The notes: a model not told the origin generated them from the letters alone. A stretch of DNA of 64,000 nucleotides from Salinigranum halophilum (GCF_007004735.1 NZ_SSNL01000006.1:372001-436000), one strand, 5' to 3'. Positions 1-64,000 are shown, counted from the first letter of the stretch. Numbers and translations: made by a program.

Positions 1-219
1 GACGCCTCGTTCAGGGTGAAACAACCACCTTGGCGCTGGCCGCTCAGGCCCCCGCCCCGGGGAGGCGAGCGAAGCGGGATTCGAGTACAGCGAGAAGGAT
101 GAGCGCCGAGAGCCGACACAAACAAAGTGGCCTGAACGGGTCCGGGCGGTCAAGACTAGCCGCTCGCCTAGCTTCAAGCTCCCAGGTAAACGGTGCGGGT
201 ACCTCGAATCAGCCGAACG

Positions 220-228
220 TATATAAAT
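220..228 (+). promoter_or_regulatory. TATA box of the vapBC operon
   Basis: TATATAAAT lies about 25 bp upstream of the ATG at 251. That is the archaeal spacing for a transcript starting at or next to the start codon, so it supports the ATG at 251 over the upstream in-frame ATG at 227, which overlaps the box. Confidence 0.65.
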
Positions 229-250
229 GTACACAACCTTCTGTGTACAC

Positions 251-484
251 ATGGGCACGAAAACGATCTCGCTCGACGACGAAGCCTACGAGCGGCTGAA
301 AGCGCACAAGCGCGAGGGGGAGAGTTTCAGTGCCGTCGTCAAGCGGCTCGCGGGCGAGCGGTCGTGGCGTGAAGTCGCCGGCATCTGGGAGGGTGAGACA
401 GACGATCTCGAAGAGGCAATCGCAGAGGGTCGCGAGCGGTCACGGGAGCGTCGTGAGCGACTCCATGACGAGTTGTCCGAATGA
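251..484 (+). CDS. vapB: VapB-type antitoxin
   Basis: Seventy-seven residues. The N-terminus (MGTKTISLDDEAYERLKAHK) is typical of ribbon-helix-helix/AbrB-like antitoxins of haloarchaeal VapBC pairs, followed by a highly charged C-terminal helix rich in Glu and Arg that would wrap the toxin. The stop overlaps the next start (ATGA), so the two genes are translationally coupled. The expected role is to neutralise the PIN-domain RNase encoded by the next gene and to autorepress the operon. The start at 251 is chosen from the TATA spacing. The family is inferred from sequence pattern and context. Confidence 0.8.
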   Translation: MGTKTISLDDEAYERLKAHKREGESFSAVVKRLAGERSWREVAGIWEGETDDLEEAIAEGRERSRERRERLHDELSE

Positions 485-873
485 TTCAGGACACGAGTTT
501 CATCATCGACGTCCTCAACGGTGACCCCGATGCACGGGACGTCCTCGAGCTCATAGAACGCGAGAACCGTCCGGAGAAGATCGCGTCGATCACATCGCTC
601 GAACTGTACGAAGGTGTCCAACGGTCACGAAAACCAGAGCGCGAGAAGCAGACGGTGCTGAGCGTACTCGACTCGAAACACGTGATTCCCGCCGACCACA
701 GCATCATGAAGCAAGCCGGGGAACTGAGTGGTCGGCTCATCACCGACGGAGAGCGAATCGACCGTGAGGACTGTATCATTGCAGCGACGGCGATTCAAGA
801 GAACGAACCGGTCCTCACGCGAAACGCCTCGCACTTCGACCGAATTCCAAATCTCGACGTCGAGACGTACTGA
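481..873 (+). CDS. vapC: VapC-type PIN-domain ribonuclease toxin
   Basis: A 130-residue single PIN domain. The first catalytic Asp sits in MIQDTSFIID near the N-terminus, an acidic residue follows in the SLELYEGV segment, and the later Asp pair lies in RIDREDCIIAATA, the usual order of PIN metal ligands. VapC proteins cut RNA (often tRNA) when freed from the antitoxin. The gene overlaps vapB by 4 nt. Nothing in it looks damaged and its length is normal for the family. Confidence 0.88.
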   Translation: MIQDTSFIIDVLNGDPDARDVLELIERENRPEKIASITSLELYEGVQRSRKPEREKQTVLSVLDSKHVIPADHSIMKQAGELSGRLITDGERIDREDCIIAATAIQENEPVLTRNASHFDRIPNLDVETY

Positions 874-954
874 AGGGGGGCCGGACTGCTGGGGCAGCGT
901 GACTACTGAGACGGGCCAATGCGTCGGTTCGAACAATGAGAGTCCGCGATCAGT

Positions 955-985
955 GTTAACCAACAGCCTCGGTAGTTAACCAACA
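955..985. repeat. Two direct GTTAACCAACA repeats, 20 bp apart
   Basis: Perfect copies of GTTAACCAACA lie at 955-965 and 975-985, two helical turns apart. The same motif recurs as inverted pairs at 11680-11722 and 15421-15463, so it is probably a protein-binding site. The rest of the 874-1241 gap between the convergent vapC and lipoprotein genes shows no gene. Confidence 0.6.
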
Positions 986-1213
986 CACGGTGGTTGGTGC
1001 AGTTGAGATACGATACCGAGTGCCCTCTTCGAGTGAGTCACTGTTGATAGCGAGAGAAATATGTATGTGAAATTCGGCTCTGTTAAAATCCTCAGTAGTT
1101 GATACAAACGGCGTGCTGAATAGAGAGCGTGTAGTCAGCACTGAAAGTTGATAATTTTCACCAAACAAATTATAAATAAATTACAAACGGCCGCACGCAC
1201 TCTCTTTGATGAG

Positions 1214-1233
1214 TCCGACCAGTTCCGGTCGGA
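1214..1233 (-). terminator. Terminator-like hairpin after the lipoprotein gene
   Basis: TCCGACC (1214-1220) and GGTCGGA (1227-1233) form a perfect 7-bp stem just beyond the lipoprotein stop at 1242. There is no strong T-tract, so the role in termination is inferred. Confidence 0.4.
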
Positions 1234-1241
1234 GAACGGTC

Positions 1242-2738
1242 TCAGTTCACAGCCTTCGACAGCTCCGCGCCTGCCTTGAACTTCACATCTTGCGACGCCC
1301 GACTCGCACTCACCAAGTGACGCACCGGCGCATCCACCGCCACATGCGTCACGAACCCGTATTCGTCGCCGGGCTCACCGTCATCACCGCTCATAGCCCA
1401 ATCTCCCCCTCGACTGGTGATGACATCGATAATGTCATTCGACACGCCTTCGAGACCGTCTTCACGACCGAACTCTTTCACCGCCCCGGAATCCAGCCGC
1501 CCGCCCCGCCGGACGCGTGGCCAGTCCCAGTCGGCTGCTCCACCGGCTACATCCTCAAACGAACCCCCAAGGTCAGAAAGCTCGACGCCCACCACCTCAG
1601 TCGGACCCGCCATCGACAGCACCGTCATCGAATCCTCGTACAACGCAGCGTCGTCGATGACCCACCCACCCGTGTACACGAGCTGGTCGTTGCTCTCACA
1701 CCGTTGGACGTACAGCAGCGCGGGGAACGGCTTCGGACACCGCGGCGGTTGCACCATCATCTGATACACCGATACACCGGTCGACGCTCCAGACTCTGTC
1801 GCCTCTGGCCACCCCGCCTGACCACACTCTCTCATCGTCATCATCCCAACTCGTCCCTGCCCACCAGACTCACACGAACGTTCAGCCTCCGACGAAACCG
1901 CCGACCCCGACAGCAGGAACACCGACCCATCCTCCGTCCGGACGACCTCCAGACCCCCGCCCGCCGCCGTCGGTCCCGACACCTCCGCAACGAAGTGAGG
2001 CGTCGTCCCACACACCGCCCCCGGGAAAATCCCCTCGTCCGAATCATCACAATCGCCACCTCCGTCTGAGCTAGCCTTCGGCGTCCCCCACGAGTACACC
2101 CGCCCCTCGCCATCAGACTCGCCCGTCAGATACGCAATGAGACGTTCCGGCGTCACCGCTTCCCTGATACTCCCGTTCCCAACCGGAACCTCGGCATCAG
2201 GCAGACAGACCGTAAACCGCTCACTGACCATCGGCTCGCCGTCCAAATACGCGAGAATCTCATTTCGAGCATCGAACTCGAGCACGGTGTCGCCCACTTC
2301 GAATTGGTCGGGGTCATTTGGGTCGGCCACATCATCCTCGTCAGCGTCACCAAGCCCATCATCATCAGCATCTCCGTCCGATGACCGCGACTTTTGCTTG
2401 TTGCTCCGCGACGAGTTGTAGTCCTGAGCCATCACTGCCGACGACGTAACCCACCCCTCCAACTCCACGTCTCCAAGCTGTCCACTCGACACCGTCGGAG
2501 TCAGCCGACTCACGTGCGGCTCACCGACAACGAACTCGCCCAGACTCGCTTCTTGTGTCCCCGCGAACACCGCTGCAGGCGACGCCCCCGTGTTCGTCAC
2601 CGCCGCCGCCGCGCGGCTCAGACAGCCGCTGAGTCCGACAACGGTGACGGCACCGGCTGCGGCAAGGAGGCTCCGGCGGCGAACCGGCATCTCGCCCGTG
2701 TCGGCAGCACTGCTCCCCGGGGGTGATGAACCATTCAT
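1242..2738 (-). CDS. Haloarchaeal Tat-exported lipoprotein, function unknown
   Basis: 498 residues from the ATG at 2738. A Tat signal (VRRRSLLAAAGAV) runs into a lipobox ending LSGC, so the protein should be exported folded and anchored by a lipidated Cys. A mid-region Asp-rich segment (about residues 120-145, DADDDGLGDADEDD) resembles Ca-binding thrombospondin-type-3 loops. No catalytic motif was recognised. The start was chosen because a TATA-like element lies about 25 bp upstream and because upstream in-frame residues look non-coding. A shorter start at 2690 would still include the RR motif. Similar long lipoproteins are common and uncharacterised in haloarchaea. Confidence 0.75.
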   Translation of the reverse strand: MNGSSPPGSSAADTGEMPVRRRSLLAAAGAVTVVGLSGCLSRAAAAVTNTGASPAAVFAGTQEASLGEFVVGEPHVSRLTPTVSSGQLGDVELEGWVTSSAVMAQDYNSSRSNKQKSRSSDGDADDDGLGDADEDDVADPNDPDQFEVGDTVLEFDARNEILAYLDGEPMVSERFTVCLPDAEVPVGNGSIREAVTPERLIAYLTGESDGEGRVYSWGTPKASSDGGGDCDDSDEGIFPGAVCGTTPHFVAEVSGPTAAGGGLEVVRTEDGSVFLLSGSAVSSEAERSCESGGQGRVGMMTMRECGQAGWPEATESGASTGVSVYQMMVQPPRCPKPFPALLYVQRCESNDQLVYTGGWVIDDAALYEDSMTVLSMAGPTEVVGVELSDLGGSFEDVAGGAADWDWPRVRRGGRLDSGAVKEFGREDGLEGVSNDIIDVITSRGGDWAMSGDDGEPGDEYGFVTHVAVDAPVRHLVSASRASQDVKFKAGAELSKAVN

Positions 2739-2757
2739 CTGGTATTGAATGCCATGT

Positions 2758-2768
2758 GTATGTATAAC
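2758..2768 (-). promoter_or_regulatory. TATA box of the lipoprotein gene
   Basis: On the minus strand TTATACATA lies about 25 bp upstream of the ATG at 2738, consistent with a leaderless transcript. Confidence 0.5.
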
Positions 2769-2854
2769 ATTTCCTGTGAGTAGAACGTAGAGGTTACACT
2801 CATTTCTGGATGGATGCTGTCGAGGCGTTTCGAGGCACCGAACAGGGACGTAGA

Positions 2855-3478
2855 TGACCGACTCGCGCGCTCGATCCAGCACGGCCACAGAAACCTCACC
2901 GAACGCTGTCAGGAGCGGCGTGACACATGTAGAGGGTGAGTTCAGCACGCGCTTGCTGTCTGTTTCACGTGGTTACGTGCTTGATAGCCCGGCGACGTTG
3001 AATGAGGTACGCACTTACAGTTAGCACATTCACGAGCGGGATGAACGAAATGACGTACAGAATATTTGGCGTCCAGTCTGTATGTTCTGTGAGGAATTTG
3101 CGGTCATGGTAGATGACCACTGGTGAGTAAAAGGAAACAGCAATGTTTGCGATGATTAGCCACTCTTGGAGAGTTATGATGTATCCAGATAGACCGATAC
3201 TATAATCGAATACGACGAAATTATTCAGCAGGAAAAGGACTTGATGAAGAAGCAATAGTAAGGGTATCAAGAAGAGTACCTTCCACCATCCTCGGTTTGA
3301 AAAATATCGTTGGAGACTCACTTGGCTCATTAGTGTCTGTCTGGGTTAAAGCGCATTAAAAACCTCGCAGGTGACTAGATTTTCTACTTCGTCCGCTCCT
3401 ACAACGCGGGGTCTCGATGTTGACGATGCGTGCCGTATGTAGCGAAAGAGCAAGGCAAGTTCTGTGACCGACTCGCGC
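2855..3478. repeat. Dispersed 14-bp repeat flanking the small membrane gene
   Basis: TGACCGACTCGCGC occurs at 2855-2868 and again at 3465-3478. Each copy is followed by loosely similar sequence containing CAGC and GAAACC. The copies bracket the gene at 2965-3330 and may be relic ends of a mobile element. The gap 3331-3705 holds nothing else I can support. Confidence 0.3.
2965..3330 (-). CDS. Small multi-pass membrane protein, unknown
   Basis: 121 residues with three to four hydrophobic segments (roughly 16-38, 44-55, 57-75 and 88-108) and a basic C-terminal tail (IQRRRAIKHV). The Arg/Lys distribution predicts a cytoplasmic C-terminus. The base composition is clearly more AT-rich than its neighbours, which suggests recent acquisition. 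A TATA-like TTTTTAATG lies about 28 bp upstream of the ATG. No family was recognised. Confidence 0.55.
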   Translation of the reverse strand: MSQVSLQRYFSNRGWWKVLFLIPLLLLLHQVLFLLNNFVVFDYSIGLSGYIITLQEWLIIANIAVSFYSPVVIYHDRKFLTEHTDWTPNILYVISFIPLVNVLTVSAYLIQRRRAIKHVTT

Positions 3479-3705
3479 CCTGTATTCAGCGCGAGTGCTG
3501 AAACCGATCACTGAGTGAGGGTTTCAATAAGGCCACTCTCGGTGTTCTCAAACGAGTGTTCGGTGTGGGTCTTGCCCGAGAACGTCGGTCAGCTGAGGCG
3601 AACCTGTGTTGCCGACGATTTTCCGGACCGGTATCGTGCTCAAAAAGAACCGCACCCCGTCGGAGTCCTTCACCCATGAGGCCACTGGATCTGACGGTAA
3701 GGCGC

Positions 3706-4812
3706 CTACGCGGCGCTAAATGACCTGTACTCACTCTCGCAAGGCGGGCCAGCAGTGCCGAGGAGTCGTCTATCGGTCAGATCCATGATGTAGCTGCCGT
3801 TCGTCTGTAGCCGATCGAGTTCCGGATCGTCTTCGTTCGGATGTCGACAGATGCTGTTTGGCCGTCCAAAGTGGTCTCGGAGTGCGTCTTTGATCACTTC
3901 GGTGCCAATCTCACCCGAGTGTCGCGAGAGAAGCCGTCTGAGACGGGGTGCCCGACAGAGTGTGTCGGGGATGAGTTTTTCGAACTCACTATTCATCGAA
4001 CTCCGATCCTCAACGTGGTTCGCGTGTGTTATCAGATGCTCCTGGGGGTACAGGTAGTTCGCTGTTTCCGGAGCGATCTCGATATTGACCATTTCGCCCT
4101 CTGCGTGAGCAACGATGACGTTCCCGGAACACGCCCTGTCCTTCGTGATTAGTGGTGCGATAGCGCTGTCCATTCGTTCGGCGTCCAGAACCTCTCGGAA
4201 TCGGACGTGGAACGGTTTTCGGAACGGGTGTTCCCCGTCTTTCGCAGTGACGAGACCGTTGAGCGTCATCCCAAGTCCGTGTTCGTTGACACCGATTTTG
4301 CCGCCGACAATTCCCGCTTCGGTCATTGCGACCATGTTCGGCTTGTCGTCGCGACGGATGTCCATGACGAAGGTTTCCAGTCCAGGCATCCAGTCCCAGT
4401 TCTGTCCGAGATACGTGTGTCCGTCCTCCGTGATTTCTTGTTGTGCAGCGAACGCTGTGCAGGCGTCTGGGCTAGCCTCGTTGACTTCGTCCGCCGCCTG
4501 TTTGAACGCACTGTACATCACCTCGTACCGCGCATTGAGAATCGTGATGTCTTCCAAAGAGAGTCCACTTCCCTCCGCAACACCCTTCATCTCGTCGTAG
4601 TACTCTCGATTCTCGTTCTCAATGAGTGGTATGAACTCTTCTGCCTGCTCGTACACCGTTTCCTCGTCTGTTCCTTTGTACTCGAAGACGTCCAGGTAGA
4701 TCTCGAGATTCTTCTGTATCTCGTCCGCGAACTCGGTTCCGTGTGTGACACCTCGTTCTTCTGGCGTTCCCGTCAGTTCTACTCCTCGAAGGGTAGCCTT
4801 GGCTTGGGACAT
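3706..4812 (-). CDS. Peptidase C45 / acyltransferase-like NTN hydrolase
   Basis: 368 residues matching the C45 family (acyl-CoA:6-aminopenicillanate acyltransferase-like). In this family the precursor cleaves itself and the new N-terminal Cys becomes the nucleophile. The candidate nucleophile is Cys118 in SPDACTAF, followed by the family-typical GQNWDW and the NEHGLGMTLNG segment. Substrates are probably amide-linked acyl compounds, but the specific one cannot be read from sequence. The gene is divergent from the deacetylase at 4902 and shares a 90-bp AT-rich promoter region with it, so the two may be co-regulated. Confidence 0.8.
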   Translation of the reverse strand: MSQAKATLRGVELTGTPEERGVTHGTEFADEIQKNLEIYLDVFEYKGTDEETVYEQAEEFIPLIENENREYYDEMKGVAEGSGLSLEDITILNARYEVMYSAFKQAADEVNEASPDACTAFAAQQEITEDGHTYLGQNWDWMPGLETFVMDIRRDDKPNMVAMTEAGIVGGKIGVNEHGLGMTLNGLVTAKDGEHPFRKPFHVRFREVLDAERMDSAIAPLITKDRACSGNVIVAHAEGEMVNIEIAPETANYLYPQEHLITHANHVEDRSSMNSEFEKLIPDTLCRAPRLRRLLSRHSGEIGTEVIKDALRDHFGRPNSICRHPNEDDPELDRLQTNGSYIMDLTDRRLLGTAGPPCESEYRSFSAA

Positions 4813-4901
4813 ATTCCACGTTGAATGTTACCACACAACTCCATTAAATGTTATTCAATTTATATTACCAATTAGTTTAAGTAGATAGTTAATGAACTGT
4901 C

Positions 4902-5747
4902 ATGATGGTCATGTCAGACACAGAAGCGACCGTCGCACTCGGTTTCGATTTCGACGCAGTGTCGATATGGTTGCACAGTTTTGACTTCCTCGAGAGTCCA
5001 ACAAAACACTCCCGTGGGATGTACGGTGCTGAGGTCGGTACACCACGTCTGTTAGACCTCCTCGATCGACTGGAAACCCCGGCGACCTGGTTTATTCCAG
5101 GTCATACGATCGATAGCTTCCCTGAGGTCTGCGGAGAAGTTCACGACAGAGGCTATGAGATACAGCACCACGGGTGGAAGCATACGAATCCAGCCAACTT
5201 CGAGACGCGTGAAGACGAGAAAGCGGACGTCGAACGCGCGATTGAATCCATCCGTGATCTCACGGGGCAGAAACCGTCAGGGTACCGGTCGCCGTACTGG
5301 GACTACTCGAAACACACGCTGGGAATCATCCAAGAACTCGGATTCGAGTGGGACTCCAGTCTGATGGGACACGATTTCCAGCCGTACTACGTGCGAGAAG
5401 GCTGGAGTGCTGACCCGGACGAGCCGTATGACCCAGGAGAAGAGACAGACATCCTCGAAATACCCGTCTCGTGGCATCGAGACGACTGGCCGCCGTTCCA
5501 GTTCATTCTCGGTGCGGACTCACAGGGCGGTGCCCCCGATGAACTCCAGGTGTTTGAGATGTGGGAGCGCCAATTCGATTGGATGTACGATAACGTCGAT
5601 AACGGCGTCTTCGCACTTACGATGCATCCACAGGTGATTGGACAGCCGCCCCGGACGCTCTACCTGGAGGAACTCATTCGGCACATGGAGTCGAAACCAG
5701 ACGTAGAGTTCAAAACGTTCGACGAGATCGCCGCCGAACGAACATAG
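4902..5747 (+). CDS. Polysaccharide deacetylase (NodB-like) family hydrolase
   Basis: 281 residues with NodB homology-domain features: the catalytic/metal Asp in GFDFDAVS, the metal-binding His pair in HHGWKHTNP, GYRSPYWDYS as motif 3, and a C-terminal His in LTMHPQVIG. The family removes N-acetyl or similar groups from sugars, or hydrolyses C-N bonds in allantoinase-like members (PuuE subgroup). The lack of a signal peptide and the PuuE-like layout make a cytoplasmic small-molecule substrate plausible. A TATA-like TTTAAGTAG lies about 25 bp before the ATG at 4902. An ATG at 4911 is an alternative start. Confidence 0.85.
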   Translation: MMVMSDTEATVALGFDFDAVSIWLHSFDFLESPTKHSRGMYGAEVGTPRLLDLLDRLETPATWFIPGHTIDSFPEVCGEVHDRGYEIQHHGWKHTNPANFETREDEKADVERAIESIRDLTGQKPSGYRSPYWDYSKHTLGIIQELGFEWDSSLMGHDFQPYYVREGWSADPDEPYDPGEETDILEIPVSWHRDDWPPFQFILGADSQGGAPDELQVFEMWERQFDWMYDNVDNGVFALTMHPQVIGQPPRTLYLEELIRHMESKPDVEFKTFDEIAAERT

Positions 5748-5886
5748 TCACTCGTGGCGTTCTGGGGGACCCGCTCAGACGGTGTTTCCGAGCCCTCCAA
5801 TTGAAGTTTCACTGTCTGGTGGACTCGGTACCGAAGTCGTGTCTCGCCTTCTGGTCGGGGCGGGTTAGTGCGTCGGCGACAGTGAA

Positions 5887-6867
5887 TCAGCGCCACGGGA
5901 GCCACCCGTGCTTCTCGTCAGCCATGTTTGGGTCGTATTCGATGCGCTCGAGACCGACATCACGAGCGTGGTCAAGGACCGCCTGATACTCTTCGGGGGT
6001 GATCGGGCGGTTGATCTGTTCGTACCGTTCCTCGGTTGTCGCTTTGTAGTACGGACGGTACTGGGCCATCACGTTCACCACCGTATTGGTGCTGATTTCC
6101 TCGGCGATGAACGAGAGGACACCCTGTGCGTTTTCGACGTGACCCGGCATGACGAGATGACGAACGAGAAGGCCGCCAGTGGCGAGACCGTTGTCGTCGA
6201 TCTCGAGGTCGCCGACCTGTCGGTGCATCTCTCGGAGCGACCCCTTGATGTTCGACCAGTACCCTGGAGCTTTGGAGTACTTGGCGGCAGCAGCGTCATC
6301 ACTCCACTTCACGTCCGGCATGTAGATGTCGACGATTCCGTCGAGGACTTCGAGGATCTCGGCGCGTTCGTACCCCCCGCAATTCCAGACGATGGGGAGG
6401 TCGAGGCCCTGGTCACGTGCGATTCGAACGGCCTCGACAAGATGTGGGGAGTGGTGCGTCGGGGAGACGAAGTTGATGTTGTGACATCCTCGAGATTGAA
6501 GTTCGAGTGCCATCGCCGCAATCTCGTCGGGTGTAGTGGGCTCTCCACGAGCTTCGTGACTGGTCTCGAAGTTCTGGCAGAAGACGCACTTCATGTTGCA
6601 ATGTGCGAGGAAAATCGTCCCGCTGCCCTCGTGGCCCCGCAGGACGTCCTCCTCGCCGTGATGGGCAAAGTACGACGAGACGTACGCGGTATCGTCGACG
6701 CGGCAGGCGCCGGTCTCGCCGGCCGTGCGGTCGACGCCACAGTCGTACGCACACAGGTCACAATCGGCGTACCGATGCCACAGGTCGTCGACGCGGGCGG
6801 CGAACTCAGTGTCCGGTAGTCGCTTGTAGTTCGGAATCGTGTCCGGACGGGTGCTCATATCTAACAT
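5887..6867 (-). CDS. Radical SAM protein, PflA/PflX-like
   Basis: 326 residues. The radical SAM cluster motif is CNMKCVFC (Cys90, 94 and 97), preceded by four more cysteines in CDLCAYDCG and GAC (Cys36, 39, 43 and 55) that could hold an auxiliary Fe-S site. Later segments (VWNCGGYE, DIYMPDVKW) fit pyruvate-formate-lyase-activating-enzyme-like proteins of the PflX/COG1313 type, whose substrate is unknown in archaea. The start is the ATG at 6867, with a TATA-like GATTATTTC about 25 bp upstream. An ATG at 6858 is possible. Confidence 0.85.
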   Translation of the reverse strand: MLDMSTRPDTIPNYKRLPDTEFAARVDDLWHRYADCDLCAYDCGVDRTAGETGACRVDDTAYVSSYFAHHGEEDVLRGHEGSGTIFLAHCNMKCVFCQNFETSHEARGEPTTPDEIAAMALELQSRGCHNINFVSPTHHSPHLVEAVRIARDQGLDLPIVWNCGGYERAEILEVLDGIVDIYMPDVKWSDDAAAAKYSKAPGYWSNIKGSLREMHRQVGDLEIDDNGLATGGLLVRHLVMPGHVENAQGVLSFIAEEISTNTVVNVMAQYRPYYKATTEERYEQINRPITPEEYQAVLDHARDVGLERIEYDPNMADEKHGWLPWR

Positions 6868-7225
6868 TGTAAATCGTTAGAAATAATCGTGTCGCTGTGT
6901 CGTCGGCGTACGACTTCGAGGTGTTCGTCCAGTTCCAGTATCCCTCTGTGAGTCATCTCTGCCCGCGATTTGTGCGTTCGACTTACTGAAGTGCGAGGAG
7001 GAATCCGATGGAGCCGAAACATCAGAACGGCCCGCGTGCTGCGGACGCGAACAAACACGCTCCAGTAAGCAGCCTGTGGCAGTCTGTCTTAAGAATTCGG
7101 TAGCCGATTACGGCGACGTCGTACGTGTCGACCCGCGAATCCTGTTCCTGTCGATATCACCGGGAATCGTCGACGGAATAATCAGCTGTGAGTTGGGTGC
7201 GTCGACACCACTCGAAGCAGGGAGA
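6868..7225. other. Intergenic region, little content
   Basis: Contains the promoter of the radical SAM gene at its left edge. A 31-codon ORF at 7008-7103 (+) has GAGGAGG placed like a ribosome-binding site, but there is no other support for coding. Nothing else was recognised. Confidence 0.4.
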
Positions 7226-9295
7226 TCACCACGCCCGTCTCTCCGCGAGTGTGAACGGCACAACATTGCCACTCCCTGCCTTCCGCAAAGCGGTCCCGAC
7301 TTCCGTCAGTGTCCAGCGGGAGCCGACGATATCGTCGACAAGGAGCAACGGTGTGTTTCGGATTGAACCTGTTGTCTCGTATGCTCCAGAGACGTTCCAG
7401 CACTGTTGATAAGAGTTAGCCAACTCTGCTTGGGGAGCCGGATTACCGGTACAGTTCATTGTCTCGACGAACGGGAGTCCGAGGCTCGCAGCGAGACGCT
7501 TGGCGAACTCGACGACCAGTCCAGGCTGACGAATTGAAGGAACAGCGGTGACCCAACGTGGCTCAGGTTCGGGCTCCCACTCTTCGATGAACTCCACTGA
7601 AGCCTCCACGAGTTCTTTCCGGTACCGACTACCATCGCGCTTGTCTGCATACACCTTCGTCCCCCACCCAGGGTCCTTGTACACCGAGAGCGACCTGCCG
7701 GGTTCGAGCAGCTGATTGGCTGGAATCTTGCTTCGGCCGCCAGACCGGTGATGCATATACTTCCGTGGGGGAATCTGCTGCCACCCATCACTCCGGTAGT
7801 ATCCCTTCGCTTCCTCGACGAGCGCCTGGGTAGACACGGAAGAGGGGAGAAAGTCTCCCATACAGTTCGCACAGCGACCACAGGGCTTGTCGAGGTTCCC
7901 GTCGAGTTCGTCGTCGATGAATTTCGTGAGACAGCTATCGGTAGTGACGAACTGTTGCATCCGCTCCAGTTCCTTCCAACGATTCCTTGTCACTGACTCC
8001 ACACGCTCGTGGTCATACGACCAATCATCTGCTGTCCGGACGAACCCGTCTTCAACCTTCTCTATCGCACCTTCGACCTCGAGAATGTTCAGACAGGAAG
8101 TGGTCGTTCCCCACGAGACGTCTACATCACGGAGAATCTCGTACTTGTACAACGGTTCGTCGCTCTCTGTGATCGTTTCGAGGATGTTCTCGAAGTGAGT
8201 GGGGTTCGGGAACGCTTTCTCGATGAAATACTCCGCAATGTCGTCATCATCTGGGCCAGAGAGAACAACCGCATAGGATTCGTCGAGTGCACGACCCGCA
8301 CGGCCGATCTCTTGGTAATAGCGGATGAGATTCGGTGGCCGTTGGAAGTGGATGACCCAGCCCAAATCAGGCTTGTTGAACCCCATCCCGAGAGCGTTCG
8401 TGGCTACCAACGCCTCTACTTCGTTGTTCATCAGCTTCGCTTCTCGCTCCTGGCGAACATCGCCGTCCATCCCGCCATGGTACGGGAGTACATCGTGGCC
8501 GTGCTCGGCGAGCCAGCCAGCGACGTTTTCGGTCTCGTCCGTCGTGAGACAGTAGATGATGCCGGCAATCGGAGTATCTGCTAAGACCTCGGTCAGCCAA
8601 GCTAGCCGCTCCGCTCGGGAAGTCATCTGTATCGTCTGAATGTGCAGCGATTCGCGGACCAGATCGCCACGAAGTGGTTCAAGCTTCGGGAGCTGGGAGG
8701 TCACGTCGTCGATGACTCGATCGTTCGCCGTCGCGGTCGTCGCCGCGACGGGGAGATCGTTCGGAAGCTTCTCGAGTACATCACTGATTCGTCGATAGTC
8801 CGGGCGGAAGTCGTGCCCCCAACTGGAGATGCAGTGGGCTTCGTCGACAACTAACAGCCCAAGTTCGTCAGCGATTTGCTCGAACACCTCGTCTTGGAAC
8901 TGTTCATTGGCGAGGCGTTCCGGAGAGATGAGCAAGAGGTCACAATCGCCGTCGACGACGGATTCCTGAATCGCACCCCAGTCGTCTGTGTTGTTCGAAT
9001 GGATCGTGGCCGCATCGAGGCCGAGCTGTTCTTCGGCGTCGATGACCTGGTTCCGCATCAAGGCGAGCAGTGGGCTGATAATGAGTGTTGGGCCTGCACC
9101 CTGCTCTCTGAGCAGTCGAGTCGTGGTGAAGTACACAGTGCTCTTGCCCCACCCCGTCCGCTGAACCAGCAGCAATCGACCTGAGCTGTTGACCAGCGAA
9201 TCGATTGCCTCCCACTGGTGCTGGCGGAAGGTCGCATCAGAGCCGAGGCTCTCCCGCAAGATTTTCTCTGCCTCCGCCTTCGTCACCCGTGACAC
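7226..9295 (-). CDS. recQ: RecQ-family DNA helicase with C-terminal phosphoribosyltransferase-like domain
   Basis: 689 residues from a GTG at 9295. Helicase motifs appear in order: motif 0 Gln in FRQHQWEAI, Walker A TGWGKST, DEAH box VVDEAHCISSWGHDFRPDYR, motif VI IGRAGR, and a RecQ-type zinc site ending CGRCANC. The C-terminal ~110 residues carry LLLVDDIVGSRWTLTEVG, the PRPP-binding signature of phosphoribosyltransferases, a fusion also seen in some bacterial RecQ-like helicases. It would unwind DNA 3' to 5'. The PRTase-like part may bind nucleotides. The GTG is chosen because a TATA box (9316-9324) lies 25 bp upstream and the longer upstream frame looks non-coding. Confidence 0.88.
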   Translation of the reverse strand: MSRVTKAEAEKILRESLGSDATFRQHQWEAIDSLVNSSGRLLLVQRTGWGKSTVYFTTTRLLREQGAGPTLIISPLLALMRNQVIDAEEQLGLDAATIHSNNTDDWGAIQESVVDGDCDLLLISPERLANEQFQDEVFEQIADELGLLVVDEAHCISSWGHDFRPDYRRISDVLEKLPNDLPVAATTATANDRVIDDVTSQLPKLEPLRGDLVRESLHIQTIQMTSRAERLAWLTEVLADTPIAGIIYCLTTDETENVAGWLAEHGHDVLPYHGGMDGDVRQEREAKLMNNEVEALVATNALGMGFNKPDLGWVIHFQRPPNLIRYYQEIGRAGRALDESYAVVLSGPDDDDIAEYFIEKAFPNPTHFENILETITESDEPLYKYEILRDVDVSWGTTTSCLNILEVEGAIEKVEDGFVRTADDWSYDHERVESVTRNRWKELERMQQFVTTDSCLTKFIDDELDGNLDKPCGRCANCMGDFLPSSVSTQALVEEAKGYYRSDGWQQIPPRKYMHHRSGGRSKIPANQLLEPGRSLSVYKDPGWGTKVYADKRDGSRYRKELVEASVEFIEEWEPEPEPRWVTAVPSIRQPGLVVEFAKRLAASLGLPFVETMNCTGNPAPQAELANSYQQCWNVSGAYETTGSIRNTPLLLVDDIVGSRWTLTEVGTALRKAGSGNVVPFTLAERRAW

Positions 9296-9315
9296 ATTCT
9301 GATAATCAGGAACGA

Positions 9316-9324
9316 ATATAATAA
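9316..9324 (-). promoter_or_regulatory. TATA box of the RecQ gene
   Basis: TTATTATAT on the minus strand, about 25 bp upstream of the GTG at 9295. This fixes a leaderless GTG start. Confidence 0.6.
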
Positions 9325-9475
9325 AGACTCGGCTGACACCTCGACGACTCACTGCTCGAAGGCCTTCTGCATGTCGCCCCCTCCATCGAGAGATTTGTAA
9401 TCGGGGCATCGATGATATTTCTGTCAGCGGCTATCGGTGCGATAATCCCCCCATACACCGTACGAGAGAGCTTCC

Positions 9476-10448
9476 ATGCCCACGATGGACTTCGACGCAC
9501 AGGTGGCACGGATCCTAGAACACATCGACCACTCACCGGAGATCCACGAAGCAAACAAGGAGCTCATTCGGCAGTTCCATCGCGATCTCCTACTCCGCGG
9601 GATCAGCGCGGCGCGACGGCAGAAGCTCACGTCGCACCTGAAGATCATTGCACGACACCTAGGGCAAAGCCGCTTCGACGAAGTAGACCGCGAGGATATC
9701 GTCGAGTTGGTCGAATGGATTCACAGTCGTGGGTCCGCGCCGTCGACCGTGTCCGACTACAAACAGGTTCTCAAGCAGTTCTACAGATGGAACAACGGCG
9801 GGGAAGAGCCAGACGAAACGAAGTGGATCCGGCGAGGGCCCACGCCTCGCGGGCAAACGCTTCCTCAGAAGTTGTTCTCTCCAACTGATGTCTCACAGCT
9901 GATTGACGCCTGCTGTAACGACCGAGACCGCGCGTTCATCGCGCTCCTTTGGGAGACCGGTGCCCGGATTGGCGAACTCATCGACCTACGCGTCGGCGAT
10001 ATCGAAGCCGATGACTCGGGGACACACGTCGTCGTGATAGGGAAGACCGGTGCTCGACGGCTCCCACTCGTCGAATCGCGCCCGTATCTCGAACAGTGGG
10101 TACAGACGCATCCATCCCCGACGTCGAACTCCCCCCCTCTGGTGCAAACTCGAGCAGGGGACACCAGACGAACAGCTCGGCTACAACTACATTCGATTGC
10201 GACTCCTCGAGCGGGTTCGAGAGCGCGCCGGGTTCGACAAGCCGGTGAACCCACACCATTTCAGACACAGTCGGGCGACCCACCTTGCGAACTGGCTCAC
10301 AGAAGCCCAACTCTGTGAGTGGTTCGGGTGGGTACAGGGCTCGAACGTGCCTGCCCGATACGTCCATCTCTCTGGCAGGGATATCGACAACGCGTATCTC
10401 GCGTTATTCTCGAATCAGCGGTTCGATCACCTGCCGCAGACGAGCTAG
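9476..10448 (+). pseudogene. Tyrosine recombinase/integrase split by a frameshift
   Basis: A phage-integrase family protein (about 320 residues when joined). The N-terminal SAM-like core-binding region and the first catalytic Arg (GARIGELIDLR) and Lys (GKTGARR) are in the first frame. The box-II HFRHSRATH and the nucleophile Tyr in PARYVHLSG are in the next frame, from about 10138. The switch falls at a run of seven C at 10132-10138. The frames join cleanly by one base, so this is either a recent mutation, slippage, or an assembly error. If intact, it could act in plasmid integration or dimer resolution. Start 9476, alternative 9485. Confidence 0.8.
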
Positions 10449-10512
10449 CAGGAGCCGCAGATCAGTCACGAGTCCAGTCGTGACTCCCAATGATGACCCC
10501 CTTGGCCGTGTC

Positions 10513-10690
10513 TCAGTACCACGTGAGCGCTGAGTTACGCTGAGCTCTCAGAAAGGCGTTGAATCCGCCGATTATGTTGTCTTCGATGGCACATATCGAA
10601 CCGGACGAGTCGAGTGCGACTTTCTTGACGACGCCGGCGTCGATCAGCTTCTGGATGTGCTGTAAACGGTGGCATCGCTAACGCTGGGGT
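10513..10690 (-). pseudogene. Relic of a winged-helix DNA-binding protein
   Basis: The reverse strand reads QHIQKLIDAGVVKKV followed by about 30 more residues to a stop at 10513. SDATVY just upstream is in another frame. Together these resemble the recognition helix and wing of haloarchaeal winged-helix regulators (TVYxHIQKLxDAG). The frameshift and the missing N-terminus mark it as decayed. Confidence 0.45.
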
Positions 10691-10813
10691 CGAATTCTCA
10701 CAGTTACTGACACTGATATGATCGACGAGTCGCAGCGCTCCTGAATTTTATATACGAAACCGAGGCCAGGAGGTGCTGTTGGTGTCCAACAACCACACCA
10801 ACGGAGAACAATA

Positions 10814-11305
10814 ATGACCGCAGAATACGACTTGATTGACCGTAAAACTGGACTGGTAGCACTACCGGCATTGCTCATCGGGTCTGCGTTCCTCCCGTGG
10901 CTAGTCGTAACCGCCGGTACCGTCCAAAGAAAAGCAGCCGGAACCGACCTGGATGTGGGCCTCGTGCTCATTCTTGGCGGACTCGCCGTGGCAGCCTCCT
11001 GGGTCTACAAATCGGGGAAGTACCGGGTCGACGGCTGGATTGCCGGCGGCTTACTCATCGAAGGGGCAACGCTGTGGACGCTTCGGGAGCTGAATCAGGG
11101 CATCAAAACGTACAGAGCGACGGAGTCGGGGCAACTGTATGGCGACTTCGTGTCGTTCGATATCGGGGTCGGGTTCTTCCTGGCCGCGAGTGTCGCTGCG
11201 GTGATTATCCTCGTCGGACTGTACGAGTATCTGACCACCTCCAAGGGGTTTGCTGTGCCAGACCTCGTTGGAACTCTTATTGATCAGCGTCAATCGACTC
11301 GGTGA
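10814..11305 (+). CDS. Four-helix membrane protein, unknown
   Basis: 163 residues with hydrophobic segments at roughly 14-34, 47-63, 75-90 and 112-138. It has no recognised domain. A TATA-like TTTTATATAC at 10744-10754 predicts a transcript with a short leader, and GGAG sits 7 nt before the ATG, so unlike most neighbours this gene appears to use a Shine-Dalgarno site. It stands alone, with non-coding DNA after it. Confidence 0.6.
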   Translation: MTAEYDLIDRKTGLVALPALLIGSAFLPWLVVTAGTVQRKAAGTDLDVGLVLILGGLAVAASWVYKSGKYRVDGWIAGGLLIEGATLWTLRELNQGIKTYRATESGQLYGDFVSFDIGVGFFLAASVAAVIILVGLYEYLTTSKGFAVPDLVGTLIDQRQSTR

Positions 11306-11680
11306 ATCGGTGCCGCGCTGAATTCTCCGTCGATACGGTATTCTCCTCATCCCCGTGCACTGCACAATCGTCTCTACAGGGAGTGTCGAAGTCGCTCGCG
11401 AACAACTGATCGATGTGGCTGACCGCACTATGCCCTACTCCCTTCTAACTCGAGGAGCCACGCCGCTCCCATTCTTCATCAATTCGGCTCAAGAGGACTT
11501 CAGGGACGCAAACGTTGATTTTCTCCATCCGGTCGTCACCGGAGTCGATATCCGCGTTCATGTGCTGTGATACAGTGGTATCACACAAGTGACACCCACA
11601 CGTTGACGCTGATTCGCCTCAGTTGGTTGCGTATTGGTGACCATGGAGATACTGCAAACAGATCACGGGTTTGAGACGGG

Positions 11681-11722
11681 TTAACCAACAAAAACGCATA
11701 GCCCGACGGTTTTGTTGGTTAA
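11681..11722. repeat. Perfect 13-bp inverted repeat carrying the TTAACCAACA motif
   Basis: TTAACCAACAAAA at 11681-11693 is mirrored by TTTTGTTGGTTAA at 11710-11722. This is the same motif as at 955-985 and 15421-15463, and a partial copy (GTAACCAACA) lies at 11979-11989. No gene starts beside it. The surrounding 11306-12046 region holds no gene I can support. Confidence 0.6.
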
Positions 11723-12046
11723 GAGTAGAGGGGGGGTCGAATCCTCACACCCCACTGTTTCCAGTAAAGCGGCGTCTGCAGAAAGACGTCTCGCGAGGAG
11801 CGCGAGGAGACAATGATAACCACCGAACCGCGAGATCGCGCCATGAATCAATGAATCAGTGAGGTTTGGATGTCGGTAGAAGATTCACCCATCCCCTTCG
11901 ATAACCCGTTGAATGTTCTCGTATCGGAGGCTGGAGAACAGGCCGTGCAGCGAGTGGCACAGTTGAGGAAGACACTATGTAACCAACAAGTAGGTGCCCC
12001 CTCTTGAGAAACTCAAAAACTGTTCTATAGTTGTCAGACGCGCAGC

Positions 12047-12419
12047 TTACAACTCGAAAAAGGGGGGTGTCCGTTCGAACTCAGACCACCACTGGATGGC
12101 AAAAGCCAGCGGCTGGACTCGCGATAATGGCTTTTTCACGGCCTCAACGGTGGATTTGCAGTAGCTCAGCGATGTTTCAGTAGACCCAGCTCAACGGGCA
12201 AAAAGCAGTCCGGAGAGGCGACCTCCTCCCCCCGTTTTCGAGTTGTAATTGAAGCAGTCCGCAGTATCCACTCCCCCTTTTCGAGTTGTAAGGGGCTCAG
12301 GGCTGCAAAGGGACCCCCCGTTTTCGAGTTGTAATCCCAGCCTGTCTGCAACCACAATAGAGACTCGGACCAACGAACCAGTTCGTTAGACTCTCCCCCC
12401 CCCCGTTTTCGAGTAGTAA
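12047..12419. repeat. Origin-box array, left of orc1 (five copies)
   Basis: Copies of a motif made of a C run followed by GTTTTCGAGTTGTAA, with small variations, lie at 12047-12067 (inverted), 12228-12248, 12273-12291, 12314-12334 and 12395-12419. The C run (G run on the other strand) beside a TTACAACTCGAAAA core is the layout of haloarchaeal origin recognition boxes with their G-string. The array ends 40 bp from the orc1 stop codon. Confidence 0.8.
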
Positions 12420-12457
12420 GTCAGGCAAGCCGAGGAGTACAGAGTGAAGACCGAATC

Positions 12458-13966
12458 TTAGCTATCGCTGTGGAACCGCTTCATCTGCTCTCTGACAACG
12501 GCCCGGATTGGCGCCTCCTCCTTCGCCAAGTCGGTGAATCGAGAGTCTTCCCGGATCGTGCTCATGATCGTCTCCGGGGACTCCGAGAGTGAGAAGTACA
12601 TGTGGACGCCCCGTCCGCGACCCTTCCCCCGGCGTTCGAAGTCGAGGACACCGTATGTGCTCTGTTCGGTGACGTGATTGACGAAGGTCTCACGGCTGTA
12701 CCGGTCAGCGTCCAACGCATCAGCGATGAACTGATACGCTTTGAACGCGGGTCCGGCAGGGATCCACTCGGGGCTCCCCTTCGTGTAGTACGCGGTGGCA
12801 GCGACTGCATAGATTGAGAGTTTCTTCTGTGTCGAGATGCCACTGATGTGACGGAGTTTTCGGTTCTCGGTGTACTTCTCTTGCGCTTCGCGGACGTCAG
12901 GCTCGGTGACCGTATCCGATCCGCGGCGCTCGGCGAGCTCACCGGCCCATCTGAGAAGGTCGATCGCCTTCCGCGCATCACCGTGCGTCTGACTGCCGAA
13001 TGCGGCAACGAGCGGGATGACGTCATCAGCGAGCGAGCCGGGTTTGAACGCGTCCCGGCGATGCATAAGGATACTGCGGAGTTGCGTCGCGTCGTAGTCG
13101 TCGAAGAAGATATCATCGGGGTTGTAGGAGCTCTGTGCTCGACTATTGAGGTCCTTCATGAAGTCGGCATAGTTGGTGATCGCCGTGAGCGAAATTGGGC
13201 CGTCGAAGTCAGCCAGCCCCCGAGCTCGAGAGAGTTGATAGATCAACGAATTGTATTCGGCCTCCTGGTACGGGCCCTCGAGCATGTCGATCTCGTCGAG
13301 GATGAAGATGACCCCATCGTAATACTCGCGCATGAGTTCGTAGAGTCGTTCGAGCTTCTGGTCAGTCGAAACGCCCGTCTGTGGGACTCCCGGGTCGACT
13401 CCCAGGTCGTCGGCAGCGCACTTGACCAGCCGATAGACCGCACGATCGGCTGTCTTCGGTCCCTCGCAGTTGATCGAGAGGACGCCGAACGTCTTTCCTT
13501 GCGACTCACACAGTTCGACGATCTGCTTACACACCGCGTGGATGATGAGCGACTTACCCGTTCCCGACGGACCGCTCAACAGCATATCCGGAATCCCTTC
13601 GTCGTGAAGAACTGGTTTGAGATTGTCGACGACCCGGCCCAGTTGGTCGTCACGGCCGACGATCCGGTCCTCGTCGATGATTGTATCCGAGCGGACGAGG
13701 TCCTTGTTCGCGAAGACACCACCCGATGACTCCGTCTGCAGTCGTTCTCGAATCGAGATTCCACCATCCTCGGTGCCGTTGAGAGAACCGTCCCCCTCAG
13801 TATCGGACTCCTGGTTCGCTCCGAACGTCGTTTGTGACGTCGAAGAGCCCTCAGACGCTGAACCGGCTATCGAGGTGTCCGGTTCTGGTGAGTCCTCTAA
13901 AGAGTCTTCCTGGGTTCGTCCACTCCCAGTGGATTCCGAGCTCTCAGGGCGACCGTCTCGCTCCAT
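12458..13966 (-). CDS. orc1: Orc1/Cdc6 replication initiator
   Basis: 502 residues. An acidic Ser/Glu-rich N-terminal extension of about 90 residues precedes the AAA+ ATPase: Walker A SGPSGTGKSLIIH, Walker B VIFILDEIDML, sensor-1 region TAITNYADF, and a C-terminal winged helix (about 400-502) that would bind the flanking repeats. The extension is longer than in typical archaeal Orc1 and may be disordered. The ATG at 13966 lies about 25 bp from a TATA box (TTTTTATAC), so the message is leaderless. Its position inside the repeat arrays identifies it as the cognate initiator. Confidence 0.92.
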   Translation of the reverse strand: MERDGRPESSESTGSGRTQEDSLEDSPEPDTSIAGSASEGSSTSQTTFGANQESDTEGDGSLNGTEDGGISIRERLQTESSGGVFANKDLVRSDTIIDEDRIVGRDDQLGRVVDNLKPVLHDEGIPDMLLSGPSGTGKSLIIHAVCKQIVELCESQGKTFGVLSINCEGPKTADRAVYRLVKCAADDLGVDPGVPQTGVSTDQKLERLYELMREYYDGVIFILDEIDMLEGPYQEAEYNSLIYQLSRARGLADFDGPISLTAITNYADFMKDLNSRAQSSYNPDDIFFDDYDATQLRSILMHRRDAFKPGSLADDVIPLVAAFGSQTHGDARKAIDLLRWAGELAERRGSDTVTEPDVREAQEKYTENRKLRHISGISTQKKLSIYAVAATAYYTKGSPEWIPAGPAFKAYQFIADALDADRYSRETFVNHVTEQSTYGVLDFERRGKGRGRGVHMYFSLSESPETIMSTIREDSRFTDLAKEEAPIRAVVREQMKRFHSDS

Positions 13967-13987
13967 TATGAACCCCCTCGGACTCTG

Positions 13988-13998
13988 GGTATAAAAAT
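13988..13998 (-). promoter_or_regulatory. TATA box of orc1
   Basis: TTTTTATAC on the minus strand, 25-30 bp upstream of the orc1 ATG. It lies between the gene and the right-hand origin boxes, so initiator binding could influence its own transcription. Confidence 0.6.
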
Positions 13999-14098
13999 CT
14001 GAACCCTTATGGAGTAGTAACTCGGTTGATTCCGTCGATATATGAGCTTAAGACGCGAATCTCTGAGAGACTTCGCAAACCGTCATCGGAATCTATCT

Positions 14099-14832
14099 CC
14101 CCCCGTTTTCGACTTGTAACAACGATCAGGATACGCTAGAATTTGTATCAGAATGACACTTCACACCCCCCGTTTTCGAGTTGTAAGAACGAGATAACAC
14201 ATGTCACGGATTGTCCCCGGACCCCCCGTTTTCGAGATGTAACGAACAGATTCGAAGACGAGGGTGGAGCACGGGATGTTGAACGTGAGATGCGTTTAGT
14301 ATCAGTCGTCAGTATACTTCACGGGGACACTCTCGATGAAGGAAAGGCAAAGAAACTCGAGTAAACTGAGTCAGGCAGTTGATGACGCGAATTGTCTGAG
14401 TGGACGACCTCGAGACCGTTTGTGGGTCTCACGAGCCGTTCACCTCGGAGGCTCAACCCCCTCCCCCCTTTTTCGAGTTGTAACTCCCCGAGGGAGGGGG
14501 AGGGTGATTCGACGGTTGTACCGGTGAGAAGGGCTGAGGTGCCGGAATCAGCGGAGAGAAGCACTAAGTCGGTAGAATCTGCGATGAGTGTTGATTAAAG
14601 AAAAACTTATATGTGAGATACACGTACCAAACCTGTAGGATAGAAGTCGTGTAGGTTAGTTTAGCATAAACTAAACTAGACTGACAGAAGAGGGAGTCGC
14701 CCTTCAGGGTGGATCGATTCCTCTGAAATCACCCGTCACAGACGTCTTATCCGGATTGTCACCAAGCAAACCCCTTCGTCGTATTCTCCAACCCTACGCC
14801 CCTGCGTTCGTTTACAACTCGAAAAAGGGGGG
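14099..14832. repeat. Origin-box array, right of orc1 (five copies)
   Basis: Copies of the same motif lie at 14099-14119, 14166-14186, 14222-14242, 14463-14483 and, inverted, 14812-14832. The fourth copy runs into a hairpin (CTCCCC-GAG-GGAGGGG). The rest of 13967-15081 shows no convincing gene. Confidence 0.8.
14656..14674. repeat. Short AT-rich palindrome
   Basis: TTAGTTTA-GCA-TAAACTAA, 8-bp arms. It lies in the most AT-rich part of the origin region and could be part of the unwinding element or a regulator site. Confidence 0.45.
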
Positions 14833-15081
14833 AGAGGGGGTCCGAGATAGATCGAGTTTGACCTACTCCCGATGAAGCTGTCTGTCCCAACTCAAACCTC
14901 AACACGAGAATCCGCTCTTCCACGACAGGCCTCCATGCGTGGTGTTTGATGCTCTCCTCCGTGTCCACCACATCCCCCTACTGACGTCTATTTTCGCCGC
15001 TCCAGTCGTGAACCCCTCCCAGTTCTCGATATGTCACGAACTGAATCACCCGTTCAAACGGCTTTTAGAGAGGATTCGAGC

Positions 15082-15405
15082 TCACGTCTCCGGAGTAACT
15101 GGTCCCTTGTACTTCGAGCGCACCTTGTCTCCCTCCCGCCACTGCCAGTAGTAGTACCGATTGTCGTTGATGCGCTTGATCGTGATCGTCGCTTTCGCAG
15201 GGACGTCGTCTGGTAGGTCGTCCGGCCGTTCTTCGACGTTCTCCTCTTTGTCCCCTTCAGCGATTCGATCTTCACGCTCACGGTATTCAGCGAGTTCCTC
15301 GGCATAGGCGGCGACACGACGAAGGATGTCAGGCGAGGAGTCGCTAAGCGCGTCGACGACGTCGGGAGGAAGTTCCGCCGGGGGCGTCGGTGGTTCGGTG
15401 GGCAT
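15082..15405 (-). CDS. Small DUF6788-like protein
   Basis: 107 residues. The N-terminal half is acidic and helical. The C-terminal half (TITIKRINDNRYYYWQW, then a KVRSKYKGP tail) resembles the DUF6788 motif found in small haloarchaeal plasmid and virus proteins. That motif resembles the start of DNA-binding or recombinase-like proteins, but the function is unknown. Its promoter lies inside an inverted TTAACCAACA pair (15421-15463), so it is probably repressed or autoregulated through that site. Confidence 0.6.
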   Translation of the reverse strand: MPTEPPTPPAELPPDVVDALSDSSPDILRRVAAYAEELAEYREREDRIAEGDKEENVEERPDDLPDDVPAKATITIKRINDNRYYYWQWREGDKVRSKYKGPVTPET

Positions 15406-15420
15406 GGTGGCTCAACCCGC

Positions 15421-15463
15421 GTTAACCAACATCGACGCTCATCAGCATATATCTGTTGGTTAA
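15421..15463. promoter_or_regulatory. Operator-like inverted repeat around the promoter of the DUF6788-like gene
   Basis: GTTAACCAACA (15421-15431) and TGTTGGTTAA (15454-15463) flank the sequence GATATATG (minus strand, about 15445-15452), a good TATA box for the ATG at 15405. The left arm would overlap the transcription start. A protein bound to both arms would block TBP or polymerase. The same motif occurs at 955-985 and 11681-11722. Confidence 0.6.
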
Positions 15464-15479
15464 ACCAACCGAGAATTCT

Positions 15480-15803
15480 GTTCTTGAGGACCTCGATAAT
15501 CTCTCGTGCCGTTCGACTGATTCGGCCGAGACACTCGCGAACGACCTCGTGGTCGTCTGATTCCCACGTCGCGAGGTAGAACGCTGCTCCGCTGATATCG
15601 AGTCCGCAGTACCATCCGACCACGTACGCCACAGCTTCCGCCTTGACTTCGCGTTTCGAGCGCTCGGTATCTTCGTTGATGTCGAGGTTGAGCCGAGGGG
15701 GACCGAACGTCGCCTCCCCACCGTCGAAAACTGTGATCGGGCATACCTTGTGGTATTTCGTGCTCTCCCTCCGTCTGGGTCGCTCCCATGCGACTAGATT
15801 CAT
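15480..15803 (-). pseudogene. ArdC/ImmA-IrrE-like metallopeptidase relic with internal deletion
   Basis: About 108 residues recognisable as the C-terminal part of the ArdC/ImmA-IrrE proteins found on haloarchaeal plasmids: a PPRLNLD segment, then REVKAEAVAYVVGWYCGLD, FYLATWESDD, and LGRISRTAREII. The region that should hold the HExxH zinc motif between the first two is missing, and the frame then runs on through unrelated sequence to 15054. It begins directly after the virB4 stop (TGAATG), so it may still be translated, but it cannot be an active peptidase. Confidence 0.6.
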
Positions 15804-17891
15804 TCAACCCGACTCGTCGGGAAAGCCCTCCGTCAGCACCCGTTCTTCGAACGGACTCGGCCGAACACGAAGCGGGAACCACCCCTCCTCGTCGATACCG
15901 AGTAACGCCTCCGCGTAGCCATCATCGCTATTCCCAGCGTTCGCCGTCCGGACCCACTCCACCTCACGCTCCGATAAGCCAAACCACTCCGCCAACTTCC
16001 CAGCCTCCTCATCGACGCGATGAACCAGCGTCATCGAACAGAGATTCGCAATCGTTCGTGCCTGGGGGGTGAGCGCGAACTCCCCACCAGTCTGTGTGAG
16101 AAACTGCAGTGAGAGGTCGTGATGGCGACTGTGTCTCACCGCAGTCTCCAGAAACTCGAGAGAGGTCGAATCACCCAGCAGATAGTGCGCTTCGTCGATC
16201 ACGAAGACGACCCGCTTGTCTGTGCGTTTCGCGCGCTCGTAGACTGCTTTGAACAGCACTTGCATCATGAGACTCGTCCGATGCTGCCCACGTGTTCCTT
16301 CGCCCTGCTGTAAGTCGAGATACAGCACATTGGAGTCGAACGCGAACTCGGTCGGGCGAGATAGGTGCGCGAGGTCACCACCACGACGAAACGACGGCCG
16401 GAGGTCGATCAGTAACGACTCCGCCTGTGACTGCACCCGTGCTTGCTCCGCTTCGGTTCGATACCCGAACGACGCCGGCGTTGCAATCATGTCTTCCAAG
16501 ACAGCGAGGACGTCACGAACGGTCGGCGAGGCTCGCGTGTGCGTCGAGAGCTCTTTCGTGATGCCCTGCCGTTCGTACGCGTCCTGAACGGCGCGCCGAA
16601 GCGTCTGTGTCCGCTCACCCAACGGATTCCCCGCAACGGTCTCGAAGAACGTCTCGAAGAAACTCATCACCCACGAGAGTTGCTCGGCCCAGGGGTCCAT
16701 ATCGGGAACTGACTCGAAGACGGCGCGTGGCGTCGCCGTCATCTCCAGGGGGTTGAACGCACGCGTGCCTCCGACGGTCACACGCTCGCCCCCGAGCACG
16801 TCATTCAGCTCGCGGAATCCATCGAGCGGGTCGAGCATGACGATGAGTGTCTCCTCGTCGTACATCGCTCGCCTGAGCAGGTGCAACTTCGTCGAAAACG
16901 ATTTGCCCGCACCGAGTTTCCCGATCACCATCAGACAGGAACCGGTCTCTCGATTGAATCGGTCACAGATGAGCGGGCTCTCGTTTCGCGCATACGTTCC
17001 GTACTCAATACCCGCTTCAGCGAACGTCCCCGAAACGAACGGGACGGTCGCACCGAGTGCACCCGCAAGCATCGGCGTCGTCGTTTCGAACTGCTCGGCC
17101 AGACGGTCGACCCCGACCGGGCTCGCAGAGACGAGTGCATCGAGTTGTGCCCACCGCGGCGTCACGGGCGAGAGGTTCGCCGGTGACTGTCGCGCCACCG
17201 TTCGGACGTCCGTGCCGTCGACCTCTCGTTCCGTGTCGTACCGCGACGTCAAGTACATCGAGACATCGAACGCCGTCGTCGGCGTGTTCCGAAGGACGTC
17301 GTACAGTTCGCGGTGGTCGTCGAGGTCCTTCTTGATGCCACGAGCACCAGCTCGGCGTCGCGAGGCGAGAAACTCGAAATCCGCCTCGAACGTCTCGATC
17401 TGATTCTCGAGACCATCCAGCGTCGCCTGTGTCTCTCTCGGCTCGATGTGTAGCGAGATGTCGGTTCGCCGTGTCTCGGGCGCGGCATAGAGGCGCTCGA
17501 ACAACCCGTCGATAGGCAAATCCGGAAACTCCCAGATCCACTGCGTCTGTGTCCACGCTGCGCCTGAACGAACAGCATGTGGCAGACACTCCAACGCCGA
17601 TGGAGCGACGAGTCCACGCTGAACGTGAGCTGGTGAGCGAAGCGGTCGGGTACTCGGCGTGGAGACGACGTCGATGTCGACAGGGTTGTCGGTCTCGTCG
17701 CGACCAACACGTCCGTCGACGCACGCTCTGTTCGGCATCTTATCGACGTCTTCCACCCGGGCGTCGTAGATACCGCTCGTATCGACCCCACCAGAGGAAC
17801 GCACTGAATTGGAATTGGAGTCTGAGTCGACGGGAGCCGAATCGGTCGTTCGAGGACCGAACGGAAGCCGCTCGCGAAGCCACCGCCTCAT
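15804..17891 (-). CDS. virB4: VirB4/TraC-type conjugation ATPase
   Basis: 695 residues. Walker A is in IGKLGAGKSFSTKL, Walker B in RVVFVIDEAHYLL, followed by the family-typical TQTGGEF region and a CSM-LVHRV segment. The N-terminal ~250 residues match the VirB4 N-domain in layout. It would be the hexameric motor of a type IV secretion/conjugation channel at the inner face of the membrane. It overlaps the preceding gene by 4 nt (ATGA) and is the last intact gene of the operon. Confidence 0.88.
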   Translation of the reverse strand: MRRWLRERLPFGPRTTDSAPVDSDSNSNSVRSSGGVDTSGIYDARVEDVDKMPNRACVDGRVGRDETDNPVDIDVVSTPSTRPLRSPAHVQRGLVAPSALECLPHAVRSGAAWTQTQWIWEFPDLPIDGLFERLYAAPETRRTDISLHIEPRETQATLDGLENQIETFEADFEFLASRRRAGARGIKKDLDDHRELYDVLRNTPTTAFDVSMYLTSRYDTEREVDGTDVRTVARQSPANLSPVTPRWAQLDALVSASPVGVDRLAEQFETTTPMLAGALGATVPFVSGTFAEAGIEYGTYARNESPLICDRFNRETGSCLMVIGKLGAGKSFSTKLHLLRRAMYDEETLIVMLDPLDGFRELNDVLGGERVTVGGTRAFNPLEMTATPRAVFESVPDMDPWAEQLSWVMSFFETFFETVAGNPLGERTQTLRRAVQDAYERQGITKELSTHTRASPTVRDVLAVLEDMIATPASFGYRTEAEQARVQSQAESLLIDLRPSFRRGGDLAHLSRPTEFAFDSNVLYLDLQQGEGTRGQHRTSLMMQVLFKAVYERAKRTDKRVVFVIDEAHYLLGDSTSLEFLETAVRHSRHHDLSLQFLTQTGGEFALTPQARTIANLCSMTLVHRVDEEAGKLAEWFGLSEREVEWVRTANAGNSDDGYAEALLGIDEEGWFPLRVRPSPFEERVLTEGFPDESG

Positions 17892-18898
17892 TTCTGCCTC
17901 CCGTTCAGACAGCGCCCGGCGATAGCGTGTTGTGTCTCCCCGTACCGAACTTCTTCACCCTCCCAGAACGTCGCGATAAGCTCTGTCGCCTCCGAGACGT
18001 CGAGTCGACGTGCGTCACATCCTTCGATCTGCGAGAGGCCGTGTTCGACTCGCGTGAGTCGGTCTGAGAGTGCGTCGACCATCGCCTGTCGCTCCCCGTC
18101 AGGTCGTGGTGCGAATCGCTCGATGATGCCCCCGATGACCGCAATCGAGGAGAGCGTTCCAACAAGTCCGTCGCGCTCGAACCGAACCTCCGATGGGGCG
18201 ACTGAAACGACCACGTAGTGATCCCGACAGGTCAGTTCCCGCGTGGTTCGGCTGTCTCGATACCACGAGACGTACTCGTCGATCAGTTTCGCGAGGCGAG
18301 GGTTCGACTCGACAGAAGGGTCGTCCAGACGTGATTCGTACTGCTGAAGATACGCATCGACTGGGAACGGTCGCGTCGTCGAATACACCTGGATTGGGAA
18401 CTCAACAACGGCATTCAGAAAGTCGCGGAAGCCGTTTGCTTTCCGTCGCCACTCCGCGTTCGTCGCGAGTGCCATCGGCGGCGGTGTGACCGCGATGAAT
18501 CCCACGAGTGCACCATCGGTTCGTTCGATGACCCCGTCACCCAAGTGGAGCGCTTCGACCTGGGTGTGTTCCGTTGCTGCGTCGTGGGGCAATCGAGTAG
18601 ACCGGGTTTGAAACCCGGTCACTAATCCAACCCACTGGACGGTCGTGAGATGCGCGGGCGTGAGCGCGACGACGAGCCCACCACACGCAATCGCGAGACA
18701 CGTGAGTGGGAGCGTCGCTTCGGTGACACGATATCCACCGACGGTCATCGTCGGGGAGACGAAAAACTGCATCACCATGATGACGATGACACCAGGAATG
18801 ACCCCTACTGTGAGGTCCGTGAGCGTGTATGTCCCGATGGCGTACGTCTCGGAGTCGATGGTCTTTGGGATTCGTTTCCCAAGGTCCGACGCGGTCAT
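17888..18898 (-). CDS. VirB3/PrgI-like conjugation membrane protein
   Basis: 336 residues. Two hydrophobic segments near the N-terminus (about 28-46 and 62-80) follow the short polar leader MTASDLGKRIPKTIDSET, the PrgI/VirB3 arrangement. A soluble C-terminal domain of about 240 residues contains WRRKANGFRDFLNAV and LTCRDHYVVVSVA, which resemble the part of VirB4/TraC preceding the ATPase. I infer a membrane-anchored partner of VirB4. The 4-nt overlap with virB4 supports a joint function. Confidence 0.65.
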   Translation of the reverse strand: MTASDLGKRIPKTIDSETYAIGTYTLTDLTVGVIPGVIVIMVMQFFVSPTMTVGGYRVTEATLPLTCLAIACGGLVVALTPAHLTTVQWVGLVTGFQTRSTRLPHDAATEHTQVEALHLGDGVIERTDGALVGFIAVTPPPMALATNAEWRRKANGFRDFLNAVVEFPIQVYSTTRPFPVDAYLQQYESRLDDPSVESNPRLAKLIDEYVSWYRDSRTTRELTCRDHYVVVSVAPSEVRFERDGLVGTLSSIAVIGGIIERFAPRPDGERQAMVDALSDRLTRVEHGLSQIEGCDARRLDVSEATELIATFWEGEEVRYGETQHAIAGRCLNGRQK

Positions 18899-18961
18899 TC
18901 GACACGCACCTCGCGATGGGTCGCGGAGGCCGTCGGGTCGACGCCAACTGAGTCGAAGCGT

Positions 18962-20686
18962 TCAGTCATCGCGCTCCTCCGATCCAGGCTGTTCCGAAGA
19001 GACGGAGTCGTTCGAGACAGGGTTCGAATTCGACCTGAGGTCGCTCCACAGAGACTCCCAGTCAGCAGTGTCGCTGTCGTGGAGACCCTGAGAGTCTGCA
19101 CCGTCATTGAGTCCTGGTTCACGATGGCGATCGGGGAGTGCGGATGCATCCGCCCAATTGTCCATGCTGTCAGAAACTCGGGTCGTATCCGACCCGTCAG
19201 CCACGTCGTCCACCCCCGAGCGAATCTCGTTTCCTCCCCGAGAAGCAGTTACCTCAATGCCGTCTGCAGCGTCCACCGTCGAGGTCCACCGACTGGAGTG
19301 CTCAGTCGTATCCAGTCGTGAGGTCGTAGCACTCGAGCTGAATCGCTCGCGTAGTGACGACGCACTCGACCGGAGGCCGCTCCCGAGACGGTACCCCCGC
19401 GACGACGCGCCCCCAGAGTCGAGAAGCAGTTGTCCATCGCTTCTGATCGGCGGTTCGTCACGAAGACCGCGAGTGGCGTTCCGACCAGTCTGTGCGGCGG
19501 TCGCGCCGTGGGTAGCCAGTTGTGCTGCTCGCTCACGCGCTCGCAGCCCTGAGGCGTGTCGGGACATATTCTCGGCGACGAAGAAAATCGCGCCAGCCTG
19601 CCAGACCAGGATGAACGGCGAAACAACGGCGACGACAGGGATTACCAGCGCGGTGAGCCACTGTCCGAACCCATCGAACGAGACCGTCGCAGAGCGTCCG
19701 AGCAAACCGCCGAGACGAAACAAGAGTGCGACCGGGATGACCATGAACAGAAACGGGACGTAGAAGCTCGCCAGTCGCTGTGCGAATCGCGAACTGTATC
19801 GGAACGGTCCGACGCCAGGAATCCAACAGACCATCAACAGCGGCATCCCCAGGACGAATCCATAGAGGACCAGCTGTCGGATGAAATAAATGAGTGCGAT
19901 CAGGATGAATATCACCAGATCAACGCTCAAGGAGACGAGGATACCCAGGAGTCCAATACTCGAAAACGAGAGCGTCTGGAACAGCGAAATAGAAGAAAGA
20001 TCGGGTATGATGAATCGCGCCAGCTGGTCAGTGAGTTGCAGCGAGAAGGCTGCAATCCACCACCACGAGAGGACGCCCAGCAACCCGACGAATGCTCGGC
20101 GCTTCAGATGTGCGCGATGAAAGCCGCTGAACAGGTGACTCGTCGATTCGAGGAGGATAACCACCCCGACAGCCAACCCGAACACCAACAGCGCGAGCGG
20201 AATCACCGTCTCCCAGTAATACGCGTGAATCGCGTCCCACGGAGCCGTCTGTGGCTCGCCGAAGACCGTCTCTGGATGGGGTGTCGAGACGAGCAACTGG
20301 AGGAGGCCGTGGACGTGATTCTCGATTAGCCCCTCGACCGGCGAAAAGAGGGTCGTCAAGAGGCTCGTCAACCCCTCGACGATCGCCTCACTGAGAGCCC
20401 CACCGTCGGTTCCGTCGCTTGCACGACCACCAGAACCGGTTGGCGAGCTGTTCGTTGGAGTGGAGTTTGTTTGCTGTGCCCGTACGGGGCGGGTTAGAAC
20501 TCCGAACGTGACAAGGCCAATCCAGAGACAGACTCGAACACGTGAGCGAGCACAGGCGAGGAGTCGCGAGTACCATACTGGACAGCTGTGACGAATCGAC
20601 AGCGGCGGTCGGTACCGACTACTCAGCGATCGAGCGCTCGATAGAGTAGCGTTCCCTCTCGAACAGGTGTCGATTAGAACGTGCAA
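18962..20686 (-). CDS. VirB6/TrbL-like polytopic conjugation protein
   Basis: About 574 residues. An N-terminal signal-like helix ends near VRAQQ, and several strong hydrophobic segments follow between residues about 150 and 380. The last 180 residues are polar, Ser/Asp-rich and probably disordered. Length, helix density and operon position fit VirB6/TrbL channel proteins. No ATG is available. A TTG overlapping the stop of the pilin-like gene, with GGTGG just upstream, is the likely start. Assignment rests on architecture and context, not on a clear motif. Confidence 0.65.
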   Translation of the reverse strand: MHVLIDTCSRGNATLSSARSLSSRYRPPLSIRHSCPVWYSRLLACARSRVRVCLWIGLVTFGVLTRPVRAQQTNSTPTNSSPTGSGGRASDGTDGGALSEAIVEGLTSLLTTLFSPVEGLIENHVHGLLQLLVSTPHPETVFGEPQTAPWDAIHAYYWETVIPLALLVFGLAVGVVILLESTSHLFSGFHRAHLKRRAFVGLLGVLSWWWIAAFSLQLTDQLARFIIPDLSSISLFQTLSFSSIGLLGILVSLSVDLVIFILIALIYFIRQLVLYGFVLGMPLLMVCWIPGVGPFRYSSRFAQRLASFYVPFLFMVIPVALLFRLGGLLGRSATVSFDGFGQWLTALVIPVVAVVSPFILVWQAGAIFFVAENMSRHASGLRARERAAQLATHGATAAQTGRNATRGLRDEPPIRSDGQLLLDSGGASSRGYRLGSGLRSSASSLRERFSSSATTSRLDTTEHSSRWTSTVDAADGIEVTASRGGNEIRSGVDDVADGSDTTRVSDSMDNWADASALPDRHREPGLNDGADSQGLHDSDTADWESLWSDLRSNSNPVSNDSVSSEQPGSEERDD

Positions 20687-21108
20687 CTCGCACCACCTGC
20701 AACGATCGAGTTCAGAATGAACTGGATGATGACGGTCCCAAGCGGTGCGACGACGACACCCCAGACGATGCCCTGGTTCCGCAGTTCTTTGATCTCGCGT
20801 TTGTGATCTGAACGCCGAACGACCGACAACCCAACAGTCGCACCGAGTGCGACGACGCCGCCAATGAGCGGCCCGCCGAACTGGATCACGGTGAAGATAT
20901 TCATGACCGTCTCTGCGAGGGCGGTCTCACAAAGCGACGCTCCGGTCGACTGTGCGAGTACTGGATCGGAAAGCAAGATGACTCCGAACAGCCCGAGCCC
21001 TACCTTCCCACTCGTGATGAGACTCCACTGACGAGAGTGGCTTTCGAGCGATCCGGCAAGGCGAGACTGCAGAAGCCGCCACATCTTCGAATCCAACCCA
21101 GGAATCAT
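20674..21108 (-). CDS. VirB2-like pilin/secretion subunit
   Basis: 144 residues from the ATG at 21108, chosen because GAGGAGG lies 6 nt upstream. A signal peptide ends at about VLAQSTG. Two hydrophobic helices (about 75-97 and 117-137) are separated by the basic loop RRSDHKREIKE, the VirB2/TrbC pilin arrangement, and the protein ends in a Cys-containing tail. It is the first gene of the four-gene secretion operon and overlaps the next by 13 nt. The function is inferred from size, topology and position. Confidence 0.6.
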   Translation of the reverse strand: MIPGLDSKMWRLLQSRLAGSLESHSRQWSLITSGKVGLGLFGVILLSDPVLAQSTGASLCETALAETVMNIFTVIQFGGPLIGGVVALGATVGLSVVRRSDHKREIKELRNQGIVWGVVVAPLGTVIIQFILNSIVAGGASCTF

Positions 21109-21405
21109 TGGCTTCCTCCTCGACCACTGTGTTCTACCACAACAGACTCGCTCGAACCGCACGGTTGCTCGTGTGACTGAGCGTGCGGTACCATGGATCT
21201 ACTGCGACGATATGCGGTTGCACAGGCAATCGGAACACCCGTACGGAACTGTCTCCGGTTCATCGAGGCGGGTTGGCGGCGGTATCTGATTTAAACCTGC
21301 GCGTGGAGCAGTACGCCCCTCTCGATCGAGACGTCCGGTGTCGTGCAGTTGGGTGCCGAGCGGGTGAGTAGAGGCGCAAACGATGGCGGTGAGCCATCGA
21401 ACCTT

Positions 21406-21779
21406 CCCCCCCCATCATCGATGTGTAAGTCCCCACGAGAGGGTGGGGGGGTGAAAGAGCCAAACACTGTCGAAAGGCTATCATCAACCGATGTGACAGG
21501 GAAGAGACCCAGCATCTGCCGATTTCTCATCCGTCATGCGGAGAACTATTGTCTGACGACTTTTTATATAATTACTGTTAGTATCAGGTCTGTAGTATCA
21601 AATGGGTGAGAGAAAAGAGATGACTCTCCTCGATCACATTACCGAGGGCTATTCACACCACCGTTCACCGTCGTTGTTCTCTCTCCCATCCGATATCGTC
21701 TGTTTCACCGTCTCACGGACGAGGTTTTCAGCGTCCATTTCCCCGTCTCTCGGCGGTTTACACATCGATGACAGGGGGA
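21406..21779. repeat. Inverted pair of divergent origin-box-like sequences
   Basis: A C run followed by ATCATCGATGTGTAA (21406-21428) is mirrored by TTTACACATCGATGACAGGGGG (21757-21778, given here in two parts: TTTACACATCGATG then ACAGGGGG). The core (ACACATCGATG) differs from the orc1-linked boxes, so a different initiator or partitioning protein may bind. The left copy is followed by a CCCCAC/GTGGGG hairpin. The rest of 21163-21890 shows no gene. Confidence 0.5.
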
Positions 21780-21890
21780 GTGGGTGCGCCGTCCGACAGC
21801 GACGCATCCAGAGAGACAAGACGCACGTCGTGATGCGCTCGAGACAGGTGGACAGCCCCGTCTATCAGAGACATTCCTTGTCTGATCTGA

Positions 21891-22382
21891 TCACTCCCGG
21901 TAGTGAAGGGTAGCACCAGTCGTCTCGTAGTCCTCGTTCGTGAGATACTGCGAGTGGGGCGTGTCATGGCTTTCGTCGGGAAGTTGGTATCCGACGGTGA
22001 CGCGCCCATCAACGGTCGAGAGCGTCGCGTGGTCATCGTAGAACGTGGCGTTGCGGTGGTTGTACTCGCAGAACGGCGTCCTGAACGTCGGCAAAGACGC
22101 CGAGTCCCCTTGCATCCACTTCGCCAGAGTGCTCTTGAGGGCATCAACAGCACGGTCGCGTGCAGACTGCACGTGGTTGCTGTGCAGCTCCGTTCGGTCA
22201 CGGACGTCGCTGTACGTCTCTTCGTGGAGTACGCTCTTGCGAGTCTCGACCCACTCGCCGTCGTACGCTACGTCGACGACGTAGTTCGCAGCGTCAAGGA
22301 ACTGTCGGATCGTCTCGTGAAGAAGGTCCGCGTCGCGCTCGTCGACGTCAAGTTTGACGGGAACAGTACGACGGACCTCCAT
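21891..22382 (-). pseudogene. N-terminal fragment of IS200/IS605-family TnpB (OrfB)
   Basis: 163 residues starting MEVRRTVPVKLDVDERDADL and running through the N-terminal helical region typical of haloarchaeal TnpB/IS1341 proteins (VQSARDRAVDALKSTLAKW). It ends at LHYRE, where intact proteins continue for some 250 residues with the RuvC-like nuclease and zinc ribbon. It therefore lacks the catalytic part and cannot act as an RNA-guided nuclease. Confidence 0.75.
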
Positions 22383-22470
22383 ACAACATCACAATACATA
22401 CTATGTGCTTAAGAGATACGGGAATCAGCCTGCTATCGTAGAGCGTATCGTTCACAAGTGTCAGTTTCCT

Positions 22471-22490
22471 CCTGCGCCTAAAGGCGCAGG
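22471..22490. repeat. Hairpin upstream of the TnpB fragment
   Basis: CCTGCGCC-TAAA-GGCGCAGG is a perfect 8-bp stem. Such short stem-loops mark the ends of IS200/IS605 elements and it lies near the expected upstream end of the TnpB fragment. Confidence 0.55.
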
Positions 22491-22508
22491 TATCCACCTC
22501 GTATCTCT

Positions 22509-22628
22509 ATGAGGGCGCGATTTGATAGCGTATACATTCGCTCAGAACTCGAGCGCATCGGCCAGCAACTCGACAACCCACTCACCGTCTTCTTGATTGG
22601 CGGAGGATCAATGGCGTTTCGCGGACTA
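22509..22628 (+). pseudogene. N-terminal fragment of a DUF6036-like nucleotidyltransferase
   Basis: The first 40 residues (MRARFDSVYIRSELERIGQQ, then VFLIGGGSMAFRGL) match the start of haloarchaeal nucleotidyltransferase-fold proteins of toxin-antitoxin type, including the GGGSMAFRGL glycine motif. The following catalytic Asp motif is missing and the frame runs into unrelated sequence ending at 22697. Confidence 0.5.
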
Positions 22629-22672
22629 AACCAGGAATCGATACCGACGGGAGTGCGAAAAATTCTGGTGGC

Positions 22673-22793
22673 TCACTCGTCTTCGAGTGCGGCGTAGATC
22701 TCTGCGTGGCGGCGTCGGTCAAGTGTCCCCATCTCGAGGGCGATCTGGTGGCGGTCGGCGTCACTCTCGGCTGCCTGATACCGCTCGTATAGT
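22673..22793 (-). pseudogene. C-terminal fragment of an unidentified protein
   Basis: The reverse strand reads ERYQAAESDADRHQIALEMG, then TLDRRRHAEIYAALEDE and a stop at 22673. The composition is that of a real haloarchaeal coding end, but a stop lies just upstream, so only the tail survives. It abuts the nucleotidyltransferase fragment on the other strand, marking a deletion junction. Confidence 0.4.
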
Positions 22794-22913
22794 CAGCGAA
22801 CTTCTTACTGTCGTCGAGGAATCAGTACTGGACACCATCTCTGTATCTGAAAGACTCATTAGGCCCCGAAATCAAGTTGGTCTCCCCTCAAACTGGGCTG
22901 ACACCTGCATAAG

Positions 22914-23384
22914 CTACGTCTGCTCGTCAACGTCGAGCGCACCGATCGAATCGAGGTATTCGCGTATCTCGACGACGAACGTTCGGTACCGTTCGAGGTC
23001 TTGCAATGCGTTGTAGACCACGTCGTGGTCGATAATTCGTCCGTACGTGTGCGCAAGGACGTTTCGAAAGCGGGCACCCTGCGCCATCTGGCCAGCAGTT
23101 TTTGATGAGAGGATACCGATTTCGTCGAGTGCTCGCATCGATGCTGGATTGCTTCGTGGTGGCTGTCCACGCTCGTGCTTGACGAGTTCTTCACCGATGT
23201 CGATCGCTGCCTCTGTCATTTTCACGAACCGACGTTCGACGATATCTTGCGTATCCGGGTCGTGTTTTTACTCCTCTCGAGTGAGCTGTTGCTTGCGAGC
23301 GAGTGTCCCAAGACTCTCCTCAATTGTCTCAACAGCAACGAGAATACGATTGAGGCGGTCTGCTGGGAACACGTCGTCAGTCAT
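22914..23384 (-). pseudogene. hepT: HepT-type HEPN toxin gene interrupted by an in-frame stop
   Basis: The ATG at 23384 overlaps the mntA stop (ATGA). The frame reads MTDDVFPADRLNRILVAVE through LTREE, hits TAA at 23268-23270, then continues without a shift as KHDPDTQDIVERRFVKM to the normal end. The HEPN RNase motif RNVLAHTYG (Rx4HxY) is intact downstream. A Tyr codon (TAC or TAT) changing to TAA would explain the stop. A 103-residue C-terminal product from an internal start at 23225 is possible but would lack the first helix. Confidence 0.75.
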
Positions 23385-23869
23385 CGCTCATCGTCATGCC
23401 CATCGGTTGCTGTGACGGCAGAACCACCGAGATGGTCATCAATCTTTGCGAGTGCACTGTCGAAGCGCTCGCGTGGAGATTTGTCGGTCGATGATGTGTC
23501 AGTCACTCGCCGTTGGAGGTCCTCGGCATGGGCCACATCGCCGACAAGCAGAACTCCTTCTTCGAAGACTGACGTAGCAACGTGTGGTGAGAGTGTGTGG
23601 ATGTCCACGAGGTCTACGTCGTCCGTTCCGAGTGCATCGATTAAATCCGCACTGAGGCCGAAAAACGCGTCGTTGTACGCGGGGTCCTCACGGTCGATCA
23701 TCTCAAGTTCCACTGCGATATCGATATCACTCGTTGGATGTGTCGTTTCCGTGGCGTAGGAACCGAAGAGGAGTGCGCATTGCACCGAATGCTCCTGTAG
23801 AATCGCTCGAAGTGTCTCGAGCGGAAGGGAGTCATCGATGTCTGCTGACTCAACGGTTCTCATCATCAT
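23381..23869 (-). CDS. mntA: MntA-type nucleotidyltransferase antitoxin
   Basis: About 162 residues from the ATG at 23869. The minimal nucleotidyltransferase signature is clear: GSYATETTHPTSDIDIAVE (GS...DxD) plus a later Asp in DVDLVDIHTL. In MntA/HepT systems this enzyme AMPylates the HEPN toxin to silence it. A TATA box (TTTATATG, minus strand, about 23888-23895) lies 25 bp upstream. Its toxin partner carries a nonsense codon, so the pair is probably inactive. The IS6 element begins 45 bp upstream. Confidence 0.82.
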   Translation of the reverse strand: MMMRTVESADIDDSLPLETLRAILQEHSVQCALLFGSYATETTHPTSDIDIAVELEMIDREDPAYNDAFFGLSADLIDALGTDDVDLVDIHTLSPHVATSVFEEGVLLVGDVAHAEDLQRRVTDTSSTDKSPRERFDSALAKIDDHLGGSAVTATDGHDDER

Positions 23870-23931
23870 GACCCACGTGCCTGTGTCATATAAAGCCTCA
23901 GTCACTCCGGTGGGGTCGTGTTAAGTTAGGA

Positions 23932-24597
23932 ATGAGGCGGTTGATGTTCGAATGTTCTATGCCCGAAATCAACCGCCTCAGTCGAAACACCGAGTGGATT
24001 GACTTGGAATTTGTGGAGCGACAGCGGACACCCGAGTTCGCGATTCAAGTGGGTATTCAGCTCCATCTTGCTGGTCTCTCGCTTTCGAACACCAAACAAT
24101 ATCTTGAGAGGTTGGGTGTCGAACGAAGCCGAACTGCGATTCACGACTGGGTTCGGAAAGCCGGTCTACAGCCCGACAGTGACGTCTCTCCGAATCAAAT
24201 CGCGGTTGACGAGACGGTGATTCGCGTCAACGGCCAGCGCCACTGGCTGTTCGCTGCAGTCGATCCCGACACGAACCAATTCCTCCACGTTCGGCTGTTT
24301 CAGACGCGTACAACGCAACTCACCGTGCTGTTTCTTCGTGAACTCCGTGAGAAACAGCACCTCTCAAACACCACGTTTTTGATCGATGATGCGGCTCATC
24401 TCAAAGCTACACTTGATCGACTCGGCCTCCGATTTCGCGTGAACTGCCATGGAAATCGGAACAGTGTCGAACGTGTCTTTCATAAGGTAAAACGACGAAC
24501 CTATTCATTTTCAAATACGTTTTCGAACGCACGGTTGCCGACCGTGGATTCGTGGCTCAAAGCCTTCGCCGTCTGGTGGAATCGATGCCAAAGTTAA
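23932..24597 (+). CDS. IS6-family transposase, copy 1
   Basis: 221 residues from the first ATG, or 212 from the ATG at 23959 (MPEINRLS), which is the likelier start. An N-terminal HTH (LSLSNTKQYLERLGVERSR) precedes a DDE catalytic core: Asp in AVDETVIRV, Asp in FLIDDAAHLK, Glu in NSVERVF. The gene looks intact. By eye it differs from copy 2 at about 32 of 221 residues, so the copies are not recent duplicates of each other. Confidence 0.88.
   Translation: MRRLMFECSMPEINRLSRNTEWIDLEFVERQRTPEFAIQVGIQLHLAGLSLSNTKQYLERLGVERSRTAIHDWVRKAGLQPDSDVSPNQIAVDETVIRVNGQRHWLFAAVDPDTNQFLHVRLFQTRTTQLTVLFLRELREKQHLSNTTFLIDDAAHLKATLDRLGLRFRVNCHGNRNSVERVFHKVKRRTYSFSNTFSNARLPTVDSWLKAFAVWWNRCQS
23933..23980 (+). 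promoter_or_regulatory. Hairpin over the IS6 transposase start, copy 1
   Basis: TGAGGCGGTTGAT (23933-23945) pairs perfectly with ATCAACCGCCTCA (23968-23980). The loop carries the likely start codon at 23959. In copy 2 the arms (53962-53974 and 53997-54009) change together at one base pair, supporting a conserved RNA structure that could limit transposase translation from read-through messages. Confidence 0.55.
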
Positions 24598-24604
24598 CAC
24601 GACC

Positions 24605-25491
24605 GTTTATATTTCCGCGTCGCCCAACTCATTTGATTCGGCTGCAGGCCTCGCTGATGGAGTAGAACTCAAGCTAGACTGGGCGCACGCAGCCGAGCTC
24701 GGCGAAAAAACGCTGTCCGATCGGTGTCATCAACAAGAGGTCCCGACTGAAGCTATCAAGAGTGTCCACCTGCCCCCAGGCAAGGACAAACGACACGGGA
24801 TGTCGATCGCCCCCGGAAATATCGGGAGAATCACGGACTGTACCCACAACGCCTTCGGCGACGAACTCTCTCCGGAGTGGCTCACTGTCCACTCGGCCCG
24901 TCGATTCGGCTATCGAGATCACGTCAAGCGACTCGCGAATATCACTGAACTGACTGGATACTCGATCGCCATGGAGAACACGCCGGACAGCTCGTACTTT
25001 CACGCACCTGAAGAACTCGCCGTGTTTGCCCTCTTGAGCGTGACCGTCGATCAGCTTGGAGAGACACATCTACTCGTCGATACGGCACACGTCGACAGCG
25101 ATAGACGACGGTACGCCGTCGACGAGACAGTGATTACTAAAATCGTTGATCGAATGGGGCCCGAACTGGCCGACCGGCTGGAGGCCGAACTTCGGGAATT
25201 CGTGGGCCACAATCTGGCCGAGGCTAAGGAGACGCTTCCACGGAGCGATCCGTGGCGCCCTGTACTGACAACGCTGTTCGCTGTCGGTGGGTCCCGTGTT
25301 CGGGCACTCCATCTGAACGACCCGGAATCGGACGGACTCCCAGACGTTGGACACGAAAGCGCCGACGGATTGGATCACGTCCTTCGGTACTGCTGTGAGC
25401 CGAGGTTGTGGTCGTGCTCGAAGCCGGTCCTGCGACGAATGCCGAGATTCGCGAGGTCGTTCACTGGCTACGCAACAGGATGGAACGGTAG
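24605..25491 (+). pseudogene. Xylose-isomerase-like TIM-barrel protein, 5'-truncated and frameshifted
   Basis: The frame is open from the IS junction (VYISASPNSFDSAAGLADGV) and continues through YSIAMENTPDS, LLVDTAHV and ALHLNDP, the metal-ligand signatures of sugar-phosphate isomerase/epimerase TIM barrels. Near 25395 the reading shifts and the natural end is EVVVVLEAGPATNAEIREVV and ten more residues to TAG at 25489-25491 in another frame. The N-terminal strand is lost to the IS. It therefore carries two independent lesions. Confidence 0.65.
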
Positions 25492-25514
25492 TGCAAGCGC
25501 CACCAGAACTGTCA

Positions 25515-26866
25515 TCACCCCTGTTCGGCTAACACCGCTTCCGCTCTCCGACGGAGAGCAGGATGTGGACTGGTTTCTGTTCGTTGCTCTGCAACCATCT
25601 CGAAGGCACGGTCGATATCACAGCCCTGTTGAATCCCAATAGCTGCTGCAGCAACGGCGACGCTCCGGGAGGCACCCGCCGAGCAGTGAATGAGAACCCT
25701 TTCACCAGACCGGAGATTCTCAAGTGTCGCACGGACGGCTCGCTCGAACGTCTCTCGATCGTTCTGTGGGCCGTCTTTCATCGGGAGCTTAGTCACGTCG
25801 ATTCCAGGTGGATACCCTCTATCGGGGTCTCCGTACGTAAGAGAGACGATGGTAGTAATCTTATGAGTCTGAATCGAGGTTCCATCGCCCGCGTCTTCCA
25901 TCGCGCCGACGAAGAGGTTGTCTGCAATGCGGTCCATAAGACGTTCCTCCTTCCGCCTAAGGGTGTGTAAATGTGCCCGAATGCTGAGCGTCCCTACCGA
26001 TCGAACGTCTTCAACAGGAGCGCGCTGTTCTCTGAAGTACTCTCGGACCGGTTGCAACGCCTCGTTGATTCCGGTGGCAACGGCTTGCTTGAGGTCGGCG
26101 GGATGGAGGTCACCACTGCGGAAATCCTCAACGAGTTGTGCGGGACGGTCGTAGTGGACGTTACCACCGTATTTTGCCGGCCGCGTCACGTGGCACTCTC
26201 CAAGTTGTGGGAATCCGAAGTGGGTCGCGTACTCGAGGACCGGATTCTGCTCCACTGCGTCTGGTGGACAGTAGGCCTGTTCGATGGCTTGTGTCACCTG
26301 CTCCGGGGAAGCCCATAGCTCTATTCTCGATTTCTCGGCCGCGTGCGTCCTTTCGGCGTCTGGACCGGTACTCAGTGGGGTGAACAGGAAACAAACCTGT
26401 TCTCCGCCCAGTTGCGGGAGCAACTCTCGAGTGAGCATGTAGACGTGACGCTGGTCGCTTCCACCCAGAGCGAGGTCGACGTTCAGATGCTCACAGTCGA
26501 GCGACTGCATGACCGGGTACGTGAGCGAACCGAGTGTCGGGGCGTCACCACGGACCACTTCCGACGCCGCACGCTCCACACGATTTCCCGTCACCATCCC
26601 AAGCGCACGGTATAGGTCGTCAATGTACGCTTCCAAGCGCTGGAAACTACTTCCCCGGACGAACGAGGCGTCGTCAAGACCGAGCAGTTCGAACACGGTC
26701 TGGTAGACCCCGGCGCGGCAGTCCATCTCCCCCCATGGATACTTCTCGTCGTCCAGGTAGGCGTGGAGATTAGCGAGCAACACGGTGTGGTCAAACCCGT
26801 GACCGAACAATCCAACTGCTTCTCGATCAGTCGGTAGTGGCCGAGATGTGGCGGTCCAGTGGGCAC
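25515..26866 (-). pseudogene. TyrRS/TrpRS-like domain fused to a dual-specificity phosphatase, frameshifted
   Basis: GTG at 26866 with GGAGG five bases upstream begins VPTGPPHLGHYRLIEKQLD, a class I aminoacyl-tRNA synthetase HIGH motif (HLGH). About one base is missing near 26812, after which the frame continues FGHGFDHTVLLANLHAYLDD, then LALGGSDQRHVYMLTREL and QAYCPPDAVEQNPVLEY, all TyrRS-like. The KMSKS loop is degenerate (HAAEKSRI). The last ~140 residues are a dual-specificity phosphatase with HCSAGASRS (Cx5R) and general-acid Asp in MKDGPQND. One indel restores a full protein of about 450 residues. The function is unknown and a plain synthetase is unlikely. Confidence 0.7.
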
Positions 26867-27104
26867 AACCCTCCGGTAGGATTGAGGAAAGTCTTGATTA
26901 CAGACGTCTCAGAACTCCTCTTCAGTGACAATTTCTGTCGTGTAATTTGATAAGTGGTTAGGACTCATTGACTTCTGCCGGTAAGAGAGTGGTTGATTCA
27001 CCCGCACGTTGCTCCCACTGTGGGATCCTGGGATACCATTCGGTCGCGCTCCAAACCCAGGAACGCACCGTACAAATTTAGCCACGAGCGTCACAAACAT
27101 AACT

Positions 27105-27356
27105 ATGCCAGCGACATCAGGCGCCTCTCACGGGGCAGCCGCGTTCGTGACCCTCATCACCGGTACGATACTGTCGAAGTTGATCTGGGATCTTGTACCG
27201 CCACTCGGACAGGTATCCTTGTTCGTCATCGGATGGCTACAACGGGTAACTGGGGCAGGCCTTCCCGTGAACGAACAGTTCGCCGGAGCTGCCGTTGTGA
27301 TGGTTGGGTTATCGTTTGTGTGGGGAGTCGTCTATCACCTGGGACGCCACGCGTGA
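27105..27356 (+). CDS. Small two-helix membrane protein
   Basis: 83 residues (MPATSGASHGAAAFVTLITG...). Two hydrophobic helices (about 11-38 and 55-77) surround a short loop with ERVTGAG-like polar residues (seen as QRVTGAGLPVNEQ). The start is the ATG at 27105, about 25-30 bp after AAATTTA. The composition is typical of conserved haloarchaeal small membrane proteins, but no function is known. Confidence 0.6.
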   Translation: MPATSGASHGAAAFVTLITGTILSKLIWDLVPPLGQVSLFVIGWLQRVTGAGLPVNEQFAGAAVVMVGLSFVWGVVYHLGRHA

Positions 27357-28379
27357 GTGGCGTATCCGCTTGAAGAATGTCAGTGTGAGGTGAACGAGAC
27401 ATTATGAATGCGCAGACGAATGTGCAAAGAGGCGCTTGACCGGCGTGTTAGGTTTATACACTGCCAAACATAAACTTCGTGTGAGGACACTCGTTCCGTT
27501 ACCGCTCCTTTACTCCGCTATGTCGTCGTATCGGGACATCAGGGGGGTTGTTGACGAGTAGTTCACACAGCGGCCTCGTCAGCTAGAACATCTGCTCTAA
27601 TCGGACTACCAGATCCCCCCGATGGAGCCACCGTCGATGTCAGGAGACCCCGGATGAGAAGCGAGTAGCACTATTGGTGGGGAGCGCCGACTGTGAGACA
27701 GTGGAACTGTTGATGCTGGAGGCCCCGTCCAGTCGGCCAAGTCCTCGTACTGAGAACCGTGGTTGAATAATCGGTCGAGATATCGAATCAGAATAGTTTC
27801 TATCATTATATTAAACAACAAAACATTATATTTCACGATGGGACCTTGCATTCTCAAGTAATTCTAATTGAATAGTATCTGATTCCAATCAGTTCTAACT
27901 TACAGTTACAGATGTACTGTTGTAACTAGGTTTGGCATTGTCTTTCGCATGTAATCGTTAACCAGACGTAATAATAAAGTTGTATACTATTGTGGTCTTG
28001 GCATATTTAATATCAACCACACAATATGAATGTCCGTGTGCCATATCAATGAGTCGGCCCAGTTCGCGTTTGGAGCCGTGATTTACCATATATGAGATGA
28101 CCCCCGCTGGTATCGCATTTGACTCACCGAGGGTCGGTTCTTCCCATCGTCAATCACGTCGACGTCGTATGCCGCCTCTAGATTCCTGTCTCGTGGTGAC
28201 CCCAATGCTTCCACGGCAGAACACTCTTGATTCTATCTGGTACCTTCGTCCGGGCGTACGCCTTTTGACCGTGCTGCTTAGGCGTGTGATCGAGCGCAAA
28301 AGGAATCGGTACACCAATCAACGTCGAGAGAGCGAGCGTTCGTCAAGAGTCAACGATGTAACTGTATCTCTGAATTGAC
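27357..28379. other. Long intergenic region, partly AT-rich
   Basis: The segment 27760-28060 is unusually AT-rich for this window. The minus strand at about 27606-27830 reads as a degraded coding stretch (IRYLDRLFNHGSQYEDLADW), possibly the start of a decayed transposase. The ORF at 28097-28378 has atypical composition and no supporting features. No gene is called. Confidence 0.4.
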
Positions 28380-29267
28380 TCACTTTTCTAAATCAATCCG
28401 CTCCGAGAATACGTCGAACACGGTCTGCGCCACTTTCCGCCTGTACCGGTAACACGTCCCAGGAGTGAGTTCGAGTTGAAGACCACCTTGTTTGGACAGA
28501 TAGTTTACGCTATTGGTATCACTCGTGCCAGCCCACATCATCTCGTCTAGTTCATCAACGACGGTCTTCCCCGTTCGTTCCCGCAGTAGCTCCGCGATCT
28601 CGATGCGAATCTCATCGTCGACTTGCCCCCCGACACCGATGTAGTACTCATCACGCTCTTTGTCTTTTCCTTGCATATGGAATGAAACACAGTAGTCGAA
28701 CCGACGATCAGAGAGTTGCCGCAACCCTGGGTATGAGGGAATGGACTGGCAGGGCTTTTTGATATGCCATCTGGTAAAAGCGTCCTTCGCTAAGTCATTA
28801 TTGAACCCATGACACATCCACACCGAACTGGAATACCCATTGTTTTGCATCGCGTTGTGGCTCCGAATCGCGATGTCGTCGGTGCCAAATTCGACGTCGC
28901 CGCCGTGGGGTGCGATGAAGAGAATCTCATCTTGTTTGCCGTCGTCCCACACTGTCTCAGTGAATCCGCCTGTTCGCCTGGCCTGCAGGTAGTCTTCCTG
29001 AGGAACAATCGGAGAAATCGTTATTGTATCACCTGGGGAACTACCGAGACGCTCTCGCCCCTTTTTCGCCGTTCTGAAAGGATAACTCGAGTTCTCGTGA
29101 ACCTGATCGACAATATAGTACGCCGCCTTCCCTTCACACTCAACCCGAATATGATGGTTTGGCTCCACACCTGTGGTCATCTGAAGTTCCCGCGAGAGGC
29201 TACATCGTCTCCCACGATTTTTCAGCCGAGTCTGGTCTGAGCGTGCCTTGTAAACTTGTGTTTCCAT
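28380..29267 (-). CDS. Poly-gamma-glutamate hydrolase family protein
   Basis: 295 residues. The core motif APHGGDVEFGTDDIA and the later SFHMQGKD and GLQLELT match the zinc-dependent poly-gamma-glutamate depolymerases related to phage PghP (PF05908-like), where the His/Glu/Asp cluster binds zinc. Such enzymes cut poly-gamma-glutamate capsule polymers, which some haloarchaea make. The first ~60 residues are extra relative to the core and there is no signal peptide. The ATG lies about 26 bp after a TATA-like GTTATTTAG, so the message is leaderless. Confidence 0.8.
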   Translation of the reverse strand: METQVYKARSDQTRLKNRGRRCSLSRELQMTTGVEPNHHIRVECEGKAAYYIVDQVHENSSYPFRTAKKGRERLGSSPGDTITISPIVPQEDYLQARRTGGFTETVWDDGKQDEILFIAPHGGDVEFGTDDIAIRSHNAMQNNGYSSSVWMCHGFNNDLAKDAFTRWHIKKPCQSIPSYPGLRQLSDRRFDYCVSFHMQGKDKERDEYYIGVGGQVDDEIRIEIAELLRERTGKTVVDELDEMMWAGTSDTNSVNYLSKQGGLQLELTPGTCYRYRRKVAQTVFDVFSERIDLEK

Positions 29268-29503
29268 GCGATTTCCTTGTAATCTCTACTAAATAACAGT
29301 CCAATACTGTATCGATAGCTGATTCAAAATTGTCACAGTCCAACTGAATCGATGAAGCTGTCTCCTGCTGCTTGAAACGAATATTCAGTACCTCACAAAG
29401 AATCCTCGGCTAGCTGTTTCTAAAGCCTGAGTTCTGTGGCGGAGCGGTTGCACTGGCGGTCTCGACGTGAGAATTCTGGGCGAACCGATGGAGAGCTGTC
29501 GCT

Positions 29504-29525
29504 GTCGGCGGCAGCCGCCGCCGAC
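29504..29525. terminator. Strong GC hairpin beside the ISH3-type transposase
   Basis: GTCGGCGGC (29504-29512) pairs with GCCGCCGAC (29517-29525) across a 4-nt loop, with further pairing outside (GCTGTCG/CGACAGC region). It lies 45 bp past the transposase stop and may be its terminator or the end structure of the element. The rest of 29268-29569 shows no gene. Confidence 0.45.
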
Positions 29526-29569
29526 GCGACAGCGTCGCCACTCACACCGCTGGCTAGCCCAGTCGGAGA

Positions 29570-30736
29570 TTACCGGCTAAACCGGTCGTCCGGTGGCCGG
29601 TTTGCGGGGACGGCCCGACGCGTCGCGAGGGCCGTCCACGCTGCCCGTCGCATCATGTTGGTGAACTCCTTGTACGGCCACTCCCAGAGGCGACGCCCCC
29701 CACGGCGGGGCGTCGCCACATACTCCCAGTGCAGATACCGCCACACGTTCTGTAACACCAAACTCACCACGACGTACAACAGCCGCACGACCGGATTCTG
29801 TGTCGTAGTCGTCGCAATCGTTTGCTCGGAGAGCCGATAGCTTGCCTCGATACCGAAGCGTTTCGCGTAGTGGTATCGAGCGTCTCGTGGAGTGTTGATG
29901 AACGGCGCGTCAGCGGCATAGCCGTGACGCGCCACCCCATGCTTGTCGTACCGCTCGTTCAGGTACGTACAGTCGATGTAGACGGGAAACTCGACGGTCC
30001 AGCTGTGACCGTCGAGTTTCGCCGTCAGGTCATGCCGAATCACACGACTCCAGCCTTCCGAGAGTTCTCGCTTGATCGTCCGTCCCCAGCGGACGATCGG
30101 CATGACGTACGCGTGGTTGTGTGCCTGAAGTAATGTCAAACACTTGCTGTCGTAGAATTCGCGGTCAAGGTAGACGGCCTTGACGCCGAGGTCAAGGCCG
30201 TCGAGGATACCGAGAAACTCTGCGAGGACGCTGCTGGCGGTGTCGCCGTCTTCGAGACGGCGCACCGCCAGCGTGTAGCGTTTGTTCTTCACGCGTGCGT
30301 ACAGTGTTGCGTACGCGTGGAACGCGGTGGTTCCACGCTTCGCTTCCGAATGGTAGAGACCCTCTGTATCGTCTTCGTCACCGTAGTAGGGCCGCAGGTG
30401 GAGGTCCGCAACGACCTCCACCTGCTCGGGGAGGACGTCGAGAACGTCCTTCTGGAGGAGCGTGTTGCCGACTTGTTCGAGCGTCTCAAGGTCGAACTTG
30501 GTGCGGAGATGGTAGAGAACCGAGTTTTCGTGGGGTGCATCTTCGCTTTTCTTACAGAGCGTTGAGACCGAGGTCCCGTCGGCGCACGCGCCGACGAGGA
30601 CCTCGTAGATGTCTTCAGCTTCGAGCTCGGCGTTTTCAGCGAGTGTAAGAGCAACTTCCTCGTCAAGGGAGTTGACGAGGAAGTTAAGGAGCTGGTCTTC
30701 GTGGATTTCACCGTCTGCTTGCTGGGTCTTAGGCAC
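29570..30736 (-). CDS. ISH3-family transposase
   Basis: 388 residues from a GTG at 30736 (PKTQQADGEIHEDQLLNFLV). It matches haloarchaeal ISH3/ISH27-type transposases throughout: an N-terminal helical region, the first Asp in VVADLHLRPYYGDEDD, the second in KAVYLDREFYD, and a YHYAKRFGIEASYR segment holding the catalytic Glu, ending with the family-typical AVPANRPPDDRFSR. The length is full. An ATG at 30760 is an alternative start. I could not place the terminal inverted repeats with confidence. Confidence 0.88.
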   Translation of the reverse strand: MPKTQQADGEIHEDQLLNFLVNSLDEEVALTLAENAELEAEDIYEVLVGACADGTSVSTLCKKSEDAPHENSVLYHLRTKFDLETLEQVGNTLLQKDVLDVLPEQVEVVADLHLRPYYGDEDDTEGLYHSEAKRGTTAFHAYATLYARVKNKRYTLAVRRLEDGDTASSVLAEFLGILDGLDLGVKAVYLDREFYDSKCLTLLQAHNHAYVMPIVRWGRTIKRELSEGWSRVIRHDLTAKLDGHSWTVEFPVYIDCTYLNERYDKHGVARHGYAADAPFINTPRDARYHYAKRFGIEASYRLSEQTIATTTTQNPVVRLLYVVVSLVLQNVWRYLHWEYVATPRRGGRRLWEWPYKEFTNMMRRAAWTALATRRAVPANRPPDDRFSR

Positions 30737-30817
30737 ACCTTCTGCAAGCAGACGTCTCAACTAACCGGCTTTGTGATGTACTGATATTGAATACTGCTCT
30801 GGTCTCAGAGGTCGTTC

Positions 30818-31384
30818 ATGACCCGGTATCTCATCTCCGACCTTCATCTCGAGCATGCCAACATTATCGACTACTGTGACCGGCCGTTCACTGATGTGGA
30901 GGAAATGAACGAGGCCCTCGTTGATAACTGGAACCAGACTGTCGATGAGGATGACGAGGTCATCTTCGTTGGCGATTTAGCGCTTACACGCGGTGAGGAC
31001 CAAGTCTGTGAGTGGATCGCTCGCCTCAACGGTCGTCTTGTGTTCATTCGGGGAAATCACGATTCACTCCGAGATGGTATCGATGGACTCGGAGCGCACG
31101 AGTGGTATGTTCTCTCTCATGGCGATTGGAGATTCCTCTGTACACACTGGCCTGAAAAGGTCCCGCAGGACTGGGATGGCTGGGTGGTCCATGGACACCA
31201 TCACGACAATCACCCGGACCAATTTCCGTTCATCGACCCCGAAAACCAACGAGTAAACGTCTCCGTCGAACTGCTCGAATACACCCCACTCAACATCGAC
31301 CTGCTCACCAATTACATCGACCTGGACAAACGATTTGCCGACGTGAACGATGCGAGACAGGCCTGGGAAGATCATAAGAAGTGA
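30818..31384 (+). CDS. Calcineurin-like metallophosphoesterase
   Basis: 188 residues with all metal-site motifs: DLHLEH (Asp-x-His), VGDLAL, GNHDS, CTHWP and GHHHD. It is short, with no extra domain, which is typical of phage- and plasmid-borne phosphoesterases. It probably hydrolyses phosphodiester or pyrophosphate bonds of nucleotides. The substrate is unknown. GAGGTC lies 6 nt before the ATG. Confidence 0.82.
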   Translation: MTRYLISDLHLEHANIIDYCDRPFTDVEEMNEALVDNWNQTVDEDDEVIFVGDLALTRGEDQVCEWIARLNGRLVFIRGNHDSLRDGIDGLGAHEWYVLSHGDWRFLCTHWPEKVPQDWDGWVVHGHHHDNHPDQFPFIDPENQRVNVSVELLEYTPLNIDLLTNYIDLDKRFADVNDARQAWEDHKK

Positions 31385-31475
31385 TGATTATTGCCGGACT
31401 GCAATCCCTCGAAAGAGAGTTGAGAAATGACAGTAGTAACTTCCATCACAGTCCATTTTGAATAGGGAGACCGCT

Positions 31476-32192
31476 ATGTCGAGGGGAGAGGAACGGGACA
31501 CGGCTGGTCCTCCACGGCGGTGGGTAGAATCGTTCTACGACAGTGAGACCGAAGTCCGGAGCGTGCTGGACGACCTCAGAGAGGAGCATCTACTTGGTGA
31601 GTACGGGACGGTCAGAAACCGACTTCGAGCCTTCGCAGAGGCAGAAGACGGCATCTTCCGGATCGTCGCGTTCACCCTCCTCGATATCGAGACGTTCTAC
31701 GAGGATCTCGAATCCCAGTACGGGGAGGACCAGTCCGCACCGACCGACGATCTTCGAGCGCTCGGCGCGGAGTACGACCGTCTGTCTGACGAGTTTGAGT
31801 TGGTCTTCGCAGAACGGACGCACGAGTTGCAGAACCCGATGCCGGTCCTCAGGCGAGGGTTTAGATACTCGGAAGGGTTGAGTTTGCCTCGACTGGATTA
31901 CGACCTGTATTCGGGGAATGTCAAACTCTGTCAGTTCATCCATCCACCCTCACAAGCGCTCATGCTTGCCCGCGGTGTTGTCGCCAGTACCTGCGACTTG
32001 CTGGAGCGGGTAGCGGAGAATAACGACGACATCTCTGAGACGGAACGAGAGCGGCTTGCAATGGTGTACGAGAATCTGGAAGAGGAACTCTCTCGCATGG
32101 AGGTCTACGTTGACCGAGGAGATGAGGAGTCGCTGACAGACGTCGATAGCTCAGAGGAGGTCGAAGCGTATCACGATTGGTCGTTCTACTGA
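31476..32192 (+). CDS. Hypothetical acidic helical protein
   Basis: 238 residues from the ATG at 31476, chosen over an upstream TTG at 31458 because ATTTTGAAT lies about 22 bp upstream. Strongly acidic with long predicted helices. Repeating Glu/Leu spacing in 120-150 and 185-225 suggests a helical bundle. No motif was recognised. Confidence 0.6.
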   Translation: MSRGEERDTAGPPRRWVESFYDSETEVRSVLDDLREEHLLGEYGTVRNRLRAFAEAEDGIFRIVAFTLLDIETFYEDLESQYGEDQSAPTDDLRALGAEYDRLSDEFELVFAERTHELQNPMPVLRRGFRYSEGLSLPRLDYDLYSGNVKLCQFIHPPSQALMLARGVVASTCDLLERVAENNDDISETERERLAMVYENLEEELSRMEVYVDRGDEESLTDVDSSEEVEAYHDWSFY

Positions 32193-32276
32193 TTCGGATA
32201 GGCGAATTTGAATTCGAAGCTGCAGAATTTAAAATAGCATTTTTGAAGAGGGTACCATTTCGGTCAGAGTACTAAA

Positions 32277-32435
32277 TTAGGAGCCATCGAGAAGTTGAGT
32301 ACCAGTTCGCATGGGCAATAAGACCTCCTCAATACGCGAGATTACCCGGTTGAGGTCGTACTCAACACGGTGCATCTCGATATTCCCTTCCTCCGTATCC
32401 AAGATTGCATACGCCGCATCCGGACTCCCGACTGA
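32277..32435 (-). pseudogene. Partial duplicate: C-terminal tail of a phosphoesterase gene
   Basis: The last 52 codons before the stop at 32277 (DAAYAILDTEEGNIEMHRVE, then NRVISRIEE and LLDGS) closely copy the C-terminus of the intact phosphoesterase at 33386-34057. The catalytic part is absent. The nucleotide match is also clear, so this is a duplicated 3' end that has since diverged. Confidence 0.7.
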
Positions 32436-32894
32436 TGTCGGCGGTAGGACGCTCATCAAGGCCCACCACCATCCCAGACTGACTGTTGGCGACGCCGTTC
32501 GGTGTGAAGATGTGATCAAGCGCTGGTACAATGGTGACCCGACGTTCGAGACATGACAGGATACCACGTTGACCATCGCAGATCGACCAATCGACGACGC
32601 ACCGACAGCCAACGACCGTGTTCGGGTAAGTAGGTGATGTCGAGAACGTAGCCACGTTGTATCAGTAGCGAACCGTAGCGCGGCGAGTCCTTTCGGATTC
32701 AGAACTCAGACACACCCTTTTCGGCACGACCTGTGGGGAGAGTGATCTGGCCTTTGAGAGAATCTCGGTGGCTCATAGGTGTTAGTTTACCGACTGCTCC
32801 AAGATTCCGTTGACTAATGACGAACTCAAGAACATCGAGCTCGGTCCCCGGACCTCTTTAGCAGTGAACCTCCTAAGAAATATACAGAGAGAAT
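32436..32894. other. Intergenic scar
   Basis: No intact gene. Several short frames on the minus strand look like decayed coding DNA (for example RYGSLLIQRGYVLDITYLPE around 32600-32680), perhaps transposase debris, but I cannot assign them. Confidence 0.3.
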
Positions 32895-33332
32895 ATGACA
32901 CGCTCGGATGATCCACATAACCTGCAACGGTTCGTTGAGACCCAGGAATCCGTAATAGAAGAGGTCAAGGAAGAACTGCGGTCAGGTCGTAAGCGGACCC
33001 ATTGGATGTGGTACGTGTTCCCTCAGATGGAAGGGCTTGGTCGCAGTCAGATGGCTCAGCGCTACGCGATATCTTCCAGAGACGAAGCTGAGGCCTACCT
33101 AGTCCACTCGATACTTGGGCCACGGATTCGTGAGTGTACGGAGATCGTGAACGCCGTTGAGGGGCGCTCTGTCAACGACATATTCGGATCACCGGACGAC
33201 CTGAAGTTTCGCTCCTCCATGACACTCTTTGATGCGGCCGCGAAAGACCCGACCCCATTCAGAACGGCTCTAAAACGGTATTACGACAACGAACCCGACC
33301 CGAAAACATTAGAGCTACTGGAGGATGCCTGA
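32895..33332 (+). CDS. DUF1810 family protein
   Basis: 145 residues that fit the DUF1810 family along their whole length: LQRFVETQE, HWMWYVFPQMEGLGRSQMAQ, YAISSRDEAEAYL and DDLKFRSSMTLF. The family is widespread in bacteria as a single small domain and biochemically uncharacterised. AAATATA lies only about 15 bp upstream of the ATG, so the true promoter may be a little further up. Confidence 0.82.
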   Translation: MTRSDDPHNLQRFVETQESVIEEVKEELRSGRKRTHWMWYVFPQMEGLGRSQMAQRYAISSRDEAEAYLVHSILGPRIRECTEIVNAVEGRSVNDIFGSPDDLKFRSSMTLFDAAAKDPTPFRTALKRYYDNEPDPKTLELLEDA

Positions 33333-33385
33333 AACGCAAACCAGCGTTCGGACGTCGTTGACGTCACTCTGATCGTCGCTGCAGA

Positions 33386-34057
33386 TCAAGATCCATCGAG
33401 AAGCCGGGCACCAGTTCGCTTGGGAAGACCGACTTCCTCGACACGCGAGATGACCCGGTTGATATCGTACTCGACACGACGCATCTCCACATTTCTCTCC
33501 CCTGTGTCCAAGATCGCATACGCCGCATCCGAATTCCCGTCTCGTGGCTGGCCGACGCTTCCAGGATTGACGATTAGACGGTCGTCGATGACAGCTTTGT
33601 GCTGAATGTGGGTGTGTCCGATGACGATTCCTTCGTGATCATCGAGGTACGGCCGCATCTTCGGGAACTCGGCCGGCCGAACGTACCGGTCGAGTTTGTG
33701 TGGATCTGGGTGGCTGTGCGCTAACTGATAGGTGTTGTTCGTGAATACGGTTCGTGGCGGCAGGTCCGCAAGCCACTGTCTCTGTTTTGCGGTCAGCTCC
33801 CCTCTAGCATACTCCAGTCCGGCTCTCGCCATCTCGTTAGCCGCGTACCTTTCAGGAGTTTCTACAGTCCGGTCGTGGTTCCCCTGGACGACGAGCGAAC
33901 AGACGTCCTGAACACGGTCAACGCACTCCGCGGGCCATGGGTTGTACCCCACGATATCGCCGACACAGATGATAGTATCTACCGCATCCATGTCCTCAAG
34001 AACTGCTTCAAGAGCGGGAAGGTTGCCGTGGATATCCGAGAGTAGACCAATTCGCAT
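33386..34057 (-). CDS. Metallophosphoesterase, YfcE/MJ0936-like
   Basis: 223 residues from the ATG at 34057 (MRIGLLSDIHGNLPALEAVL), which places the first motif at the N-terminus as usual. Motifs: SDIHGN, CVGDIVGY, GNHDR, LAHSHPD and GHTHIQ, then NPGSVGQPRDG, characteristic of the YfcE/MJ0936-like phosphodiesterases. Its 3' end was copied to 32277-32435. Confidence 0.88.
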   Translation of the reverse strand: MRIGLLSDIHGNLPALEAVLEDMDAVDTIICVGDIVGYNPWPAECVDRVQDVCSLVVQGNHDRTVETPERYAANEMARAGLEYARGELTAKQRQWLADLPPRTVFTNNTYQLAHSHPDPHKLDRYVRPAEFPKMRPYLDDHEGIVIGHTHIQHKAVIDDRLIVNPGSVGQPRDGNSDAAYAILDTGERNVEMRRVEYDINRVISRVEEVGLPKRTGARLLDGS

Positions 34058-34144
34058 AGCAACGGGTTGGGTGTCCAGTCGGGAAATAATGCCGGTCAAT
34101 TGTCTGACGGAACTATATGTTTCTGTAACTCGCTACACCTGAGC

Positions 34145-34294
34145 ATGCAGGACTTTTTCGGAGAAGGTGGATACCCGCTCAGCCGAGAAAAGAGAAAGAA
34201 GTTAGACATGTGGTGTTCCACCTGCGGTGGCGAACTGCACTGGGTGTCGTACGAGGGTGGCGTCGAAGTAAGAGAATGTGTCGACTGCGACTGA
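34145..34294 (+). CDS. Small zinc-ribbon protein
   Basis: 49 residues with two CxxC pairs (Cys24/27 in CSTC and Cys45/48 in CVDC) around a short beta-rich segment, a minimal zinc ribbon of the kind common among haloarchaeal microproteins. CTATATG lies about 28 bp upstream of the ATG. Probably a regulatory or protein-binding factor, inferred only from the fold. Confidence 0.6.
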   Translation: MQDFFGEGGYPLSREKRKKLDMWCSTCGGELHWVSYEGGVEVRECVDCD

Positions 34295-34316
34295 TGCAGT
34301 GACCTCCGAGACGCAG

Positions 34317-35063
34317 TCACTTTCGCAGGAGTTGCTCGCGCTCTTCACGTTCAGCCTCAGCGATCAGGAAGCGTTTGACGTGCGATTTGTCTTGGTACCG
34401 TGGGTGGATGCGTTGGTCCCACAATACGGGCGTATCTTCGTAACGCGACGAGGCTCGTTGGCCTAACCGGTACATTTCGTCCCTCGAGGCGCGTTCCCCA
34501 GCACACCTGAATAGTAGCACAGAATCCGGTGAGTCGATGCTCGTTCCGCGAGTGAGGATGGTCTCTATCTGACTATCGACCTCGACGGACAGTGAAGCGA
34601 TCCGCGCTGACCCGGTACTTAAGATGATGTCACCATATCCCAGATTCTCGACCATCGGCGGGAGCATACACTCGAAGAAGTCCGCGACCGTGCTCGAGAC
34701 TAACTGTTCTGATTCAGACCAGACCTCATCGCGAATCGGGACGAGGAGGTTCGTACTCTCGAGGAGTTCGCCCGGCCGGTCTGTGGTTCCACTCAACAGG
34801 CAGATCGTACGGGACTCAGAAGATGAGAGAACGGTCGACACCCAATCGGGAACGCTCGTCTCGCGGAGGTCGCCAGTAAGAAAACAGAAGTCGTAATCGG
34901 ACACCTCGTCCGCTACCGATACTGCTTCGGTACCGCTCAAGATGGTCTGGATGTTTGCGGCGGTCGCTGTGTCGATCGCTCCAACGATGCCGCTCCCGCG
35001 CCTGCCCACACCGACAACCGAGACCGATGGTTCCCAGAACGTTTCTCCAGGCTCTGTTGACAC
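34317..35063 (-). CDS. Divergent FtsZ/tubulin-superfamily-like protein lacking the GTP signature loop
   Basis: 248 residues from a GTG at 35063, about 20 bp after AATAAAAGG. The order of segments parallels FtsZ/CetZ: glycine-rich VVGVGRRGSGIVGAIDT at the N-terminus, LVPIRDEVW where FtsZ has its IVIPNxxL, FECMLPPMVENLGYGDI where FtsZ has its INLDFADV, then STGSARIASL and DSVLLFRCAG. The GGGTGSG loop is absent (LTGDLRET in its place), so it would not bind GTP normally. It may cap or modulate the Tubulin_2 proteins encoded nearby. This is inferred from segment order, not from a clear match. Confidence 0.45.
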   Translation of the reverse strand: MSTEPGETFWEPSVSVVGVGRRGSGIVGAIDTATAANIQTILSGTEAVSVADEVSDYDFCFLTGDLRETSVPDWVSTVLSSSESRTICLLSGTTDRPGELLESTNLLVPIRDEVWSESEQLVSSTVADFFECMLPPMVENLGYGDIILSTGSARIASLSVEVDSQIETILTRGTSIDSPDSVLLFRCAGERASRDEMYRLGQRASSRYEDTPVLWDQRIHPRYQDKSHVKRFLIAEAEREEREQLLRK

Positions 35064-35084
35064 GACTCGTCCTTTTATTCCGGG

Positions 35085-35360
35085 CTACAATAAGTCGTGG
35101 TGTCGGAGTGGAGGAATGTCTCCGACATTGTAGCGGGTCGTCGAGACGACCGCTTCGCCGAGGGTTACCTCGATGGTGAAGGTGTGGTTGTAATCCAGCC
35201 ACGGAATCATATCCGGGAGGAACTCCGTGTCCCCGGCACCGACCGTCTCGGTTTCGACGACGGGCGTAAAATCGCCGGTGATGGAAACCATGATTGTACG
35301 AGGTGTCGCGTCCTCGTTCGTGATGATAGTGCTGGGGGCCTTCCTAGTTGAGCCCGCCAT
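35085..35360 (-). CDS. Beta-rich small protein, possibly truncated
   Basis: 91 residues whose pattern (PSTIITNEDATPRTIMVSIT, ETVGAGDTEFLP, HTFTIEVTLGEA) resembles the extracellular immunoglobulin-like domain of small haloarchaeal lipoproteins. No signal peptide or lipobox precedes it in this frame, so the 5' end may be lost. It lies just upstream of the FtsZ-like gene in the same direction, and the promoter of that gene overlaps its end. Confidence 0.45.
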   Translation of the reverse strand: MAGSTRKAPSTIITNEDATPRTIMVSITGDFTPVVETETVGAGDTEFLPDMIPWLDYNHTFTIEVTLGEAVVSTTRYNVGDIPPLRHHDLL

Positions 35361-35539
35361 CCTGAGTGTCCGGCGCCATTTCCGCTGGGCGTGGATTGGG
35401 CTCGCCGTCCTCTGGTTCGTTCCCGCCGTCGTGCCACCGTACCTTTGACACTCTCACCGCTCGCCTCGCTCTTTGTGTGAACTGATCGAACAGTTGACAT
35501 CACCGATACGATTTAATTCGCTCACCACGGTCTTCTGGT

Positions 35540-36088
35540 ATGGAACGACGAGGTCACTACGGGATGACCCTGCTTCTCGGAGCGGTCGCAGTCCTTCTGT
35601 TGAGTGTCCCTGCCGGGGTGCTCTCGACACTTGTCATGCTCTTGTTCACGACGCTCCCAGACAAGGACCAGGTGGTCTCAGTCCTCCGTCATCGAGGAGT
35701 GACGCACACCGTGGGTTTCGCCCTGCTGGTCGCGTTCACGGTCCCCAGTACGGTCGCATATCCGATTCACGTGCTCCAAGAGCTCGTGATCCAGTTCGGC
35801 GTGCTTCACGAAGTCCTCATCAACCCTCACCACGTGTGGCAACTCCTGTGTATCAGCATCTTCGTGGGGCTGACTGGACACCTCGGGGCGGACATGTTGA
35901 CCAAAGGAGGCGGGTACAGAGTCCGGCCGTTCTGGCCGATCAGCAAGCAGACGTACGCCGCGGGCCTGTGTACCTCGGACGACGAGCGGTGGAACACCGG
36001 GTTGCTCATGGGCGGGGCAACAGCGTTCTCCGCCTCGGTCGTCCACGAACTGTACGACGTGTTGTTTCCGGGGATAGTGGCCATCTGA
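35540..36088 (+). CDS. DUF457/YdjM-type membrane metal-dependent hydrolase
   Basis: 182 residues with about four hydrophobic segments and the family's membrane-face metal motifs: RRGHYGMT near the N-terminus, LFTTLPDKD, HRGVTHTV and GHLGADMLTKGG. The family is predicted to hydrolyse a lipid- or envelope-linked substrate. The substrate is unknown. The ATG sits 25 bp after ATTTAATTC, so the message is leaderless. Confidence 0.82.
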   Translation: MERRGHYGMTLLLGAVAVLLLSVPAGVLSTLVMLLFTTLPDKDQVVSVLRHRGVTHTVGFALLVAFTVPSTVAYPIHVLQELVIQFGVLHEVLINPHHVWQLLCISIFVGLTGHLGADMLTKGGGYRVRPFWPISKQTYAAGLCTSDDERWNTGLLMGGATAFSASVVHELYDVLFPGIVAI

Positions 36089-36238
36089 GGACGACAATCC
36101 GCCTAGACGCGCGGACCGAGCGTTCGATGACGATAATAAAACCCATCAAGTACACAAACCGTCCGAAATGTTCTCATACATGTACGTTTTTTTGCCAGTA
36201 ACGATGAATCAGGAGACCGTACCGAGGCTACAGATTGT

Positions 36239-38320
36239 ATGATCCCAGCTCAAGCTCGATGGAAGGAGAACTCCGAACTGCGGGAGGCCGTCATGGGTAC
36301 GGGTCTCTTGTTCGGAATCGTCTCAACGACGTTTCTACTGGTACATGAGGTCTGGGTCCCATCGTGGAACGAAGGCCTCCTACTCTCCGGGTCGTTCGGG
36401 CTCCTCGTCGGACTCTTAGGGACTGAAACCGCAGCATACGCGCTCGTTCTCGGCCTATGGGGTGGCGTGGTGTTCGTCTGGCTGTACGATACGTACAAGC
36501 GGTATCTCGTCTTCGCTCCGGTCGCGTTTTCGCTAGTCATCGTGGGAGCGACTATAGACGGACTGCAGTCGTCACTTGGTATGACGTTCGAGGCAGGAGT
36601 GCTCGTGGGCGCTGGGGGGTTGGCCGGTGTGCAACTCGGAGGAATCCAGTTCGTGAAGTACGCGACAGGCCGAAACACCCGACTCATGGACAACCCGCCT
36701 AGAGCGCTCAAACGAGCTCCCACCTTTGTGTTCGGTGCGGTTCTCATCGGCGTCGTCGGGGGCCTCATCGACTTCCATCTGTTCGTCGGGTCGGCGAACT
36801 CGTTCTCGACCAGCACCGGGCTCGGGGCGGTCCCTCGACACCTGCTGTTCGCGGGCGTTCTCGTGTTCTGTTTCTACCTCTCGACCGAGTACGACAACGA
36901 GTTCCGTATCGTCCAGATCGGTCCTGAACGGTCGGGCAAGACAGCTGTCATGGGTGGGCTGTTCCTCCACGTCGACCGGAACTTCCAGCAGGAACGGCAC
37001 AGCGCGCACATCGACACAATCAGTGCGAAGATCAGTAACCACAACGAGTTCCCTCCTCGAACGGACGAAGGCGACTTCAATGTGCTCCAGTTCAGCTACC
37101 TCTCGAATCGGAAAATCCTCCGAAAGAAGAACACTGTCACCGGGATTGACTATCAGGGAGAGCTCATCATCCCGAACGAGAACGAGAAGTCGTTGGCCGA
37201 AGAGGTCCGAACGCATCGAGAAAACCAAGAGTCTTCGGATGGCGTTGTCGCACGAGTACTCGCCGTCGTCACGAACTATCTGTGGTTCCTCGGATCCGAG
37301 GAGCAGTGGGAAGACGTGTTCGATAAAATCGAAGAACAAGGAGAGGAGATAAACGCGGAGTATCTTCGCATACAGTTGGCGAAGCTGATCGACACGGCTG
37401 ACACCGTGGTGTTCACGGTCCCACTCGACGACTTCCTGACACCGGTCGTCGAACGAGGAAATACCCCTGTGTACTTCCCGGTCTTCGAAGTCGAACGGCT
37501 TGACGAGGGACGCCTCTCCGTCAGGATCCCGGAGACCGAAGACCCCGACGACTATGACGGCAACGCCGAACCGGGAGAGTGGGTCGTCGTAACCCGAGAG
37601 AGCGGGCAACTCGTGTACGAGGAGTCCGGTGAGCCGGCCACGCGGCTTGACGAGTTCGAATCGTTCGAGGACCTCCCCTCTCTCGGTGAGGACCGGGCCT
37701 ACTACGCCCCGGGACAGAAGCAACGCGCGGATTCACAGGCCTACAAGAAGGCGTACGAGGACCTGATTGGTCTACTTCGGACCGACCGGACGAAGTCGTT
37801 CGTCTGGGTGACGACGATGGCCGACCTAGTCTTTCAGGACTTCAAAGAGATGCACAACGGCGTCGATAATGCTGAAGAAGCCGACCGTAAACTCCCCGAG
37901 ATGCAGAGTATTCGTACCGCAACAAACGACACCGAAGTTTTCAGTGAAACGCCGGAGAACGTCGTACGGGACGGGTCGACAGGGCAGAAGCTGTACGCCA
38001 AATGGATTGCGAGACAGTACATCGACAACAGATGGAACTACGACTTCGACAACATGCTGGCAGATACCTTTCAGGAGTTCGTCTATCCGCTCTGGTTCGA
38101 CATCGATCACAACTCACAGGACTCGGACGGACTCAATATCCAACTCTCGAGAGACGAGCCCGTCCTGAAAGGCTCCGAGCAACTCCTCCGTCGGTTCGAG
38201 GGCAAAGATCTCGTGGACAGAACGCCACTTCGTAACGGTGAGTCGGACGTCACGAAAGCGTATAACGCACTGTTCGAATACATGAGCCAGACGGATTTCG
38301 ATGACAATGACGACGAATGA
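36239..38320 (+). CDS. Membrane-anchored P-loop GTPase
   Basis: 693 residues. About seven membrane helices fill residues 19-214, followed by a cytoplasmic GTPase-like domain: P-loop GPERSGKT (228-235), DYQG as the DxxG switch-II motif (304-307), and TTMAD (525-529) where small GTPases have NKxD. A long acidic insertion (about 425-500) separates them. This layout resembles the double-GTPase proteins of ternary conflict systems described by comparative genomics, but the subfamily is not certain. It overlaps the next gene by 4 nt. Two other genes here (39118 and 51797) share the architecture. Confidence 0.7.
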   Translation: MIPAQARWKENSELREAVMGTGLLFGIVSTTFLLVHEVWVPSWNEGLLLSGSFGLLVGLLGTETAAYALVLGLWGGVVFVWLYDTYKRYLVFAPVAFSLVIVGATIDGLQSSLGMTFEAGVLVGAGGLAGVQLGGIQFVKYATGRNTRLMDNPPRALKRAPTFVFGAVLIGVVGGLIDFHLFVGSANSFSTSTGLGAVPRHLLFAGVLVFCFYLSTEYDNEFRIVQIGPERSGKTAVMGGLFLHVDRNFQQERHSAHIDTISAKISNHNEFPPRTDEGDFNVLQFSYLSNRKILRKKNTVTGIDYQGELIIPNENEKSLAEEVRTHRENQESSDGVVARVLAVVTNYLWFLGSEEQWEDVFDKIEEQGEEINAEYLRIQLAKLIDTADTVVFTVPLDDFLTPVVERGNTPVYFPVFEVERLDEGRLSVRIPETEDPDDYDGNAEPGEWVVVTRESGQLVYEESGEPATRLDEFESFEDLPSLGEDRAYYAPGQKQRADSQAYKKAYEDLIGLLRTDRTKSFVWVTTMADLVFQDFKEMHNGVDNAEEADRKLPEMQSIRTATNDTEVFSETPENVVRDGSTGQKLYAKWIARQYIDNRWNYDFDNMLADTFQEFVYPLWFDIDHNSQDSDGLNIQLSRDEPVLKGSEQLLRRFEGKDLVDRTPLRNGESDVTKAYNALFEYMSQTDFDDNDDE

Positions 38321-39036
38321 CCGTCCGGAGAATCTACGCGGCGACGACCGGTCAGTGCCTGGTTCGCAACACCGATGACGTCGATGAGGAGGAACGCTCT
38401 CGCGTCACTCGCGACTTTGAGGCCGGCGTCCGACTCGTTGTCGATTCCGACCATCAGGAAGTCCGTGGATTCGTCCCCGCGATGCGTTCGACGAGTGAAG
38501 CGCTTTTCGCCGTGACACAGTTCGACCACGAGTCGAACGCGAGTCCACTCGATACGCTTTCCGCAGCCGTAACCGAAGAGTTCGAGAAACGGCCCCACTG
38601 GAGGCTCCGCGAAGACACCCCTGAAGGGGCGTTCATCCGGCAACTCGCAGACCCTTCGTCCGAGACAACGTTCCCAGAAGGGTTGCAGGAACTTCTCGAC
38701 GCTGACCCGTCGGACGACACGCCGGTAACGGTCGCTGTTGGCGACTTCACGGCTGCGGCTAACGTGGTTCGCGCGATCGAACAGCTCCAGGCGAGAGGCC
38801 ACACCCCGCGACGAACCGTCGTCGTCGCGGTGTACGAGAGCGTCGACCACATCAACTACGACGTGCTCTGTCTGGTCCGTGAGCAGACGAGTGGCGTGAG
38901 CGTCATCGACGACGCGACCGGGGAGTCCGGAGAGACGCGAAAGACAGAAACACGAGCGGAGTCACCCGTTCTCGACGAACCATCCACGCCACGGCGACTC
39001 CTCGACACGCTCCGTTGTCTGTTCGGACGCGACTGA
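38317..39036 (+). CDS. Partner protein of the membrane GTPase, unknown
   Basis: 239 residues, coupled to the GTPase gene by an ATGA overlap, so the products probably act together. The middle (about 135-190, VTVAVGDFTAAANVVRAIEQ, then VVVAVYESVDHINYDVL) looks like an alpha/beta Rossmann-type domain, the N-terminus is beta-rich, and the tail is polar. No catalytic motif was recognised. Confidence 0.65.
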   Translation: MTVRRIYAATTGQCLVRNTDDVDEEERSRVTRDFEAGVRLVVDSDHQEVRGFVPAMRSTSEALFAVTQFDHESNASPLDTLSAAVTEEFEKRPHWRLREDTPEGAFIRQLADPSSETTFPEGLQELLDADPSDDTPVTVAVGDFTAAANVVRAIEQLQARGHTPRRTVVVAVYESVDHINYDVLCLVREQTSGVSVIDDATGESGETRKTETRAESPVLDEPSTPRRLLDTLRCLFGRD

Positions 39037-39117
39037 CGACAGGGCGCCTCGATTCTCCGCAAGGGGTCTCTGTGACTGGTTACGAAACACCGAGCGAAGA
39101 GCGGGTGGCGAACACGC

Positions 39118-40479
39118 TCACTTCGAAATCTCCCGGAGTAGCGTCTCGAACCCTCGGACCTGGTCCTCGCTGAAGCGGTCGACTGGGACGACGGTACAGG
39201 AGTCGAGGTCGAGACGTCGCTGGATTCTCGCCACGAACTCGTCCGATTCGACGGCATGACCGGTTTGAGTGGCCTCGGAGGCGGCCTCGGTTGTCGCGAC
39301 GACCACATCGGTTCGAAACGAGTCCGCGTATCGCTTACAGATGTCGGCGTAGACGTCAACCTCGACCGGTCGTCCTTCCTCAGCAGTCGGGGTCGGACTC
39401 ACGAGGAGAACGGTCCCGGAACGATCCATCCGAGACAGTACATCGCCGGTGGATTCGGTGAACTCTCTACGGACGACGGACGGGACCAGTGTGATCCAGA
39501 GGTAGCTTCCAACCCAGTGGGCGATCCGCCCGGCAAACCGCAGTGCTGGATGTTGTTCACCGTATCGCCGGTCGACGGAGCGGAGGTCCCTCGTCGTCCA
39601 GCACTCCGACTCGAGTATCACGGTCCGTTTGAGTACACGGCCGGCCGGCGAGACGAAGCCGAATTTCACGAGACTCGTGAATCGCTTCTGTAAATCTCGC
39701 ATATTGCCCGAGTGTTGTGCGCTGTTCAGTTCGCTGTCCCCTTCGATCGGAAAGCCGTGATACTCCGTCTCCGCAAGACCGTACAACCCGCCGATGATGT
39801 AGGGGTGGTACCGACCTTCGGACTGATCTGCAGGTGAGATGACCACGATTCGACGCTGGTAGTCGTACGTCGTGAACACACCGAGGAAGAACACGAACAG
39901 CACCGACGAGCCGAGAACGACCAGCCCGTCGGAGGAGGATGGCACGACGAGCACGTAGTTGACCGAGTTGAGGACGACGACTGCGCTGATCGAATAGAAG
40001 AACGCGCCGGTCGCTGCCGGGAACTGTACCCAGCGGAACTGCTCTCTCACACCGAGGTCGTCCGGTCGCTTGATACCGTAGAAGCGGGATGCCGACACCC
40101 CCGTCGCAAAGCCGAGTAACAAACCGATGAGGAACGCGACTGGTGACCGGCCGATAGTCGCGAGGATCCGACCGGTGTTTTGGACGATTGGAAAGAACGC
40201 GATGGCGAGGACGGCCAACGTGAGCACTCCCTGAACCCGTTTCGTCCCGTCTAGGAGAAACAGCAAGGCCCACGCGAGTACCAGCCCGCTGATGAATGCG
40301 ACTGGAATGTCAAGGTTCCCGGCCAGCGGGATGGCGAACACAGCAAGGAGGTCGTGAACGATCCCACCCGCACGCCAGAGGTCGCTCGCGGCGTTGCTAA
40401 CAGGGTCGACCGACACGCCGAGAACAACCAGCGATCCGACGACGACAGCTGCCTCGAAAGCGTCCTTACGGCTAACCAT
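39118..40479 (-). CDS. Membrane protein with degenerate GTPase-like domain
   Basis: 453 residues from the ATG at 40479. Six to eight membrane helices occupy roughly residues 8-210. The following segment RRIVVISPADQSEGRYHP, then YIIGGLYGL, aligns with the P-loop strand and helix of the GTPases at 36239 and 51797, but the GxxxxGKS/T residues are gone. A C-terminal TVLLVSPTP and DVVVATTEA fit the later strands. I read it as a pseudo-GTPase subunit. It starts 8 nt after the Tubulin_2 stop at 40488 and is co-transcribed with it. Confidence 0.6.
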   Translation of the reverse strand: MVSRKDAFEAAVVVGSLVVLGVSVDPVSNAASDLWRAGGIVHDLLAVFAIPLAGNLDIPVAFISGLVLAWALLFLLDGTKRVQGVLTLAVLAIAFFPIVQNTGRILATIGRSPVAFLIGLLLGFATGVSASRFYGIKRPDDLGVREQFRWVQFPAATGAFFYSISAVVVLNSVNYVLVVPSSSDGLVVLGSSVLFVFFLGVFTTYDYQRRIVVISPADQSEGRYHPYIIGGLYGLAETEYHGFPIEGDSELNSAQHSGNMRDLQKRFTSLVKFGFVSPAGRVLKRTVILESECWTTRDLRSVDRRYGEQHPALRFAGRIAHWVGSYLWITLVPSVVRREFTESTGDVLSRMDRSGTVLLVSPTPTAEEGRPVEVDVYADICKRYADSFRTDVVVATTEAASEATQTGHAVESDEFVARIQRRLDLDSCTVVPVDRFSEDQVRGFETLLREISK

Positions 40480-40487
40480 GTGACTCG

Positions 40488-43400
40488 CTAGCTGTCCTTG
40501 CTGATCGTGCTCTCGTAGGCGTTGACTGAGAGCATATCGAGGAAGACGTCTTTCGCGTCCTTCGTCTCGTCGTTGTCGGCGATCATGATCTCGTCGATGA
40601 ACTTCCCATCGACGCCCCGAACCTCGTCGCGGTAGACGTATGCACCGTAGTCGTTGAATTCGGTCTCTTGCGCAACGGCACCCTCGTGTGCATCCGCCTC
40701 CATCGCGTCCCACCGGTTCCACCTCGCACCGAGGCCGATCGTGTGGTGGGTCCCGATGAATTCGTGTGAACCGAACTTTTCGTCGTACTTGTCTTTGTAA
40801 CCGCCCCGCCTGGTCAGCAACTCGATGTTGTCGAGGAAGACCCCGCCGATGAACAACGTCATCGTGATGTCATCCGGGCCGCCTGAGTCGTACGTCTCCG
40901 CCCTGTAGACGTCGTTGTCAGTCTCGTTCAGCGTGATATCTTTGATCTGCTCGTGGACGTTGTCGTACTTGGACGTGAGGCTGTCAGCGTGGTCCAACGC
41001 GCGGGACATGTAGATCGAACGGTACCGTATCGCGGTGTAGCGCCCACCTACTTCTGCGGAATCAGCGGAGCCCTGTGGGAAGAGGTCGTTCAGCGGCACG
41101 CGTCCGTGCTTGTTGTTCTGCAGCGCCCGCAGGGAGTTGGCGAAGTCCTGCGTGATTCGGTCGATGTGGTTCTCGAGAATTCTCGACTCCCCGATGTGGT
41201 CAGCGTCGATGAGGTCCTCTGGTTCCGACTCCTCGTGTTTGACGAAGGGGTGAGTCCCGTCAGTCACATCGGCCTCCTGAGGCAAGGGAATCTCGTAGAT
41301 GCCCTCGTACCGGTTGGCAAAGGTTCGTCCGTACGTCTCCTCACGATCATCGAGACGGTGGGCTTTGGGCAGGGCGACGCTCACATTGTCTTGACTGGGG
41401 CCGGCCGACAGTCCGTACAACGCCTCGAAACGGTGGATGAGTCCGGTCTTCTCCCGGTCAAGATCGTCGTACTGCTTCGATGCCTGCTTGTGCGCAGTGC
41501 CGATCGGCTGAAGGTACTCCTCCAGCAGGATGTCCATCACCTTCGTACTCTCCAAGTCGAACTCGGCGGTCGGCGTCTCGGGGTCGAGTTGGCTGTACGG
41601 GAGCACTGACTCGAGCAGACGTTCCCCGTCCTCGGCGTCGCTTGCTTCGACCAGCGCACGGAGCTCGTCCGTGAGGTCGTTCGTGCGGTCGCTCGTTGGG
41701 ACGGTGACTTTGTCCGCACCCGTCTGTCCGGTCTCCTCGTGCGAGTAACTGACGAGCTCGCCGTTGTCGGTCAGCGTCCCTTCGAGCGCGTCGACGATGG
41801 CGTTGATTGCCTGCTGTTTCCGCTTCGAAATCGCGGCTGTGCGGTCGAGTTTCTCGTCCGCGAAGTCACAGGAGAACGGGTCGGTGACGTCCAATCCGTC
41901 TCTCGTCTTGTTGATCTGGAACCAACCGCTGTCGTTCGCCGCACCTGCGTTCTGTAGGAACTCGTCACTCCGGTCGTTGCCTCCGATGCCAAACCTTCCC
42001 TTGCGGTGCTTGTGGGTGTCTTTCCGAGCGGCTTTGACGTATTCGAAGCCGTTTTTGACCGCGTCTCCATCGATCTTATCGACGTCCATCTCGGAGAGTA
42101 GCCGGTTCAGCTCCGTGAGCCCCCCATCGATCGACTCGAGCGACTTGTTGGAGAGGTTCAGGTTGGTTCCCTCGACCGCGGAGGCGGTTCCGGAGCCTTC
42201 GACTCTGGCAATCGCTCCACCGGTTCCCCCGATGATTTGCGATCCGAGCTCGTCGAGTGCCTCCTCTACGGTCTCTTGGTTCCGGTTAATCGCGGCGAGG
42301 ACGGCGGCCTCGTCACTGACCGTCCCCTGCCAGGAGTCGAGCATCTCCTGTACGTCCGTGGCGACCGTACTGTAGAACGTCTCGAGGGAGTCTCGGCGCT
42401 CTTTTCGCTGGTTTCGCTTTGCACGGAGCTCCTCGATTCGATTGTCGATCGTCGGGTTGGTTAACACCCTGTTCAGGAAGGTAACGTCCGGCGAGAGGAC
42501 GCCATCACGGAGTGCCTTTCTGATGTCCGCAGCGGTTTGTTCGTCCACGCCCTCCGTCTTGTCTGCGGTGAGGAGGGCAATCGCGCCCCACAGTCGAGCT
42601 CGCCGTTCGATGTTATCGAACTCCTGTTTCAGAACCTCGATGAGCGTGTACAGGTGGCCGTCAGTCTCCTCGTAATCGAAGTGGTCTTCGAGTTGGTTGC
42701 GCAGCATTCCCGGTGCGGTCGAGATGAACTCCCGGGCCTGCTCCATCGAGTTCATCGAATTGATGCCGAGGTTCTGCTCGTCGTCGAGGATCTCGTCGAG
42801 CACCTTGTGAATCTCTTCGAGTTCGTCGCCCAACCCCGCAACCCGGAACGCGCTCTGTTCGAGGAACGTGTCTCGAACGTCTTCCTCGATTCGCTCACGC
42901 AGCTGGTACGCTTCTTCCCGACCATCGTCGGTGTCCAGGTTCCCAGTTTCCGTTCCGTCATCTCTGAACACAGCTCCTGCCGATTCGGGGAACGACTCCT
43001 CGAGGTATTTTTCGACCACGGTGTAGAGGTCGGACTCGCGTTCGAGCTCCTTTCGCTTCGCCGCGAGCTTGTTCTCCAGTTCTTCCTCGGCGATGCGCCG
43101 CATCTGGACGTCGTATCTGACCGTGTACGGCATCGCGAGGGTGAACGGTGCGTAGTCTTGGGGGCCGACCGGCGAACCAGGGATGATGTCCTCGGTGAAG
43201 TTCCCTTGTTGCACGCCGTTCTGGTGGGCGAGGATGCTCCGGACGACTGCCATCTCGAAGTCCCGGTCCTTGTCGTCGAGTGATTCGAGATGGGGAATCA
43301 GCGTAATCGTGCTGAACGGACTGTCGCCGGTGAGGTGCGCGTACTCCAACTCCGACAGGGCCGCGTGTGCGTTCGCCTTGACACTCGCGTTGTCCGAGCT

Positions 43401-44042
43401 GTGAGGCAAGATCGCGAAGAGGTGGGTTCGCTCGCTCGGGAGATCAGCGGCGATGTCGAGGACCATTCCTGACCCAGTCCCACCGCCGAGGGCTGCGACG
43501 ATGACGACTTCGTCGTCCGCATCTGTGTTCGGGGCGACGTCCTGTTCGGTGTGCTCACTAACGTGGTACAGCGCCTTACTCATCGACCGACGGCGCCACA
43601 CGCCACCGCCGAATCCCTCGCGTTCGATCTTGCTCAGCGGCTCTCGGCCCTGCTGGAGCCACCAGCTGTTCAGACGCTGCGTGTCGAACAGGTCGCGAAT
43701 CTCGACCGGGTCCGTCAGTCGCTCACTTTTCCAGGGGTCGGGGAGGCCTTCGGTGATGAGTTGGGGTCCGTCGAACGACACCTCGACGTCGTCTTCAATC
43801 TCGTCCGACTGTTCGATGGCATCAGAAACCGCTTCCTTGGCGCGTGCGGCCCTCTCCTTGTGCCAGTCGTCGCCAGTCGCCGAGTCGATGATTGTCGCTC
43901 GAAGTCGGTCGGGGTCATCGTTGTATTCATCTGATTTCAAGACCTCTTCGAGAATCCACTCCTGAGACATGAATCGATACACGACCTTGCTTCCTCCGCC
44001 ACCGAGCCCAATTAACGTATCAGGAGTTTTGCACCGAGGCAT
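40488..44042 (-). CDS. Tubulin_2-type giant tubulin-like protein, paralog 1
   Basis: 1184 residues. N-terminal IGLGGGGSKVVYRF (11-24) is the first nucleotide-binding glycine loop and AALGGGTGSGMVLDIA (184-199) is the tubulin/FtsZ GGGTGSG signature, the arrangement of the Tubulin_2 family of prokaryotic tubulin-like proteins. The remaining ~900 residues are mostly helical with coiled-coil stretches (about 320-700). It probably binds GTP and may form filaments. It forms an operon with the pseudo-GTPase at 39118. A TATA box at 44064-44075 gives a leaderless start. Confidence 0.82.
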   Translation of the reverse strand: MPRCKTPDTLIGLGGGGSKVVYRFMSQEWILEEVLKSDEYNDDPDRLRATIIDSATGDDWHKERAARAKEAVSDAIEQSDEIEDDVEVSFDGPQLITEGLPDPWKSERLTDPVEIRDLFDTQRLNSWWLQQGREPLSKIEREGFGGGVWRRRSMSKALYHVSEHTEQDVAPNTDADDEVVIVAALGGGTGSGMVLDIAADLPSERTHLFAILPHSSDNASVKANAHAALSELEYAHLTGDSPFSTITLIPHLESLDDKDRDFEMAVVRSILAHQNGVQQGNFTEDIIPGSPVGPQDYAPFTLAMPYTVRYDVQMRRIAEEELENKLAAKRKELERESDLYTVVEKYLEESFPESAGAVFRDDGTETGNLDTDDGREEAYQLRERIEEDVRDTFLEQSAFRVAGLGDELEEIHKVLDEILDDEQNLGINSMNSMEQAREFISTAPGMLRNQLEDHFDYEETDGHLYTLIEVLKQEFDNIERRARLWGAIALLTADKTEGVDEQTAADIRKALRDGVLSPDVTFLNRVLTNPTIDNRIEELRAKRNQRKERRDSLETFYSTVATDVQEMLDSWQGTVSDEAAVLAAINRNQETVEEALDELGSQIIGGTGGAIARVEGSGTASAVEGTNLNLSNKSLESIDGGLTELNRLLSEMDVDKIDGDAVKNGFEYVKAARKDTHKHRKGRFGIGGNDRSDEFLQNAGAANDSGWFQINKTRDGLDVTDPFSCDFADEKLDRTAAISKRKQQAINAIVDALEGTLTDNGELVSYSHEETGQTGADKVTVPTSDRTNDLTDELRALVEASDAEDGERLLESVLPYSQLDPETPTAEFDLESTKVMDILLEEYLQPIGTAHKQASKQYDDLDREKTGLIHRFEALYGLSAGPSQDNVSVALPKAHRLDDREETYGRTFANRYEGIYEIPLPQEADVTDGTHPFVKHEESEPEDLIDADHIGESRILENHIDRITQDFANSLRALQNNKHGRVPLNDLFPQGSADSAEVGGRYTAIRYRSIYMSRALDHADSLTSKYDNVHEQIKDITLNETDNDVYRAETYDSGGPDDITMTLFIGGVFLDNIELLTRRGGYKDKYDEKFGSHEFIGTHHTIGLGARWNRWDAMEADAHEGAVAQETEFNDYGAYVYRDEVRGVDGKFIDEIMIADNDETKDAKDVFLDMLSVNAYESTISKDS

Positions 44043-44063
44043 AGTCTTTCAGTATATCCGATG

Positions 44064-44075
44064 ATATTTAAAAAC
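44064..44075 (-). promoter_or_regulatory. TATA box of Tubulin_2 paralog 1
   Basis: TTTTTAAATATC on the minus strand, 26 bp before the ATG at 44042. It shows that paralog 1 is transcribed separately from paralog 2, which ends about 120 bp upstream. Confidence 0.6.
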
Positions 44076-44161
44076 AGGGTAGGAATTAATTCTCTCCGAG
44101 AGTACCCGCTGTCTTCGGAGGAGTCGACAGCGGTTCTGCGCGATCAACGAAGTGTTTCAGC

Positions 44162-47100
44162 CTACGATTCGTCTCCGAACGGGATCGTGCTCTCGTAGGC
44201 GTCGACCGAGAGCATGTCGAGGAGGACGTCCTTCGCGTCCTTCGTCTCGTCGTTGTCAGCGATCATGAGCTCGTCGACGAGCTGTCCGTCGACGTCTCGG
44301 ACCTCGTCACGGTAGACGTACGCACCGTACGCCCCGTCGTCGAATGCCTGGGAGACAGCGGCCTCGTGGGCGTCCGCCTCCATCGTGTCCCACCGGTTCC
44401 ACCTCGCACCGAGGCCGATCGTGTGGTGGGTCCCGATGAATTCGTGTTTACTGAATTTCTCGTCGTACTTGTCTTTGTAACCGCCCCGCCTGGTCAGCAA
44501 CTCGATGTTGTCGAGGAAGACCCCGCCGATGAACAACGTCATCGTGATGTCATCCGGGCCGCCTGAGTCGTACGTCTCCGCTCCGTACACGTCGATATCT
44601 GCCGCGTTCAGCGTGATATCTTTGATCTGCTCGTGGACGTTGTCGTATCTGTACGAGAGGCCACCGACGGAGTCCAACGCGCGGGACATGTAGACCGAAC
44701 GATACCGCATCGCCGTGTAGCTCCCGCCGACGTCGGCGGAGTTCCCAGAGCCCTGCGGGAAGAGATCGTTCAGTGGCGCCCGTCCGTGCTCGTTTCTCTT
44801 CAACGCCCGCAGGGAGTTGACGAAGTGCTGCGTGATACGATCGGTGTGATTCTCGAGGATGTCCGATTCCCCGATGTGGTCGGCATCACCGACGTCTTCG
44901 GGTTCCGACCGCTCGTGTACGACGTATGGATGGCGCCCATCGTCAAAGTCGGCTTCTTCGGGCAGGGGAATCTCGTAGATGCCCTCGTACCGGTTGGCGA
45001 AGGTTCGTCCGTACGTCTCCCTGCCGCCGTCGACATCGTGCGCAGTGGGCACTGCCACGCGCACGTTGTCAGGACTGGCGGACAGGCCGAGCAACGCCTC
45101 GAGGCGGTGGATAAGCCCGGTGTCGTTCTCGTCGAGATACCGTCTCTCGGCAACCACGTCCTCGTACTGCTGACCGACTGATTGGAGATACACGTCGAAC
45201 AGCACCGCCGCAGTTCTCGACGCCGAAGTCGAGGGGTCACAGACCGGCGTCGAGACGTCGAAGACATCGTGTGGAACGAGTTTATCGAACAACGTCGAGG
45301 TGGTTACCGCGGTCTGGTCGTCCAGATCTGCTTCGAGCGCCCGCAACACCGAATGCGGCTCCCCCACCGGAACGCGGACCAGTTCACCGAACTCTTCGAG
45401 AAGGGGCGTCTTCGGCAGGATTCCCTCGAACGGGTCGGCGAGGACAATCCTGTCGAAACCGTCAACGATTGCGTCGGCCGCGGCCGCCCAGCGCTCACGG
45501 ATCTCTCGACTCCGATCCAACCGCTCGGCGTTGAGCTCATAGCTGAGCGGCTCGCTGACGCTCAGATGACCGGCACCTTGGAAACGGAACCAATCGCTGT
45601 GCTCTACCTGGAGGGCCACGTCGAGGAACTCCTCCTCGCGGTCCCTTCCGAGAAGTCCGCCCAGCAATCCCCCGCTGTGTTCCAGTTGGTACTGCCTGGT
45701 CTGTTTGAGCTGTTCGAACGCGTGGCCGAGTGACTGCACGTCGATCTCCGACACGTCCATCTCGTCGAGCTTCTCGTTCACTCGGTCGATTTCGTCGAGA
45801 TCAAGAGTGACGCGCTCGACTTCGGCTTCCGATTCGGCGTTCTCGACACGTCTGACCGCGTCGGTAATCGACTCGGCGACCCGCTCGAGTGTCTCGTTGA
45901 CCGCCTCCTCGTGTTCGTGTATCGCCGTGAGGACGCTCGCTTCAGGCTCGGTCTCGTATCGCCACTCATCAGTGCGCATTCCGAGCTCATCGGCGATCCG
46001 GTCGTAGCACTCATGAAGTTCGTCTTCCGCCCGCTGCAGTTCGTCTCGCCTCTCGTCGAGATGAGCAAGTCGCTGGTCGATCGTCGGATCGGTCAACACG
46101 CGGTCCAGGAACGTGACGTCCGGCGAGAGGATTCCCTCACGGAGTGCCCTCCTGATGTCTGTGGCGGTTTGCTCGTCCAGCTGTGTCTCCTCTCCTGTGA
46201 TCGTTCCAATCGCGTTCCACAGTCGGGCTCTCCGTTCGATGTTGTCGAACTCCTGTTTCAGCACCTCGACGAGCGTGTACAGGTGCCCGTCGGTCTCCAC
46301 GTAGTCGAAGTGGTCTTCGAGCTGGTTGCGCAGCATCTCTGGTGCGGTCGAGATGAACTGCTGGGCTCGCTCTATCGGGTCCTCGGCTGTGATGCCGAGG
46401 TTCTGCTCGTCGTCGAGGATGTCGTCAAGTACCTCGTGAACCTCTTCGAGTTCGTCGCCCAACCCCGCAACCCGGAACGCACGTTGTTCGAGGAAGGTAT
46501 CTCGGACATCTGCTTCGATTCGCTCACGCAACTGGTACGCTTCCGTGGGGTCGATGTCGGTCACAACGACTCCTTGCTCGGTCTGCTCGAGAGCCTCGCC
46601 AGCCGACTCGGCGAACGACCGCTTGAGGTACGTCTCGACGACGGTGTAGAGGTCGGCCTCCCGCCTCAGTTCTTCGCGCTTCCTGGCGAGTCGTTCTTCG
46701 AGTTCCTCTCCGGCGATGCGCCGCATCCGGACGTCGTATCTGACCGTGTACGGCACTGCAAGGGTGAACGGCGCGTAATCTCTGGGGCCGCCCGGTGAAC
46801 CAGGGATGACCTCTTCGAGACCACACCCCGTTTGGACGAGGTTCTGGTGGGCGAGGATGCTCCGGACGACTGCCATCTCGAAGTCCCGACCCTTGTCGTC
46901 GAGTAATTCGAGATGGGGAATTAACGTAATCGTGCTGAACGGATTGTCGCTGGTGAGCTGTGCGTACTCCAACTCCGACAGGGCCGCGTGTGAGTTCATC
47001 TTAACAAAATCGGGTTCCGACACGTGTGGGAGGATTGCGAAGAGGTGGGTTCGATTGCTCTGCAGGTCCGCGGCGAGATCCAGCGCCATCCCCGACCCAG

Positions 47101-47665
47101 TCCCACCGCCGAGTGCCGCGACGATGACGACTTCGTCGTCCGCACTCGTGTACGGTGCGACGCGGTGCCCGGTGTGTTCACTGACGTGGTACAACGCTTT
47201 TCCGACCGCCCGACGGCGCCACACGCCACCGCCGAATCCTTCGCGTTCGATGTGGCTCAGCGGTTCTCGGTCCTGCTGGAGCCACCAGCTGTTCAGGCCT
47301 TGTGTGTCGAACAGTTCACGAATCTCGACCGGGTCCGTCAGTCGCTCTTGTTGCCAAGGCGGCGGAAGTTCTTCGGTGATGAGTTGGGGACCGTCGAACG
47401 ACACGTCGACGCCCCCCGGATGGTTGCCTGACCGCGTGATGGCGTCCTCAATGGTTTCTATCGCGCGTGCGGCCCTCTCCTTGTGCCAGTCGTCGCCAGT
47501 CGCCGAGTCGATGAGCGTCGCTCGAAGCCGGTCGGGATCATCGTTGTATTCGTCTGATTTCAAAACCTCGTTGAGGATCCACTCTTGAGACATGAACCGA
47601 TACACAACTCTGCTCCCTCCGCCACCGAGTCCGATTAGAACATCCGGGGTGCTACACCGAGGCAT
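44162..47665 (-). CDS. Tubulin_2-type giant tubulin-like protein, paralog 2
   Basis: 1167 residues from the ATG at 47665, which aligns with the start of paralog 1. It has the same IGLGGGGSRVVYRF loop and GGGTGSG signature at 186-192. Paralogs 1 and 2 are closely similar in the first ~560 and last ~300 residues and diverge in the middle coiled-coil region (about 560-840), so the two may copolymerise but bind different partners there. A 120-bp block near the 3' end is identical in DNA to paralog 1. AGTTAAATG 26 bp upstream is its TATA box. Confidence 0.82.
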   Translation of the reverse strand: MPRCSTPDVLIGLGGGGSRVVYRFMSQEWILNEVLKSDEYNDDPDRLRATLIDSATGDDWHKERAARAIETIEDAITRSGNHPGGVDVSFDGPQLITEELPPPWQQERLTDPVEIRELFDTQGLNSWWLQQDREPLSHIEREGFGGGVWRRRAVGKALYHVSEHTGHRVAPYTSADDEVVIVAALGGGTGSGMALDLAADLQSNRTHLFAILPHVSEPDFVKMNSHAALSELEYAQLTSDNPFSTITLIPHLELLDDKGRDFEMAVVRSILAHQNLVQTGCGLEEVIPGSPGGPRDYAPFTLAVPYTVRYDVRMRRIAGEELEERLARKREELRREADLYTVVETYLKRSFAESAGEALEQTEQGVVVTDIDPTEAYQLRERIEADVRDTFLEQRAFRVAGLGDELEEVHEVLDDILDDEQNLGITAEDPIERAQQFISTAPEMLRNQLEDHFDYVETDGHLYTLVEVLKQEFDNIERRARLWNAIGTITGEETQLDEQTATDIRRALREGILSPDVTFLDRVLTDPTIDQRLAHLDERRDELQRAEDELHECYDRIADELGMRTDEWRYETEPEASVLTAIHEHEEAVNETLERVAESITDAVRRVENAESEAEVERVTLDLDEIDRVNEKLDEMDVSEIDVQSLGHAFEQLKQTRQYQLEHSGGLLGGLLGRDREEEFLDVALQVEHSDWFRFQGAGHLSVSEPLSYELNAERLDRSREIRERWAAAADAIVDGFDRIVLADPFEGILPKTPLLEEFGELVRVPVGEPHSVLRALEADLDDQTAVTTSTLFDKLVPHDVFDVSTPVCDPSTSASRTAAVLFDVYLQSVGQQYEDVVAERRYLDENDTGLIHRLEALLGLSASPDNVRVAVPTAHDVDGGRETYGRTFANRYEGIYEIPLPEEADFDDGRHPYVVHERSEPEDVGDADHIGESDILENHTDRITQHFVNSLRALKRNEHGRAPLNDLFPQGSGNSADVGGSYTAMRYRSVYMSRALDSVGGLSYRYDNVHEQIKDITLNAADIDVYGAETYDSGGPDDITMTLFIGGVFLDNIELLTRRGGYKDKYDEKFSKHEFIGTHHTIGLGARWNRWDTMEADAHEAAVSQAFDDGAYGAYVYRDEVRDVDGQLVDELMIADNDETKDAKDVLLDMLSVDAYESTIPFGDES

Positions 47666-47794
47666 AAAAAAGTATCTGTACGTCCACATTTAACTCTTTT
47701 TTGCGAGCGAGGACACAGTCGGTTGCCTCTCGGGTGAACACGGGTGCGCGGCAACGGTGACCGAACCGACGACCTCGAGTAGTGGATATCTCGC

Positions 47795-50700
47795 TCAGGT
47801 CGACTCGTCGGTCGGGACGAGGACCCGGGTGACAGTGGTCGTCGTGTTCTGGTTCGTCGCGGACAACACGACGTAGTAGACTCCCGGTCCATTGGTCTCG
47901 AGTTGCTGGGTGACTCGGCCGTCTTCGACCGGACCGCTGGTCGTGGTCAGCGTCACTCCCGAGTCGTTCAGTAGACGGAGCGAATAACGACTCGCGGTCA
48001 CGTTCGCCTCGACAGTGAGTGTCTGGGTGGATACCTCTGCACCCCACGTCGGACTCAGAATGTCAACGGTCGGCTGTTCATCGGAGCCACCCATCGAAAC
48101 CGTCGACACGACGTGGAGGGATTCGCCACCCTCGGGCGCGACTGTCACCTCGTACTGACCGCTCTTGCCTCCATCGAACCGCACCTCGAACGACCCGTTC
48201 GTGGCGGTGGTCCGCTTACTCGTATTGAGCTGCGGGCCGACGATGCTGACTCGTACGTCCGAGTCATCCCCATTGACCGTCCCTCCGACTAAAATCCCGC
48301 CGCCTCCGCCACCGCCTGCAGTGATGGACAGTTGTCCGATCTCAGCGGGGCCGGCCGTCGCCCCGATACCGTAGACCTCAAGGGCGCCATACGTGCCACC
48401 ACCAGCGAGGAGAGCCACGACGAAGACGAGGACGACGAGGCGAGGGGAGACAGCACCGAGTTTCGACCGCAGGCCGAGTTTCAGAGCTCCAAACCGTCCG
48501 TACCTGCCTGACGGCGGGCTGCGCTGCTTGAGCAGTTCGTCGATCATGTTCTCGATGTCCGAGGTAATCTGCTCGTACTGTTTCTGGTGGATAGCGTCCT
48601 CGCGCTTGAGTTGTCGTATCTGAGTGATTGTTTCGATGGCGTTCGCGAAGTGTTCGCTATCCGACGAACCCACCTCTTGCTCTCCAGTGACTACCTTTTT
48701 CATACTGTTGAGCCCCGTCTCTTCACCCGCCGCAGTGACCGTCTCTCGCCACTGTTCGAGCGAACGGCGAATCTTCGCTGGTCTCGACTTCCGGAACTCT
48801 TTGAACGCTTCAGTCTGGTCTGTCTGGATATCACTCCAGATCTGTTCTCTCTGTTCTTCGTTCAGGACCCTACTTTGCTTGGCGAGGGCGTGGATTTCTT
48901 GCGGATGTGATTTGTCCCGTTTCCCATTTAATGCATCCTTCAGTCTACGAAGCCCCCGTAATCGGTCTGCAGGATCACGCCTGGCGAGCGCCTCTCGATG
49001 CCTCTCAAACTGCCCGACAACTAGGTTTTGTTTTTCAGCTCTCTGTCTGGTTTTGAGCTTCTCCAGTGGCTCCCCCAGCTCCTGGACCAGGATGTTCTGC
49101 TGCTCTGGTCCCACCAGTTCGTTGGTGAGCGCCTCTTGAATCGACTGTTCGATATCCGGTGGGAGGTTTCGACTGACAGCGCCGGACGAGAGGAGTGTCT
49201 GTGCGGCGTTTATAACTCTGATCGCCTCGTCAAAGTCTTGAATGCTGAGGTCACCTGTAAGTCTCCCGTCCAGATGCGTGTGTATCTCGTTCCTGATTCG
49301 GTTCGCGAACTGTCTAGCGAGTTCGTTTTTCGCCTCGGTTTGCTTGTCATGTAACAGGTCTCTGAGCTGCCTATCTAACTCGCGTTTCTGCTCTGGCCTG
49401 AGGACCGTATTCGTGTCGATTACCTCGATGATGCTCCGCGCCCGCTCGAGATACTCGCTCACCTCGTCAGCGTGACCCAGTGTGTTCTCAGCGTCAAGAT
49501 GCGGTTGATCGACAGTGGAGCCTGAGCTCTGACTTTGACGGAGCTGTTTGATTCTATCGAGCGTGTCGACTTTGTCCGCCGGGTCGACGTTCGGTTCCTC
49601 CAGAATATCCTCGACCAGTTGCGTACACTCGTTCGCAAGACGCCTCTGTTCTCTTTCTCGAAACGTTTCTATCTCCGAAGAGACGATATCTGTAAGCTCG
49701 TCCCTGTTCGAATCGGGGTTAGCGAACAGCTTCGGTCGGTCCGTACTCGAGTTTGTTAGTAAATCGATGATTTCTGCGATACGCCGAAACCGATCTAATC
49801 GCTGCTTTTCAGCGTTTCCTGTACTGTGGATATACCGATCGACCATTTGGAACGCCTTCCATAGCTGTTCGCTCCTGTCGGCGTCCAGCGTGCTCCCCGA
49901 AGCAGCACTCATCTTTTCTCGGAACTCATTGAGGAGTTCCTCTCGTTTCGATTCGCGGAGCTGAGTAATCTCGCCCGTCAGCTGTGTCCTGACGCTATTT
50001 CTAATATCGTCGATTTCGCTCTGGTCGAGCAATCCGTCCGTATTCAGATTTCCGATGTACGCCGCGAACCGCTCGAGCGACGCGTCGACGCCCGACAGGT
50101 CCGGATCAGACGTGCACAGACGTTTCGCACGTCGCAGCCGAGCGTAGACGGCCCAGGTGTCTTCATCGGATCTTGGGCGGGTGAGGTTTTTAACCAGCCG
50201 TTCCCCCTCTTCCTCGAGCTCCTCTTTTCGCCGTGCTCTACGCGTTTCGATGCTCTCACTCAGCTTACTGCGAAACGCGGCCTTGAGAGTCTGCTTCTTT
50301 TCACCGAGAATACTATCCTTCTGGAGTCTCCGCGAGAGGGACGAGAATCTGCTCAACACCTCAGGCCCTTCCACAGCGTTCGACTCGGGATCTTCGAGCA
50401 GCCTGATTGCAGCGTTGAACTGTCGGCCCAAATCGTCTTCATCACCGGAACCGTCCTCCAGCAACCCTTCCAGAGCCCGGTCGAACCCGCGTTCGAAGCG
50501 ATCCTCTCGGAGGTCTACCAATTTGTCCTGGCGCTTCTCGATTTTCCCGATGACGAACTCTTGAATCTCTCGTTTCTCTGGTCCGCTGAGAACCTCGTTC
50601 GCCCAGAGGTTCTCAATCAGCGTCTTGACCCGGTCGACCGAGTCCGAAGACGGAACACTGTCTTCGTCGCTCTCCTCGTCCAACATGACGGATACGGCTT

Positions 50701-51766
50701 CGAGCTCGCGGTGTTCCACCTCCATGTCTTTATTCGACAGCGCGTCGAGGTGCGATTCTAATTCGTCTCGGACTTCTTTTTTCATCCCGTCTTCCAGTGA
50801 CTTCCGCGCATTCTCGAGGGAGTCGACGACGTCTTGGGAGATTCCCCGCTTCCAGTTCTCGCTGAGCAACTCGGGATCTGTCAACGAGAACTCGCTCAGT
50901 TCTCTCTCGTCGAACAGCGCGTCAACGATGTCGACCACGTGGCCTGCGTGGTCCGTTCGGAGGTCGGCGCGGTTCGAAGGCGGCTGACCGGATTCGATCG
51001 CGAGCACACAATCGGTCAGTGTTTGCAGCTCTAGGTAGTGGTGCCACACGGTCAGCGACTCCCGCTGCAGCAGCGACGTCACGAGACCTTGGAGTCGGTT
51101 GTCCCACTCTTCACGGACGTCTTTCGCGATGTTCTCATACCGCTGCCGCATCTCCTCTTTCGTCTGATCGTTGAGGGGTGTGAAGTTCGCCAAATCGGGC
51201 TTCATCAAAAGCGTGCTCGGGCCGACCGGGGACCGACTCCCCGACTTCGACACCGTAATCCCGACGGAGAGGCCCCGGTCGAAGAGGAGATAACTGATGA
51301 CGATGGCGGCGTTCTTGTAGTTACGAATCCCGATGTCGAGTTTTGTCCCTTCCTCCAGAAGGCGCACGACGGCAAGCTGTTGTCCGCTGTTCAGTCCGAC
51401 GTTCATCAATGTTCCCGACGCCTGGTTCAGTTTCCAGGGGAAGTCGAACACACCCTCTCGAGTGAATTCCCACCGACCACGGGAGTCTCCTCCCCGTTTG
51501 AGTGCCTCGATGTTCTGCATCAACCCCGAGAAGAGCGTGTCTTTACTGTCGGCGACGTAGGACATGAAGTACTGCGCGGACCGGCCCCCACTCACGTGCG
51601 GTGCCTTCGCCTCGACGTACGCGACGAGGTGGGGTGACGTCGGGTCGACATAGAACTCGATGTCACTCAGGATGTGGTCCAGCACGGCATCGTCAGCCTG
51701 CGTCGCCTCGTCTACCGCTGGATACACCTGGTACCCCTGCGTGTTGTAGATTCTGAGCCTGCTCAT
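47795..51766 (-). CDS. Large coiled-coil membrane protein with extracytoplasmic beta domain
   Basis: 1323 residues from the ATG at 51766, 22-25 bp after CTAAATAAAG. An N-terminal globular domain (about 1-190, SRLRIYNTQGYQVYPAVDE...) is followed by roughly 900 residues of charged helical and coiled-coil sequence, one membrane helix (about 1110-1130), then ~190 residues of beta-rich sequence with a glycine run and carboxypeptidase-regulatory-like repeats that would lie outside the cell. It may link a cytoplasmic tubulin/GTPase assembly to the cell surface. It follows the GTPase gene at 51797 by 30 bp. Confidence 0.65.
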   Translation of the reverse strand: MSRLRIYNTQGYQVYPAVDEATQADDAVLDHILSDIEFYVDPTSPHLVAYVEAKAPHVSGGRSAQYFMSYVADSKDTLFSGLMQNIEALKRGGDSRGRWEFTREGVFDFPWKLNQASGTLMNVGLNSGQQLAVVRLLEEGTKLDIGIRNYKNAAIVISYLLFDRGLSVGITVSKSGSRSPVGPSTLLMKPDLANFTPLNDQTKEEMRQRYENIAKDVREEWDNRLQGLVTSLLQRESLTVWHHYLELQTLTDCVLAIESGQPPSNRADLRTDHAGHVVDIVDALFDERELSEFSLTDPELLSENWKRGISQDVVDSLENARKSLEDGMKKEVRDELESHLDALSNKDMEVEHRELEAVSVMLDEESDEDSVPSSDSVDRVKTLIENLWANEVLSGPEKREIQEFVIGKIEKRQDKLVDLREDRFERGFDRALEGLLEDGSGDEDDLGRQFNAAIRLLEDPESNAVEGPEVLSRFSSLSRRLQKDSILGEKKQTLKAAFRSKLSESIETRRARRKEELEEEGERLVKNLTRPRSDEDTWAVYARLRRAKRLCTSDPDLSGVDASLERFAAYIGNLNTDGLLDQSEIDDIRNSVRTQLTGEITQLRESKREELLNEFREKMSAASGSTLDADRSEQLWKAFQMVDRYIHSTGNAEKQRLDRFRRIAEIIDLLTNSSTDRPKLFANPDSNRDELTDIVSSEIETFREREQRRLANECTQLVEDILEEPNVDPADKVDTLDRIKQLRQSQSSGSTVDQPHLDAENTLGHADEVSEYLERARSIIEVIDTNTVLRPEQKRELDRQLRDLLHDKQTEAKNELARQFANRIRNEIHTHLDGRLTGDLSIQDFDEAIRVINAAQTLLSSGAVSRNLPPDIEQSIQEALTNELVGPEQQNILVQELGEPLEKLKTRQRAEKQNLVVGQFERHREALARRDPADRLRGLRRLKDALNGKRDKSHPQEIHALAKQSRVLNEEQREQIWSDIQTDQTEAFKEFRKSRPAKIRRSLEQWRETVTAAGEETGLNSMKKVVTGEQEVGSSDSEHFANAIETITQIRQLKREDAIHQKQYEQITSDIENMIDELLKQRSPPSGRYGRFGALKLGLRSKLGAVSPRLVVLVFVVALLAGGGTYGALEVYGIGATAGPAEIGQLSITAGGGGGGGILVGGTVNGDDSDVRVSIVGPQLNTSKRTTATNGSFEVRFDGGKSGQYEVTVAPEGGESLHVVSTVSMGGSDEQPTVDILSPTWGAEVSTQTLTVEANVTASRYSLRLLNDSGVTLTTTSGPVEDGRVTQQLETNGPGVYYVVLSATNQNTTTTVTRVLVPTDEST

Positions 51767-51796
51767 GCTTCGAATAGTGCTGTCTTTATTTAGCAA

Positions 51797-53782
51797 TCAC
51801 TGGGCCAGTTCGTCGAGGACTTCCTCGAAGCCGACCGGAATGATGTGCCCGTTGTCGTTGGTCTTCAGCAGCGGTTCACCCTCGACATCCTCGGTTGCGA
51901 AGTACACGGGATGGATGATGCTCGTATTCGCATTCGCTGTCAGCGGGTCGATACCGGCTTCGTTCACGAACCGTCTCTCGACGTACTCGCGGAAGTCCCG
52001 GAACTTCGCCGGACTGTCTTGCGGTTGAGCCCGATGATCGCGGCTTTCTTTCCAATCGTCGATGAAGAAGTCCGCTTTCGACGCGACCAAGATGATCTCA
52101 TCGACGTTCGCGTTCTTTGCGATGTGGACCATCGCCGTGTCTTCCATCGACAGCCCACCGCCCCCCGACCCAGTCGGGTCGAATCCGTAGAACCGCTCCG
52201 AATCGAGGAGGAACACTAGTTTATCCGACCCTCGGATATTCTCACGCATTTGCTTTGCAATTTCTTCTCGGTCCGTCTCAACTTCGGCCTGTGAGGACAC
52301 CTTCTCTTCTTCGATCGGATCGGCGAAATCAGTCTCTTCGTCTTCATCATCCTCGTCAGGGAACGCTGCGTCATCGACGTCTATTTCTTCGTCTTCATCA
52401 TCCTCGTCAGGGAACGCTGCGTCATCGACGTCTATTTCTTCGTCTTCATCATCCTCGTCAGGGAACGCTGCGTCATCGTCTTCAGCGTCCTCGTCTAACG
52501 AGACAGAGACGTTCGACCCGTCTTCGTTTGCGACGTAATCCGCATAGTTGCTCGACTCTTCTCCGTCCTCAAGCTCGCCATCGCCATTAAACACGTCGTC
52601 CTCTTCATCAGGAGCGACCGCGTCTTCCTCCTCGTCGTCTGCGGAGGGCTCTTCCCACCACTCGAGACCGCTGTCGTCGTCTTCGTCGTCATCGTCGTCT
52701 TCAACGTCCCGCCCACCATCTGTTGCTGTCTGACGATTGTTTGTGTCTCCATTGACATTACCGAACTCGAATAGATTTCCAATCATCTGCAATACCTCGC
52801 CAGGATGGTCTCTCATCTCGGCGTTCACGAGCGTCGGGAATCGCCTCTTGGTGAGAAAACTAAACTCGAGTTGATACAGCTGGCGATCGGTTGCGTCGAT
52901 GATTTTCCAAGGGAGCGGAGGGTCATATTGCCTCCTCCCCTCATTATACTCGTTGTTCAACACGATCATGGCTTTATCCACGTCCTTTTGTTCGTACTTT
53001 TTTGGGTGTTCCAAGACCGTCCGGTACAGACCCAACGCGAAGTACGTCTTCCCTGACTGTTGCGGCCCTAGCACCTCGAAGTTCCGCTCGCTCGGCGGAA
53101 CGTCGATGTCGATGAACTTGTCGAAAAAGAAGAGGAACAGCCCACTCCCCACGATGTAGACGAAGGTGATAATCGGTGCAGTGAGTCCGTTGACGACGAT
53201 GTTCACGAGGTTACCGACGACGACGAGTCCCTGCACGAGGTAGACGAGGCCGAGCGACGCAATCGGAAATTCAGCGTAGTCCCCGTTGATCAACATCGCC
53301 CGGAGGAACATGCTCTCCCCGAAGTCGATGTCTCTGAGGTTCCCCTGGAATTTGCCGTTGTCCTCTTCCGTCTCAATCTCGACTCCCTCCGATAGAATCC
53401 CCAGTGCGACGCCCGCGAGAAACGACCCGAGGTTAGTGAGAGTTGGGTTGATGTTCTGCACACCACGGCCGAGAGCCGTCATGACGACGAGAACGATTAG
53501 CGTCCCGATGAGCAACAGGGCCCCCTGATACCGTTTCCGGTAGTCGTGGGCGAAGAGTCCTAGCCACGTGATCAAGAGACCGAACAAGAAGAGGACGACG
53601 GCCTCGACCCCTGGTTCGCCGTCTGGGATGAACGGGATGGCGGTAGCGAGACCGTTGAGGAGGTCGTATCCTCCGCTCGTCCACATGTCGAAGAACATGA
53701 GCGCGATCACCGCTGTCAAACCGGTGACCACGATCGTGTACAGGTAGAACGTCCGTCTGTCCCTGACTTCTCCCCGACTCAT
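51797..53782 (-). CDS. Membrane-anchored P-loop GTPase with acidic insertion
   Basis: 661 residues. About six membrane helices lie in residues 12-220. The GTPase domain carries GPQQSGKT (239-246), DHPGE as DxxG (325-329) and SKAD (568-571) as the NKxD-like base-recognition motif. Between switch II and SKAD is an extremely acidic insertion (about 360-510) containing three copies of a 17-residue repeat. It shares its architecture with the proteins at 36239 and 39118. It is the first gene of an operon with the 1323-residue protein. A strong TATA-like AATATTTATATATG lies about 130 bp upstream, next to IS6 copy 2. Confidence 0.7.
   Translation of the reverse strand: MSRGEVRDRRTFYLYTIVVTGLTAVIALMFFDMWTSGGYDLLNGLATAIPFIPDGEPGVEAVVLFLFGLLITWLGLFAHDYRKRYQGALLLIGTLIVLVVMTALGRGVQNINPTLTNLGSFLAGVALGILSEGVEIETEEDNGKFQGNLRDIDFGESMFLRAMLINGDYAEFPIASLGLVYLVQGLVVVGNLVNIVVNGLTAPIITFVYIVGSGLFLFFFDKFIDIDVPPSERNFEVLGPQQSGKTYFALGLYRTVLEHPKKYEQKDVDKAMIVLNNEYNEGRRQYDPPLPWKIIDATDRQLYQLEFSFLTKRRFPTLVNAEMRDHPGEVLQMIGNLFEFGNVNGDTNNRQTATDGGRDVEDDDDDEDDDSGLEWWEEPSADDEEEDAVAPDEEDDVFNGDGELEDGEESSNYADYVANEDGSNVSVSLDEDAEDDDAAFPDEDDEDEEIDVDDAAFPDEDDEDEEIDVDDAAFPDEDDEDEETDFADPIEEEKVSSQAEVETDREEIAKQMRENIRGSDKLVFLLDSERFYGFDPTGSGGGGLSMEDTAMVHIAKNANVDEIILVASKADFFIDDWKESRDHRAQPQDSPAKFRDFREYVERRFVNEAGIDPLTANANTSIIHPVYFATEDVEGEPLLKTNDNGHIIPVGFEEVLDELAQ
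52335..52478. repeat. 51-bp in-frame tandem repeat within the GTPase gene
   Basis: Units begin at 52335, 52386 and 52437 and encode DDAAFPDEDDEDEEIDV. The third copy matches for 42 bp. Identity at the DNA level shows recent expansion, and the copy number may vary between strains. Confidence 0.8.
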
Positions 53783-53942
53783 GAATCAGACAACGTGCTC
53801 TGTGCCCTGAACTGGGTAATGCCTAGAGGTTGAACCAACCCCACCGTCCAAGGGATATTCAGCTGGTTGTTCTCACTCCGGACGTATCGAGTCATAATCA
53901 AGAGTTCATGACGACATATATAAATATTCGGTCTCTTGCGAC

Positions 53943-54633
53943 GGTCGTGTTAAGTTAGGAATGAGGCGGTCAATTTCTAAGTTGTCTATGCCCGAAATCG
54001 ACCGCCTCAGCGAACATACCGAATGGATTGACTTGGAATTTGTGGAGCGACAGCGGACACCCGAGTTCGCGATTCAAGTAGGTATTCAACTCCATCTTGC
54101 AGGATTATCGCTCTCGAATACCAAACAGCATCTTGAGAGGTTGGGTGTCGAGCGAAGTCGAACCGCCATTCACGACTGGGTGCAGAAAGCCAATCTACAG
54201 CCCGACAGCGATGTGAGTCCGAATCAGATCGCGGTTGACGAAACCGTGATTCGCGTCAACGGCCAGCGCCACTGGCTGTACGCTGCGGTCGACCCCGACA
54301 CGAACAAATTCCTCCACGTGCGGCTGTTTCAGATGCGTACAACGCAACTCACCGTGCTGTTTCTCCGTGAGCTTCACGAGAAACAGCAGCTCACTGACGT
54401 CACATTCTTGATCGATGCTGCGGCTCATTTGAAAGCCGCGCTCAACCGACTCGGCCTCCGATTTCGTGTGAACCGCCATGGAAATCGCAACAGCGTCGAA
54501 CGTGTCTTTCGTGAGATAAAACGACGAACTTCTTCGTTCTCAAATACGTTCTCAAACACACGACTGCCGACCGCGGAGTCGTGGCTCAACGCCTTCGCCG
54601 TCTGGTGGAATCGATGCCAAAGTTAACACGACC
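53943..54633 (+). mobile_element. IS6-family insertion sequence, copy 2, with target duplication
   Basis: A 691-bp element with the same GGTCGTGTTAA ends as copy 1. It is flanked by CTTGCGAC at 53935-53942 and 54634-54641, a perfect 8-bp target duplication, so this copy is a simple insertion into the intergenic region between the kinase and GTPase operons. Confidence 0.9.
53961..54626 (+). CDS. IS6-family transposase, copy 2
   Basis: 221 residues, or 212 from the ATG at 53988. HTH and DDE core as in copy 1 (AVDETVIRV, FLIDAAAHLK, NSVERVF), no frameshift. The start lies in a hairpin (GAGGCGGTC at 53963-53971 with GACCGCCTC at 54000-54008) equivalent to that of copy 1. Confidence 0.88.
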   Translation: MRRSISKLSMPEIDRLSEHTEWIDLEFVERQRTPEFAIQVGIQLHLAGLSLSNTKQHLERLGVERSRTAIHDWVQKANLQPDSDVSPNQIAVDETVIRVNGQRHWLYAAVDPDTNKFLHVRLFQMRTTQLTVLFLRELHEKQQLTDVTFLIDAAAHLKAALNRLGLRFRVNRHGNRNSVERVFREIKRRTSSFSNTFSNTRLPTAESWLNAFAVWWNRCQS

Positions 54634-54659
54634 CTTGCGACTCTATCGATTGGGACGAC

Positions 54660-56450
54660 TCACATCAATTCTGGAACGCTCAGGTGGAACTCCTCATTTC
54701 GTTCCTCGACCAGACAGAGGTGATAACCCCGCTTTCGCGAGAGTTTTACGAAGCTTTTCTTCCTGTTCAGACTGAAGAGGCTGGTCGTCGTCTCTTCGCC
54801 GACCGCGTCAAGCGCTTTGGGTTCAAAAAAAGAGGACGTGACGTAGAACGCAGCGCCGAAGGTCTCTTTTGACTCGCCGACGGCTCTCGAGTCCTTGATG
54901 AAGTGTTCGACCGCCTCGCCCGTTGTAAACGACCGCCCGGTTTCGAAGTTCGCCACGAACAAAGGGTCGCCCATCGAGTTCCAGAAGACGAGGTCGAACG
55001 GCCGGTCCTCGTATGTCTTGCCGTTCTCATCGGCGATAGTCACCGGAACCTCTCCATTGAATTGGATGCGGTTGATTTTGTGGATGGCGTCGAACAGCCC
55101 TGACAACTTCGATCTGTCGCCCGACCGGCCGATCTCGTACAGCAAATCTTCGACGATCCACTTCGCGAATCCCCACTCGATCGTGTCGCGCAGGTACGTC
55201 TCGTAAGAGTCGTCTTCAACGGTCGCTGTCTCGTTGTCGAACGTCGTGTGAGGCTCCAGCCGGAGGTTTTCGATCACTGACTCTTGATCGGCATTGCCTG
55301 CCCGGGCGTCAGCGAGAGTCGGTCGGTCTTTATTCCGATATCGGACAAATAGATTAGTCCACTCCTGCGCCTTGGCGGGTGATATATCTCTTCCCGATGT
55401 GGACGGTCTAAGAGCGGTTGTTGGCCCTTCGCTCTCTCGTGTGTCCGATGTGGACGACTCAGAACCAGTCGTCTTTTCGCTCTCTTTCGTCTCAGTGGAG
55501 GATAGGTTGGACTCCGATGCTACACCGTCTTCGACGCACGTGGCCAGTCGTGATTCAAAGGACGCAATCGTTCGATACCGGTCTCCTTTCGACGTTGCCA
55601 GCGCTTTCAGAACAATCTCATCCAGTACCTGTGGGACGGTCGACCGGAGCTCGCTGGGTGGGGGAGGCCGCTCCCCATCGCACACCTGCTGTTTGACCGA
55701 GAGCGCAGTGCCGGTGTACGGCGGCTCGCCAGTCAGCAGTGCATACAGCAGACATCCTGCCTGGAACACGTCAGTAAACGTATCCGGAGCGCCAAACTCG
55801 TCCGAGATGAACTGCTCGGGCGCTGCATACTGTGGCGAGAGGCCATCAACCGTACCAGTCTGCTCGGAAAACTCGCGAGAGAGCCCCCAATCGGCGATCT
55901 TTGGGACATCGTACACCCTATCGGGTGTTTCCCGAAAGAGAATATTCCCCGGACTGAGGTCTAAGTGGGCGGTTCCGTCCTCGTGTGCGACTTCAAGGCC
56001 CCTGCAGATGCACTGCCCAATCCACACGGCTTCAGCGAGTGGAAGCCCCGACGACCGGTTCTCCAGCCGCTCGTCGAGACTCCCTGCGTCCATGTACTCC
56101 ATCGCGACCCACGGAAGGGTGTCTCCGACCTTGATCACACCCACAACGTGTTCATAGTCGTTCCACTGTGCTTTCTGGCGCTCTCTCGCGTCAACGGTCG
56201 CCCAGATAGTGGCCCTCCGCAGGAACTCTTCGACGGCGTCACGGGAGAGTGTCCCCTCACTCTCATACTCTTTGACAGCGATCAGATCGGAGTCCGTCTC
56301 TCCCGAAATCGTCCCGGTACGGACGATGGTTTGCTCACCACGTCCAATCGTCTCACCTAGCTTGATCTCGCGGTACGAGAGGGACCGACGCGGTGGGCTG
56401 CGAACCGCGGAGAGATCGGCCCGAGATGGGATCTGCACACTCCATCTCAT
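54660..56450 (-). CDS. Protein kinase with C-terminal possible nuclease-fold domain
   Basis: 596 residues. Kinase domain about 26-305: glycine loop IGRGEQTIV, Lys60 in AVKEY, catalytic loop HLDLSPGN (Asp164), ADWG (Asp187) in place of DFG, and APEQ. A Ser/Thr/Glu-rich linker (about 310-375) leads to a C-terminal domain where PFDLVFWN...LFVANFETGR resembles the D-ExK/D-ExR core of PD-(D/E)XK nucleases. That part is a tentative reading. Alternative start: GTG at 56438, closer to the expected distance from TTTTAAATATG. It ends 27 bp from IS6 copy 2 and is divergent from the kinase at 56570. Confidence 0.75.
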   Translation of the reverse strand: MRWSVQIPSRADLSAVRSPPRRSLSYREIKLGETIGRGEQTIVRTGTISGETDSDLIAVKEYESEGTLSRDAVEEFLRRATIWATVDARERQKAQWNDYEHVVGVIKVGDTLPWVAMEYMDAGSLDERLENRSSGLPLAEAVWIGQCICRGLEVAHEDGTAHLDLSPGNILFRETPDRVYDVPKIADWGLSREFSEQTGTVDGLSPQYAAPEQFISDEFGAPDTFTDVFQAGCLLYALLTGEPPYTGTALSVKQQVCDGERPPPPSELRSTVPQVLDEIVLKALATSKGDRYRTIASFESRLATCVEDGVASESNLSSTETKESEKTTGSESSTSDTRESEGPTTALRPSTSGRDISPAKAQEWTNLFVRYRNKDRPTLADARAGNADQESVIENLRLEPHTTFDNETATVEDDSYETYLRDTIEWGFAKWIVEDLLYEIGRSGDRSKLSGLFDAIHKINRIQFNGEVPVTIADENGKTYEDRPFDLVFWNSMGDPLFVANFETGRSFTTGEAVEHFIKDSRAVGESKETFGAAFYVTSSFFEPKALDAVGEETTTSLFSLNRKKSFVKLSRKRGYHLCLVEERNEEFHLSVPELM

Positions 56451-56569
56451 AGAAATGCATATTTAAAAGTTTACGTAGTCGCGTCTCACCAGCAATCCAG
56501 CCTGTCGCCGACGGATATCGTCCAGACTACTGACTTCGGCTCTGAGCTTCACCTCGAAACCGGAGATTC

Positions 56570-58339
56570 ATGTGGTGTAAGACACTATCTCAATCTATGC
56601 AGGACGGTAGGGTGCCAGATATCACTGCGGCAGCCAGTCCTCCTCGATGCGAGATCAACACAAACGACCTCGCAATCGGCGAGCAGCTCGGCGCCGGCGG
56701 TCACGCCGTCGTTCACGAAGCGTGGCTCCCTGACAATCCCGAGATTGATCGCTTCGCGCTCAAAGAGCCCCGCGTTCACGGGGCCGGAGAGACATTAACT
56801 CAACATGCAGTAGAACGGTTTCTCAAGGAAGCCGAAAATTGGGCGAAGATCGACCAGCGAGAGAGAGAGGAACATCGGTGGCGGCATTCGGAACATATCG
56901 TGGGTGTCATCGACGTCGGTGACCGACAACCCTGGATCGCGATGGAGTACATGGACGCGGGAAGCCTCGACGAGCGGATCGATCTGAGGTCGGACGGTCT
57001 CCACTTGAACGAAGCGCTCTGGATCGGCGAGTGTCTATGTTCCGGACTCGAAATCGCTCACAGCTTGGGTATTGCCCATCTCGATCTCAAGCCTGCCAAC
57101 GTGCTCCTTGGGGAGACGCCAGGTGATCAGTGGAACCTCCCCAAAATCGCTGACTGGGGACTGGCTCGAACGCTCGTCGACGAGACTGGCACGATGGAGG
57201 CGATGTCGGTCGGGTATGCTGCCCCAGAGCAGTTCGACGCAGGGAAATTCGGTGATCCTGACAATCTTACCGATGTCTACCAAGCCGGCGTCATCATGTA
57301 CTACGTGCTAACCGGTCGGCTGCCCTACACAGGCGGCCGACACAGCGTGATACAAGACATCCTTGGCCCTGACCTGCCGGCTGCCCCGAGCACGCATCGC
57401 GACGGACTTCCCCCAGAGGTCGATGCGGCTGTGCTGATTGCACTCGAACGGGACAAGAGTGACCGATATCGGGGAATTCAGTATTTCGCTGACGCACTCG
57501 CTGCGACCAGACGGGACGAAACGCCGCCACCGGTGGTCGTTCGCCGATCGAAGGAGTTCGGTACTCACAGTTCGCCTCGCCGGTCGCGAGCCAGGGAACG
57601 CGATCACGAACGACGTGTCGAAACGGAGTCAGCGTCGTCAGACCGCGCCGACACGGGCGGCGCAGCTGCAAGTGACTCGCTGGATCTGGATCTATTTGGC
57701 CTGATTAGAGGAGGTGATGGGGTGGGTTCAGGGTCGTCGGACCGAGCTAGCACCGATGAACCGTCATTCAATGAATCAATGAATCCAGACTTCTTTGATC
57801 TGCTTGAGGGAGACGACGCTACGGAGTCAGGCTCGACACCGGTCGGCGTCCGGGAGTTGCAGACGTCCGACTCGGGCGAGGCGGAGGACGGGTCTGAATC
57901 GGCATCTGCTGATCGAGACGAAACAGAGATAACGACGACACCTCGACTGTTTGACCAGTATTCGATCGACCCAGCGGGACAGGACGATGACAGATTCCTC
58001 TGGAATCCGGATGAATCGGCTGATTCAGAATCGTCCGACCTCATCAAGGATAGAGATGACGCGGAGTCACAGTCACAGAACCGCCCCGACACTGACGAAC
58101 CGTCAGCGAGTGACTCGTTGGATCCGGAGCTATTCCGACTGATTAGAGGAGATGACGAGGCGGAGTCAAAGTCGTCGGACCGAACTGAAACCGACGGACT
58201 GTCGATCGATGAACCTGTGAATCCAGAACTCTTTGATCTGCTTGGAGGGGACGTCGCCGTAGAGTCGGACTCGACACCGGTCGGACTGAGAGAACTGAAA
58301 CCGTTCGACTCGATCGGTCAGGACGCCGAAGAGGAGTAG
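56570..58339 (+). CDS. Protein kinase with duplicated acidic C-terminal tail
   Basis: 589 residues (580 if started at the ATG at 56597). Kinase domain about 35-320 with GAGGHAVVHEA, Lys65 in FALKEP, HLDLKPAN (170-177), ADWG (194-197) and AAPEQF. The tail is disordered and acidic and contains two long imperfect repeats (about 365-440 and 505-580), each with an SLDxxLFxLIRG and an NPxxFDLLxGD motif followed by STPVGxREL. These look like docking motifs or phospho-acceptor regions. It is closely related to the other two kinases of the cluster. Confidence 0.8.
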   Translation: MWCKTLSQSMQDGRVPDITAAASPPRCEINTNDLAIGEQLGAGGHAVVHEAWLPDNPEIDRFALKEPRVHGAGETLTQHAVERFLKEAENWAKIDQREREEHRWRHSEHIVGVIDVGDRQPWIAMEYMDAGSLDERIDLRSDGLHLNEALWIGECLCSGLEIAHSLGIAHLDLKPANVLLGETPGDQWNLPKIADWGLARTLVDETGTMEAMSVGYAAPEQFDAGKFGDPDNLTDVYQAGVIMYYVLTGRLPYTGGRHSVIQDILGPDLPAAPSTHRDGLPPEVDAAVLIALERDKSDRYRGIQYFADALAATRRDETPPPVVVRRSKEFGTHSSPRRSRARERDHERRVETESASSDRADTGGAAASDSLDLDLFGLIRGGDGVGSGSSDRASTDEPSFNESMNPDFFDLLEGDDATESGSTPVGVRELQTSDSGEAEDGSESASADRDETEITTTPRLFDQYSIDPAGQDDDRFLWNPDESADSESSDLIKDRDDAESQSQNRPDTDEPSASDSLDPELFRLIRGDDEAESKSSDRTETDGLSIDEPVNPELFDLLGGDVAVESDSTPVGLRELKPFDSIGQDAEEE

Positions 58340-58510
58340 GCATCGACTGATTGAGGTGACTCCGGGAGCGGCGACGCCCTAACTCACACTCCCAAAAGCA
58401 TCGGTCATCCCCGAAGACACGGGAGAACCATATTGTCACTCTCGAGCCTGTTGTCCGAAGTAGTTCGCTTTCGACCAGCAGGGTTTCCTTCTTACAACAG
58501 TGACGTCTTG

Positions 58511-58642
58511 GATGTCTGCTTACTCCCCACTCGCTGACGTGCTGCCACGACTGTGGGGAGAACTGCCCACGAGTCGGTATCGGGAGTATCTCAACACCAT
58601 CGCCGGGGCAGTCGAAGCAACGATACAGGTCGATTTGGCTTG
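58511..58642 (+). CDS. Short ORF preceding the PglZ relic
   Basis: 43 residues (MSAYSPLADVLPRLWGELPT then SRYREYLNTIAGAVEAT). Its stop overlaps the ATG of the PglZ-like frame by one base (TGATG), as in a coupled operon. It may be a genuine small gene or the remnant of a longer protein. No family was recognised. The gap 58340-58510 shows nothing else. Confidence 0.35.
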
Positions 58643-59322
58643 ATGAGCATCCCGCCTGCACACAAATGGTGGGCGGATCACGAAAACAAGTTCGACGACC
58701 TAGGGAGGGTCACCATCTTCCTCATCGACGCCCTCCCGTTCGACCTCGCTCAGCGTCTCGTCGAACAACTCGGTGAGGAGCTCGAAGTGAAACAGGAGAC
58801 GCGGATGGCGACGCTGCCCTCCGAGACCAAGTTCGGTATGGTGGCACTCACTCCGGGTCGGTCGTTCAGATTCGCGGTGACGATGGACGACGACAGGCTC
58901 ACTCTGTTACGAGGTGAGCGATCGCTCTCGAACAATTCGAGGCGGGTCCGATTATACAAAGAGGGAGGCTGGGAGGTGCCGGACAACCCCGGGGAGGGGT
59001 GGGAACACAGTCGGATCGTCTACTACGACAAGGAGACCGATTACGTGTGGGAGAAATTGAAATCGGCGATGTCGAACGCCATTTCAGCGAATACATCGAG
59101 GAACTATCGGCGGAGATCCAGCACAAGCTGGCGGACGAAAACTGGGACCGGATCTACGTCGTTACTGATCACAGGTTCGTCTTACTTCCCGAGGATACGA
59201 CCTGTTCGGGATCGTTCCGAAATTTAGCGCATAAACGGCAGGGTGAATCACCACAGGACAGCTATTTCGCCGCGGTTGCATGGATCATACCTCTGGTCAG
59301 TCGCTGGCGACGAAGCGGATGA
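58643..59322 (+). pseudogene. PglZ-domain protein fragment, frameshifted
   Basis: From the ATG at 58643 the frame reads VTIFLIDALPFDLAQRLVEQ, ATLPSETKFGMVALTPG and VTMDDDRLTLLRGE, matching the core of PglZ (alkaline-phosphatase-fold) domains used by BREX/Pgl phage-defence systems. Near 59040 the frame shifts and continues GEIEIGDVERHFSEYIEELS, then RIYVVTDHRFVLLPEDT, the conserved metal-site segment. It then ends in unrelated sequence. The rest of a normal PglZ protein is missing, so this is a relic. Confidence 0.65.
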
Positions 59323-59395
59323 CTCAGTTAGTTCGGCACCTCCGTGGACCCGTGTCCGTCCTCCGTAGATTTCTATGAGCTCTTTTCGGTGGAGT

Positions 59396-62300
59396 TCATT
59401 TCCGCTTCCACTCGGTGAACAACTCCTCCAACTCATCACGCAGATAGAACGTGTTTTCGTGCCGTTCGGCCTTTCGTCTGGCGAGTGCAGTCAGGAGGAT
59501 CTCGTCCAATGCTGCGGGGACGTCCGCGATCTCGCTTGGCGGGGTTGGCTGCTCATCCATGATCGCTTGCACCATCTCAGTCTCCGAATCTTCAAATGGT
59601 GATTGGCCGGTGAACAACTCGTAAAAGACGGCGCCGAGCTGGTATCTGTCTGTGGCCTTGTCTAGCGTTCCGTAATCATCGTCGAACTGTTCGGGAGCGG
59701 CATAGCGGGGTGACAGACCGCTCACACCCGTCGAGTGTTTTAGGACGTGTTTCGAGAGTCCCCAGTCGGCCACTTTTGGGACATCCCACGCGTCATCAGT
59801 CGTCCGGAACAGAATATTCTGTGGTTTCAAATCGAGGTGAGCGAACCCGTGTTCATGTGCATGAATGACCCCGTTTGTGACCGCAAGGGCTGTCCAGAGA
59901 GCCTGTCGAAAATCCATCCGACCGATGCGCTCGGAGAGGTTACCTCCATCCATATACTCCATCAGGATCCACGGAAGCGGTTTCGCTCCAAAATCGACGA
60001 CGCCAACGATGTGATCGTGATCGTCAATGTTCCTCCATATATCTGCTTCGTCGAGCATCCGCTCGACCTGTTCGAAGTGGAGAGTTCCATCCAACCGTGG
60101 CTGTTTGAGTGCCAGTTTCAGAACGCCCTCATCAGCCTCGACAGTTGCTTGATAGACACGTGCGTCCCCGCCTTCGTCGATCACGTCACCAAGGGTGATG
60201 TCGTCGTAGCTGAGTGACCGGTGTGGCGAGCTCGGAACCGCCTCGGGGACCGGGAAACGGTCTTTACTAGTCACGACTTTGGCTTGCCGTAATATCTCGC
60301 CATTTCGCTCGTAGCCGGCCTCCACGGTCCTCACTACCCGTCCCTCGGGGAGTTCGCACGCCACTGTATCCCAGACCACGTGCCGATGGCGGTCCAAGTC
60401 ACTCTCGTGTTCCGGCCCAATCACCGTGTAACCGACTGCTTCGATCGAGTTGTCGATCCAATCGATGCTGGAGTCGAGGTCACTCACGGTCACCTCCCCG
60501 CTTTTGATCGATTGCTGGATGGCCGTCAGTGTCTGGTCGAGATGCCATAGAGGCTCGTCGAACGGGGCTGTGCTCCCTCTGTTTCTCTGTGGAAACATAT
60601 CGAGATGGTCGGATATTCTGTCGGCCGTTTGTCGGAGGCTGTCATCGATTTCTGATGCCGATCGGTTATTGTCTCGGCAGTACTGCCGACTACGATGTAT
60701 CTCGTCTCGCAGCGTGATTGCACCCTCGACAAGCAGCTCCACGAACTCCCGTTCGTTTTGGACCTCGACTGACTGCTCAACGATCACCTGCAATGCCTTT
60801 CGGATCTGTTCCGTCTCTTCGACCCCGACGTTCGCTCCGATGAGTCTGTTCATGAGTTGATCCTCATCGTCGACGTCGACAGCTATTTCGACGAGAGTTT
60901 CGAGGAGTTCCTCTGCGCTCTTGGCGTCGACCGTTCGTTCGGCAAGTGCCTCTATGAGAACCGGTCCGCCTTCGAACTTGACTGGACCTTTAGCACCGAG
61001 CGCTTCAACGAGTTGCTCTGTCCTCGCCGACTGCTCCGTCTCGGGTATCCACAGAACTGGCAAGGACACCTCTGCTGTTGAATGAACGCTCTCCTCCCCA
61101 GCTTCGATCCGTTCGAGACGCTGTGTATCCGCTTCGGCATGTTCCTCAGCATCTTGTCGGAGACGTTCGACTTTCTCATCGGAGAACCATGCTCCCTCCT
61201 CGATCGTAATCGAGTCAATGACCCCCGTGACCTGGTCCTCAGCCGAAACCCGGATTGTATGATCCGCATCGATCGAACATCCGATTTCAATCCGGGGTGT
61301 CCCTGCAGGTGCCGGTGGAATATCAGTTACTGTGAAATCACCGAGGAGGTTATTCTCCTCGGCGATTTCCCGCTCACCACAGAACACTCGCACCTGTACG
61401 TCAGTCTGGTTATCAACCGCAGTCGTGAAAGGTTTCGACTCCTGAACCGGAACGGGTGTATTTTTCTGGACGAGTCGTTCGAAGAGTCCATCTTCGACCT
61501 CGATTCCGATGCTGAGTGGAGTTACATCCTGAGGGACAATATTCGGCGGTGCAAAGTCATCCGCCAACTTATCAGGAGCCTCCGCAATAGTGATCGCCTC
61601 GTGTCTACCAGTTTCTTTCTCGTTCGCCTCGACGCTTATACTCCCGTTCTCATCGATATTGAACACGACTTCGATTAAGGGTAATGTGTCTTGTGTTTCC
61701 GGAATCTCGATAAGCGTGAGTGCATCAAGGAACTCGTTTTCGGCTGCACTCTCATCCTCGCCTTGGAAGATCCGGATCTGTGCGTGCTTCTGACCGTCTT
61801 CGACGGTAGTGAATAACTTCGACTCTTCGGTGGGAATCGTGGTGTTCTTCTCGACAATCCGCTCGAACTGGCCACCGTTCACCTCGACACCGAGCGACAG
61901 TGGCGTGACGTCAAGGAGGACGATATCGTCGATGTCACCCGACAGAATGCCACCCTGGATGGCTGCCCCACGCGCGACCGCTTCGTCTATATCTACCTTC
62001 CTCGTCGGTTTTTTGCCGGTGAGTTCTTTGATTCTCCCTTGGACCTGGGGCATCCGGGTCGCCCCACCGACCAGCAGAACCTTGTCGATGTCACTCATAT
62101 CGTAGCCCGCGTCTTCCACAGTCTGTGCCGTCAGCTCAACGGTTCGCTCGATCAGGTCCTCGGTCAGGCTCTCGAAGGTTGCACGAGTCAGCGTTGCTGA
62201 AAATCCTTCTTGACCGTCATTGTCGGGAGGGACGACTGGGAGGTTGACTGCCGTTTCCGGTCGAATCGATAGCTCGATTTTTGCCGTCTCGGCACTGTCT

Positions 62301-63013
62301 TTCAGCTGCCAGAAATCCTCTTCGTCGTCTCGAAGACCCGTGTCGTGTTCGCTGTTCACCTCGTCGGCGAAGTAGTCGATGATCGCCTGGTCCCAGTCGT
62401 TGCCACCTAGATTGTTGTCCCCGTTGGTTGCGAGGACTTCATATACGCCACCACCGAGGTCGAGAACTGCCACGCTGAACGAACCTCCACCCAAGTCGTA
62501 CACGAGTATCGTCTGATCGGACTCATTATCCAGACCGTAAGCCATCGACGCTGCAATCGGCTCGATAATAACGCGTTCGACGTTGAGGCCGGCCATCTCG
62601 CCGGCTTCCTTGATCGCCCGATACTGGCAGAGATTAAAATATGCCGGCACTGTGATGACGGCCTTCTCGACTTCGTCACCGAGGTACGCTTCGGCGTCGC
62701 GTTTGATCTTCCGGAGAATAATCGCCGAGACCTGCTCGGGTGTGTATTCCTCACCCTCGACCTGTATGATGTGATTGCTCTGGCCCAGGTGACGTTTTAT
62801 ATCCCGGATGTTTGTACTTTGATTGTCTGCGACCGCTAATCTCGTAGCTGACTTGCCTACGATCGGTTCACCAGCCTCGGTGAACGCTACTACCGAAGGA
62901 GTCGTTCGGTTGCCCTCGGCGTCCGTAATTCCTTTCGGAGCACCGTCCTCAATTACTGCAGATACAGTCTTCGTACTCCCAAAATCGATCCCGAGGATTT
63001 TGTTCGTGGTCAT
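59396..63013 (-). CDS. Hsp70/DnaK with two substrate-binding domains fused to a protein kinase
   Basis: 1205 residues from the ATG at 63013 ([16 protein letters not shown]), an alternative being the ATG at 63049. Residues ~1-375 are an Hsp70 ATPase: [30 protein letters not shown]. Two DnaK-like substrate-binding beta domains follow in tandem (about 376-485, [13 protein letters not shown], and 495-610, [13 protein letters not shown]). A helical region (about 630-900) leads to a complete kinase (936-1205) with [17 protein letters not shown] and AAPEQF. Substrate recognition by the chaperone part could direct the kinase. It is convergent with the PglZ relic. Confidence 0.88.
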
Positions 63014-63297
63014 AAAAAAGACGAGTTCGCTCTTCACGTGGGTGTCCATGGTTAAGTAGTCTTCTTCCAGTGAGTCGAGGTCTCACAGAGGACAGCTTCA
63101 GCCATCGCGAGTCTCGCTCGGAAGGCTCGCCACGACTGGCGTGTGCCAGCACCACGGTCACCTGCCTGAAAGCGCGTATAATGTGGCTGACTTCACTCAC
63201 AGTGTACACAGTGTTGTCGACCACCGCTAACGATGACCACACAGTCCGTCGATAATGATGAACGCCGGAGCAGAGTTCGGACGACACGGCCTACCCG

Positions 63298-64000
63298 GAG
63301 ACCGAACTGCCGAGCCCACCGCCACAGACCCCCTTTCGCCGAGTGATTGCGACGGGACTCGTCGAAGCAGCTGCTGGTACCGACACTGATGGCCGAGCTA
63401 GTTCCGACACCGGAGCAGGTGAGCCCCCTGAAGCGATCAGTACTCCGCTCGACTCGATAGGTCTCGCGGGGAATGAAATCGGGACGTTCGTCCACCGACT
63501 GCTCGAACTGGACCGTCCTTGAGTCCGCTGGCGCACGACGATCAGAGAAATCGCGGACCGGCAGGGCTTCGAGGTCTCGGACTCGGCGCTCGAGGAGATC
63601 GTGTCGCACGCTAAGGCAGGCCGTCAGTTCCTCGAGTCTCAGCATGACGCGTACGCTGCCGGCGAAGTGTATGCGGAGCTGTCCGTCTCAGCCGATGCTG
63701 GGGAACGCGCGCATCGTGGGGAAAATCGACCACCTGCGGGTGACCGCGGATACGTTCGTCATCCCTGATTACAAGACTAACAGTATCGGGCGTCGCTCCA
63801 CGGAGGAACTGGCCTCCCACTACCGACCGCAGATGATAAGCTACGCTGCCGCCTTGCTCGCTCACGATTCCGATCGAAGCGTCATAGTGAATCTCTACTT
63901 CATCGATGTCGGAGTTACTGAATCGGTTGCGTGGACGAAAACGGATCACAAGTCGATCACTGACGAACTGCAGTCTCTACTCCACGGTGTTGATGATGAA
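63298..64000 (+). pseudogene. RecB/AddA-type helicase-nuclease C-terminal relic
   Basis: The forward strand reads a coding stretch with GNEIGTFVHRLLELDRP, a TGA at 63520-63522 in frame, then IREIADRQGFEVSDSALEEI and KAGRQFLESQHDAYAAGEVY, a +1 shift near 63700, and IVGKIDHLRV, FVIPDYKTN and QMISYAAAL to the window edge. GKIDHL...PDYKT is the D-...-DxK nuclease motif of RecB-family PD-(D/E)XK domains that end UvrD/AddA-like enzymes. The stop and the frameshift mark it as decayed. The helicase part is absent and the 3' end lies outside. Confidence 0.65.

Follow-up and report, generated by a model that had tools for sequence, protein, structure and literature searches.

The stretch of DNA analysed here (the window, 64,000 nucleotides from Salinigranum halophilum) encodes a relative of membrane GTPases in which the motifs of a working GTPase are lost. 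This dead protein, encoded at 39118-40479, appears to have been kept since one ancient duplication, beside a tubulin-like gene and together with an active-type GTPase, and this makes it probably a non-catalytic partner in a membrane-cytoskeleton machine. In more specific terms, and with somewhat better than even confidence, it is regarded here as a pseudo-GTPase that has been conserved as a subunit of a membrane machine based on an FtsZl1-type protein, in which it is paired with an active GTPase.

The original prediction was that three proteins of the window, encoded from 36239, 39118 and 51797, are GTPase-like and share a layout of N-terminal membrane helices followed by a G domain, and BLASTP and profile homology bear this out (Table 1). 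Two of them were said to retain the P-loop, a DxxG motif and a TMAD or SKAD motif, and so they do: the 36239 protein has GPERSGKT (G1, residues 228-235, nt 36920-36943), DYQG (G3, residues 304-307, nt 37148-37159) and TMAD (G4, residues 526-529, nt 37814-37825), and the 51797 protein has GPQQSGKT (G1, residues 239-246, nt 53045-53068), DHPG (residues 325-328) and SKAD (residues 568-571). The third was described as carrying SPADQSEGRYH in place of the P-loop; this is correct (residues 215-225, nt 39805-39837), and the loss goes further, with ESECWTT at the expected DxxG site and ATTEAA at the expected (T/S)KxD site, so that all three motifs of a functional GTPase (G1, G3 and G4) are missing. 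The pattern GxxxxGK[ST] is absent along the whole of this protein. Its gene can be read as an ORF of 534 aa from GTG 40722, which would share 235 bp with the tubulin-like gene; the real start is likely ATG 40479, which sits 8 bases past the stop of the tubulin-like gene and gives a protein of 453 aa.

Table 1. Genes of the tubulin-like/membrane-GTPase cassette and its probable companions in the window
Feature	Position	Strand	Remarks
Active membrane GTPase, partner-clade type	36239-38320	+	Membrane helices, then G domain
RIY-domain protein, 239 aa	38317-39036	+	Start overlaps stop of the 36239 GTPase by 4 bp
Pseudo-GTPase	39118-40479	-	About six membrane helices, then predicted GTPase-fold domain; G1, G3 and G4 lost
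Tubulin/FtsZ-like protein (PF13809)	40488-44042	-	GGGTGSG at nt 43467-43487
Second tubulin/FtsZ-like protein	44162-47689	-	GGGTGSG at nt 47090-47110; likely start ATG 47665
RIY-domain protein with long central region	47795-51766	-	One membrane helix; C-terminal tail with weak Ig-like matches
Third membrane GTPase paralog	51797-53782	-	Active motifs; separate clade; acidic insert with 51-nt repeats
Protein kinase with DUF7527, probable companion	54660-56450	-	
Protein kinase, probable companion	56570-58339	+	
HSP70, weak GrpE match and protein kinase in one protein, probable companion	59396-63049	-	

Sequence comparison shows homology along the length of all three proteins, beyond a shared pattern of motifs. 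In BLASTP, the 39118 protein matches the 51797 protein at E 3e-12, over the membrane region and reaching into the P-loop, and the 36239 protein matches the 51797 protein at E 1e-4. A profile-profile comparison run between the dead and the active families (five dead against ten active proteins) gives E 6.5e-34 over 403 columns. Searches of Pfam and NCBIfam with single window GTPases and RIY proteins as queries returned no useful family.

Does the soluble part of the dead protein still fold as a GTPase? An AlphaFold2 model (pLDDT 87.4, pTM 0.83), computed from an alignment that also held active relatives, which may bias it toward the GTPase fold, and from which the dead relative of genome G132 was left out, predicts that it does. 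The best 50 solved entries retrieved with this model are all GTPase structures or their complexes; the top matches are mainly Rab, Rho and Ras proteins, over approximately residues 204-453 and with Z up to 13.2, and Rab5 and Rab6 are matched at Z 13. The fold on which the original prediction had staked the kinship of the three soluble domains is, accordingly, the one that the model returns for the dead protein.

The loci of this kind came from 392 genomes of the order, searched with profiles, and from a scan of named species genomes; profiles of the three families (tubulin-like, GTPase and RIY) served to annotate them. When genome contigs were scanned by pattern with only the 40488-44042 protein, there were no matches, and an alignment-based scan of contigs gave 80 loci. 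The window itself belongs to contig C5 (645 kb) of the haloarchaeal genome listed as G000. The commonest haloarchaeal locus is a single operon for a tubulin-like protein, an active membrane GTPase and a RIY-domain protein, while loci of methanogens and related organisms have the tubulin-like and active GTPase genes, with a RIY gene in some. A second type of locus, found in 15 haloarchaeal genomes, has the dead paralog immediately downstream of the tubulin-like gene, with an active-type paralog at another place; its named carriers include strains of Halorubrum, Halobellus, Haloparvum, Salinigranum and Halosimplex, which makes work in culture plausible. The active/inactive set beside tubulin-like genes that was originally noticed in one genome is thus a recurrent one, with the dead gene tied to a tubulin-like gene and an active-type sister in 15/15 genomes.

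The tubulin-like gene lies directly upstream of the dead gene in all 15 genomes; the active-type partner is near the dead gene in 14 and approximately 14 kb away in the remaining one (G044), and in most of the 15 it is followed by a detected RIY gene. A RIY gene stands directly downstream of a GTPase gene in 56 cases, none of them (0/56) behind a dead gene. In the one-GTPase operons, it is the same active gene that neighbours both the tubulin-like and the RIY genes, and because a single active GTPase ordinarily holds both adjacencies, the dead and active pair has divided the ancestral role. Fusions of tubulin and GTPase were looked for, and none was found. One fusion of another sort occurs in Halosimplex pelagicum (L109:4790-7816), where a RIY domain is joined to a further membrane GTPase, separately degenerate (P-loop GPQSMGSDD), and this connects the two families within a single polypeptide.

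Phylogeny gives the pair a common origin. A tree of 80 proteins built with IQ-TREE places the 15 dead proteins in a single clade (support 100/100), which is sister (99/94) to 16 active-type proteins that include the 36239 protein and the partner of every dead protein. The simplest reading of this tree is that a single duplication was followed by a single loss of the nucleotide motifs. The idea that the three paralogs of the window are one set holds for the dead protein and the 36239 type, which are sister clades, but not for the 51797 protein: it belongs to a different clade, with proteins of L053 and L067 (100/99), and is an add-on, since the trio of dead, 36239-type and 51797-type proteins recurs in only two other sampled genera.

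Inheritance of the genes points the same way. Among 51 genomes with any member of the family, a partner-clade gene is present in 11/11 with the dead gene vs 1/40 without it (Fisher p 2.5e-10, uncorrected for shared ancestry); one genome, G299, has a partner-clade gene and no dead gene. Between the distance matrices of the dead, active and tubulin proteins, the correlations are 0.87-0.90 (Mantel, uncorrected for the species tree). The tubulins of the dead-gene loci cluster together, and those of L040, L058 and L059 also fall inside this cluster. The dead protein of the window groups with those of G325, G304 and G132; G304 comes from a different family within the order, and this points to a cassette that is old or has been transferred whole.

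Could the 39118 gene simply be a decaying pseudogene of a duplicated GTPase? Its missing motifs and its fast divergence (24-38% identity to its relatives) would agree with decay. However, the gene is open and of similar length (438-497 aa) in all 15 genomes, its origin is single and ancient, and dN/dS of the soluble half, estimated from three related genomes only, is 0.29-0.33. Decay is a reading with hardly any probability left, and it is rejected on dN/dS and phylogeny. In the same three genomes the membrane half of the dead protein has dN/dS 0.16-0.21, and the active partners have 0.25-0.35 in the soluble half and 0.28-0.33 in the membrane half. The soluble domain of the dead protein is under purifying selection in the genomes tested. 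Over the wider sample, the membrane half is more identical than the soluble half in 87/105 pairs of dead proteins, in 28/105 pairs of active partners, and in 0/105 pairs from one-GTPase operons. The dead gene is maintained, with the emphasis on its membrane part, and this shift of conservation agrees with an anchor or scaffold no less well than with a regulator, the role originally proposed.

A constrained soluble domain with a GTPase fold kept in the model may also be read in another way, namely, that the dead protein is a divergent switch that binds a nucleotide or some other ligand at a changed site, and there is precedent in that pseudoenzymes can have migrated catalytic residues, according to the part of a review consulted (PMC10211241). 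Against this, G1, G3 and G4 are gone in 15/15 dead proteins, with no replacement motif common to the 15, and a switch of this kind is considered quite improbable. The active proteins keep all three motifs apart from a few exceptions. One is the partner-clade GTPase of G202 (L057:6015-7793), itself degenerate (GPHSSGRRS, CDPG), so that not every partner has an intact P-loop; from its sequence, G202 may be devoid of any intact subunit of the pair. A subtler departure is seen in 13/16 partner-clade GTPases, where M or F stands in place of the G4 lysine of [NT]KxD (TMAD, TMSD, TFAD); in single-GTPase operons, G4 stays TKxD or SKxD. This replacement could relax the specificity for guanine in the partner clade.

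The favoured explanation, that of a pseudo-GTPase paired with an active GTPase, would run as follows. The ancestor would have had one membrane GTPase, encoded between the tubulin-like and RIY-domain genes, that both linked the tubulin-like protein with the membrane and received input from the RIY protein. This GTPase would then have been duplicated in one haloarchaeal lineage. The copy beside the tubulin-like gene would have lost G1, G3 and G4 and become a non-catalytic membrane anchor or scaffold, and the other would have kept both its nucleotide site and its association with the RIY protein. The dead and active proteins probably form a pair through their membrane domains, their G domains, or both, and with such a pairing the nucleotide state of the active subunit would control the complex. 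The physical pairing, the anchoring of the tubulin and the switching are inferred.

The same gene order can be read without any pairing: the dead protein might act on its own as a membrane receptor for the tubulin-like protein, and the active GTPase and RIY protein might form a module apart, carried along in the same cassette. Indeed, among direct neighbours the dead genes adjoin only tubulin-like genes and the active ones only RIY genes, and the active GTPase can lie on the opposite strand or, as in G044, far from the dead gene. What speaks for the pair is the sister-clade origin, the presence of the partner in each of the 15 genomes with a dead gene, and the several genomes where the two genes adjoin within one operon (L042, L052, L095, L097 and L099, for example). 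Two independent modules are, on this evidence, an unlikely arrangement, although a better candidate than an altered switch.

The tubulin-like proteins of the window match PF13809 at E 4.4e-9 and 5.1e-8. The second is 65% identical to the first, and its gene is a lineage-specific duplicate. In G132, a further FtsZ/tubulin-family gene (L039:1511-2674) stands divergently beside the partner GTPase. The window encodes a 248-aa protein at a similar place (34317-35063), which was discarded as a counterpart on finding no similarity to the L039 gene or to PDB sequences.

The RIY domain, of approximately 200 aa, has a RIYDxxG motif. The model of the 38317 protein (AlphaFold2, pLDDT 84.3) has as its best structural matches mostly longin, DENN, roadblock and profilin folds, with Z at most 5.8, DENND1B, MglB, Mon1-Ccz1 and Ragulator among them. 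A search of PDB sequences with the RIY profile gave nothing meaningful and so no sequence support for a longin-type fold, and one against viral models gave nothing clear. The weak predicted resemblance to the longin, DENN and roadblock regulators of GTPases is therefore taken as a lead. Many RIY relatives have beta-sandwich or beta-propeller domains C-terminal to the RIY domain, and in the 47795 protein the membrane helix stands before the Ig-like tail; such tails may act as outer sensors.

How does the system of the window relate to those already described? It belongs, as a haloarchaeal variant, to the FtsZl1/membrane-GTPase/kinase system that Makarova and Koonin predicted in 2010 (PMC2875224). 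As far as the sections consulted go, that system likewise has a tubulin/FtsZ-like protein carrying GGGTG(S/T)G and a long extra region, an archaeal membrane-associated GTPase as its neighbour, and neighbouring protein kinases, to which the three kinase-domain genes at 54660-63049 correspond. A vWA-domain gene is described there in most operons, though not in all, and no vWA match was obtained among the window proteins scanned. Unlike that description, the present system includes a RIY-domain protein and a conserved dead paralog of the GTPase, accompanied by an active-type partner; the main text of the 2010 paper, as searched, makes no mention of an inactive GTPase.

Another relative is found in the double GTPases (DO-GTPase/GAP1 systems) that Kaur et al. 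(2020) described with tubulins (PMC7159879). In the passages found, these too are TRAFAC-type GTPases, which in some cases occur as two paralogs and in some have membrane helices, and they adjoin genes for tubulin-like proteins, HSP70 and kinases; a dead state of the paralogs is not mentioned in those passages. DO-GTPase2 was the most frequent weak Pfam match in our families (11/45 members, E up to 0.01, best 3.6e-6); in the window, the 51797 protein matches it at E 0.15 only and the dead protein not at all. Unlike the DO-GTPase/GAP1 systems, no GAP1 component was matched by Pfam among the window proteins scanned. In the literature searched, a query on pseudoGTPases and archaea brought up general reviews only, no description of a pseudo-GTPase pair or of a RIY domain was found, and experimental work on the archaeal FtsZl1/membrane-GTPase system was not found.

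Rag-Ragulator, MglA-MglB and Rab-DENN, which set a GTPase and a longin- or roadblock-type regulator at a membrane, are alike only in the way they work: here the GTPases are integral to the membrane and have a tubulin-like partner, and the likeness of the RIY protein to their regulators is a weak structural match (Z up to 5.8) with no match in sequence. A bolder picture would be a haloarchaeal membrane machine based on tubulin and controlled by an obligate pair of active and pseudo-GTPase together with a longin/DENN-like regulator whose outer sensor tail varies, where the dead subunit joins the filament to the membrane. It would be an archaeal counterpart, in its logic, of the control of membrane-bound assemblies by Rag-Ragulator or Rab-DENN. 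This analogy is offered tentatively, as something that may well prove too ambitious. If the RIY domain is truly of the longin/DENN type, it bears on the origin of membrane GTPase control in archaea. With a dead GTPase at the tubulin-adjacent position and its active-type sister by the RIY protein, the two relations of the ancestral GTPase become separable, and the division of labour can be tested.

The surroundings of the cassette have features of their own. An IS240-type transposase gene (53961-54626, PF13610 E 3.8e-11) lies between the 51797 GTPase gene and the first kinase gene. At 15804-20686 and 12458-13966 are encoded a VirB4/TraG-like ATPase, a TrbL-like membrane protein and a Cdc6/Orc protein, which suggest the context of a conjugative element or megaplasmid. 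Lastly, the insert of the 51797 GTPase is made of three near-identical 51-nt repeats (52318-52490) that encode a very acidic stretch of the AAFPDEDDEDEE type.
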